From: Oxalobacteraceae bacterium
GTDB taxonomy: Bacteria > Pseudomonadota > Gammaproteobacteria > Burkholderiales > Burkholderiaceae_D
Assembly: GCA_027485795.1 (NCBI GenBank)
Contig: JAIXQK010000036.1
Coordinates: 1 to 40,113, forward strand
Direction of reading: 5' to 3'
DNA: 40,113 nucleotides
Part shown: piece after piece, positions 1-40,113 of the stretch
Layout: each line of letters begins with the position of its first letter
Position numbering within the stretch: position 1 is the first letter of the stretch
Made by a program: the position numbers and the translations under genes
The notes under the pieces: generated by a model
Told to the model about the DNA's origin: nothing
Databases searched by the model: none
The model's input: only the letters and a program-made list of their open reading frames with translations

Positions 1-144
1 AACACCAGTACCGCTCATCAATCATTGCTGGTTGAGTCCACCGGAGATGTGTCCGGCAAGATCACCTACGGTGACCTGGAAATTCGCAAAGGCGGCAACA
101 TCGCCGGCGAAATCAACTCAACGCCAGCCAGAAACAACGCCTAG
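1..144 (+). CDS. Bactofilin family protein, C-terminal end (5' truncated)
   Basis: The first 144 bases are an open frame in phase 1 ending in TAG, so the window cuts the gene. The 47 residues contain a glycine-spaced beta-helix pattern (GDVSGKITYGDLEIRKGG, then NIAGEI), typical of the last rungs of bactofilins, the polymer-forming cytoskeletal proteins that act in cell shape and polar localisation. A short polar tail follows. The family call rests only on this repeat; the start, the N-terminal region and any operon partners lie outside the window. Other right-handed beta-helix proteins are possible but less likely. Confidence 0.7.
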   Translation, partial: NTSTAHQSLLVESTGDVSGKITYGDLEIRKGGNIAGEINSTPARNNA

Positions 145-226
145 TTTTTTCCGGCAATACGCCACGCAGCTGGGAAACCTCGGCTGCGCGACGTAGTCAT
201 TCTGGCAATACCCAAGGAGTTGATCC

Positions 227-1204
227 ATGCGAGCAGCGATCTACAACCGTCGCGGCCCTGCGTCAGAAGTACTCCAGATCGTCGAACGTCAGCTCCCTCA
301 ACCCGGCTCAGGTGAGGTGCGCGTCAAGCTGGCGTTTAGCGGCGTTAATCCTTCGGACGTAAAATCCCGCGCAGGCGTGGCCGCACGCACCGGTGGCTTT
401 GCAGAGGTCACGCCGCACAGTGATGGTGCTGGCGTCATTGATGCGGTAGGCGATGGTGTCGATCGCTCGCGCATCGGTGAGCGTGTCTGGCTCTATAACG
501 GCCAGTGGGAGCGACCCTATGGCACGGCAGCCGAATTCATTACCCTGCCCGCGAATCAAGCTGTTCCATTACCCAACGCCGTATCGTTTGACGTTGGCGC
601 ATCGATCGGTATACCACTCATGACCGCCATGCATGCAGTGCAGGCATGTGGATCGCTATTGGGCAAAACCGTTCTGGTGCCCGGCGCCGTCGGTAGCGTC
701 GGTTATTACGCGACTCAACTCGCCTGTATGGCCGGTGCGCGCGTGATTGCCATTGTCAGTAGCGAAGAAAAAGCAGTACAGGCACGGCAAATCGGCGCAG
801 CAGAGACGATCAATTACAAGACAGAGCAACTCGTCGAGCGGGTTCTGGCGCTCACCGATGGTAAGGGTGCCGATGCGATCATAGATCTCGATGCCGCCAC
901 CCACGCTCCGCTCTACGGTCAATTGCTTCGGTTTCAGGGTAAGGCGATCGTTTATGGCTCGAATCAGCCGCAGTTCAGCATGCCCTTCGGCCCGATGATT
1001 CTCGGCTTTGTAAACATCTACTGCTTCATCGTTTACAAGTTACCGTTACAAGCAATGCAGCAGGTCATTGAGAGCGTGCAGTCAGCTCTGATGAATGGAG
1101 CATTACAGCATCCGCCAACTGCGATCTACCCGCTTGATGAAATCGCCGCCGCACACGAGCAAGTCGAGCGCGGCGCGAATGCGAAGGTGCTCGTTCAAGT
1201 GTGA
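227..1204 (+). CDS. NADPH:quinone reductase-like medium-chain oxidoreductase
   Basis: This 325-residue protein belongs to the zinc-independent quinone oxidoreductase branch of the medium-chain dehydrogenase/reductase superfamily. The N-terminal GroES-like domain includes FSGVNPSDVKSRAG (about residues 37-50). The nucleotide-binding domain has VLVPGAVGSVGYYATQLA (about 148-165), a variant of the usual AAGGVG motif. The cysteine-rich structural zinc loop of alcohol dehydrogenases is absent. It probably reduces a quinone or enone with NADPH in the cytosol; the substrate cannot be told. The ATG is preceded by AAGGAG at good spacing. It converges with the MFS gene, leaving only 23 bp between them, and looks monocistronic. 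Confidence 0.85.
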   Translation: MRAAIYNRRGPASEVLQIVERQLPQPGSGEVRVKLAFSGVNPSDVKSRAGVAARTGGFAEVTPHSDGAGVIDAVGDGVDRSRIGERVWLYNGQWERPYGTAAEFITLPANQAVPLPNAVSFDVGASIGIPLMTAMHAVQACGSLLGKTVLVPGAVGSVGYYATQLACMAGARVIAIVSSEEKAVQARQIGAAETINYKTEQLVERVLALTDGKGADAIIDLDAATHAPLYGQLLRFQGKAIVYGSNQPQFSMPFGPMILGFVNIYCFIVYKLPLQAMQQVIESVQSALMNGALQHPPTAIYPLDEIAAAHEQVERGANAKVLVQV

Positions 1205-1227
1205 TGCGCTGGCCCAGCACGATATCG

Positions 1228-2502
1228 TCAGCCCTGCGGATCATACAGTTTCTCTCTGATGAAAAATAACGGCACCACACCACACAGAAAATAGGCAGCG
1301 CCCATTACCAGAAACCCTAGCCCGATGCTGCCGCTGCTGGCAAGGTAACCAATAGCAGCTGGTGCTATCGCTGCCCCGACCCGACCAACGTTGTAAGCAC
1401 CGCCCACCGCCGCACCGCGGGCGTGCGTAGCAAAACTCTCTGTCATATAAGTAGCGTTCACGCCATACGGCATACCATAAAGGAAGCCGAAAAAGATCAT
1501 CAGGTACACGATATTCTCTGGCGTATTCAATAAAACAATCACAGGCAGAAAGATCGCTGCACCAAAGGCACCAAAAGCAAAAACAAAACGTCGGCCGAAT
1601 CGATCGGCTAGCCAGCCGGCGATAATCTTTCCGACGATCATGGCGGTGTAGGTGCCAACCATGTAAATAGTCATCGCCTTGAAGTTCATGCCGAGTTCTT
1701 TTTCCAGATAAGTTGGCATCCAGTTGTTCACGCCGTAGTAACCGAACTGTAAGAACCCTGCTGTCAATGACCAGAGCAGGAACATCCGGCGCGCTTCTGC
1801 ATCACCGAAAATCAACTGAATGGCGCTGCCGCCATGTACGGTACCCGATGAGACATTAGCATTAGCATTAGCGTTCGCCTTGCGCTGAGCCTGCGCAGCT
1901 ACCCAACTCGCTGGTTCCGGCACCCAGCGCTGCATAAAAAAGGCAAGTACGACCGGAAAAATCGCTACGTAAAACAAAGGTCGCCAGCCATGGGTGGGGA
2001 GGATCCAGCCAGCCAACAAAGTCGCCACTACATAGCCAACCGACCAGCCCGCCTGGAGCGTACCTAGCACCGTGGTTCGGCGCTGAGTGGATACATACTC
2101 GGCCATAAGCGTGTTGCAGATAACGTATTCAGCACCCAGGCCAAGTGATGCAATGAAGCGAATGACTGCAAACTCGGAGAAATTCGTTGTCGTACCCAAC
2201 AACGCGGTGCCAATTGAAAACAAGGCCGTAGTCCATACAATAGCGCGTACCCGTCCGAAGCGATCCGCGGCCCAACCACCAGCAATACCGCCGAGCGCCA
2301 TACCCGCTAACGTAATACTGCCCAACATACCGGCCTCGGTATTGGATATGCCGAACTCCGTCTTCAAGCTCGACAAACTATAGGACAGCAGCATCAGATC
2401 AGCGCCATCGGCCATAAGACCTAGAAAGCAGAAAATGAAAACCGCCACCCAAAGGCGTTGATGGGGCGGCGCCGCGACCCCCGACTGCTCGATAGTATTC
2501 AC
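1228..2502 (-). CDS. MFS transporter, probable organic/aromatic acid:H+ symporter
   Basis: A 424-residue major facilitator with about 12 hydrophobic segments. After TM1 (LWVAVFIFCFLGLMADGADL) comes loop 2-3 motif A (GGWAADRFGRVR), and a second copy appears after TM8 (AGWLADRFGRRF). The acidic DGAD in TM1 recalls the DGxD of aromatic/organic acid symporters. The start is GTG, chosen because GGGGAG lies 6 bp upstream. It is 44 bp downstream of the acyl-CoA dehydrogenase gene on the same strand, so the two are probably co-transcribed and the transported acid may feed that enzyme. The central cytoplasmic loop carries an (Ala-Asn)n run from a hexanucleotide repeat. The substrate is unknown. Confidence 0.85.
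   Translation of the reverse strand: MNTIEQSGVAAPPHQRLWVAVFIFCFLGLMADGADLMLLSYSLSSLKTEFGISNTEAGMLGSITLAGMALGGIAGGWAADRFGRVRAIVWTTALFSIGTALLGTTTNFSEFAVIRFIASLGLGAEYVICNTLMAEYVSTQRRTTVLGTLQAGWSVGYVVATLLAGWILPTHGWRPLFYVAIFPVVLAFFMQRWVPEPASWVAAQAQRKANANANANVSSGTVHGGSAIQLIFGDAEARRMFLLWSLTAGFLQFGYYGVNNWMPTYLEKELGMNFKAMTIYMVGTYTAMIVGKIIAGWLADRFGRRFVFAFGAFGAAIFLPVIVLLNTPENIVYLMIFFGFLYGMPYGVNATYMTESFATHARGAAVGGAYNVGRVGAAIAPAAIGYLASSGSIGLGFLVMGAAYFLCGVVPLFFIREKLYDPQG
1855..1872. repeat. Hexanucleotide tandem repeat inside the MFS gene
   Basis: Three exact copies of ATTAGC (plus-strand reading), followed by a diverged fourth unit, encode an Ala-Asn dipeptide run in the predicted central cytoplasmic loop of the transporter. 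A unit of six keeps the frame, so copy-number change would alter loop length without switching the gene off. Confidence 0.75.
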
Positions 2503-2546
2503 ATTAATCTCCCCGCACTACATGAGCACTGAGTCGCGTTTACTGG

Positions 2547-3701
2547 TTATGATCCAGCCGCTCGAATCATGTTTCTAGCAATAAGCAGTTGTTGAATCTG
2601 GGTTGTTCCTTCATAAATTCTGAACAAGCGCACATCGCGATAAAAGCGCTCGACCGCATAGTCCGCAATATAGCCAGCGCCACCGTGAATCTGCACTGCG
2701 CGGTCAGCGACTCGGCCACACATCTCAGACGCAAATAATTTGCAGCATGAGGCCTCGGTCGAGATGTCTTCGCCCTCATCACGTCGACGGGCGGCATCTA
2801 TCACCATACAACGTGCCGCATAAATCTCAGCCTTGCTGTCGGCCAGCATGGCTTGAACCAACTGGAAATCAGCGATTGGTTTACCGAATTGTTGACGCTG
2901 CATCGCATATGCCAACGAATCAGCCAGCATACGCTCCGCAGCACCTACACAGATAGCGGCAATATGGATTCGCCCCTTGTCCAGCACTTTCATGGCGGTC
3001 TTGAAGCCGACACCCTCTTTGCCACCAATCAGATTTTCAACCGGAACACGGCAGTTTTCCATAATGACGTCACAGGTGTGCGCGCCCTTCTGTCCCATTT
3101 TGATATCACGCTTACCTAACGTCAGACCGGGCGTGCCGGCTTCAACCAAAAATGCAGAGATGCCCGCTGCGCCTTTGATGGTGGGATCAGTGCGCGCCAT
3201 GACCGTAAAAATTCCCGCCTCCGGGGCATTGGTGATGTAGCGCTTGGTGCCATTAACAACATAGACAGCACCATCACGCACCGCACTGGTACGTAGCGAC
3301 GCCGCATCCGAGCCAGCATCGGGCTCTGTTAGCGCAAATGAGGCAATCAATTCGCCCGATGCTAGCCGTGGCAAATACTTTTGTTTTTGCTCGTGGGTGC
3401 CATCGATAATGAGGCCCTGTGAGCCGATGCCATTATTGGTACCGATGAGTGAACGAAATGCAGGCGATGTCCAGGCCAGCTCGAAAGCGACACGAACCTC
3501 TTCCTCCATGGTTAAGCCGAGTCCGCCAAATTCCTCGGGGATCGCCAAACCGAATAGCCCGAGTTCACGCATGTCGTGAATCAGCTCTGCGGGAATTTCG
3601 TCGGACTCTGCAACGATAGGCTCTGCCGGAACGAGTCTCGTACGCACAAAACGTGCAACCGAGTCGATCAGCATATTCAGGGTCTGCGGGTCTCGTATCA
3701 T
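2547..3701 (-). CDS. Acyl-CoA dehydrogenase
   Basis: A 384-residue FAD enzyme of the acyl-CoA dehydrogenase family, of usual length. It has the helical N-terminal domain, the family signature ALTEPDAGSDAASL (about residues 126-139), the flavin-contact YITNA segment, and the C-terminal QIHGGAGYIADYAVERFYRD region. RIYEGTTQIQ near residue 364 carries the Glu at the position of the catalytic base in short/medium-chain enzymes. It oxidises an acyl-CoA to the 2-enoyl-CoA and passes electrons to ETF; chain specificity cannot be read. It is first in a probable two-gene operon with the MFS transporter and divergent from the CoA-transferase, which suggests activation and oxidation of the same acid. 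Confidence 0.92.
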   Translation of the reverse strand: MIRDPQTLNMLIDSVARFVRTRLVPAEPIVAESDEIPAELIHDMRELGLFGLAIPEEFGGLGLTMEEEVRVAFELAWTSPAFRSLIGTNNGIGSQGLIIDGTHEQKQKYLPRLASGELIASFALTEPDAGSDAASLRTSAVRDGAVYVVNGTKRYITNAPEAGIFTVMARTDPTIKGAAGISAFLVEAGTPGLTLGKRDIKMGQKGAHTCDVIMENCRVPVENLIGGKEGVGFKTAMKVLDKGRIHIAAICVGAAERMLADSLAYAMQRQQFGKPIADFQLVQAMLADSKAEIYAARCMVIDAARRRDEGEDISTEASCCKLFASEMCGRVADRAVQIHGGAGYIADYAVERFYRDVRLFRIYEGTTQIQQLLIARNMIRAAGS

Positions 3702-3756
3702 GAGGTATGCTCGGTTTTGTTATTCGCCGATTATGCCACCGCGCTTACTGGCATAT

Positions 3757-3773
3757 ACCGACCGGCGGTCAGT
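3757..3773. promoter_or_regulatory. Palindrome, candidate TetR-type operator
   Basis: ACCGACCGGCGGTCAGT lies between the divergent acyl-CoA dehydrogenase and CoA-transferase genes. It has a perfect GACCG-G-CGGTC core, and the flanks extend the symmetry to 17 bp with one mismatched pair. The form resembles operators of TetR-family acyl-CoA-responsive repressors such as PaaR, as I recall them. No TetR gene is in the window, so the regulator is inferred to lie elsewhere. Confidence 0.5.
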
Positions 3774-3814
3774 GGTGGTAATCAAGTGAAATTACATCTA
3801 AATATGAGGATGGC

Positions 3815-5038
3815 ATGACGGACGCTCTTTCGCATCTACGGGTATTGGATCTCTCGCGCGTGCTTGCCGGGCCTTGGGCCAGCCAACTGCTTGCCGACAT
3901 GGGTGCCGACGTGATCAAGATTGAGCGTCCCGGCAGCGGCGACGATACCCGAGGTTGGGGTCCACCTTTCCTGAAGGATGAAGCGGGTAATGACACCAGC
4001 GAAGCTGCTTATTATCTTGCTGCCAACCGCGGTAAAAAATCCCTCACGCTGAATATCGCCAAACTCGAAGCGCAAGCGATTATCCGGCAGCTGGTCAAAG
4101 GCTCAGACATCTTCATCGAGAACTACAAAGTCGGTGATATGGCCCGCTATGGCTTGAGCTATGAAGCTCTCAAACAAATCAACCCTGGCCTGGTGTACTG
4201 CTCTATCACGGGTTTTGGACAAACAGGCCCGATGGCAGACGTGGCGGGATATGACTTCATCGTGCAAGGCTTAGGGGGCCTGATGAGTATTACCGGTGAG
4301 CGCGATGACTTGCCCGGTGGCGGACCCCAAAAAGTCGGTATAGCGGCCGCCGACATCATGACTGGTCTGTACTCCACCATCGCGATTCTTGCTGCTATTG
4401 AACATCGTCGCATCACTGGCGAGGGGCAGTATATTGATATGGCGCTACTGGATGTTCAGGTAGCCGCCATGGCCAATATGAACCTAAACTATTTATGCTC
4501 AGGCAAGGTCCCCAGTCGGCAGGGTAATGCGCACGCCAATATCGTTCCGTACCAGGTGTTCGATGCAGCGGATGGTGAGATCATTATCGCAGTAGGTAAT
4601 GACACACAATTCGCGCGTCTATGTACGGTGCTCGGCTGCCCGGAGTATGCGAGCGATGAGCGCTACATAAAAAATGCCAATCGGGTTCGATATCGCGATG
4701 CCTTGTTACCCCTGCTACAAGCACGGCTCATCACACGCAGTGTTGAGGATTGGGTTCGCTTACTGGAACCAGAGGGTGTTCCCTGTGGCCCGGTCAACTC
4801 GATCGCGCAGACTTTCGCGAATCCGCAAGTGGTACATCGCGAAATGCGCATCGACTTGCCCCACCCCTTATCGGGTAGCGTGCCGTCGGTCGCTAATCCA
4901 ATCAAGTTCTCTGGCACGCCGATCCAGTATCGAAATGCACCGCCCACACTAGGACAGCACTCGCATGAAATTCTTCAGCAATATGCCGGGCTATCTGATG
5001 GCGAAATTGAAGCGTTGAAAACAAAGCAGATCATTTAA
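3815..5038 (+). CDS. CaiB/BaiF class III CoA-transferase
   Basis: A 407-residue class III CoA-transferase of usual length. It opens with LRVLDLSRVLAGPWASQLLADMGADVIKIE split across residues 8-37, the typical start of the family. NRGKKSLTLN (about 71-80) and the conserved FGQTGP follow. Asp180 in KVGIAAADIMTGLYS matches the catalytic aspartate that forms the aspartyl-CoA anhydride in formyl-CoA transferase. It moves CoA from a donor thioester to a free carboxylic acid. The ATG follows GAGGA. It is divergent from the acyl-CoA dehydrogenase over a 113-bp region holding a strong palindrome, which suggests joint control. The substrate could be a dicarboxylate or an aromatic/alicyclic acid; the sequence does not decide. 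Confidence 0.9.
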   Translation: MTDALSHLRVLDLSRVLAGPWASQLLADMGADVIKIERPGSGDDTRGWGPPFLKDEAGNDTSEAAYYLAANRGKKSLTLNIAKLEAQAIIRQLVKGSDIFIENYKVGDMARYGLSYEALKQINPGLVYCSITGFGQTGPMADVAGYDFIVQGLGGLMSITGERDDLPGGGPQKVGIAAADIMTGLYSTIAILAAIEHRRITGEGQYIDMALLDVQVAAMANMNLNYLCSGKVPSRQGNAHANIVPYQVFDAADGEIIIAVGNDTQFARLCTVLGCPEYASDERYIKNANRVRYRDALLPLLQARLITRSVEDWVRLLEPEGVPCGPVNSIAQTFANPQVVHREMRIDLPHPLSGSVPSVANPIKFSGTPIQYRNAPPTLGQHSHEILQQYAGLSDGEIEALKTKQII

Positions 5039-5056
5039 TGGCGCTACTGACGTTTT

Positions 5057-5965
5057 TCAGGCGCGCCCAAATTGCTCAAACACCACACTCCTCAACCACT
5101 GATTACCCGGCTCCTTGTGAAATCGCGAGTGCCAGAATAAATTAATGCCAATCTCCGGCAGCTTCATCGGCAGCCCAACATATTTCAGCTTGAACGGCAC
5201 CTCGCATTGCTGAGCAAAGCGCTCCGGCACCGTCGCAATCATGTCGGTTGTGGCCAGAATATGACCTACCGCGACAAAGTGCGGCACACTCAACACCACT
5301 TTGCGCTTAACACCAAGCTTTTCAATCGATGCATCAACGCTAGCGTGACCGGTACCAGCTGCAGCTACCACCACATGATCTGCTGCTGCGAATGCTTCCT
5401 TGGTCAAGGGCTGATCCGTATCCAAGGCGTGCCCCTGCCGAAACATGCAGACATGTTCATGCACAAAAAGGCGACGCTGAAAGAATCCAGTTTTAAGATG
5501 CGGTAGCCAACCGATCGCCAGATCAATTGCACCGCGCTCTAAGTCCTCGGCCAGGTTCGCGCCAGTCGTGCGAATGGTACTGATGGTGATCTCTGGTGCT
5601 AGCTCGGCGAGGGTCTTCATCAGCCTCGGCAGAAAGTAAATCTCGCCGATGTCGGTCATAGCAATGATGAACTTACGGCGGCTCTGCAAGGGGTCGAATC
5701 GGGTGCGTTCGTTCAAGGTGGCCTCGATCGAGGCCAGTGCATAGGCAATCGGTTCAGCCAGTTGCATGGCGTAGGCGGTTGGCTCCATGCCCTTGGAGGT
5801 TCGCAAGAACAGCTCATCGCCGAGCTGCTGCCTTAGCCGATTCAGCGCATTACTGACAGTGGGCTGGGTCAACCCCAACTTGGCCGCAACCGCAGAAACG
5901 CGCCGCTCTGCAAGCAGCTGCTGAAAAATTACTAAAAGATTAAGGTCAATATCCTTAAGATTCAC
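5057..5965 (-). CDS. nagR: LysR regulator of salicylate catabolism, NahR/NagR type
   Basis: A LysR activator of about 302 residues. The opening NLKDIDLNLLVIFQQLLAER, the helix-turn-helix around LGLTQPTVSNALNRLR, LFLRTSKGMEPTAYA, the AMTDIGEIYFLPRLM effector-domain segment and VPHFVAVGHIL all match NahR/NagR as I remember them. A TTG at 5980 would add five residues. I prefer the GTG at 5965 because known homologues begin at that point and because the TTG falls inside a palindrome that looks like the protein's own binding site. There is no clear Shine-Dalgarno for either. It faces the nag operon across about 110 bp and should activate it with salicylate as inducer. Confidence 0.88.
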   Translation of the reverse strand: MNLKDIDLNLLVIFQQLLAERRVSAVAAKLGLTQPTVSNALNRLRQQLGDELFLRTSKGMEPTAYAMQLAEPIAYALASIEATLNERTRFDPLQSRRKFIIAMTDIGEIYFLPRLMKTLAELAPEITISTIRTTGANLAEDLERGAIDLAIGWLPHLKTGFFQRRLFVHEHVCMFRQGHALDTDQPLTKEAFAAADHVVVAAAGTGHASVDASIEKLGVKRKVVLSVPHFVAVGHILATTDMIATVPERFAQQCEVPFKLKYVGLPMKLPEIGINLFWHSRFHKEPGNQWLRSVVFEQFGRA

Positions 5966-5974
5966 GGCAGCATT

Positions 5975-5989
5975 ATTCAAGTTATGAAT
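5975..5989. promoter_or_regulatory. Candidate NagR binding site
   Basis: ATTCA-AGTTA-TGAAT is a perfect 5-5-5 inverted repeat of the LysR T-N11-A form and resembles the NahR/NagR site (ATTCA...TGAT) from memory. Its centre is about 65 bp upstream of the transcription start inferred from the -10 hexamer at 6035, where NahR-type activators bind. It also lies just upstream of the nagR start, allowing autoregulation. Confidence 0.65.
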
Positions 5990-5994
5990 TTAGT

Positions 5995-6009
5995 GAATAA
6001 GCTTTATTC
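5995..6009. promoter_or_regulatory. Second inverted repeat in nagR-nagAa promoter
   Basis: GAATAA-GCT-TTATTC is a perfect 6-3-6 inverted repeat centred near -45 of the inferred nagAa promoter, next to the expected -35 region. It may be the activation half of a bipartite LysR site, or chance symmetry in AT-rich DNA. Confidence 0.4.
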
Positions 6010-6034
6010 TATCGTTTTATTTCGTTCGGGTTCC

Positions 6035-6040
6035 TATACT
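6035..6040 (+). promoter_or_regulatory. Probable -10 element of the nag operon
   Basis: TATACT lies 35 bp upstream of the nagAa ATG. No good -35 hexamer sits 16-18 bp upstream, which fits a promoter that needs the LysR activator. Confidence 0.45.
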
Positions 6041-6074
6041 CCACTCCATCGTCATCCGCCACTCGTTGGAGACC

Positions 6075-7061
6075 ATGGAACTCGTTGTCCGCCCACTTGA
6101 TCGCGTGCTGCAGGTACCCCCGGGTGCTAATTTGCTGGAGACCCTGCGCGCCCACGAAGTACCAATTTCGTACAGCTGCATGTCGGGCCGCTGCGGCACT
6201 TGCCGCTGCAAAGTCGTCAGCGGTCAGCTATTCGAGACGGGACGCGAGTCAAAAATCACTAACCCCGGTGAAGACGATTACATCCTGGCCTGCACCAGCG
6301 TTCTAACGGAAAGCTGTGAGATAGAAATTCCAGAGCCGGATGAAGTCGTTACTCATCCGGCACGCATCATCAAAGCAACCGTCACTGCGATCGAAGCCGC
6401 GACACATGACATTCGCATATTGCGCTTGCGACCTGCCAAGCCGTTGTCGTTTTCGCCAGGCCAGTACGCGACTTTGCAGTTCACGCCCGAACATATCCGG
6501 CCTTATTCCATGGCCAGCCTGTGCAGTGATGACGAATTAGTATTTCATGTACGACGGGTGCCGGATGGCAGAGTGTCGAGCTATGTATTTGATGAACTAA
6601 AGCCCGGTGATACCGTGCGAGTCAGCGGCCCATTGGGCACGGCTTACCTTCGCACCCGGCATGATGCGCCGATGCTATGCGTCGCTGGCGGCACTGGTTT
6701 AGCTCCGATTCTCTCTATTTTGCGCGGTGCTATCGACGCTGGCATGACTAACCCTATCCATCTTTACTTCGGGGTTCGCTCGCCGCACGATATTTATGGC
6801 TTGGATGAACTTAAATCGCTGCAGGCAGCGTACCGAGATCTCAAGCTGAACATCGTAGTCACCACCGACGAGCAAGGTAGCGGCCTGCGCACCGGCTTAG
6901 TGACCGAGGCGATCGCGCAAGACATTTCAGACGTCGATGGCTGGCGCGCTTATGTATGCGGCGCACCGCCGATGGTGGAAGCGACCGCTGCCCTACTCAA
7001 GCAGCGTGGCATAGCGCCTCAACAGTGTTACGCAGATGCGTTTTACGCCAGTGGCACCTAA
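6075..7061 (+). CDS. nagAa: Ferredoxin reductase of salicylate 5-hydroxylase
   Basis: From the ATG at 6075 the protein is 328 residues and aligns from residue 1 with NahAa/NagAa (MELLI... in the homologue, MELVV here). A TTG nine bases upstream is possible but less likely. The N-terminal plant-type [2Fe-2S] domain has CMSGRCGTC (Cys35, 40, 43) and LACTS (Cys73). A flavin domain follows with [13 protein letters not shown], then an NAD domain with [18 protein letters not shown]. The C-terminus [11 protein letters not shown]...YADAFYASG is typical. It passes electrons from NAD(P)H to the Rieske ferredoxin NagAb. It is the first gene of the operon, with 19 bp to nagI. Confidence 0.93.
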
Positions 7062-7080
7062 CAAAGGAGACTGAGCAACC

Positions 7081-8130
7081 ATGGTTATCGCAACCGAACC
7101 CGACACTCAGGCAATCAACGCACGTCAACAGTATTACGAGCGCATCGCTAGCGATCATATGACCCCGCTGTGGGAGGTACTTGGCGCGCTGGTACCGAAG
7201 CAACCCAACAGCCCGGCACAGGCAGCACTCTGGCGCTACGCCACACTGCGCGACAAGGTGATGGAAGCCGGTCGGCTGATCACTGCGGAACAAGCGGAGC
7301 GTCGCGTACTCATTCTTGAAAATCCCGGTCTACCCGGACAATCAGCGATTACGCAATCACTGTACGCGGGCTTGCAATTGATTTTGCCGGGTGAAGTCGC
7401 GCCGGCGCATCGTCATACGCAATCGGCACTACGATTGGTGATGGATGGTACCGGCGCCTACACCGCGGTCGACGGCGAGCGAACCACCATGCATCGAGGC
7501 GATTTCATTATTACGCCGTCGTGGACATTTCATGATCATGGCAACCTAGGTGATGAAGCGGTAGTCTGGCTGGATGGACTCGATATTCCTACTGTGCGTT
7601 TTTATGATGCCGGCTTTGCGGAGCATGGCCAAAACGCTGTGCAGCAAACGTCGCGCGCCGAGGGGGATGCGCTGGCGCGCTACGGCAACAATATGGTGCC
7701 GGTCGATTTTTACCAAGGCCCGGCAGAGCCAACGCGGGTGTTTGTCTACCCGTTCAGTCGCACGCAAGAATCGCTCAACACGATTGCACACGGTGAGCCC
7801 GATTCTCATTTTGGCCACAAGCTGCGCTTTGTAAATCCCGCGACAGGTGCATCACCCATGCCCACGATAGGCGCATTTGCGCAGCGACTTCCGGCGGGCT
7901 TTGAAACACGCCCTTACCAATCCACCGATGGCACGGTCTATGTGTGTCTTGACGGCGAGGCAACGGTGTCTGTTGGTCAGCATGAATGGCAACTACAACG
8001 TGACGATATCTTCGTCGTACCTTCATGGCAGATACTGAAATTTCATGCGCAACGTGACACCACGTTATTCAGTTACTCCGACCGCCCCGCCCAACAAGCC
8101 CTAGGTCTGTGGCGCGAAGCACGTCATTAA
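7081..8130 (+). CDS. nagI: Gentisate 1,2-dioxygenase
   Basis: A 349-residue bicupin dioxygenase of usual length. The N-terminal cupin shows the iron ligands in PAHRHTQSALR (His110, His112) and the family motif SWTFHDHGN (His151/His153). The second cupin near the C-terminus (VYVCLDGEATVSVGQHEW) lacks an evident full metal triad, as in other family members. It opens gentisate between C1 and C2 to give maleylpyruvate, using Fe(II) and O2. AAAGGAGA precedes the ATG. It sits between nagAa and nagK, so ring cleavage is co-expressed with the hydroxylase that makes its substrate. Confidence 0.95.
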   Translation: MVIATEPDTQAINARQQYYERIASDHMTPLWEVLGALVPKQPNSPAQAALWRYATLRDKVMEAGRLITAEQAERRVLILENPGLPGQSAITQSLYAGLQLILPGEVAPAHRHTQSALRLVMDGTGAYTAVDGERTTMHRGDFIITPSWTFHDHGNLGDEAVVWLDGLDIPTVRFYDAGFAEHGQNAVQQTSRAEGDALARYGNNMVPVDFYQGPAEPTRVFVYPFSRTQESLNTIAHGEPDSHFGHKLRFVNPATGASPMPTIGAFAQRLPAGFETRPYQSTDGTVYVCLDGEATVSVGQHEWQLQRDDIFVVPSWQILKFHAQRDTTLFSYSDRPAQQALGLWREARH

Positions 8131-8154
8131 TCCCATTTCATCTCAGGAAACCTC

Positions 8155-8880
8155 ATGAAATACGCTGTTCCACCACCCCCCTACTACACACTGATGATTG
8201 CTGGCAGTGACGAAGTGTTCCCGATTAACCGTGTGTTTTGTGTTGGTCGTAACTACGCAGCTCATGCGCGTGAAATGGGTAAAGACCCTGATCGCGAGCC
8301 ACCGTTCTTTTTCATGAAGCCAGCGTGTGCGGTTGTGGCTGTGAGTGAACAGGGTATCGATATCCCCTACCCACCCATGACCGGCAACTTCCATCACGAG
8401 ATCGAGCTGGTCGTCACCATCGGCAAAGGTGGCAGCAATATTCCCGAGGCACACGCACTTGAGCATGTGCATGGCTATGCTGTTGGTCTGGATATGACGC
8501 GGCGTGATCTGCAACTCGATGCGCGTGACAAAGGCCGCCCGTGGGAGTTTGGCAAATCGTTTGCCGGATCAGCGCCGATTGGCGCCGTGCATACCGTTGA
8601 AAGCGTCGGACATCTGTCATCAGCACCTATTTCGCTGACAGTGAATGATCAACCGCGTCAGTCTTCTGATATTGCCAAACTGATCTGGTCGGTTGCTGAG
8701 TCGATTGCTTACCTGTCCCGTTATGAAACCCTGCAGCCCGGCGACATCATTATGACCGGCACACCCGAGGGTGTGAATGCTGTCGTACCGGGTGATGTGA
8801 TGCGTGGGCATATCGATGGCCTGAGTGACATTACCGTGCGAGTCACCGCAGCGCCCCCGAACGGAGCGACGCATGGGTAA
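8155..8880 (+). CDS. nagK: Fumarylpyruvate hydrolase (FAH family)
   Basis: A 241-residue member of the fumarylacetoacetase C-terminal fold. Core motifs are VFCVGRNYAAHAREMG, PPFFFMKPACAV, FHHEIELVVTIG (metal-binding Glu residues), GYAVGLDMTRRDLQ and GDIIMTGTPEGVNAV. In gentisate pathways this family hydrolyses fumarylpyruvate to fumarate and pyruvate, and the neighbouring nagI and nagL support that role over fumarylacetoacetate hydrolysis. AGGA lies before the ATG. The stop codon overlaps the nagG start by 8 bp (ATGGGTAA), which suggests translational coupling. Confidence 0.93.
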   Translation: MKYAVPPPPYYTLMIAGSDEVFPINRVFCVGRNYAAHAREMGKDPDREPPFFFMKPACAVVAVSEQGIDIPYPPMTGNFHHEIELVVTIGKGGSNIPEAHALEHVHGYAVGLDMTRRDLQLDARDKGRPWEFGKSFAGSAPIGAVHTVESVGHLSSAPISLTVNDQPRQSSDIAKLIWSVAESIAYLSRYETLQPGDIIMTGTPEGVNAVVPGDVMRGHIDGLSDITVRVTAAPPNGATHG

Positions 8881-10135
8881 TACGCCTGAACCATTCAAGC
8901 AGATCCCGATCTGGCCATCGGAAGGCTCGAGTCGTATTCCATTTCAGGCCTATACCGACGAATCAATTTATAAAAAAGAACTCGAGCGCTTGTTCTACCG
9001 AGCGCACTGGAGCTACATCGGCCTCGAAGCTGAGGTACCTAATCCGGGCGACTTCAAGCGCACCGTAGTTGGCGAGCGCTCGGTAGTAATGACCCGCGAT
9101 ATGGACGGCAAGATTCATGTAGTTGAGAACGTGTGCGCGCATCGGGGTATGCAGTTCTGTCGTGAGCGCCATGGGAATAAAAAAGAATTGGTCTGCCCCT
9201 ACCACCAATGGAGTTACTCGCTGAGTGGTGATCTGCAAGGCGTCCCGTTTCGACGCGGCGTTAAGCAAGATGGCAAGGTCAACGGCGGTATGCCGAAGGA
9301 ATTCAAGGTTGAAGATCATGGCCTGACCAAACTCAAAGTCGCCAGCCGAGGCGGCGTGGTATTCGCATCATTTGACCATGAGGTGGAATCCTTCGAGGAT
9401 TATCTCGGACCCACCATATTGGCTTATTTCGACCGCCTATTTAACGGACGTAAGCTGACCCTACTCGGCTACAACCGCCAGCGTATTCCAGGCAACTGGA
9501 AGCTGATGCAGGAAAATATCAAGGACCCCTACCACCCCGGCCTACTACATACCTGGTTCGTGACCTATGGGCTGTGGCGCGCAGATAATAAATCTGAGTT
9601 GCGGATGGATGAACATTTCCGTCATGCGGCGATGATCTCTACACGCGGTACCGGCGGCAAGAAATCAGAGGTAACCCAAGGCGTCAGCAGCTTCAAAGAG
9701 AACATGGAAGTACTGGACAAGCGCCTGATTGATATCGTACCCGAGGCCTGGTGGGATGGCCCCACCGCAGTGATGCTGACGATTTTCCCTAGCGTGATTT
9801 TCCAGCAGCAAGTTAATAGCGTCTCGACGCGGCATATACAACCTAACGGCCACGGCTCATTCGATTTTGTCTGGACTCATTTCGGCTTTGAAGACGACAC
9901 CCCAGAGATGACAGAGCGGCGATTAATCCAGGCCAATCTATTCGGGCCAGCAGGTTTTGTATCGGCCGACGATGGCGAGGTGATCGAATTGTCACAATCC
10001 GGCTTCGAGCAAAAACCGTGGCATCGCGCCCTCGCCGAGCTTGGCGGATACGAATGTGAGAACACGGAGCACATGGTGACGGAGACGCTGATCCGCGGCA
10101 TGTATCACTACTGGCGTAAGGTCATGGAGATCTAA
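8873..10135 (+). CDS. nagG: Salicylate 5-hydroxylase, large (Rieske/non-haem iron) subunit
   Basis: From the ATG at 8873 (GGAG 6 bp upstream, overlapping nagK) the protein is 420 residues, close to NagG. An in-frame GTG at 8825 lies deep inside nagK and is rejected. The Rieske domain has CAHRG, 17 residues between ligand pairs, and CPYH. The catalytic domain has [14 protein letters not shown] with the two histidines of the mononuclear iron site. It hydroxylates salicylate at C5 to gentisate, fed by NagAa and NagAb. A related substrate, such as a substituted salicylate, cannot be excluded, but the NagR-type regulator and gentisate genes favour salicylate. Confidence 0.92.
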
Positions 10136-10137
10136 TC

Positions 10138-10629
10138 ATGGAAACCCAGATGGTCGATGACGCCAATGTCACCTTTCTCGATGTGATTCACCTGTACAGC
10201 GATTACGCAGCGGCGGTCGATAGCGCCGACTGGGATCGCTGGGTTGATTTTTTCGTTGAGGATTGCGAGTACAAAATACAGCCACGCGAAAATTTTGAGC
10301 GTGGATTTCCACTTTGTACGCTCGCACTACTGAGCAAGAACATGCTCAAAGATCGCGTCTATGGCATTCATGAGACGCTATATCACGATCCCTATTACCA
10401 GCGCCATGTGGTCGGATTGCCGGTGATCCGAGAAAGCCGAGACGGCATTATCGTCGCAGAGGCAAATTACGCCGTTTTCCGTACCAAGTTATCGGGCGAA
10501 TCGACAGTGTTTAATGTCGGCCGCTATCTCGACCGGATACGAAGAAACCAAGATGGCCTGAAATTCATCTCCCGACTATGCATCTATGATAGCGAGATGA
10601 TTCCGAATTCGATCATCTACCCAATCTGA
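10138..10629 (+). CDS. nagH: Salicylate 5-hydroxylase, small subunit
   Basis: A 163-residue beta subunit of a ring-hydroxylating oxygenase with the NTF2/SnoaL-like fold. It shows [21 protein letters not shown] near the N-terminus, the conserved [19 protein letters not shown] block and a C-terminal [18 protein letters not shown]. It has no cofactor and packs against NagG in the hexameric oxygenase. It starts 2 bp after the nagG stop, with GGAGA provided by the end of nagG, so the two are translationally linked as expected for subunits made in equal amounts. Confidence 0.92.
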
Positions 10630-10637
10630 AAGCCCTT

Positions 10638-10949
10638 ATGAGTACAGCATGGATTGATATTGCAAGTAAAGCAGACGTCCCCGAGGAGGATGTGATAGGC
10701 ATAGACATCAACTCCAAAAGCATCGCGCTTTACCAAGTCGATGGCGAGATATTTGCTACCGATAATATCTGTAGTCATGGCAATGCGAGGCTCTGCGATG
10801 GCTTTTTGGAGGGACATGAAATCGAATGCCCGCTACACCAGGGAAAATTTGATATTCGCAATGGTAAAGCTATGTGCGCGCCCCTGACCGAGGATATTCG
10901 GACCTACCCCGTGAAAATCGAAGGTGATCGGGTCTTCATCGAGATATGA
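10638..10949 (+). CDS. nagAb: Rieske ferredoxin of salicylate 5-hydroxylase
   Basis: A 103-residue Rieske-type [2Fe-2S] ferredoxin. Ligands are visible as [11 protein letters not shown] (Cys-x-His) and CPLHQGKFD (Cys-x2-His), 17 residues apart. It carries electrons from NagAa to NagG. It starts 8 bp after nagH with no strong Shine-Dalgarno, so it probably relies on coupling. Presence of reductase, ferredoxin and both oxygenase subunits makes the enzyme complete here, without borrowing components from a naphthalene dioxygenase. Confidence 0.93.
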
Positions 10950-10980
10950 GCTTGTACGCTATTGAAAATTCGGAGCAGGC

Positions 10981-11646
10981 ATGAGCAAAGCTGACCAAGC
11001 AATCGTCCTACATAACTACTTTCGCAGCTCGGCAGCGTATCGCGTTCGCATTGCGCTAAATCTGAAGGGTCTGAGCTTTGATTATATTCCCGTTCATCTG
11101 ACGCGGGATGGTGGCGCACAGTTCTCGCCGAGCTATCGTGCGCTGAATCCGCAGCAACTAGTACCACTATTGGATGATGAAGGCTTTCAATTAAGTCAGT
11201 CACTCGCCATCATTGAATACCTGGATGAGAAATATCCCCAGACCCGTTTAATCCCCGAGTCTGTCGAGGGGCGAGCGCGTGTACGCCAAATTGCGCTTGC
11301 GATCGCCTGCGACATACATCCTCTGCAAAATCTTCGCGTCCTCAAATACCTCACTGGCCAATTGGGGCTATCCGAGGAAGCAAAAGCCGATTGGGTTAAA
11401 CATTGGCTACAACTCGGACTACAAGCATTGGAAGCGGATCTCGCGCGCGCTTCTAGCCGCGGTCGGTTCTGTTACGGGGATCAACCGACGCTAGCTGACT
11501 GTGTGCTGGTGCCGCAAATGTTTAGCGCCGCCCGCTTCGGTATCGATAGCACGGCATTTCCGACGCTACGCGCTATTTACGAACACTGCGAGGCCATGCC
11601 AGCATTTGCTGCCGCTCATCCAGCCAAGCAGGTAGACGCTGAATAA
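10981..11646 (+). CDS. nagL: Glutathione-dependent maleylpyruvate isomerase (GST zeta family)
   Basis: A 221-residue zeta-class glutathione transferase. The N-terminal thioredoxin-fold domain has NYFRSSAAYRVRIALNLKG, the SSxxxRVRIAL motif that binds glutathione in maleylacetoacetate/maleylpyruvate isomerases. The QLVPLLDD and QSLAIIEYLDEKYP elements complete it. The helical C-terminal domain includes CDIHPLQNLRVLKYL. It isomerises maleylpyruvate to fumarylpyruvate, the step between NagI and NagK. GGAG precedes the ATG, and 31 bp separate it from nagAb. It is the last enzyme gene of the operon. Confidence 0.92.
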   Translation: MSKADQAIVLHNYFRSSAAYRVRIALNLKGLSFDYIPVHLTRDGGAQFSPSYRALNPQQLVPLLDDEGFQLSQSLAIIEYLDEKYPQTRLIPESVEGRARVRQIALAIACDIHPLQNLRVLKYLTGQLGLSEEAKADWVKHWLQLGLQALEADLARASSRGRFCYGDQPTLADCVLVPQMFSAARFGIDSTAFPTLRAIYEHCEAMPAFAAAHPAKQVDAE

Positions 11647-11816
11647 GGCTTTTTCGTTAGAATGATTATGACTAACCAAACCTAAAACAGTATTCAGAAA
11701 TTTAGCATTGCGTGCGACGCATCCGCTGGCGAGGTGGAGAAGCCGCCAAAAACGTTAGCAAGGTCTTCTATGTTAACGAGATCGTATTAGCGTCTTTCAA
11801 CAACAAGTAAAAAATT

Positions 11817-11833
11817 GCCGAATATCATTCGGC
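11817..11833. promoter_or_regulatory. Inverted repeat just upstream of the transporter ribosome site
   Basis: GCCGAAT-ATC-ATTCGGC is a perfect 7-3-7 inverted repeat ending 5 bp before the GGAGGA of the next gene. It could be an operator or an mRNA hairpin that affects translation of the transporter. The rest of the 200-bp gap after nagL shows no gene or clear terminator. Confidence 0.45.
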
Positions 11834-11847
11834 GCCACGGAGGAGAC

Positions 11848-13212
11848 ATGAGCGACGCAATTACCCAGCCGCAGTCGGCAAACTTTGATGTGAGCCGCGC
11901 CATTGACGATGGTGCGTTCAGCTCCGTTCAAAAAATGGCCTATGTGCTGGCGGCACTAGCGATCGTCATGGATGGCTTCGACGGCCAGATGATCGGTTAC
12001 GCTATTCCAGCCATCATCAAAGAATGGGGTATTTCCCGTTCTGCATTTTCAATTGCTGTTGCCACAGGCTTGATGGGCATGGCGATTGGTAGCTTGAGCG
12101 CGGGTATCTTGTCAGATCGTTTTGGTCGCAAGCCAGTACTGATTGCGAGCATCCTTCTATTCGGTTCGGCGACTGTGACAATCGGCTTAGCGCCCGATGT
12201 GACCACGATTGCGATCATCCGATTTTTTGCCGGTCTCGGTATCGGCGCTGCTCTACCAGCCGCTACCACACTCACCGCTGAGTTTATTCCGCTACGTAGT
12301 CGCACTATGGCGGTCACAACGGCTTGCGTCTGCTACCCGCTGGGGGGCATGCTGGCCGGATTAGCCGCAGCACAAATACTGCCCGTATTTGGCTGGCGTG
12401 TCTTTTTCTTCATCGGTGGTAGCCTGCCGGTTATCTATGCAGCCTTGTTAATACTGTCGCTGAAAGAATCACCCAAATATCTGGCGCGCCAAAGCCAGCG
12501 TTGGGAGGAGCTACGCTCACTCTTGACCCGCATGTCACACGACGTAGCAAAAGTACGTGAATTCACCGACGGCCTGATCGATAACGCTAAGCGCGGCAGC
12601 ATCGGTGACCTGTTTCGTCATGGCCGTGCCTTCGACACCAGCTGGCTGTGGATCACATTTTTTGCGGTCCAATTATCGATTTACACTGCCTTCAGCTGGC
12701 TGCCCACCATGTTGACTACCGAGGGTGTATCACCTGCACTGGCGGGCATGGGGTTGACAGCTTATAACCTTGGCGGCGTGATTGGCGCGGTACTGTGTGC
12801 GATTGCGATCAACCGTTTTGGATCACGCTGGCCGATGGTGTTCTGGGCGGCGATGTCTGCGGTCACCGCGTTTGCGCTGAAAGCCGTGGATATTACCGGC
12901 ACGACTGAGACTTTCCTGTGGGGCCTTGGTTTGCATGGCTTGTTTGTCACAGCATTGCAGTGCGCCATGTTCACGCTGTGCGCGCACATGTACCCCACCC
13001 TGATTCGTACTACGGGTGCAGCATCGGCCATGGCTTTCGGGCGCTTGGGTGCATTTACCAGCTCATTCGCGGGTGCGGCGATGATCAGTGCTGGCGGTGC
13101 CAGTGCTTATCTGAATCTGCTGGGCGGATCGATGTTGGTGGCCGTGGTAAGCCTGGCATTAATTCGTGCGCACATCAACCCGAAAGTCGATGATACTCAG
13201 CTCACTCATTGA
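11848..13212 (+). CDS. MFS aromatic acid:H+ symporter (AAHS family)
   Basis: From the ATG at 11848, preceded by CGGAGGAGAC, the protein is 454 residues; an in-frame TTG at 11815 lacks a ribosome site. It has about 12 membrane segments. TM1 carries MDGFDGQMIGYAIP, matching the DGxD motif important in PcaK/BenK-type aromatic acid symporters. Loop 2-3 is GILSDRFGRKPV. It lies 201 bp downstream of nagL on the same strand and probably imports salicylate, gentisate or a relative. The gap could hold its own promoter or allow read-through from the nag operon. Confidence 0.87.
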   Translation: MSDAITQPQSANFDVSRAIDDGAFSSVQKMAYVLAALAIVMDGFDGQMIGYAIPAIIKEWGISRSAFSIAVATGLMGMAIGSLSAGILSDRFGRKPVLIASILLFGSATVTIGLAPDVTTIAIIRFFAGLGIGAALPAATTLTAEFIPLRSRTMAVTTACVCYPLGGMLAGLAAAQILPVFGWRVFFFIGGSLPVIYAALLILSLKESPKYLARQSQRWEELRSLLTRMSHDVAKVREFTDGLIDNAKRGSIGDLFRHGRAFDTSWLWITFFAVQLSIYTAFSWLPTMLTTEGVSPALAGMGLTAYNLGGVIGAVLCAIAINRFGSRWPMVFWAAMSAVTAFALKAVDITGTTETFLWGLGLHGLFVTALQCAMFTLCAHMYPTLIRTTGAASAMAFGRLGAFTSSFAGAAMISAGGASAYLNLLGGSMLVAVVSLALIRAHINPKVDDTQLTH

Positions 13213-13226
13213 GCATCACATAATGC

Positions 13227-13256
13227 ACGGGGTTTTTAGTTAAAACTTGAGCCCGT
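13227..13256. terminator. Possible hairpin between convergent genes
   Basis: ACGGG and CCCGT bracket a T-rich then A-rich loop (GTTTTtagttAAAAC), so an imperfect hairpin can form between the convergent transporter and eutC genes. The U-tract is poorly placed, so the terminator call is tentative. Confidence 0.3.
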
Positions 13257-13285
13257 CATTGAAAGAGCGCTATATCGTAGTCGAC

Positions 13286-14101
13286 TCAACTACCCAACAA
13301 GAAATTGGATAGCCGACCCGCCAGCTGGGAGGCTGGCGTCTCATCTTTAAGCTGTACGCCAGTGACGCCACGGCGTAATGCTTCACCAACAAGGTAACTC
13401 AGCTTGTTGGCGGCTTCCTGATAAGAGAGCCCGGCGGGCCGAATATTGGAAATGCAATTACGGCTCTCATCTGTAAGACCCACACGTGGACCCCAGGTCA
13501 TGTATAGCCCCATGCTGTCGGGTGAGCTAAGTCCAGGTCGCTCACCAATCAAAACCACCACCAGTTTTGCACCGAGCAGCTCACCGACCTCATCTCCAAC
13601 AGCAACTCGTCCCTGACGAACGATCGTGATTGGCGCCACACTGAACTTACCCTGCTCTAAAATCTCCAGTGCAGCTTGCAAGAAAGGAACGGCATTAGTC
13701 TCTACCGCTAGTGCTGACAAGCCATCAGCAATTACGAAAGCGAGATCATAGGAATCGACATTCATGTTTTGAGAAGCAAGCAACTGCAGTTGCTCCCGCG
13801 ACCCAGATGAAATCCTGCGGCCTAGATCAGGGCGCTGCAAGTAAGTAGCGCGATTGCCCGCCGAACTTTCAACCACCACACACTGTTCGACGACTTGCAG
13901 TTGCATTATCGCTTCCTGCAGTGCGCCCGTATTCAACTCGTGGTGTACAGCATCGCGCGCCCTTGCATGAGCGAGCTGAAACTCAAGCTGAGGGGTGGTG
14001 GGTAGGCTAATGCCAGTACGCCCAAGCGCAATACGCCCCGGTGTGAACTGCCTAAGCATGCCCCAAGGATTGGTGACGACGGTATCGCTTCGCTTAGTCA
14101 T
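13286..14101 (-). CDS. eutC: Ethanolamine ammonia-lyase, small subunit
   Basis: A 271-residue EutC, slightly shorter than the enterobacterial protein (about 295). Recognisable features are TPGRIALGRTG near the N-terminus, LEFQLAHARARDAVHHEL, VIADGLSALAV, and the GERPGLSSPDSMGLYMTWGP block with SRNCISNIRP, which helps bind adenosylcobalamin. With EutB it converts ethanolamine to acetaldehyde and ammonia. It is 26 bp downstream of eutB in the same operon. No eutA reactivase, shell-protein or eutE/eutG genes are in the window, so this is a non-microcompartment arrangement as far as can be seen. Confidence 0.95.
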   Translation of the reverse strand: MTKRSDTVVTNPWGMLRQFTPGRIALGRTGISLPTTPQLEFQLAHARARDAVHHELNTGALQEAIMQLQVVEQCVVVESSAGNRATYLQRPDLGRRISSGSREQLQLLASQNMNVDSYDLAFVIADGLSALAVETNAVPFLQAALEILEQGKFSVAPITIVRQGRVAVGDEVGELLGAKLVVVLIGERPGLSSPDSMGLYMTWGPRVGLTDESRNCISNIRPAGLSYQEAANKLSYLVGEALRRGVTGVQLKDETPASQLAGRLSNFLLGS

Positions 14102-14127
14102 AATGAAGTTGCCTCTGCAAGGGTCTT

Positions 14128-15519
14128 TCAGGCCAATCGTAGCAAAGCGTTGGCAAATGACGGAGGCAGGCCATCAGTGAGCTCGACTTTTTCGGTTTCT
14201 CGGAATATCGCCATCTTCTGGAGCCAACTCTCAAACTCCGGTGCTGGCTTGAGTCCGAGAACACGGCGAGCATAGAGCGCGTCATGAAATGAAGTGGTTT
14301 GGTAGTTGAGCATAATGTCGTCGGACCCAGGTACGCCCATAATGAAGTTACATCCCGCAGTAGCCAACAAGGTGAGGAGTACATCCATGTCGTTTTGGTC
14401 GGCCTCTGCGTGATTGGTATAGCAAACATCACAGCCCATGGGCAACCCAAGCAACTTACCGCAGAAATGATCCTCAAGTCCCGCTCGGACAATCTGCTTA
14501 CCGTCATAGAGATATTCTGGGCCAATAAAGCCCACCACCGTATTAATCAGTAGAGGCTTAAAGTGCCTTGCCACCGCATAGGCTCGTGCCTCGCAGGTTT
14601 GCTGATCCACACCATGGTGAGCATTGGCTGAAAGTGCACTTCCCTGGCCAGTCTCGAAATACATGACATTGTTACCGACAGTGCCGCGGCCAAGAGATAG
14701 CGCAGCCTCGCGCGCCTCACCTAATAAATCAAGGTCAATTCCAAAGCTGCGATTAGCAGCTTCGCTGCCGGCTATCGACTGAAATACCAAATCAACTGGT
14801 GCACCACGCTCGATAGCAGCAATCGTATTGGTGACATGTGTCAATACACAAGATTGTGTCGGTATTTCGTAATGGCGGATCACCTCATCCAGCATATGAA
14901 CGATCCGCATCACTTGCTGCACGTTGTCAGTCGCCGGATTGATACCGATCACTGCGTCACCCGCGCCATAAAGTAAACCGTCCACCATACTGGCAGCAAT
15001 ACCGATTGAGTCATCGGTTGGATGATTAGGTTGTAGGCGGGTAGCTAGTCGATTGGGCAAGCCAATCGTGTTCCGAAACCGGGTCACCACACGGCATTTC
15101 TTTGAAACGAGAATAAGGTCTTGTACCCGCATAATTTTCGAGACGGCCGCTACCATCTCTGGCGTAATGCCGGGCGCAAGTGCTGCCAGCGAACCCTCAT
15201 CTGCCTGATCAGACAGCAACCAATCCCGAAAGTCGCCGACCGTCATATGCTTGACCGGTGCGAATGCTTTCTGATCATGACTATCAATAATCAGGCGTGT
15301 AACTTCATCGCTTTCATAGGGGATGACCACTTCCTGCAAAAATGTAGCAAGCGGTAATGCAGCGAGCGTCATTTGAGCAGCTACACGCTCTTCAGCGCTG
15401 CCGGCCGCTACCCCCGCAAGATAGTCACCGGAGCGCGCAGGCGTAGCCTTCGCCATCAGGTCTTTCAGATCTCGGAAGGCGTAGGTACGTGCCCCAATGG
15501 TGTGCGAACAATAACTCAT
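14128..15519 (-). CDS. eutB: Ethanolamine ammonia-lyase, large subunit
   Basis: A 463-residue EutB of typical length and TIM-barrel type. Diagnostic stretches include LQPNHPTDDSIGIAASMVDG, GDAVIGINPATDN, PTQSCVLTHVTNTI, the substrate-binding FQSIAGSEAANRSFGI, MYFETGQGSALSANAHHG and MGCDVCYTNHAEADQNDM. It is the catalytic subunit where the adenosyl radical abstracts hydrogen from ethanolamine. The ATG is preceded by GGAG at 9 bp. It is divergent from a permease gene over a 276-bp AT-rich region with inverted repeats, which suggests the permease supplies its substrate. Confidence 0.97.
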   Translation of the reverse strand: MSYCSHTIGARTYAFRDLKDLMAKATPARSGDYLAGVAAGSAEERVAAQMTLAALPLATFLQEVVIPYESDEVTRLIIDSHDQKAFAPVKHMTVGDFRDWLLSDQADEGSLAALAPGITPEMVAAVSKIMRVQDLILVSKKCRVVTRFRNTIGLPNRLATRLQPNHPTDDSIGIAASMVDGLLYGAGDAVIGINPATDNVQQVMRIVHMLDEVIRHYEIPTQSCVLTHVTNTIAAIERGAPVDLVFQSIAGSEAANRSFGIDLDLLGEAREAALSLGRGTVGNNVMYFETGQGSALSANAHHGVDQQTCEARAYAVARHFKPLLINTVVGFIGPEYLYDGKQIVRAGLEDHFCGKLLGLPMGCDVCYTNHAEADQNDMDVLLTLLATAGCNFIMGVPGSDDIMLNYQTTSFHDALYARRVLGLKPAPEFESWLQKMAIFRETEKVELTDGLPPSFANALLRLA

Positions 15520-15672
15520 GATTTATTGCTCCAGCAAAAAGTGATCCCTCAGATTATGTAGGCAGCAGCTTCGCAAACATGAAGATCCTCTAAAAGAGAT
15601 TCATCAGGCGAGCACTCTGATACACGATTGAAATACGCTGTGCCAAAGTGGTGCAGTGCGCACGTATTTGGC

Positions 15673-15714
15673 GAATATTACAAGATATTCATCCGCAATT
15701 TACTGGCTTGTAAT
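15673..15714. promoter_or_regulatory. Nested inverted repeats between eutB and the permease
   Basis: ATTACAAG at 15677-15684 and CTTGTAAT at 15707-15714 form an exact 8-bp inverted repeat with a 22-bp spacer. GAATAT-TACAAG-ATATTC (15673-15690) is a second exact repeat overlapping the left arm. A related TTTTACAAA lies near 15757. The cluster sits mid-way between divergent genes and looks like an operator for one shared regulator. Confidence 0.4.
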
Positions 15715-15795
15715 TTGCTTTAAAGTCAATTACCCTTTGAACCTAGGTTTTCCAATTTTACAAACCTTTGCCAAAACATTTAATCAGGGACTCAT

Positions 15796-17268
15796 ATGGA
15801 ACAGCCTCCTAATCTGCAAGAAATGGACGACGCCGCCATCTTGAAAAAGATGGGCTATGAGCAAGAGCTGCATCGGCATATGAGTGCTTTTTCAAACTTC
15901 GCAATTTCGTTCTCGATTATTTGCATACTTGCTGGTGGCATCACGGCTTTCCCGCAAGCACTCGGCGCCGGTGGCGGCATCTCAATTGGCATTGGATGGC
16001 CGCTTGGAGCATTGTTCGCAGGCATCGTTGCACTATCCATGGCGCAGATCTCCTCGTCTTTTCCAACGGCGGGTGGCCTTTATCACTGGAGCTCGATTCT
16101 GGGTGGCCGCGCCTATGGCTGGATTACTGCCTGGTTCAATCTTCTGGGTCTGATTTTTGTGGTCGCCTCAGTGAACATGGGCGTTTACGATGTTTTTTTC
16201 AAAACCTCAATTGCGCCAATGCTTGGAATTGATTCGGCATCGCTTGGTTACGCTGAGCAAGTCGCCTTTCTGACGATAATGACGGCAGTTCAGGCAGTAC
16301 TCATTTTTCGGTTTGCAAGATTAACTACTTTGCTCACCGATTTTTCAGGATATCTAATTCTAGTGCTCTCGCTGGTTCTGACCGTATCACTTCTGATTTA
16401 TTCGCCGGTTCCACTAGATCTCAATAAGCTGGTCACGTTTACCAATTTCACGGGGAAAGAAGGCAGCCCATGGCCTGAGCACAGTGGGTTCCTGATGCCG
16501 TTTTTATCTGGCCTGTTATTGACCATCTACACCATTACTGGCTTTGATGCGTCAGCACACACCTCCGAGGAAACCCGAAACGCCGCTGCGGTTGTACCAC
16601 GCGGCATCATCACCTCAGTACTTTACTCAGGCATCTTTGGGTTCATCATGATTTGCACCTTTGTACTGGTGATGCCCGATTTAGAAGCCGGCGTCAAAAT
16701 GGGTATGGGGTACTTTGAAGCTTTGCTTTCCTCGTTGCCGGCAGGTTTGCGATCAGCATTATCAATCGGGATTTTCGTCGCAAACTTCCTTTGCGGACTG
16801 GCTTGCCTAACCTCCTGCTCTAGGATGATGTACGCGTTCGCTCGTGACGGTGGTCTACCCGCCTCGGACACCCTGCGCAAGGTGCACCCTACTCTGGGCA
16901 CACCAATCGCGGCCACCTTGGTGTCTGCTGTACTTGCCGTCGTCGTGACTTTGTATGGCGATGGCTTTGTCGTGTTGTCCACTGGATGCGCTGTTTTCCT
17001 TTACATCTCCTATGTCATGCCAACGGCTGCAGGCCTGCTGGCAGAAGGTAAGACCTGGACCCAAAAAGGTCCTTTCGACTTAGGGCGGCTATCCAAACCG
17101 ATGGCAGTGCTTGCGGTACTCGGTGGAGCGCTTCTGGTGTTTGTAGGCATGCAGCCACCCAACGAGAAGGTTTTGTACCTGACCATCGCTATGATTGTCG
17201 GGATGATCGCGTTCTGGTTTTTGTTTGGTGAATCAAAACGCTTCAAAGGCCCACCGAATATCCAGTAG
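15796..17268 (+). CDS. APC-superfamily amine/amino-acid permease
   Basis: A 490-residue permease with about 12 membrane segments. The N-terminus ILKKMGYEQELHRHMSAFSN, then FAISFSIICILAGGITAF, is the signature of the amino acid/choline transporter (ACT) family, which includes GABA and choline permeases. PTAGGLYHWSSILGG and GFDASAHTSEETRNA are further family motifs. Its position opposite eutBC suggests ethanolamine uptake, although characterised ethanolamine permeases belong to a different APC subfamily. The polyamine genes beyond it make GABA or another amine the main alternative. It converges with the aldehyde dehydrogenase gene; the 169-bp gap shows only a weak CTACCC/GGGTAG repeat. Confidence 0.85.
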   Translation: MEQPPNLQEMDDAAILKKMGYEQELHRHMSAFSNFAISFSIICILAGGITAFPQALGAGGGISIGIGWPLGALFAGIVALSMAQISSSFPTAGGLYHWSSILGGRAYGWITAWFNLLGLIFVVASVNMGVYDVFFKTSIAPMLGIDSASLGYAEQVAFLTIMTAVQAVLIFRFARLTTLLTDFSGYLILVLSLVLTVSLLIYSPVPLDLNKLVTFTNFTGKEGSPWPEHSGFLMPFLSGLLLTIYTITGFDASAHTSEETRNAAAVVPRGIITSVLYSGIFGFIMICTFVLVMPDLEAGVKMGMGYFEALLSSLPAGLRSALSIGIFVANFLCGLACLTSCSRMMYAFARDGGLPASDTLRKVHPTLGTPIAATLVSAVLAVVVTLYGDGFVVLSTGCAVFLYISYVMPTAAGLLAEGKTWTQKGPFDLGRLSKPMAVLAVLGGALLVFVGMQPPNEKVLYLTIAMIVGMIAFWFLFGESKRFKGPPNIQ

Positions 17269-17437
17269 CATCGCTTCGATAGCCGGTTCGGATCAAGTAT
17301 TTCACTTTCGGTGGGCTGCGTTCGAACTGATGGCTCACCAGTTTTTCAGGGCACTAGTCACTACCCAAAGGTCGTCGACGCACGATCTGCGGGTAGCGAC
17401 AAAGCCTAGCGCCGTGCCTCTTCTTCACGCACGAGGC

Positions 17438-18892
17438 TCATAGCTTCACCATGACATGGCGAGCAACGGTGTAATCTTCCAGCGCATACATCGACATATC
17501 CTTGCCATAGCCTGAGGCTTTCAAGCCCCCGTGCGGCATCTCGTTCACCAACATGAAATGCGTGTTGATCCAAGTACAGCCGTATTGCAACTGACGTGCA
17601 ATGTTCATCGCGCGCGAAACGTCTTTGGTCCATACGCTCGATGCCAAACCGTACTCGGAGTCGTTCGCCCACTGGACCGCTTGGTCATCATCGGTGAAGC
17701 GGGTAATTGATACCGCTGGTCCAAACACCTCGCGTTGCACAATCTCATCGTCCTGAAGCGCGCCGGCGATTACAGTTGGCTCATAAAAGAAACCCGCACC
17801 CGGACGAATACTGCCGCCCGTCGTGATCTGCATATGGCCCGCCATTTGCGCGCGCTCGACAAAGCTCGCAACCCGGTTGCGTTGACGCTCTGAGATCAGC
17901 GGACCAATCTCGACATCATTCTCATCCTGCGGACCGACTTTGATACTTGCAACCGCTGCGGTTAGATCGGCGACTAGGTTTTCATAGATCTTTGGTCCGG
18001 CATAAATCCGGCATGCGGCAGTGCAGTCTTGACCGGCGTTGTAGTAGCCGAAGGTACGCACGCCCTCAACTACCGAGGCAAGATCAGCATCATCCAGCAC
18101 GATAACTGGCGCCTTACCGCCAAGCTCTAAATGCGTACGCTTCAAACTACCGGAGGCAGCCTGTAGAACCTTGCGACCAGTAGCGACATCCCCGGTGATG
18201 GATACCATACGAACCTTTGGATGCTCGACCAATACCTGACCAACGCTCGCACCTCTACCGCAAATCACGTTTAAAACCCCCGGCGGCAAAATTGCTGCCG
18301 CTAATTGCGCAAAGTAAAGCGCAGTCAGGGGTGTCTGCTCGCTTGGTTTGAGCACCACGGTATTACCTGCGGCAATCGCTGGTGCCACCTTCCAAGCTGC
18401 CATCAGCATCGGATAATTCCAAGGCGCTATCGAACCTACGACACCCACCGGGTCACGCCGGATCATACTGGTGTGACCACCTAAGTACTCACCGGCAGCC
18501 GTGCCAGTCATGCAACGTGCCGCACCTGCGAAATAGCGAAAGCAGTCAACAATCGCCGGGATCTCGTCACCCAGCGCCCGCGCATAGGGTTTGCCGCAAT
18601 TCAGCGACTCCAGGCGGGCAAAGGTCTCGGCGTTATCTTCAATGGCAGACGCAAGGTGCAGCAGCATGGTGGAACGCTCGCCAGGCGTGGTCTGCGACCA
18701 ACTTGCAAATGCGTGTTCAGCAGCACCGACCGCACGCGCGACCTGCTCCGGCGAGGCCTCAGGGATATCGCATAAAGTTTCGCCAGTCGCCGGATTGATC
18801 ACATGCTCCACCGGACCCTCGCCACGTTCATTACGATTGTTGATCAATAGCTCGGTAGGGAGGGTGACATGATGCGCTGCAGAATTTGCCAT
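17438..18892 (-). CDS. patD: Gamma-aminobutyraldehyde dehydrogenase
   Basis: An aldehyde dehydrogenase of 484 residues from the ATG at 18892, chosen because CAGGAG lies 8 bp upstream; an in-frame ATG at 18916 overlaps the permease and has no such site. The active site shows HLELGGKAP (catalytic Glu256) and [18 protein letters not shown] (Cys290), nearly identical to E. coli PatD/YdcW as I recall it. The C-terminus [20 protein letters not shown] also matches. It oxidises 4-aminobutanal to GABA with NAD. It is the last gene of an operon with four ABC-transporter genes, the same set as E. coli ydcSTUV-patD. Confidence 0.93.
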
Positions 18893-18912
18893 GGTGTTAT
18901 CTCCTGTTGTGA

Positions 18913-19740
18913 TCATCGTCGGACATCGTCATCGCCACGCTGGGTTAGCCAGTACGCAACGATGATGGGCATGAAAGTCATCGCAATAATGAATACAGCG
19001 ACAACATTAGTGACCGGGCGTTGGCGCGGCCGTATTAACTCTTGCAACATCCAGATCGGCAAGGTCGTCTGCTGGCCTGCCGTAAAGGTGGTGACAATCA
19101 CCTCATCAAAGCTCAGTGCGAAGGCGAGCAATGCACCAGCGAGTAATGCGGAGCCGAGCTGTGGCAACACAACATGGAAGAAGGTTTGGAACGCATTGGC
19201 ACCCAAATCCATCGAGGCCTCGATCAGCGAGGGGCTGAGCCGGCGTAATCGCGCGACAGCATTGTTATAGACCACGACAATACAGAATGTTGCATGGCCA
19301 ATCACGATAGTCCAGAAGCTGAACGGGATATCGACAGAGTGATACGCAGATCGCAACGCGATCCCGGTGACTACGCCGGGCAAGGCAATCGGCAGCACCA
19401 GTAACAAAGAAATCGCGTCGCGACCAAAAAACCGAGAGCGCGCCAGCGCGCCGGCAGCGAGTGTGCCAAGTACTAGTGCGAGCAAGGTTGCGCAAAGGGC
19501 TATTTGTACCGACAGGGTCACCGCGTTCCAGACATCCACCCGGTTTACGGCGACCGCAAACCATTGCGTCGTCAGTGAGGGCGGCGGGAACACATAGCTT
19601 TTATCTTCGCTGCTAAATGCGTACAAAATAATCAAGGCCAATGGTACGTGCAGAAACAGTACACACCCGACTGTCGCTAGGGTGAGACCCGCTGATGGAC
19701 CTACTGATGGACCTACTGCTGAAGCGCTATCAGAGCGCAT
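18913..19740 (-). CDS. ydcV: Polyamine-type ABC transporter permease (YdcV/PotC-like)
   Basis: A 275-residue inner-membrane permease with about six membrane segments. The EAA loop ([25 protein letters not shown]) is the contact with the ATPase. The ATG overlaps the end of the upstream permease gene by 11 bp, so the two are translationally coupled. The N-terminal cytoplasmic tail carries a small in-frame repeat (VGPSVGPS) from a 12-bp DNA duplication. With YdcU it forms the channel of the putrescine/spermidine-like importer. Confidence 0.92.
19693..19716. repeat. 12-bp tandem duplication in the ydcV 5' end
   Basis: TGATGGACCTAC occurs twice head-to-tail and encodes a repeated Val-Gly-Pro-Ser in the N-terminal tail of the permease. 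The frame is preserved. Confidence 0.8.
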
Positions 19741-20689
19741 CGAAGGCTCCTTTTTTCTTGGCTAGCCATAGGTAGATCGCGATGATAATGATGGGCGCAA
19801 TCGAGAACGCTGCCGCAAAAGGCAAATTGCCTGCTATACCCTGCTGGCGGTATACGACCTGACCGATGAACAGTGTCGAGTTGCCGATCACCTGCGGGAT
19901 GATGTAATCACCCAAGGTCAAGGAGAAGGAAAAAATCGATCCCGCCGCAATGCCGGGCATCGCGAGCGGCAGAATGACTGTCCAGAAGGTACGGCGTGGA
20001 TGCGCACCGAGATCTGCGGACGCCTCGATCAATGACGGTGGTATCCGCTCAATCGATGCCTGAATCGGTAGTATGACAAATGGCAGCCACATATACACAA
20101 ACACGATAAACGTACCCACCGGCGAAAAACTCAAAGAGTTTCCGCCAATAACGGGGGTCGACAGAAGTGCCTCCAGCAGCCACTCAAGATGAAGTTGCGT
20201 TACCAGCCACGCAATCGCCCCCTCTTTGGCAAGTAACAGCTTCCATGCATAAAGTCGTACCAGATAACTTGACCATAGTGGAAGCATCACAGCGATGTAT
20301 AAAATCGCTTTCTTAGCACCACGCGTATAGCGGGCCATCATGTAGGCTAAGGGAAAACCGATAACGACACTCGCGCCCGTCACGAGCGTCGCCATGATAA
20401 TGCTGCGTTTAATTACATCCAGATTAGCGGGCTCAAATAGCGCAATAAAATTTTGCAGCCCAAGCTCATAAACAATCGTGCCGGAAAAATCATCCAGCCT
20501 GAAAAAGCTTTGCGCGAGCAATGTGAATAACGAACCAAGATAAATCACCCCAAACCACAGTAATGGCGGAATCAGTAAAAGTAGCGGCAGCACATACTGC
20601 CTGCGTAGCAGTAGCGTAGAAAACCGATCCAGGATCCCTGCACCTAGCTCAGTATTTGTATTGAGGGAAGATACGTTGGCGGCACTCAT
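19730..20689 (-). CDS. ydcU: Polyamine-type ABC transporter permease (YdcU/PotB-like)
   Basis: A 319-residue binding-protein-dependent permease. It has a cytoplasmic N-terminal tail, a first membrane segment near residues 34-56 ([20 protein letters not shown]), and five further segments. The EAA motif is [23 protein letters not shown]. It pairs with YdcV in the importer. Its ATG overlaps the ATPase stop codon in an ATGA arrangement, showing tight coupling in the operon. Confidence 0.92.
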
Positions 20690-21699
20690 GTCGCGACCGC
20701 CTCAACCAAGGGATGTACTGCCGACGAATCCCAATTCAGGTGAACCACGTCGCCGATAGCTGGCATTGCTTCACCAATGCTCAGATCGGCAATCAGTATT
20801 AATGCGTTCGCGCATCTAACCTTGGCGCGCCAGAATGAACCAAAGTATTGCAAGGCTTCAAGCTGCCCTGAAATCTTTGCTGCTGTTATGTCAACGAGTC
20901 TTATGCGCTCGGGTCGTATCATTGCCGCAGGATGTCCGGTTAGCTGGAGTGCAGACTCCCTCTCGAGAAGATTTGCTGCACCGAGAAACTCGGCGACAAA
21001 TCGTGACATTGGCCGCTCATAGAGCCCGCTAGGGCTATCGACTTGCTCCAGCCGACCTCGGTTAAAAACACCAATTCGATCGCTGATGGAAAGCGCCTCA
21101 TGCTGATCATGGGTGACCAGCACAAAGGTGATGCCGAGGCGCCGCTGCAATTGCTTCAACTCGACCTGCATCTGCTCCCGTAACTTCAGATCAAGTGCAC
21201 CGAGCGGCTCATCCAGTAGGAGTACCTTGGGCTCACTCACCAAGGCACGTGCCAGTGCCACTCGTTGCCGCTGCCCGCCCGATAACTGTGCAGGCTTACG
21301 CGACGAAAGATCGGGCAAGCGAACTAATTCAAGCATCTCGCCAGCACGTTGCTCACGTACTGGCTTCGGTACGCCGCGCACCATCAGCGAATAGGCGACA
21401 TTTTCCAGCACCGTCATGTGCGGAAACAAAGCGTAATCTTGGAATACCGTGGTAACCGGTCTGGCGTACGGTGGCAGCGCACTCACGTCGGCGCCATAAA
21501 TACTGATGCTACCCGCTGTCGGTCGGGTGAAACCACCGATCATTCTTAGGCAGGTCGTCTTGCCAGAACCCGATGGGCCGAGCAAGGTGAAAAACTCGCC
21601 TGCAGCGATATCTAGTGTGACATCGTCTACTGCACGCACCGAGCGGCCAGCAGAGACAAACACACACGACACCTGACTCAGGCTGACAGCATGCGTCAT
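20686..21699 (-). CDS. ydcT: Polyamine-type ABC transporter ATP-binding protein (YdcT/PotA-like)
   Basis: A 337-residue ABC ATPase. Walker A is GPSGSGKTT (about residues 40-48), the Q-loop follows in VFQDYALFPHMTV, the signature is LSGGQRQRVALARAL, Walker B is VLLLDEPLGALD, and the switch histidine is in LVTHDQHEA. A C-terminal TOBE-like region with MIRPERIRLVD follows, as in PotA. It drives import through YdcU/YdcV. CGGAG lies before the ATG. It is separated from the binding-protein gene by 62 bp that hold a strong stem-loop. Confidence 0.94.
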   Translation of the reverse strand: MTHAVSLSQVSCVFVSAGRSVRAVDDVTLDIAAGEFFTLLGPSGSGKTTCLRMIGGFTRPTAGSISIYGADVSALPPYARPVTTVFQDYALFPHMTVLENVAYSLMVRGVPKPVREQRAGEMLELVRLPDLSSRKPAQLSGGQRQRVALARALVSEPKVLLLDEPLGALDLKLREQMQVELKQLQRRLGITFVLVTHDQHEALSISDRIGVFNRGRLEQVDSPSGLYERPMSRFVAEFLGAANLLERESALQLTGHPAAMIRPERIRLVDITAAKISGQLEALQYFGSFWRAKVRCANALILIADLSIGEAMPAIGDVVHLNWDSSAVHPLVEAVAT

Positions 21700-21718
21700 G
21701 TAGGTGCTCCGGATTGAA

Positions 21719-21751
21719 CCGCCAGAGCGCTTCAGATTAGCGCTTTGGCGG
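21719..21751 (-). promoter_or_regulatory. Intra-operon stem-loop downstream of the binding-protein gene
   Basis: CCGCCAGAGCGC and GCGCTTTGGCGG form a 12-bp stem (one G-U pair) around a 9-base loop. In the minus-strand transcript it falls between ydcS and ydcT with no U-tract after it. It most likely stabilises the ydcS message or partly attenuates the distal genes, a common way to make more binding protein than membrane subunits. Confidence 0.65.
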
Positions 21752-21761
21752 CCAGGCTAGC

Positions 21762-22922
21762 TTATCTACCGCCGAGGATGGCGATGTAATCCGAAACCCA
21801 CTTATGGTAAGGGACGCACTGGTTGTTTTGACTCTTGCACTGAGTCACCGGCGTGCGCCAGAAAGAGATTTTCTCGAAGTCTTTATAGCCTTGGTTGGCG
21901 CAGCCTTCATCGGTCAACAGCTTGTTACCTTTACAGGCAGCAGGCACTGCAGGCACCGATCCGAACCAAGCCGCGAGGTCGCCCTGCAGTTTCGGATTGA
22001 GCGAGTGCTCAAGCCACATGTAGGCACAATTCGGATGCTTGGACTCAGCGTGCAACATCGTGCTGTCAGCCCATCCCGTGGCTCCCTCAACAGGAACAAC
22101 GGTCGCAATCGGTGCTTTTTTGGAGCGCAGAATATTCGACTGGAACTGCCACGAACTGGAGGCAACCACGCCCTCGTTGGTGAAATCGTCGATCTGCACG
22201 AAAGCATCGTGCCAATACTTGCCGACCAGCTTACGCTGCGTACGCAACAAATCTAGCGCCGCTTTGTACTGGGTCTCATTCAACTCGTAGGGATCAACGA
22301 TACCTAGCGAAGGATTTTTCTTTTTCAGATACAGCGCAGCGTCCGCGATATAAATCGGACCATCGAACGCCTGAATACGGCCCTTGTTACTCTTGCCGTC
22401 AGGTAGTGTCTGCTCCTCGAACACCACGTTCCAACTCGTTGGCTTCTTATTACCAAATACCTTGGTGTTATACATCAGCACATTCCAACCCCACTGATAT
22501 GGCACACCGTAGTGCGTGTTGTTATCGTAGTGCCAAGGCGCCTTTTGCAGTCTTGGGTCAACATTCTTGTAACTTGGAATCAGGCTGACGTTGATCGGTT
22601 GCACACGCTTACCGCGGATTAATCTAAGCGAAGCATCACCACTCGCGGTGACGAGATCAAAACCGCCTTCATTCATCAGCGCGACCATCTCGTCTGAGGT
22701 TCCGGCTGTCTTCACATTGACCTTGCAACCGGTCTTTTTCTCAAAATCCGTGACCCAATCGAATGCTTTATCGGTCTCGCCGCGCTCGATATATCCGGCC
22801 CAGGCAACGATATCAACACTACCCTCGCCTTTGCCGATTTTTTGTAAGGGGGTCTGCGCAATGCTTGCGCCGGTAAATGCGGTCAAGACTAGTGCCGCTG
22901 CGGTACGCTGAAAAGTTCTCAT
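21762..22922 (-). CDS. ydcS: Polyamine-type periplasmic binding protein (YdcS-like)
   Basis: A 386-residue extracellular solute-binding protein with a signal peptide (positive MRTFQR, hydrophobic core, likely cleavage after GASIA). The mature part has IVAWAGYIERGETDKAFDWV, GGFDLVTASGDASLRLI, GKRVQPIN, GPIYIADAALY and GWADSTMLHAESKHPNCAYMW, which follow E. coli YdcS closely as I recall it. It captures the ligand in the periplasm and delivers it to YdcU/V. Putrescine, spermidine or GABA are candidates; patD in the operon favours putrescine. It is the first gene, divergent from a LysR gene. Confidence 0.93.
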   Translation of the reverse strand: MRTFQRTAAALVLTAFTGASIAQTPLQKIGKGEGSVDIVAWAGYIERGETDKAFDWVTDFEKKTGCKVNVKTAGTSDEMVALMNEGGFDLVTASGDASLRLIRGKRVQPINVSLIPSYKNVDPRLQKAPWHYDNNTHYGVPYQWGWNVLMYNTKVFGNKKPTSWNVVFEEQTLPDGKSNKGRIQAFDGPIYIADAALYLKKKNPSLGIVDPYELNETQYKAALDLLRTQRKLVGKYWHDAFVQIDDFTNEGVVASSSWQFQSNILRSKKAPIATVVPVEGATGWADSTMLHAESKHPNCAYMWLEHSLNPKLQGDLAAWFGSVPAVPAACKGNKLLTDEGCANQGYKDFEKISFWRTPVTQCKSQNNQCVPYHKWVSDYIAILGGR

Positions 22923-22959
22923 GATGTGCCTCCGATGATCTGGCTGAGGGATCGGGAAA

Positions 22960-22970
22960 TTATCTTTCTG
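22960..22970. promoter_or_regulatory. Left arm of an 11-bp inverted repeat pair
   Basis: TTATCTTTCTG here is exactly repeated in inverted orientation (CAGAAAGATAA) at 23121-23131. The arms lie about 40 bp upstream of ydcS and 10 bp upstream of the LysR gene respectively, one per divergent promoter, so they may be binding sites for the LysR regulator. Confidence 0.5.
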
Positions 22971-23120
22971 CTATTCACTAACGCACGACATAGCACGCGC
23001 GTAATAAACCGTGTGCCATGTGTCGAACCTTATCGCTTGACCCGTGAAAGCGAGAAGTTCAATATTACACTCGGTCGCGTTCTGTTTTTTAGATAGCAGA
23101 CAATCTTTGCTGCGACGCAT

Positions 23121-23131
23121 CAGAAAGATAA
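23121..23131. promoter_or_regulatory. Right arm of an 11-bp inverted repeat pair
   Basis: CAGAAAGATAA is the exact reverse complement of 22960-22970. It lies close to the LysR start codon, where binding could repress the regulator's own synthesis. Confidence 0.5.
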
Positions 23132-23140
23132 GCGATCAGC

Positions 23141-24052
23141 GTGATTAAACACTTCACATTAAAGCAATTTCGCTACTTCCTAGCAGTCGTCGATACCGGC
23201 TCGATCGCCGCTGCAGCGCGTCTGGTGAATATCGCGCAGTCCGCCCTCACTAGAAGTATTCAAGAATTAGAAACTACCCTCGGCGCGCCTTTATTCGAAC
23301 GACAACCCCGCGGTATGGAGCTTACTCAGGCAGGGCATCGCTTCGAGGCCAAAGCCAGACAAGTCATGTCAGCGGTGAGCCAGGCGGGTGCAATCAATCA
23401 TGATGACGACCGCGGGCTGACCGGGTCAATCACCATCGGTGTCACCAGCTTGATGGCGGGCTACTGCCTGGCTGATCTGGTGGGTAGGTTTCAACGGTCC
23501 CACCCCGAGGTGAGAGTCGAGATTCTGGAAGACTCACCACCCTTTCTCGAGCACCTACTCATTAACGGCGAGGTCGACATCGCCCTAATGATCGCGAACG
23601 CATTGGACGATAAAGCGCTCCAAGTTCAGACGCTCTCGACCTCCCCTAACAGAGTATGGATGTCATCCAGCCACGCGCTAGCCTCGCAAAATGAACTTAC
23701 GCTCGAGATGTGTATTGGCACGCCACTGATCGTGCTCGAAGCCGATCGCATGGAGGATATGCAGCGCGCACATTGGCGACGGCACGGCCTGACGCCCGAT
23801 GTAAGGATCCGCACAAGCTCACTTGAGGCAGTGCGCTCACTGGTTGGCATGGGTGCAGGGATTTCTATCCTGCCGGATTTTCTTTACAGACGCTGGACGC
23901 TGGACGCTGAGCGCATAGAAGTGAGAAAACTTCGCGACTCGATACCCGGCACTGAAATTGGCTTGGTACGTCGCCGTGGAGCACGCAATCGCGAGGTGAT
24001 TGATCAGTTCGTTCAGCTAGCGCAAAACCCGGGTGTCAACACCCGTCGCTAA
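23141..24052 (+). CDS. LysR-family regulator of the polyamine genes (inferred)
   Basis: A 303-residue LysR protein. The helix-turn-helix is visible in LKQFRYFLAVVDTGSIAAAARLVNIAQSALTRSIQELE (residues 7-44, written here in outline), followed by LGAPLFERQPRGMELTQAG. The effector domain starts near residue 93 (GSITIGVTSLMAG). The start is GTG with a poor ribosome site. It is divergent from ydcS and its 3' end overlaps the aminotransferase gene by 4 bp tail to tail. The position suggests that it controls both; the inducer is unknown. E. coli uses a MocR-type regulator (YdcR) at this locus instead. Confidence 0.88.
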   Translation: MIKHFTLKQFRYFLAVVDTGSIAAAARLVNIAQSALTRSIQELETTLGAPLFERQPRGMELTQAGHRFEAKARQVMSAVSQAGAINHDDDRGLTGSITIGVTSLMAGYCLADLVGRFQRSHPEVRVEILEDSPPFLEHLLINGEVDIALMIANALDDKALQVQTLSTSPNRVWMSSSHALASQNELTLEMCIGTPLIVLEADRMEDMQRAHWRRHGLTPDVRIRTSSLEAVRSLVGMGAGISILPDFLYRRWTLDAERIEVRKLRDSIPGTEIGLVRRRGARNREVIDQFVQLAQNPGVNTRR

Positions 24053-25425
24053 TCTGACCAAGTCCGTACCCAAGCTGAAGTATCGTCCAGCGCGCGCTCA
24101 AAGCGCTCTAGCAGCGCACGAATCTCTGAATCAGTAATGATGAGCGGCGGCGAGAAAGCGACAATATCACCAGCCATTGCACGCAAAATCAGCCCGTGCT
24201 CCTGAGCCCGACGAACCAAATAAGCACCAACGGCGCGCTCGGGTGGGAATGCCTGACGCTTGTGTGGATCAGCAGCGAGTTCAACCGCAGCAATCAATCC
24301 CATACCGCGCACATCGCCGATGTAAGGATGATCGCGAAACTTCTGCAGACCTTGCTGTAAGCTTGGCGATACTTGGTTCACGTGACCGACGATGTCCCGC
24401 TCTTCATAGATTTGTAATGCTTCTAATGCCACCGCACAGGCTACTGGATGGCCGCCGTAGGTATAGCCGTGACCAAATATGCCCACCTCTGCGCTAGCAT
24501 CTGCGACGGCTTGATACACCCGGTCACTGATATACAGCGCAGACATCGGCATATAGGCTGAGGTGAGCATCTTGGCCACCGTAATGAAATCCGGCTGTAA
24601 GTCATACACTTGCGTACCGAACGGCTTGCCAAGACGACCAAAGCCCGAGACTACTTCATCTGCGATCAGCAAGATTTCGTACTTCTTCAAGATGGGTTGA
24701 ATCAGCGCAAAATAACGCGGCGGTGGAACGATCACGCCTCCAGCACCCTGCACCGGCTCTGCGATGAATGCACCGACCGTGTCGGGGCCCTCGCGCAGGA
24801 TGGTCTCTTCCAATTCACGCGCGAGACGTTCTGCGAAAGCATCCGGCGTTTCGTCTAGCTCTGCAAACTGATAAGGATGCGGACAGCTCACCCTAATCGT
24901 GTCGGGCAGCGGCAAATCGAAATGCTTGTGCATGGTCGGTATACCCGACAGCGACGCTGCTGCTAGCGTCACACCATGATATCCCTTGGCCCGGGCAATA
25001 ATTTTTTTCTTGTGCGGGCGGCCAGTGGCGTTATGGTAGTAGCGAACTAACTTTACGGCTGTGTCATTTGACTCAGAACCCGAGTTCGCAAACAAAATGC
25101 GAGCCATTGGTACAGGCGACCAAGCCATCATTTTTTCCACCAAGGCAGAAACTGGGCCCGAGACCTTGCCAGAAAAGGTGTGGTAATACGGCAGCTTATT
25201 CATCTGCCGATAAGCCGCTTCAACCAGACGCGATTCAGAGAAACCTAACGCGGCGCACCACAGGCCGGCCATACCCTCGATGTATTCCTTGCCGTTTTCG
25301 TCAGAAACATGGACACCGCGACCGCCCACAATAACTAGCGCACCATTTTTCTCAAGATCGCGTGGCTGAGTGTAAGGGTGAAAATGAAATTTGGCGTCGG
25401 CTATTGCGGCGGATGAAAGCGTCAT
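24049..25425 (-). CDS. Class III aminotransferase, probably putrescine/omega-amine:pyruvate
   Basis: A 458-residue PLP enzyme of aminotransferase class III. It has GMAGLWCAALGF near residue 51, the phosphate-binding FANSGSESNDTAVK, GYHGVTLAAAS, Asp256 in LIADEVVSGFGRLGKPF and the PLP lysine Lys285 in ITVAKMLTSAYMPMSA. The overall pattern follows SpuC-type and omega-amino-acid:pyruvate transaminases. Placed beside ydcSTUV-patD, it would turn putrescine into 4-aminobutanal for PatD. A beta-alanine or other omega-amine substrate is possible. It lies downstream of the amidase with a 169-bp gap that holds no gene. Confidence 0.9.
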   Translation of the reverse strand: MTLSSAAIADAKFHFHPYTQPRDLEKNGALVIVGGRGVHVSDENGKEYIEGMAGLWCAALGFSESRLVEAAYRQMNKLPYYHTFSGKVSGPVSALVEKMMAWSPVPMARILFANSGSESNDTAVKLVRYYHNATGRPHKKKIIARAKGYHGVTLAAASLSGIPTMHKHFDLPLPDTIRVSCPHPYQFAELDETPDAFAERLARELEETILREGPDTVGAFIAEPVQGAGGVIVPPPRYFALIQPILKKYEILLIADEVVSGFGRLGKPFGTQVYDLQPDFITVAKMLTSAYMPMSALYISDRVYQAVADASAEVGIFGHGYTYGGHPVACAVALEALQIYEERDIVGHVNQVSPSLQQGLQKFRDHPYIGDVRGMGLIAAVELAADPHKRQAFPPERAVGAYLVRRAQEHGLILRAMAGDIVAFSPPLIITDSEIRALLERFERALDDTSAWVRTWSD

Positions 25426-25594
25426 AACGGATCCCTATCGTGGCTTTTCCTAATATTGCCATATCCCGACAGTATGCATTACTCGTCTCGAGATTCTGAA
25501 TAAGCTCTGGGATTGAGATTCCCGCCAGAGTTCACACTTCACATCAACGTGCGAATCAAAAAAAGGGAGGGATCACCCACCTATCGAATCTAAC

Positions 25595-26998
25595 CTAAAT
25601 CGCTGGCCGCGCCACAGGCTTGACTGCCTCATAGGCGCGCGCCACCCGCAGCACCAGCGCATCATCAAACATCGGCCCGACAATTTGAAGGCCGACCGGT
25701 AGGCCCTTCGTTGTCAACCCGCAGGGTACTGTGATCGCGGGCTGCTGCGTGAGGTTGAAGGGGTAGCTAAATGGTGTCCAGCCAAGAAACTGCTGTGCAT
25801 CAAAATGCGCTTCACCTGCAGCACGCGCCTCGAAAGCAGGCACTGCAACGGTGGGGGTGACGAGCACATCGTAGCGCTGCATGAACTGCCGCATCATCGA
25901 ACCCAACTCGGCACGACGCAACTGCAAACGATGAATATCCGTGAATGTGTAGTGCGCCCCCTGCGCTGCCTGCGCCTGAAAATCCGGATCAGTTAATGCC
26001 TGCTGTTCGGGTGACATCGCAGCCCATAACTGATGAACTACCGAGAACCAGAGCCCAACGCTGATATCAATGGGATCAGTAAATCCCGGGTCGCACTGCT
26101 CTACCTTGGCGCCAAGATCCTGCAACACATGCACTGCATCATCCACTTTCTGCGCCACTTCAGGATCGACCTTGGCATAACCCAGCGTCGGTGAATAAGC
26201 GATACGAATACCGCGTATGCCCTGATCTAGATTCGCGGTGTAATCAGTCGAATCAAACGGTAATGAAAACCAGTCGCGCGCATCGGGCTGCTTCATCACA
26301 TTCAGCATCAAGGCGCAATCGATTACACTCATCGTGTGGGGCCCAAGATGCGCCACTGTCCCGAATGGCGAAAGTGGATAAGCGGGCACACGCCCAAAAC
26401 TAGGTTTCATCCCCACATTGCCACAAAACGCCGCAGGTATACGTACGCTGCCGGCGCCATCGGTACCAACTGCTAGCGGCCCCATCCCCGCTGCCACTGC
26501 AGCGGCTGCACCACCTGAAGAACCACCGGTGGTACATGACAAGTTCCATGGATTGCGTGTGATGCCATGCAGCGGCGAGTTCGTCTCAGCTTTACATCCG
26601 AACTCAGGTGTCGTGGTTTTACCCAGAAGCACAGCGCCTGCTTCGCGCAGCCGCGCTGTCACCGGCGCATCAACATCCCAAGACTGAGATGGATCTACCG
26701 TGCGGCTACCTCGCAGGGTAGGCCAGCCACGGGTAAGGATCAGGTCCTTGATTGAGACCGGAACGCCCTCTAATCCTCCCACCACTGCATCACTTTGACG
26801 ATGCGCTTGCCAGCGTTGCTCACTTAGCCGGGCACTGTCGAGTGCGCGTTCCGCATCCACCAGACAAAATGCCTTGATGCTGCCATTCAGCCGCTCAATG
26901 TGCTCGATTACAGCGTTAGTGACCTCAACAGGCGATAAGGTACCCGCGCGATACATTGCCAACAATTGATGGGCCGCGAGCTTGTGAAGTGAAGGCAT
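25595..26998 (-). CDS. Amidase (amidase signature family)
   Basis: A 467-residue amidase-signature enzyme of usual length. The Ser-cisSer-Lys triad is visible: Lys84 in GVPVSIKDL, the serine pair in TTGGSSGGAAAA (about residues 157-165), and the nucleophile Ser184 in GTDGAGSVRIPAAFCG. The C-terminal LPVGLQIVGPMFDD is typical. It hydrolyses an amide to acid and ammonia; the substrate is not evident. Neighbours suggest a nitrogen-scavenging role, perhaps acting on an acylated amine. GatA is unlikely because gatC and gatB are absent. The gene starts 48 bp after the SUMF1 gene on the same strand and has a weak ribosome site. Confidence 0.88.
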   Translation of the reverse strand: MPSLHKLAAHQLLAMYRAGTLSPVEVTNAVIEHIERLNGSIKAFCLVDAERALDSARLSEQRWQAHRQSDAVVGGLEGVPVSIKDLILTRGWPTLRGSRTVDPSQSWDVDAPVTARLREAGAVLLGKTTTPEFGCKAETNSPLHGITRNPWNLSCTTGGSSGGAAAAVAAGMGPLAVGTDGAGSVRIPAAFCGNVGMKPSFGRVPAYPLSPFGTVAHLGPHTMSVIDCALMLNVMKQPDARDWFSLPFDSTDYTANLDQGIRGIRIAYSPTLGYAKVDPEVAQKVDDAVHVLQDLGAKVEQCDPGFTDPIDISVGLWFSVVHQLWAAMSPEQQALTDPDFQAQAAQGAHYTFTDIHRLQLRRAELGSMMRQFMQRYDVLVTPTVAVPAFEARAAGEAHFDAQQFLGWTPFSYPFNLTQQPAITVPCGLTTKGLPVGLQIVGPMFDDALVLRVARAYEAVKPVARPAI

Positions 26999-27046
26999 AC
27001 AAGAGGTACTAATGGGAGCATGACGTGTCAGCGCACCAGTTGCGCA

Positions 27047-27928
27047 CTACAGATCACGCGCCAATCGAAAACCCGTCTGATAGTTGCGCATATTCTCAAC
27101 CTCGGAATAGCGATAGGCAGATCGCGCGGTCGATGGGCCGTCCAGCCACGCTCCACCACGCACGACGCGCTTCTCACAAGCGCCTTCATGCTTGCGAACC
27201 GAGCCATCGGTTGGTGCACCGGCATAGCCAATGATGTGGCAATCGGCGACCCATTCACGGACATTACCGAGCATGTCGTGCAGGCCAAAGGCGTTGGGTT
27301 TGTACTTGCCAACCTCGATATTCTCGGCTGCGCCATCACTGCACAACACATGCGACCAGACATAATTCGGATGGGCCTGCTTGCCAACTTCATCATGTAA
27401 GTTGGCGTACTCGCATGTTTTGGTCTTGGCATCGTTGCCACCCCAGAACCAGGCGGTCTTCGTACCACCTCGTGCAGCATATTCAAACTCGGATTCAGAG
27501 ATCAGGCGATACGGCTTACCTGTCTTCGCGGCCAACCAGTCGGCATAGGCTTTCGCTTCCGGCCAGGCGATGTTCACCGCCGGGAACTTACCGCGACTGA
27601 AACCAGCATCATCCGCCTTGGGACATTTTCCATCGGCCACGCAAGCATCCCATTGCGCAAAAGTGGCCTCATATTTAGACACCGCAAAGGGACGCTCGAA
27701 CTTCACGGTGCGTTGCGGCTTTTCATCGACATGGCCGCTCTCGACTTTATCGGAGCCCTGTACGAACTCACCGGCGGGCAGAACCACCATCTCGGGACAA
27801 TAATCACAATCGGTAAACACACTACCCGGCGTTAGGCCTTCGGCCAGCGACGGTGCGCTCAGTGCTATGGCTGCGGAAAAGCCGACAACTGCGGCTGCAA
27901 GATTATGTTTGAATAGTAACTTCATCAT
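27047..27928 (-). CDS. Secreted SUMF1-fold protein, NirV-like
   Basis: A 293-residue protein with an N-terminal signal peptide (core AAAVVGFSAAIALSAPSLA) and one formylglycine-generating-enzyme (SUMF1) domain: MVVLPAGEFVQGS, FAVSKYEATFAQWDAC, FPAVNIAWPEAKAYADWLA, YRLISESEFEYAARGG, LHDMLGNVREWVADC and RVVRGGAWLDG. The C-terminus ends TGFRLARDL and lacks the cysteine pair (RxSxCxNxGFRCA type) of true formylglycine enzymes, so sulfatase activation is unlikely. NirV, encoded beside some nirK genes, has this fold. About seven cysteines in the mature chain suggest periplasmic disulfides. It is third in the NosR-like/ApbE operon, 65 bp after apbE. Confidence 0.85.
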   Translation of the reverse strand: MMKLLFKHNLAAAVVGFSAAIALSAPSLAEGLTPGSVFTDCDYCPEMVVLPAGEFVQGSDKVESGHVDEKPQRTVKFERPFAVSKYEATFAQWDACVADGKCPKADDAGFSRGKFPAVNIAWPEAKAYADWLAAKTGKPYRLISESEFEYAARGGTKTAWFWGGNDAKTKTCEYANLHDEVGKQAHPNYVWSHVLCSDGAAENIEVGKYKPNAFGLHDMLGNVREWVADCHIIGYAGAPTDGSVRKHEGACEKRVVRGGAWLDGPSTARSAYRYSEVENMRNYQTGFRLARDL

Positions 27929-27993
27929 TCAGTTTCACTTTCAGACAAAAACAAAAACAAGGTAACAATTCGCTACCCGCCATCACTCCCTGC

Positions 27994-29043
27994 TTATCCA
28001 TGATGTAGTAGCGATGAGGCACCCGCGCTCGTCGTCCACTTACCTGCCTTATCTTGCAGAACCACATCAACACCCCAACGCCGGCATTCGGCATCAATAC
28101 GCGAAGGCGGCAGCATGAAAAACACTTTGGTCAATGCATCAGCGTAGGCACAGCTGGACGCCAACACCGTCACGGAAGACCAGTGCTGCGGCGAGTACCC
28201 GGTGCGCGGATCAAGGATATGGTGATGACGACGATCTGTACTAAATACCGTATGGGCATCTGACGATGTCGCCATTGCGCGCCCATCGGTTTGCAGCACC
28301 GGGCCATGGCCAGCCCGCACCTGATCCGGCTTTCCAGGATTGGCAACAGCATCTTCAATCTTCAGCCGCCATGGCAATGCATTTGGTGCCTGACCCAAGA
28401 CACTGGTCTCACCACTATCAATCAGTGCGTGCCGAATACCCTGCTTACGTAGCGCCTCGCGCGCAATATCCGACGCATAGCCCTGAGCCACGCCATTTAG
28501 CGATAGCGCAGAACCCCGCGCGTTCAAACGTATCGATGTCGACGTTAGCTCCAGCGCGCGCAAGTTCACCAGACGCTGTGCATGCGCTACTTCTTTAGCT
28601 GATGGCAAACGTTGTGCTTCGGTCGCCTGCGACCATACCTGCCAGAGCGGTTGCATGCTGATGTCGAAGCTACCTGCACTTTGTTGACCAATATATTGAG
28701 AAAGCCTTAGTACCGAGAGCAGATCTCGGTCGGCATGCTCAAGCTTGCCCGATCGATTCAGACGACTAATCGCGCTGTCTGCATCAAACAGGCTCATTTG
28801 CCGCTCTACCTGTCGAATCGCTTTTACTGCAGCACTCAGCGCAGCTTCCAACTGGTCGGCATTTTCATGCGCGGCTTTTATCCACAGCGTGGTACCAAAA
28901 CCCAGCAGTGCGCGCTCGCGCCAAACCAGCTTGCCGGCAGACGCTGCGCGATCTGCCGCCCAAGCCTGTGCCAGTAAGCTATTCGACAGTCCAACACCCA
29001 GCAAACCCCAACCCCATACCAAACACTGACGTCGCTTCATCAT
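27994..29043 (-). CDS. apbE: FAD:protein FMN transferase (ApbE family, NosX/NirX-like)
   Basis: A 349-residue ApbE protein with a twin-arginine-like signal (MKRRQCLVWGW, then a hydrophobic stretch ending QAWA). Family motifs are SLNGVAQGYASDIA, HALIDSGETSVLG, HHILDPRTGYSP and CAYADALTKVFFML, whose acidic residues bind the metal. The usual GGD is SGE here; NosX/NirX members also carry a GE variant, as far as I remember. It transfers FMN from FAD onto a threonine of a periplasmic partner. The ATG overlaps the NosR-like stop codon, so the adjacent membrane protein is the obvious target. Confidence 0.9.
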   Translation of the reverse strand: MMKRRQCLVWGWGLLGVGLSNSLLAQAWAADRAASAGKLVWRERALLGFGTTLWIKAAHENADQLEAALSAAVKAIRQVERQMSLFDADSAISRLNRSGKLEHADRDLLSVLRLSQYIGQQSAGSFDISMQPLWQVWSQATEAQRLPSAKEVAHAQRLVNLRALELTSTSIRLNARGSALSLNGVAQGYASDIAREALRKQGIRHALIDSGETSVLGQAPNALPWRLKIEDAVANPGKPDQVRAGHGPVLQTDGRAMATSSDAHTVFSTDRRHHHILDPRTGYSPQHWSSVTVLASSCAYADALTKVFFMLPPSRIDAECRRWGVDVVLQDKAGKWTTSAGASSLLHHG

Positions 29044-31523
29044 GACTCCATCTTTAACTGCATTGGTATCACGCGATGTTCGCGTTTACGCTCTTGAATC
29101 AGTGGTAAACAGCGCTGATCATCCTGATAGATAGAGACGCAGTCAAGGCACTGAAAACACTCGCTATATTGAATCTGGCCAGAGGGCGCAATTGCTTGAT
29201 ATTCGCAGCGATGGCGGCATGACTGACAAGGGGTACCGCAAGCATCGCGCCGCGGTATCCAGGACCAACGTTGCAGAAAATTCACCGCGGCCAGCGCCGC
29301 ACCCAGCGGGCAAATATAGCGGCAGTAGCCCCGGTACAGGAATAACCCGAATGCCAGACAAATCACCGCCCACAGGATATACGGCCAGTCACGCACAAAA
29401 TGAAAACTAATTGCGGTCTCGAATGGCTCTACCTTGACGGCCATCTCCGAGAAGGATGGCGCAACAAAAATCGAGCCGATGATCGTCGCTAGCACGACGT
29501 ATTTAATGAGCTTAAGTCTGGCATCCAAGGCCGCGCGTAAACGCCGCTGATGCACGCCGATACGATTCGCAATCAGGCTGATTAATTCTTGCAGCGCTCC
29601 AAATGGACACAACCAGCCGCAGAAAGTCGCTCTGCCCCACACAAACAAAGTGACGCCGGTGAATAGCCATAAAATCACACTCATCGGATCGCTCAACAGA
29701 AAGCTCAAATCTCCCCCACCGCGCAGCGACTCGAGTGCAGCGGTGATATTGATGATGGTGAGTTGGCCCTGTGCGGTCCAGCCAATGAAGCCGAGTGTGA
29801 AGATTAAATACGCCACACGGAAAATCTGCAAACGGCGCGACGTGGCACTGGTGCGCTGCTGCCGGACCAAAGCGAAGGTCAGCACCGTTAACCCTGCCAC
29901 CAGCACTAACACCTCAATCCAACGATTCAACCAAATACGGATCCAGTCAATCGAGCTAAGGTCAGTATCCAGTGCATCATAAAACTGGGCACGCCAGCCG
30001 TAAAAATCATAAGCAATCGGAAATTCACGTTGCTCGACCTTATTCAGAATCTGATTGGTACCAAAGCGCCGACCTAATTTGAATGAAAGATCAATCGGTA
30101 GCTCGGGGTCGAGTGGCGTCGCCTTATCAATCACCAGAAAATACGCCTTAGTATTTTCTGGATAGCCGGGCATCTTGAGCCGCTTGTCGTACGGGATGAT
30201 GCTGAACTTGAGTGGCTTGCCGTTCTGACGCACTATGAACGGCGCGTCATCGGGTACACGCAGTGCATGGACGGTTTGCTCAGAGGGCACAGCGAGCGGC
30301 ATGTCGGCGACTTGATCGGCCAAACGTGGGTCGCCCGTACTACGCGCAGCAGGTATCTGGCGCGGCGCACCAGTGGCGAAATTCGTCAGCGGTCCGCTTT
30401 CGGTGATCAGTAGTGCCTGCGATTTACGACGGCTGGTATTGAGATAACGCCAGCCCTCACCATCAAGCAGATTGCGACCAATCGAGGGGATACCAAGCAA
30501 GGCGGTGTGCAGTACCAATGCCGGCTCGTTATCCGCCACGCCTTCCAGTTTGCCGCCGCCCGGTTCCTTGATATCACTGTATGCCTTGCGAATATCTGCC
30601 GGCGTAATGATTGTGGTTTGCACCATGCCGCGCCACAACAATTCATCCCAAGTCAGCGGTTGAAAGCTCTCGCGTGTACTGCGGCGGCGCGCGGCAGCAC
30701 TTGCCGCGATACTGGCATCTAGCTTAGCGACTGCCACTTTAGCCGCTGCGCCAAATATCGAACGATCAATTGCTTTGGTGGTGACGGTGCCGTGATTCAC
30801 ACCCTGTAAATCAGCCGATTGATCATCACGTCGTGTCTGTGAGCGGTAATCATGAATCCGAACCGTGTGCTGCAAAGTCAGATCGGTGTACTGTGCAGTG
30901 AATACGCCTAGGCGCTTGGTACCGGTTGGGTTATTAAAGAAAGGTTCTTTATGGTCGATCAGTCGCAGATCGATAAAAGCACCGGTCAAATCCATCGCCA
31001 CTAGTACATCAATCGGTTTACCGCTATAGCCACGTATCGGCTCGAAATCGAGCGACTCGAATGCGTAACCCTTCAATTCCGGCTTACCGCCGCTATCGCT
31101 GCCCTTGGCAAACAAGGGATAGACCGGCATATCGGCCTGCACCTCACCGACCATGAACTGTCCATCAAGCAGCTTGTCAATATCGTCGCGATTTAATAAG
31201 GCTGCCTGCGCGGGTTGCAGCGCGGCGAATAGAACTACGCCGAGGATGGCAATCGAAAGTAGTAGCTGCTTGATTAGCTCAAGCGCACGATAAGCAGCGT
31301 AGGGAAATACAGCTTGCAGGCTTCGGCGAAACAAAGCCGCCACCGACCTGTAAGGCCTAGCGAATAGGATGCGGGCAGTCATCGACGGCCACGCCGAGGC
31401 ATCAGCAACCAGCAATCTCCCCCCTACCGCCCTGCTAACGACGCCGTCTTGGTGGCGAATCGCCAGCGGACATCTATTTTTGTTTTTAATGCGAAAGCTG
31501 GCAATTTGCCAACTCGGCAACAC
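29040..31523 (-). CDS. NosR/NirI-like membrane iron-sulfur flavoprotein
   Basis: From the GTG at 31523, chosen for GGAGG 9 bp upstream, the protein is 827 residues; an ATG at 31382 (780 residues) has no ribosome site but gives a more usual N-terminus. A signal-anchor lies at about 84-107, then a periplasmic FMN-binding domain (about 108-530), five membrane segments (near 535-553, 568-584, 614-630, 672-690, 712-731) and a cytoplasmic ferredoxin domain. Cysteine motifs are FCGWLCPFG (635, 639), YCRYICPLG (734, 738), Cys762/766/769/773 and Cys789/792/795/805. NosR and NirI pass electrons across the membrane to support N2O or nitrite reduction. No nosZ, nirS or nirK is in the window. Confidence 0.88.
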   Translation of the reverse strand: MLPSWQIASFRIKNKNRCPLAIRHQDGVVSRAVGGRLLVADASAWPSMTARILFARPYRSVAALFRRSLQAVFPYAAYRALELIKQLLLSIAILGVVLFAALQPAQAALLNRDDIDKLLDGQFMVGEVQADMPVYPLFAKGSDSGGKPELKGYAFESLDFEPIRGYSGKPIDVLVAMDLTGAFIDLRLIDHKEPFFNNPTGTKRLGVFTAQYTDLTLQHTVRIHDYRSQTRRDDQSADLQGVNHGTVTTKAIDRSIFGAAAKVAVAKLDASIAASAAARRRSTRESFQPLTWDELLWRGMVQTTIITPADIRKAYSDIKEPGGGKLEGVADNEPALVLHTALLGIPSIGRNLLDGEGWRYLNTSRRKSQALLITESGPLTNFATGAPRQIPAARSTGDPRLADQVADMPLAVPSEQTVHALRVPDDAPFIVRQNGKPLKFSIIPYDKRLKMPGYPENTKAYFLVIDKATPLDPELPIDLSFKLGRRFGTNQILNKVEQREFPIAYDFYGWRAQFYDALDTDLSSIDWIRIWLNRWIEVLVLVAGLTVLTFALVRQQRTSATSRRLQIFRVAYLIFTLGFIGWTAQGQLTIINITAALESLRGGGDLSFLLSDPMSVILWLFTGVTLFVWGRATFCGWLCPFGALQELISLIANRIGVHQRRLRAALDARLKLIKYVVLATIIGSIFVAPSFSEMAVKVEPFETAISFHFVRDWPYILWAVICLAFGLFLYRGYCRYICPLGAALAAVNFLQRWSWIPRRDACGTPCQSCRHRCEYQAIAPSGQIQYSECFQCLDCVSIYQDDQRCLPLIQERKREHRVIPMQLKMES

Positions 31524-31774
31524 GTCCGAAGTACCTCCGGAACTATGACAACCGGAAACAAATTTATCACGAAGCCCTGAATCTGCAAACGTATTCAGAC
31601 TACGGACATAAGCGCAGGATTTTCAAAAAAGAAATAAGGTTTCGCATAAATGCCTGACGCGCGTACATTTGAATTCGTAATGAACTTGTCAGCTCGCACA
31701 ATTAGGCTAGGTTTTGGGTCGATCAAGGTGTCCCACGATCCAGCACTATTTAACTACTCATGGGAGCAAGCAAA

Positions 31775-32257
31775 ATGAAGAAGAATATTCTTGCAGCAGT
31801 TGCTGTGGCAGCCGTGATTGCCACGCCTTCCGTATTCGCCGCAGCTGGCGATACCGAGAGCGTATCAACCGGTCAGCTCAATCGTGTTGAAGTCAAGATA
31901 GGGGAAGATAGCTATTCGGTAGTGAACTTCAAATTGGTCATGGTGATCAATAAGTCTACGCATGAATTGTTCAAGGCCGGTGATGTGATTGCCCTTAGTT
32001 GTGTCGGCATCAACAATACCGTGAACAAAGAATCGAATGTCGATGGCAATTGCATAGCGAAAGATAGTGCAGGCGATACCTTCGCCACCACCTTTAAGCG
32101 CAAGGGCCTTTTGGGCCAGCCCGGTGCTGGTGCTCAGACGGTAAGAGGTTTGACAGGCAAATATGCTGGGATGACCGGCACTTGTAGCTACGATGCCAAA
32201 TACGCACAGAACGATGGTGTGTTCATCGCCTCGTTCGCAAAGTGCTCGTACAAGTAA
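31775..32257 (+). CDS. Small secreted protein of unknown function
   Basis: From the ATG at 31775 (GGGAG 8 bp upstream) the product is 160 residues; an ATG at 31760 is less well placed. It has a clear signal peptide, MKKNILAAVAVAAVIATPSVFA, with cleavage expected after the FA. The mature protein of about 138 residues holds four cysteines (in ALSCVG, GNCIAK, GTCSYD and the terminal KCSYK), enough for two disulfides, and is rich in Gly, Thr, Ser and Val, suggesting beta structure. I do not recognise the family. It is divergent from the NosR-like operon across about 250 bp and is followed by a GC-rich stem-loop. Confidence 0.75.
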   Translation: MKKNILAAVAVAAVIATPSVFAAAGDTESVSTGQLNRVEVKIGEDSYSVVNFKLVMVINKSTHELFKAGDVIALSCVGINNTVNKESNVDGNCIAKDSAGDTFATTFKRKGLLGQPGAGAQTVRGLTGKYAGMTGTCSYDAKYAQNDGVFIASFAKCSYK

Positions 32258-32270
32258 TCCGTTCAATTAA

Positions 32271-32295
32271 CCGCCGGCACATTAATGGCCGGCGG
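32271..32295 (+). terminator. GC-rich stem-loop after the secreted-protein gene
   Basis: CCGCCGGC-ACATTAATG-GCCGGCGG is a perfect 8-bp stem with a 9-base loop, 14 bp after the stop codon. The bases after it (CAAGCAAAACG) are not a U-tract, so it may protect the 3' end rather than act as a full intrinsic terminator. Confidence 0.55.
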
Positions 32296-32363
32296 CAAGC
32301 AAAACGAAGAAAAACCTGCTTGGTGCATAGCTACAAGTCATGAACTAACAAGGATTCTATCTT

Positions 32364-32401
32364 TTGAGTGTGTGACCGGTTACCTTATCCTATGCGGATA
32401 A
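32364..32401 (+). promoter_or_regulatory. Probable peroxiredoxin promoter with overlapping palindrome
   Basis: TTGAGT (32364-32369) and TATCCT (32386-32391) are spaced 16 bp, a fair -35/-10 pair. The exact inverted repeat TTATCC-TATGC-GGATAA (32385-32401) overlaps the -10, where a bound protein would block RNA polymerase, so repression is possible. Confidence 0.45.
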
Positions 32402-32422
32402 ACTTTACACGAAGGAGTGATA

Positions 32423-33061
32423 ATGGGATTGCATCTTGGTGATATCGCGCCAGACTTTGAGCAAGATTCATCGATCGGGCGGATCAAATTCCACGAATGG
32501 GCAGGCGATTCATGGGTCATTCTGTTTTCGCACCCCGCCGACTTCACCCCGGTGTGCACCACCGAGCTAGGCCTCACCGCGAAGCTGAAGCCAGAGTTTG
32601 ACAAACGTAATGTCAAGGCAGTCGCTCTGTCGGTCGATCCTGCTGACAAGCACCGTACCTGGATTTCGGATATCGAAGAAACCCAGCAGACCGTCGTTGG
32701 CTTCCCGATCATCGCGGATGCCGACCGCAAGGTGTCTACGCTGTATGACATGATCCATCCGAACCAGTCGGAGACCGCTACGGTTCGCTCCTTATTTGTC
32801 ATCGACCCGAAGAAAAAAATCAGGCTAACCATCACCTACCCGATGAGCACTGGCAGGAACTTCGATGAGGTGTTACGGGTAATCGATGCGCTGCAACTGA
32901 CCGACAGCTACACGGTAGCGACACCCGGCAACTGGAAAGATGGCGATGATGTGATCATCCCGCTCACCGTACAGGATGCGGACTTGATCAAGCAGAAATA
33001 TCCCAAGGGGTTCCGTGCACCGAAGCCTTATCTACGGATTACACCACAGCCGAACAAATAA
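32423..33061 (+). CDS. 1-Cys peroxiredoxin (Prx6 type)
   Basis: From the ATG at 32423, after GAAGGAG, the protein is 212 residues. The peroxidatic Cys45 lies in SHPADFTPVCTTELG. It is the only cysteine in the chain, so this is a 1-Cys enzyme that needs an outside thiol. The long C-terminal arm (from about GNWKDGDDVIIP to RAPKPYLRITPQ) is typical of the Prx6 class. It reduces H2O2 and organic hydroperoxides in the cytosol. It stands alone, with its own promoter and a strong terminator. Confidence 0.95.
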   Translation: MGLHLGDIAPDFEQDSSIGRIKFHEWAGDSWVILFSHPADFTPVCTTELGLTAKLKPEFDKRNVKAVALSVDPADKHRTWISDIEETQQTVVGFPIIADADRKVSTLYDMIHPNQSETATVRSLFVIDPKKKIRLTITYPMSTGRNFDEVLRVIDALQLTDSYTVATPGNWKDGDDVIIPLTVQDADLIKQKYPKGFRAPKPYLRITPQPNK

Positions 33062-33083
33062 GCGGTTTTGCAGCAACAAATAA

Positions 33084-33108
33084 AAAGCCCGTCGAATCGA
33101 CGGGCTTT
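33084..33108. terminator. Bidirectional intrinsic terminator
   Basis: AAAGCCCGTCG and CGACGGGCTTT form an 11-bp perfect stem around a 3-base loop. The left side is preceded by AATAAA and the right side followed by CTTTAT, so it can act on both strands. It separates the convergent peroxiredoxin and EAL genes. Confidence 0.9.
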
Positions 33109-33184
33109 CTTTATGAATTAAAGACTCAGGAACTGAAGATATCAAACATAAAAATCAATTGTGCTCGGGGATGTGGCTCTTACC

Positions 33185-34036
33185 TTACCCCTGCTCATGA
33201 TCAAATACATTCGCTACCCTATCGCCAACAACCGACAAGTCTGGTTTTGGCTCTGATACGATTGGCCCTTGAACGAAAAGATGGTGACTATCAAATTTTG
33301 TCTGAGCAGCCGCATCAGTTAGCAAAGACAGCTCGTGACGATCCTCGACTCGCGAAAAAACAATCTTCACAAAATGTGTTGCTGCCACATTGATCAAATC
33401 AGCTAGCTTTTCTCCATTGCCAATTCGTGTAATGTCGATTCGAATCACGGTGGGCCGCATCAAATTGATTTGAAAAATAGCTTCTTCGATGCTTGTTGCG
33501 CGAGTGGCCACGGAAAATCCATTCAACTTGTAGTTATCAACCACCTGAGCAAGAGCCCAACTCTGACTGCTTGTGACAGCCGGCAGCTGAAGAATGATTT
33601 TTTCCTGAGGTAACCCAAGGCTGCTGATGATGCGGCGAAATGCCATACCATGATTACTGCCAATTGCCGTAAGCAGACGATCATGGACATCGATAAGGAC
33701 ACTGTAGCCTTCTTGAGCTTGCTGCCTGAAAAAGTTAATGACGTGAATCGTTCGTGCCAATCGGTCTAACTCAACCGATTCATCATCCGTCGCACCGTTC
33801 ATCAGCAGCTGCCATATGGATAGGCCACTGTCGGTCGTGCTGTCCGAATGGGCGAACGCTTCAAAACCGAATAGTTTTCTATCGCCTAGACCAATGATTG
33901 CCTGAAAGACGCTGGTCAGGGAGCTATTCCGAAATCGTCCCTGGACCCGACCAAACTCATCCACCCAGAGTTTCTCATCCCCCTGTTTTCTAAGTTGCAA
34001 TCGCTCCAGATACGCTTCTAGTGCTTGGAACTTCAT
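33185..34036 (-). CDS. Degenerate EAL-domain protein
   Basis: A 283-residue protein with a short helical N-terminal segment (about 1-40) and a single EAL-like domain. Of the usual catalytic set, the first Glu is kept (LFGFEAFA, Glu59) and so is the late QG (FVQGP, about 256). The other positions differ: the metal Asn region reads VLIDVHD, the Glu of the next strand is Gln150 (IILQLPA), the DDFG loop is ATRATS (about 177-182), and the EGVE segment is FSRVED. It should not hydrolyse c-di-GMP. It may bind the nucleotide or a partner protein, as with YdiV-type proteins. No GGDEF or sensor domain is attached. Confidence 0.75.
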   Translation of the reverse strand: MKFQALEAYLERLQLRKQGDEKLWVDEFGRVQGRFRNSSLTSVFQAIIGLGDRKLFGFEAFAHSDSTTDSGLSIWQLLMNGATDDESVELDRLARTIHVINFFRQQAQEGYSVLIDVHDRLLTAIGSNHGMAFRRIISSLGLPQEKIILQLPAVTSSQSWALAQVVDNYKLNGFSVATRATSIEEAIFQINLMRPTVIRIDITRIGNGEKLADLINVAATHFVKIVFSRVEDRHELSLLTDAAAQTKFDSHHLFVQGPIVSEPKPDLSVVGDRVANVFDHEQG

Positions 34037-34208
34037 GGACTTTCCCTGACCAAGTTTTCGAGTGACTACCTAAGCGAACTCTACTTCGGCTACCGGGAAC
34101 CGCCAAAGAATTTTTTCAAGAATGCTTGCTCAGTTTCTTTTGGTTGATGGTGTCGAGCCTAGCCCACTGGCTTGTAGCGCTTCAATATTGGCATTTTTCA
34201 AAGAAATA

Positions 34209-34232
34209 CAGCCGATCATCAAGACTCGGCTG
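34209..34232 (-). terminator. Intrinsic terminator of the mtkA-mclA operon
   Basis: CAGCCGA-N10-TCGGCTG forms a 7-bp stem. In the minus-strand transcript it is followed by TATTTCTTT, a U-rich tail. It lies about 40 bp after the mclA stop codon. The rest of the 236-bp gap up to the EAL gene shows no credible gene. Confidence 0.65.
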
Positions 34233-34272
34233 CCACCACTCGGAACAACATAAACTAGCTACGCGCCCTGAT

Positions 34273-35253
34273 TCACTTGGCCTGCCCGCCAATCTGATCT
34301 GCCTTGGCAAGTAGTGCTTCGGCCATGCGGATACTGGCGATGTCGATCATGCGGCCATCCAGACTGACGGCGCCCTTGCCGGCTTTGGCTGCCTCGTCCA
34401 TCGCTTGCATGATGCGTCGGGCGCGCGTGACTTCTGCCTCGGAAGGTGTGTAGACCTGATTCGCCAATTCGATCTGTGATGGGTGAATCGCCCACTTACC
34501 CTCGTAACCCAACACTGCAGCGCGATTCGCCGCCGCCAGATAACCATCTGTATCACTGAAATCACCAAACGGACCGTCAATCGGGCGCAGGCCGTAAGCA
34601 CGGCATGCCACCATCATGCGCGTTTGCGCTGCATGCCAGGGGTCGGTCCAGAAGTATTCGCGATTACCATCAGCGTCACGATCAGTCAGCACGCCAGAAT
34701 CTTTGTTGACGCCACCAATCACGGTCGTACGCGCACGTGTCGATGCAGCATAGTCAGCCACACCAAATGACATTGCTTCCAGACGTTTGCTGGATTGCGC
34801 GATAGCTTCGACATTGGCCATACCGAGTGCGGTCTCAATCAATACTTCAAAGCCAATGCGCTTGGTGCGGCCCATCGCGGTTTCAATTTGCGTCACCATC
34901 ATATCGATAGCATAGACATCAGCCGCAGTGCCAACCTTCGGAATCAGGATCATATCGAGGCGCGGACAGGCCTCGACGATATCAACAACGTCGCGATACA
35001 TGTAGTGCGTGTCCAGACCATTGATACGCACCATCATGGTCTTGCGACCCCAGTCGATGTCATTCAGACCTTGGATGATGTTCTTGCGGGCCTGCGCCTT
35101 GTCATCCGGCGCAACGGCATCTTCAACGTCGAGGAAAACAATATCTGCTGCTGAGTTGGCGGCTTTCTCGAACATGGCCGGATTCGAACCCGGCACCGCC
35201 AGTTCAGAGCGATGTAGCCGTGCAGTCGCCTGCTCAATAATGGTGAAACTCAT
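34273..35253 (-). CDS. mclA: L-malyl-CoA lyase (HpcH/HpaI-CitE family)
   Basis: A 326-residue CitE-type lyase. LHRSELAVPGSNPAMFEKA starts the barrel. FLDVEDAVAPDDKAQAR, Arg76 in MMVRINGL, Glu140 in FEVLIETALGM and Asp167 in MSFGVADYAA supply the CoA and Mg ligands, and WAIHPSQIELANQVYTP is the C-terminal family block. It splits (S)-malyl-CoA into acetyl-CoA and glyoxylate. Its place after mtkA, mtkB and ppc matches the serine-cycle cluster of Methylobacterium and fixes the function better than sequence alone. It is the last gene, 17 bp after ppc. Confidence 0.92.
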   Translation of the reverse strand: MSFTIIEQATARLHRSELAVPGSNPAMFEKAANSAADIVFLDVEDAVAPDDKAQARKNIIQGLNDIDWGRKTMMVRINGLDTHYMYRDVVDIVEACPRLDMILIPKVGTAADVYAIDMMVTQIETAMGRTKRIGFEVLIETALGMANVEAIAQSSKRLEAMSFGVADYAASTRARTTVIGGVNKDSGVLTDRDADGNREYFWTDPWHAAQTRMMVACRAYGLRPIDGPFGDFSDTDGYLAAANRAAVLGYEGKWAIHPSQIELANQVYTPSEAEVTRARRIMQAMDEAAKAGKGAVSLDGRMIDIASIRMAEALLAKADQIGGQAK

Positions 35254-35270
35254 GACACCTCCTTGGTTAA

Positions 35271-38009
35271 TTATCCTGTCCAGCCGAGACCAGCTGCGGC
35301 GCAGTTGATTGAGGTCAGTAATGCCTCGCGTACTTCGCTGCCGCCCTGTCCTTCGCGCAGCTGACGCAATAGTTGCACCTGTTCGCGGCTGACATGATTC
35401 AGTGTCTCTAGCCGACGCGACAAGCGCCGCATGAATTGCGGGAAGCGCTCGCCGAGCACCGTCTCACCTGAAACGGATTTCAGCATCTCGGCCGTTAACT
35501 GATACTCGTGCACGATCTGTTGGAAAATTTCTTCGCGTGTGCTTTGCTCCGGAACTAGATTCGCATACTCGCGCGCGATGTCGAGATCAACTTGGCACAG
35601 CGCGCGCTCTACCTCATCCATTACGATTCGGAACAAGGGATATTCTTTAAACATACGCTGCAGCAGCTCGAGTCCGCGTTGCCCGCGCACATCGAGGAAA
35701 GCGCGGATTCCCGAACCTACGCCATACCAACTGGTCACCATGTGCCGGTTCTGAGTCCAGGCAAACACCCAGGGAATCGCGCGCAGGTCGGCCAGAGTCT
35801 GTGCCTGCGTACGACGTGCAGGACGCGAGCCGATGTTCAGCATGGATAGCTCTTCAAGCGGCGACGAGCCCTGAAGATAAGCCAGCATATCCGGGCGCTC
35901 CATCAACTTGCGATACGCCGTCCAGGAGGTACCCGATAAAGCCTCCATCGCCTCTTCATACTCATGCAGCGGTAGTTTCTCGGCCGCTTGCTGCGACAGC
36001 AGTACATGATTAAGCACTGAAGCGCCAAGCAATTCGGTTTGGAATAGCGCCGTGCCACGGTTGGCGTATTTGAGCGATACCACTTCACCCTGATCCGTCA
36101 GGCGGAACATGCCACGAATAGTGCCCGCGGGCGTCGCCTCGATCGCACGACTGGTCGGCACACCGCCACGGCTCACCGAGCCACCACGTCCATGGAAAAA
36201 ACTAATCGAGACACCAAACTCTTGACCGACACGCACCATCTGCCGCTGCGCTTTGGCTAATTCCCAATTCGCAGCGAAGTAGCCACCGTCTTTATTGGAG
36301 TCGGAGTAACCGACCATCACCTCTTGTACTTTGCGCTGGCGTGCCAAACTGCGCTGTACGACGGGGACGGAGAGTAATTCACGCAAAATCGTTGGTGCGC
36401 GACGCAGGTCAGGAATCGTTTCCAATAGCGGCACTACCGGTAGCGTGCAACCCTCCATACCAGCGCTATCTGTGAACAGACCCGCTTCTTTAGCTAATAA
36501 ATACACGCCAAGCACATCGGTGGCACTGTGGGTCATAGACAAGATCAAGGCACCAAATGCCTCGCGATCGATGGTCTGACGCAGCTCAGCAATCACACGG
36601 AAGGTGTTGAGGGTTTCGCGTGTCTCTGGAGACAAATCCGAATCTTTGCGTGCTACACCGCGTGGCGTCGACAACTCATTGAGAATCCAGCGTTTCCATT
36701 CCTCGGAATCAGATGCAGGCGCATCGGCACCTTGGCTGCGTCGATACAGCTCGGCGAGCGTCTGATTAATGCGTATCGTGTTCTCGCGAATATCGAGACG
36801 CACCGTAGAAAAACGGAATATCCCCACTTCGCGCAACAACGGCAGCAGCAACGAATCAGCAATACTCGCCACGCCCGCTTCACGCAACGCGGTATACATG
36901 AACTCAACATCGTGAATCAGCGCATCCGCCGACCGATAACCTGAGTCCGAGTCAGGTAGCTGGCGGTTGGCTGAGTCTTCCAGCGTCGTCATCAGCTTGA
37001 GTCGGATGTAACCCAGAAACTGACGGAAGATCTCGCCGGGGTTACGCTCTGCCAGATTACGTGCAGCAGGCATTCTGTCGAGACACTCGGTGACATAGCC
37101 CACAAAGGTCTTGGGAATGCTTAGCGAGCGCTCGGAAATACTCAGTACGCGAATGAGTGAAGAGACACGATCGATATAACGTCGCAAGACGGCTTCACGA
37201 GTTTCCCATAATGAGCGACGCGTGACTTCACTGGTGACATAGGGATTACCATCCCGATCACCACCGACCCATGAGCCAAAACTGATCAGTGCCGGTGTCT
37301 CAAGTTCATGCTCAGGAAAATGACGCCGAAACTCAGTTTCGATTTTTGCCATCACCTGTGGAACAACGTCGAACAAATTCTCCTGGAAAAAATACAAACT
37401 CCAGGCCACCTCCTGCTCGACGGTCGGCTTTTCGAGTTTTAGCTCGCCAGTCATCCATAGCAACTCGATCTCGGTACACATCGCTTGCTGCAATTGCTCT
37501 CGCTCACGGGGTGTCCAGTGGTTGGATTCCAGCTCGTGCAGCTTGAGATAAATACGGCGATAACACTCCAGTACCGTGACCCGCTTCGCCTCGGTGGGGT
37601 GTGCGGTAATGGTTGGCCGAATACGCAAGTCATCCAAAGCTTTTTGGACCTGCTCGGCCTTGATGCCCCGCTCACGCAACTGCTTGAAAGTATGCGCGAA
37701 CGTACCCGGCACATTATCAATACCGTGATCCGTCTCGATAAAACGACGATTCCGCATATCGCGATTTTGCTCTGCGATCGCCAGCAGTTGAAACCACATA
37801 CCCTGCGCACGAAGTGCTTTGCTGAGCAAGCCCGGGCTGATACCCGCGAATGATTGGCTCCCCTCAATCAAAGGAACTAGCTCCGGTTGCAGGCGCTGGA
37901 ATACAGCGAGGTACAACTCACGCAACAGAGTCGCGCGTGAGAAACCATCACTCGCCAGCGGTGACAACTCCACTGTTTCTGCGATGCCGGGGATCACCAT
38001 ATCATTCAC
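35271..38009 (-). CDS. ppc: Phosphoenolpyruvate carboxylase
   Basis: A 912-residue PEPC of usual bacterial length. Motifs in order: TAHPTEAKR (His137, catalytic), GSWVGGDRDGNPYV, GYSDSNKDGGYFAANWEL, FHGRGGSVSRGG (mobile loop with catalytic Arg) and NIGSRPARR. The C-terminus GLGWTG keeps the final Thr-Gly of the family. It adds bicarbonate to PEP to give oxaloacetate and phosphate. Two Met codons at positions 1 and 4 are possible starts. Clustering between malate thiokinase and malyl-CoA lyase ties it to the serine cycle rather than only to anaplerosis. Confidence 0.97.
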   Translation of the reverse strand: MNDMVIPGIAETVELSPLASDGFSRATLLRELYLAVFQRLQPELVPLIEGSQSFAGISPGLLSKALRAQGMWFQLLAIAEQNRDMRNRRFIETDHGIDNVPGTFAHTFKQLRERGIKAEQVQKALDDLRIRPTITAHPTEAKRVTVLECYRRIYLKLHELESNHWTPREREQLQQAMCTEIELLWMTGELKLEKPTVEQEVAWSLYFFQENLFDVVPQVMAKIETEFRRHFPEHELETPALISFGSWVGGDRDGNPYVTSEVTRRSLWETREAVLRRYIDRVSSLIRVLSISERSLSIPKTFVGYVTECLDRMPAARNLAERNPGEIFRQFLGYIRLKLMTTLEDSANRQLPDSDSGYRSADALIHDVEFMYTALREAGVASIADSLLLPLLREVGIFRFSTVRLDIRENTIRINQTLAELYRRSQGADAPASDSEEWKRWILNELSTPRGVARKDSDLSPETRETLNTFRVIAELRQTIDREAFGALILSMTHSATDVLGVYLLAKEAGLFTDSAGMEGCTLPVVPLLETIPDLRRAPTILRELLSVPVVQRSLARQRKVQEVMVGYSDSNKDGGYFAANWELAKAQRQMVRVGQEFGVSISFFHGRGGSVSRGGVPTSRAIEATPAGTIRGMFRLTDQGEVVSLKYANRGTALFQTELLGASVLNHVLLSQQAAEKLPLHEYEEAMEALSGTSWTAYRKLMERPDMLAYLQGSSPLEELSMLNIGSRPARRTQAQTLADLRAIPWVFAWTQNRHMVTSWYGVGSGIRAFLDVRGQRGLELLQRMFKEYPLFRIVMDEVERALCQVDLDIAREYANLVPEQSTREEIFQQIVHEYQLTAEMLKSVSGETVLGERFPQFMRRLSRRLETLNHVSREQVQLLRQLREGQGGSEVREALLTSINCAAAGLGWTG

Positions 38010-38020
38010 TTTGGGCTCTC

Positions 38021-38914
38021 TTACTTACCGATAGTGGCAAGTGCTTTTTGGACCGTGATACCAAGCTCGGATGCACTCGGCGAGACGAACAATCCGTACG
38101 AAGCCATGATCTCGGACTTCTCGAGTGCGGTATCACCCTCACCCGAAATAATCGCACCGGCATGACCCATACGACGACCTTTCGGTGCTGTCAGACCAGC
38201 GACATAACCCACCACTGGCTTGGTCATGTTCTCTTTGACCCACTTAGCTGCTTCAGCCTCTTGCGGACCACCGATCTCACCGATCATCACCACGACCTCG
38301 GTTTCAGGGTCATCCTGGAAACGTGCCATGTGATCAAGGAACGAGCTACCGTTAATCGGGTCACCACCGATACCGACACTCGTCGTGACACCAATACCAA
38401 GTGCCTTCATCTGAGCTGCTGCTTCATAACCCAGTGTGCCGGAGCGCGAGACGATACCGACATTGCCGCGAATATAAATATGTCCCGGCATGATGCCGAG
38501 CATAGCTTTGCCTGCGCTGATAATGCCGGCGCAGTTGGGGCCGACAATAGTGGTGCGTTTTTCTTTTTGGTAGCGACGCAGGTAGCGCTTCACGCGCATC
38601 ATGTCTTGCGCAGGAATACCGTCGGTGATGATGCATACCAGATCGAGACCGGCATCTGCCGCTTCCATCAATGCATCCGCTGCATACGGCGGCGGCACAA
38701 AGGCCAAACTCGCCTGCGCACCCGTTGCTTTGACAGCCTCTTGTACAGTGTTGAATACCGGGCGCTCGAGGTGAATCTTGCCGCCTTTACCCGGTGTGAC
38801 ACCACCAACCACATTGGTGCCGTATTGAATCATCTCGTTGGCGTGAAAGGTGGCCTTGTCGCCAGTGAAGCCCTGTACGATAACGCGTGTTGTTTCGTCG
38901 ATCAAAATACTCAT
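38021..38914 (-). CDS. mtkB: Malate-CoA ligase (malate thiokinase), alpha subunit
   Basis: A 297-residue alpha subunit of the succinyl/malyl-CoA synthetase family. The CoA-binding Rossmann part has VQGFTGDKATFHANEM and GGVTPGKGG. The ligase part has VGPNCAGIIS, SRSGTLGYEAAAQMK, GIGGDPINGSSF, and GRRMGHAGAII with the phospho-histidine His251. ITDGIPAQDMMRVKRYLRRY matches MtkB as I recall it. It forms malyl-CoA from malate, ATP and CoA with MtkA. Neighbouring ppc and mclA favour malate over succinate as substrate. It is 26 bp after mtkA and 11 bp before ppc. Confidence 0.92.
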   Translation of the reverse strand: MSILIDETTRVIVQGFTGDKATFHANEMIQYGTNVVGGVTPGKGGKIHLERPVFNTVQEAVKATGAQASLAFVPPPYAADALMEAADAGLDLVCIITDGIPAQDMMRVKRYLRRYQKEKRTTIVGPNCAGIISAGKAMLGIMPGHIYIRGNVGIVSRSGTLGYEAAAQMKALGIGVTTSVGIGGDPINGSSFLDHMARFQDDPETEVVVMIGEIGGPQEAEAAKWVKENMTKPVVGYVAGLTAPKGRRMGHAGAIISGEGDTALEKSEIMASYGLFVSPSASELGITVQKALATIGK

Positions 38915-38940
38915 TTGCTCAATCTCCCTCGTTTGCAGGA

Positions 38941-40110
38941 TCAGGTGACCTGCTCGCCGCGGGCGAGCTTGACCGATTTTTCACAGGCTTCCATCAGCGA
39001 ATCAGCAGTTACGATCGGTAAGCCGCATTCACGAATAATTTTCTGCCCCTCTTCTACATTGGTACCCGCCAAACGAACGACCAGCGGCACCCGTAAATCT
39101 TTAGCCGCTTGTACGACACCCTGCGCCACCCAATCACAACGATTAATACCGGCAAAAATATTTACCAAGATGCATTTCACGTTTTGATCAGTCAGCACCA
39201 GATTGAAGGCTGCAGCAACGCGTTCGGGTGAAGCACCACCACCCACGTCAAGGAAGTTAGCGGGCTCACCACCGCAATACTTGATGTTGTCCATAGTGGC
39301 CATGGCAAGACCAGCGCCATTGATGATGCAGCCGATATCGCCCTCAAGGCCAACATAGTTCAAACCAAATTCAGCGGCGCGCGCTTCGCGTGGATCTTCT
39401 TCGGCCGGGTCGCGCATCTCAGTCACCTGCGGGCGACGGAACAAAGCGTTATCGTCGAACGACATTTTTGCGTCGAGCGCAATCACTTGATCATCCTTGG
39501 TCACGACCAGCGGATTAATCTCCACCATAGTGGCGTCGAGATCACGAAACGCGCGATAGCAACCCAAGATAATCGTTACTGCTTGCGAGACTTGTTTCAG
39601 ATTCAACCCAAGACCAAACGCCAGCTGGCGTGCCTGAAACGGCTGCATACCGACCGCAGGCTCTACCTCCACCTGCAGAATGGATTCGGGTCTTTCCTTG
39701 GCGATCTCTTCGATCTCCATACCACCCTCGACCGAGGCGATCACACGGATACGCTCGATCTTGCGGTCCAGCACAAAGCCCAAATACAGCTCACGCTCAT
39801 ACGCAGTGGCCTTCTCCACATACAAACGATGCACCACCTTGCCCTCAGGCCCGGTTTGGTTGGTCACCAGCCTGGCGCCCAACATCGCTTGCGCGGCGGC
39901 CGCGACTTCGTGATAAGTGCGGCAGAGCTTCACGCCACCGGCTTTACCACGTCCGCCCGAATGAATCTGTGCCTTGATTGCCCAATGTGCCCCGCCCAAT
40001 TCGGTGGCGACATACACCGCCTGATCCGAGCTGTAAGCAACACCGCCCGGCGGCACGCTGACGCCAAAGCCTGACAGCAGCGATTTGGCCTGATACTCAT
40101 GAATGTCCAT
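38941..40110 (-). CDS. mtkA: Malate-CoA ligase (malate thiokinase), beta subunit
   Basis: A 389-residue ATP-grasp beta subunit, complete to its ATG at the window edge. [17 protein letters not shown] starts the ATP-grasp domain, and [20 protein letters not shown] holds the nucleotide-binding residues. [12 protein letters not shown] and [15 protein letters not shown] contain Mg ligands. [16 protein letters not shown] and [18 protein letters not shown] form the C-terminal domain that partners MtkB. It is probably the first of these four genes, or follows others outside the window; its promoter is not visible. Confidence 0.92.
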
Positions 40111-40113
40111 AAC

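Follow-up and report, generated by a model that had tools for sequence, protein, structure and literature searches.

The NapH-like flavinylated systems described by Meheust et al. (2021, PMC8238504) include some that occur with an ethanol oxidase (exaA), and on the account given there the link between NosR/NapH-like flavinylated proteins and exaA is already published. That such proteins lie beside alcohol oxidases is known from genomes, and the portions of PMC8238504 and related literature drawn on here report no tests of the link. As far as that description goes, the pair considered here resembles these systems in having a Fer4_5 membrane protein with a putative N-terminal FMN-type domain, an adjoining ApbE, and relatives in clusters of PQQ-dependent alcohol dehydrogenases (PQQ-ADHs), but differs from them in being detached from the dehydrogenase in the host, beside serine-cycle-type genes, with an altered target motif and an N-terminal domain in which Pfam FMN_bind finds no match. 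NosR and its ApbE/NosX, from nitrous oxide reduction, offer a second comparison: domain order, cysteine motifs and the acceptor threonine are shared, whereas our protein belongs to a separate clade, nosZ was not found in its host, the motif is changed, and the NosR NCBIfam equivalog scores 438 bits against a cut-off of 1000.

The window, a stretch of 40,113 nucleotides from a draft Oxalobacteraceae genome, contains the three consecutive, tightly spaced genes of the original prediction at the positions it gave, all on the minus strand (Table 1): apbE overlaps the NosR-like ORF by 4 bp, and the SUMF1-like ORF lies another 65 bp on. Pfam scores are 61.7 bits for Fer4_5 (PF12801), 210 bits for ApbE and 161 bits for FGE-sulfatase in the SUMF1-like protein. 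As had also been claimed, Pfam scans of the 34 window ORFs detected no cytochrome c, cupredoxin, copper chaperone or denitrification reductase; nor are there PQQ-ADH, pqq or pedF genes anywhere in it. Another part of the window encodes a Rieske ring-hydroxylating dioxygenase set. Terminator-like hairpins in the region are not above chance (5 found, 8.1 expected).

Table 1. Features of the locus, with positions in the window; the mtk-like names are presumed from gene order.
Feature	Position	Strand	Basis
SUMF1-fold protein, PvdO-like, leader-like stretch at N-terminus	27047..27928	-	Pfam, NCBIfam, structure-sequence search, hydropathy
Weak terminator-like hairpin between apbE and SUMF1 gene	27960..27978	-	Hairpin search
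ApbE (FAD:protein FMN transferase)	27994..29043	-	Pfam; genome search; tree grouping
NosR-like membrane iron-sulfur flavoprotein, longest reading	29040..31523	-	ORF, Fer4_5, trees, cysteine motifs
Fer4_5 stretch, residues 613-656, with first CxxxCP motif	29556..29687	-	Pfam and alignment
Flavinylation-site region, residues 238-248, predicted FMN acceptor Thr246	30780..30812	-	Alignments
Secreted 165-aa protein, family unassigned, divergent to NosR-like gene	31760..32257	+	ORF list, profile searches
1-Cys-type peroxiredoxin	32417..33061	+	Pfam
mcl-like lyase (HpcH_HpaI/CitE type), serine-cycle context	34273..35253	-	Profile match; also neighbour in relatives
PEP carboxylase (ppc)	35271..38009	-	Pfam scan
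CoA-ligase subunit, mtkB-like	38021..38914	-	Pfam scan
CoA-ligase ATP-grasp subunit, mtkA-like	38941..40110	-	Pfam scan

The NosR-like protein is 827 aa in its longest possible reading; its real start is probably later, since the matching frames in two related genomes (G254 and G250) carry a stop upstream of the conserved part and residues 79-111 form a hydrophobic stretch by hydropathy. Besides Fer4_5, it has membrane segments, these recognised by hydropathy only, and alignment shows that the membrane CxxxCP motifs and the C-terminal 4Fe-4S cysteines are retained. A model of the N-terminal domain matches RnfG (E 1.3e-4) with low TM-scores, and no PDB chain matched the protein by sequence.

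Trees including NosR and NirI references place the protein in a separate, well-supported clade, outside both the nosZ-linked NosR and the nir-linked NirI groups and, with support of 100, among NosR-like proteins encoded beside PQQ-ADHs. The first tree was built without three NosR-like ORFs shorter than 550 aa (L031, L073, L094) and without loci L001-L007; loci L040 and L225, which have identical gene coordinates and scores, are apparently one contig, and likewise L068 and L235. Tree position, score and the content of the 95% complete genome together rule out canonical NosR or NirI; the protein had been introduced as NosR/NirI-like. What stands of the proposed orphan accessory unit is the idea of a redox unit detached from its enzyme; the NosR, NirI and NirV labels fall away, and the likeliest partner, a PQQ-ADH, was absent from the candidates then listed. 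Neither of the two outcomes named at that stage as overturning the proposal was observed: a nosZ or nirK/S cluster elsewhere in the genome lacking its own NosR/NosX, or a tree position inside canonical NosR with nos linkage conserved in close relatives.

Synteny within the genus points to this partner. Three genomes encode a PQQ-ADH ~5-8 kb away from a clade member and in the same orientation, two of the three with an ApbE: in G267 and G264 the PQQ-ADH follows 3.8-3.9 kb after the ApbE, and in G257, without ApbE, 8.1 kb after the clade member. A second clade member in the host, the C2 paralogue, has the genes of G267 and G264 as its sister group in the tree. PQQ-ADH occurs within 10 kb at only three of the six C2-type loci looked at (L034, L044, L256, L258, L259, L260). 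The host itself has a PQQ-ADH cluster of the type seen in these three genomes, but without the NosR-like/ApbE pair; its PQQ-ADH pieces share 82% and 85% identity with the G267 enzyme, and pqqB, pqqC and pqqE are present. On annotated plasmids, too, the gene pair sits beside pqq, pedF or PQQ-ADH genes. Against this partner stand the lack of a PQQ-ADH in the window and the flanks fetched for the 15 clade members of the first tree, none of which carries a PQQ label. Across a sample of related genomes (21 of the genus, 20 of the 39 matching genomes of the family and 20 non-matching), PQQ-ADH at E <= 1e-40 was present in 39 of 41 with a NosR-like match versus 5 of 20 without; the two exceptions are G250, which has clade members, and G336, which has a NosR-like match. 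The genomes showing both are related to one another.

We therefore think it on balance probable that the NosR-like protein and ApbE form a flavinylated, NapH-like electron-transfer pair serving periplasmic PQQ-ADHs encoded elsewhere in the genome. In the periplasmic domain, Thr246 would receive FMN from ApbE; reduced PQQ-ADH would pass electrons to this FMN, directly or via cytochrome c, and from there they could reach the quinone pool by way of the CxxxCP and 4Fe-4S part in the membrane. The serine-cycle-type neighbours fit with methanol or other short-alcohol metabolism, and we found no literature joining the serine cycle, Oxalobacteraceae, methanol dehydrogenase and freshwater. A cytochrome route is available as well, since a substrate-binding/cytochrome c fusion protein adjoins the C44 PQQ-ADH piece of the host; if the electrons do come from PQQ dehydrogenases, alcohol oxidation would gain a second exit for them besides cytochrome c. 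Could the clade have gone further? A tentative extension, which we would sooner expect to fail than to hold, is that it re-coded the site of flavin attachment along with the transferase that serves it and, in bacteria with a serine cycle, offers D-x-D (lanthanide-type) PQQ-ADHs a way to the quinone pool through flavin and iron-sulfur centres, next to the cytochrome c route, while the PvdO-like SUMF1 protein helps with maturation or oxidation in the periplasm.

Perhaps the pair instead serves another periplasmic redox enzyme, such as a di-haem oxidoreductase (DHOR), a molybdenum sulfite-oxidase-type enzyme or the SUMF1 protein, with electrons flowing outward as in NosR. DHOR genes do occur within ~10 kb of clade members at six loci (L035, L037, L222, L223, L224, L228), and in G267 a molybdopterin oxidoreductase gene follows the window-type gene; yet these neighbours vary from locus to locus, DHOR was absent from the seven host stretches looked at (a small part of the genome), and, because it also adjoins PQQ-ADH (L262-L266), it cannot discriminate between the two readings. 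We regard this alternative as doubtful.

The flavin site itself raises another alternative. According to the part of a recent review used here (PMC12052999), ApbE targets carry the motif D-x-x-[S/T]-G-A-[S/T], which the NosR-like protein does not fit, being changed at -6 and -1: all 15 clade members lack the Asp at -6 and have Gly instead of Ala at -1. Has the clade lost flavinylation, working through its iron-sulfur part alone, or is it decaying? An internal stop in the window-type NosR-like frame of G250 and damage to the SUMF1 gene in G250 and G254 would agree with decay, but a strong NosR-like match turned up in every one of the 21 genus genomes searched. Against loss of flavinylation, the acceptor Thr is retained in 15 of 15 members; the cysteines are kept; the adjoining ApbEs are kept and group on their own; and section 8 of the same review describes only minor effects when the motif Asp is changed to Ala in another protein. 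This reading is improbable. What is new here is a clade whose ApbE target motif is altered at two nearly constant positions while the acceptor Thr is kept, and whose ApbEs cluster; for the window protein, the alignments predict Thr246 as the FMN acceptor. The clade lends itself to testing on a small scale, with a single ApbE detected in the host, two target paralogues (the window protein and C2), no Pfam FMN_bind match and a two-position departure from the motif. If the protein is flavinylated, motif- or Pfam-based surveys overlook ApbE targets.

An accessory role for a nitrous-oxide or nitrite reductase encoded in the missing ~5% of the draft would suit the family resemblance to NosR (the 438 bits above), but is highly improbable given the trees and a genome search (95% complete) in which NosZ (one model, TIGR04246) gave no match, NirK nothing above cut-off, and NirS was not found, the Cytochrom_D1 match, although above the Pfam cut-off, sitting in a YVTN propeller protein.

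The SUMF1 protein had been taken as NirV-like. Its best solved relative is instead PvdO, a dihydropyoverdine dehydrogenase of SUMF1 fold (PDB 5hha), with which it shares similarity over residues 23-293, a leader-like N-terminus and a common N-terminal cysteine stretch; it differs in scoring 203 bits against a PvdO equivalog cut-off of 500 and in that Pfam scans recognised no pyoverdine genes in the window. NirV is unsupported, with no NirK above cut-off in the genome and no nirK annotated beside five plasmid relatives. Formylglycine-generating enzymes have two active-site cysteines, and alignment to 6muj shows that the SUMF1 protein lacks them, which rules out this identity. The first neighbourhood scan gave no SUMF1 match beyond the window and locus L001 (cut from the window), and of 14 window-type loci in the genus 7 have SUMF1 nearby, in one case broken (interrupted, in G250) and in one a remnant (G254), so that the three genes do not make up an operon conserved throughout the family. 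SUMF1 is a facultative neighbour of the pair, and may act as a facultative helper in the periplasm. Outside the genus, the neighbours of SUMF1 homologues vary (L128-L137); in a single case (G070, L170) SUMF1 and a PQQ-ADH cluster are transcribed towards each other. On the plus strand of the window, the secreted 165-aa protein has a counterpart in G254, and the peroxiredoxin has counterparts in G254 and G268.

Phylogeny does not support the name NosR/NirI-like that the original prediction gave to the iron-sulfur protein of this three-gene set. In both a FastTree of 126 NosR-like proteins and an IQ-TREE of 63, which agree, the window protein and its paralogue on host contig C2 form a clade of their own (support 1.0 and 100, respectively). 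This clade lies among proteins whose genes adjoin PQQ-dependent alcohol dehydrogenase (PQQ-ADH), pqq or pedF genes, and the nos- and nir-linked proteins lie across a branch of support 100; neither NosR nor NirI is therefore the right name, and we rejected both. Three PQQ-linked gammaproteobacterial proteins (L107, L109, L118) also fall on the nos/nir side of this branch. The earlier interpretation was partly right: its label falls, whereas the set does look like an accessory redox unit detached from its enzyme.

The predicted run of three consecutive, overlapping or closely spaced genes was confirmed (see table), and a Pfam scan of 34 window ORFs found, as the note had said, neither a denitrification reductase nor any cytochrome c, cupredoxin or copper chaperone. 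The 827-residue length of the NosR-like protein is probably too long, since a same-frame stop codon precedes the conserved part in genomes G254 and G250. A terminator-like hairpin between apbE and the SUMF1 gene is weak, and such matches in this region are not above chance, so the SUMF1 gene may or may not be co-transcribed.

Genes of the three-gene set and loci of distant SUMF1 relatives
Feature	Position or loci	Strand	Remarks
NosR-like protein	29040-31523	minus	Pfam Fer4_5
ApbE	27994-29043	minus	4 bp overlap with NosR-like gene; Pfam ApbE
SUMF1-fold protein	27047-27928	minus	65 bp after apbE; Pfam FGE-sulfatase
Distant PvdO-like SUMF1 protein	L257, L262, L263, L264, L265, L267		divergent to PQQ-ADH

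The search of the host draft (3.24 Mb, 183 contigs, 95.4% complete) for a partner reductase agrees with the window: NosZ gave no match with the single model used (TIGR04246), NirK gave a single weak match, below cut-off, within a 514-residue frame, and a Cytochrom_D1 match above the Pfam cut-off (29.9 bits, or 52.5 together with its neighbour), which bears on nirS, sits in a 314-residue YVTN beta-propeller protein. The window ApbE is the only copy found in the genome, Pfam found no FMN_bind domain there, and the second NosR-like gene, on C2, stands without an ApbE. PqqE is present above cut-off with pqqB and pqqC adjoining, and PQQ-ADH is represented by one complete gene, on C178, and by a piece at a contig end on each of C44 and C65. 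Both sequences covering the site (C178, C44) carry D-x-D, which we take to be a lanthanide-type signature. Adjoining the C44 piece is a protein (L167:1952-3136) whose N-terminal part is of the substrate-binding kind and whose C-terminal stretch contains CxxCH; by eye, it looks as if the periplasmic binding protein and the cytochrome c of PQQ-ADH-type clusters had been fused.

On annotated plasmids of Variovorax, Aquabacterium, Methylorubrum, Sulfitobacter, Gemmobacter, Phaeobacter and Thioclava, the gene for a 4Fe-4S protein stands immediately before that for a FAD:protein FMN transferase, and the same stretch also carries pqq, pedF or PQQ-ADH genes; in Azoarcus KH32C neither pqq/pedF nor PQQ-ADH is annotated in the stretch shown. 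PQQ, nos and nir labels are absent from the fetched flanks, several of them short, of all 15 clade members in the 126-protein tree. All 21 searched genomes of the host genus hold a strong NosR-like match (weakest E 1.6e-136). In G267 and G264, ApbE comes after a clade member and the same strand continues, 3.8-3.9 kb past ApbE, with PQQ-ADH and the gene of a substrate-binding-type protein; in G257, PQQ-ADH lies 8.1 kb after the NosR-like gene, with ApbE absent; and in G268 the distance from the C2-type gene is ~33 kb. PQQ-ADH occurs within 10 kb at three of the six opened C2-type loci (L034, L044, L256, L258, L259, L260). In the IQ-TREE, the host C2 paralogue is sister to the genes of G267 and G264 (support 99), and the G267 PQQ-ADH shares 82% identity with the C65 piece and 85% with the C44 piece; C65 also shares, by eye, the run of small genes found in G267, an SDR gene occupying the place of the NosR-like/ApbE pair. 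The simplest account would be that the pair formerly belonged to a PQQ-ADH cluster and today has its window copy at another site, with either direction of move possible. G267 also has a window-type NosR-like gene without ApbE, after which comes a molybdopterin oxidoreductase gene of the sulfite-oxidase type (L220:8730-12448).

PQQ-ADH (TIGR03075, E <= 1e-40) is found in 20/21 genus genomes, and in 19/20 family genomes with a NosR-like match versus 5/20 without one (absence judged at E <= 1e-60); Fisher p is 2.4e-8 over all rows and 1.0e-5 over family rows only, although related genomes are not independent. This threshold admits matches below the family cut-off (of the 61 genomes, 44 have a match and 40 have one above it), including that of E. 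coli among the controls. The exceptions to co-occurrence are G250 and G336. G250, the sole genus genome without a PQQ-ADH match, has an internal stop codon in its window-type NosR-like frame and an interrupted SUMF1 gene (L218:706-4917), whilst its C2-type frame is open throughout.

Pfam FMN_bind does not match the N-terminal domain of the NosR-like protein. When residues 88-520 were modelled with AlphaFold2 (mean pLDDT 85.1, pTM 0.56) and the model was compared with the PDB, each of the five structures matched at E <= 0.001 was an RnfG subunit (the best at E 1.3e-4 with probability 1.00; TM-scores over the target 0.30-0.51), and NqrC matched at E 0.024; these partial matches are those expected of a putative FMN-binding domain. 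By eye, the 40 aligned proteins retain the cysteines of both CxxxCP motifs and those of the C-terminal region; one NosR shows a one-residue gap between two of them. Thr246, the predicted FMN acceptor, is Thr in 15/15 clade members and, outside the clade, Thr in 110/111 and Ser in 1/111. The ApbE target motif is D-x-x-[S/T]-G-A-[S/T], as given in a review (PMC12052999). Outside the clade, Asp at -6 is present in 105/111 and Ala at -1 in 109/111; inside it, the Asp is missing and -1 is Gly in 15/15, and both changes recur in 21/21 clade members of the overlapping 63-row set. At -8, the window protein carries an Asp. The clade's 19 ApbEs form one side of a branch of support 94 (18 of them, support 99) and share Glu43, Trp54 and Met310 (19/19) and His264 (18/19), residues rare among the 22 PQQ-linked and 6 nos-linked ApbEs compared. 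This pattern fits, and does not prove, co-evolution of ApbE with its altered target motif; in another protein, changing the motif Asp to Ala had only minor effects, according to the same review (PMC12052999).

The best solved relative of the SUMF1-fold protein is PvdO (5hha, E 2.2e-44), although it scores no more than 203 bits where the PvdO model has its cut-off at 500. Identity as a formylglycine-generating enzyme was rejected, the two active-site cysteines of that enzyme being replaced in the alignment to 6muj. A SUMF1 gene lies near the window-type gene at 7/14 genus loci, several of the other seven being short contigs. It directly follows ApbE intact in the host, G268 and G258, broken in G250 and as a remnant of ~50 residues in G254; in G259 it precedes the window-type gene in the same orientation, with a di-haem oxidoreductase (DHOR) gene after it, and in G256 both are on the opposite strand, 4.8 kb off. 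Distant SUMF1 proteins (33-37% identical) stand divergent to PQQ-ADH in 6 of the 18 PQQ-ADH stretches sampled from other genus members, with none at L266, a fetched locus of similar type; the family therefore recurs around PQQ-ADH chemistry in the genus, yet is facultative beside the window-type gene. DHOR genes recur near clade members (L223:3186-5495, L228:1406-3579, L222, L224, L035, L037), directly adjoining a close SUMF1 homologue in the first two.

Meheust et al. 2021 (PMC8238504) describe NapH-like flavinylated clusters, with an ethanol oxidase in 172 genomes, and propose electron flow from alcohol oxidase to respiratory chain. Carried over to the detached branch, their mechanism would have electrons pass along the same route. 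In its main text, a 2026 ped-cluster review (PMC12997753) has no occurrence of NosR, flavin, 4Fe-4S or FMN, and among titles and abstract openings of the open-licence literature we recognised no paper treating this branch. We consider the significance moderate, residing chiefly in an altered flavinylation motif accompanied by an ApbE of its own, and in the SUMF1 and DHOR neighbours.

Upstream of the window NosR-like gene, and in the same orientation, are genes for a CitE/malyl-CoA-lyase-like protein, for PEP carboxylase and for two CoA-ligase subunits, presumably mcl, ppc, mtkA and mtkB of a serine-cycle-type pathway. G250 and G258 hold mtkA, mtkB, ppc, mcl, NosR-like, apbE and SUMF1 in order on a single strand; G268 and G254 show parts of this order as far as their contigs reach, and in them a peroxiredoxin gene separates mcl from the NosR-like gene. 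For another paralogue type, an mcl-like gene is convergent beside the NosR-like gene at L234, L235 and L072, and no such neighbour was found at six further loci of this type (L037, L229-L233). Gene position would fit a role in C1 or short-alcohol metabolism.

Elsewhere, the window holds a ring-hydroxylating dioxygenase set that also includes reductase, cupin, FAA-hydrolase and GST genes (6066-11646), which we assume to resemble a salicylate/gentisate pathway, and genes for the ethanolamine ammonia-lyase subunits EutB and EutC together with one for an amino-acid permease (13286-17268).
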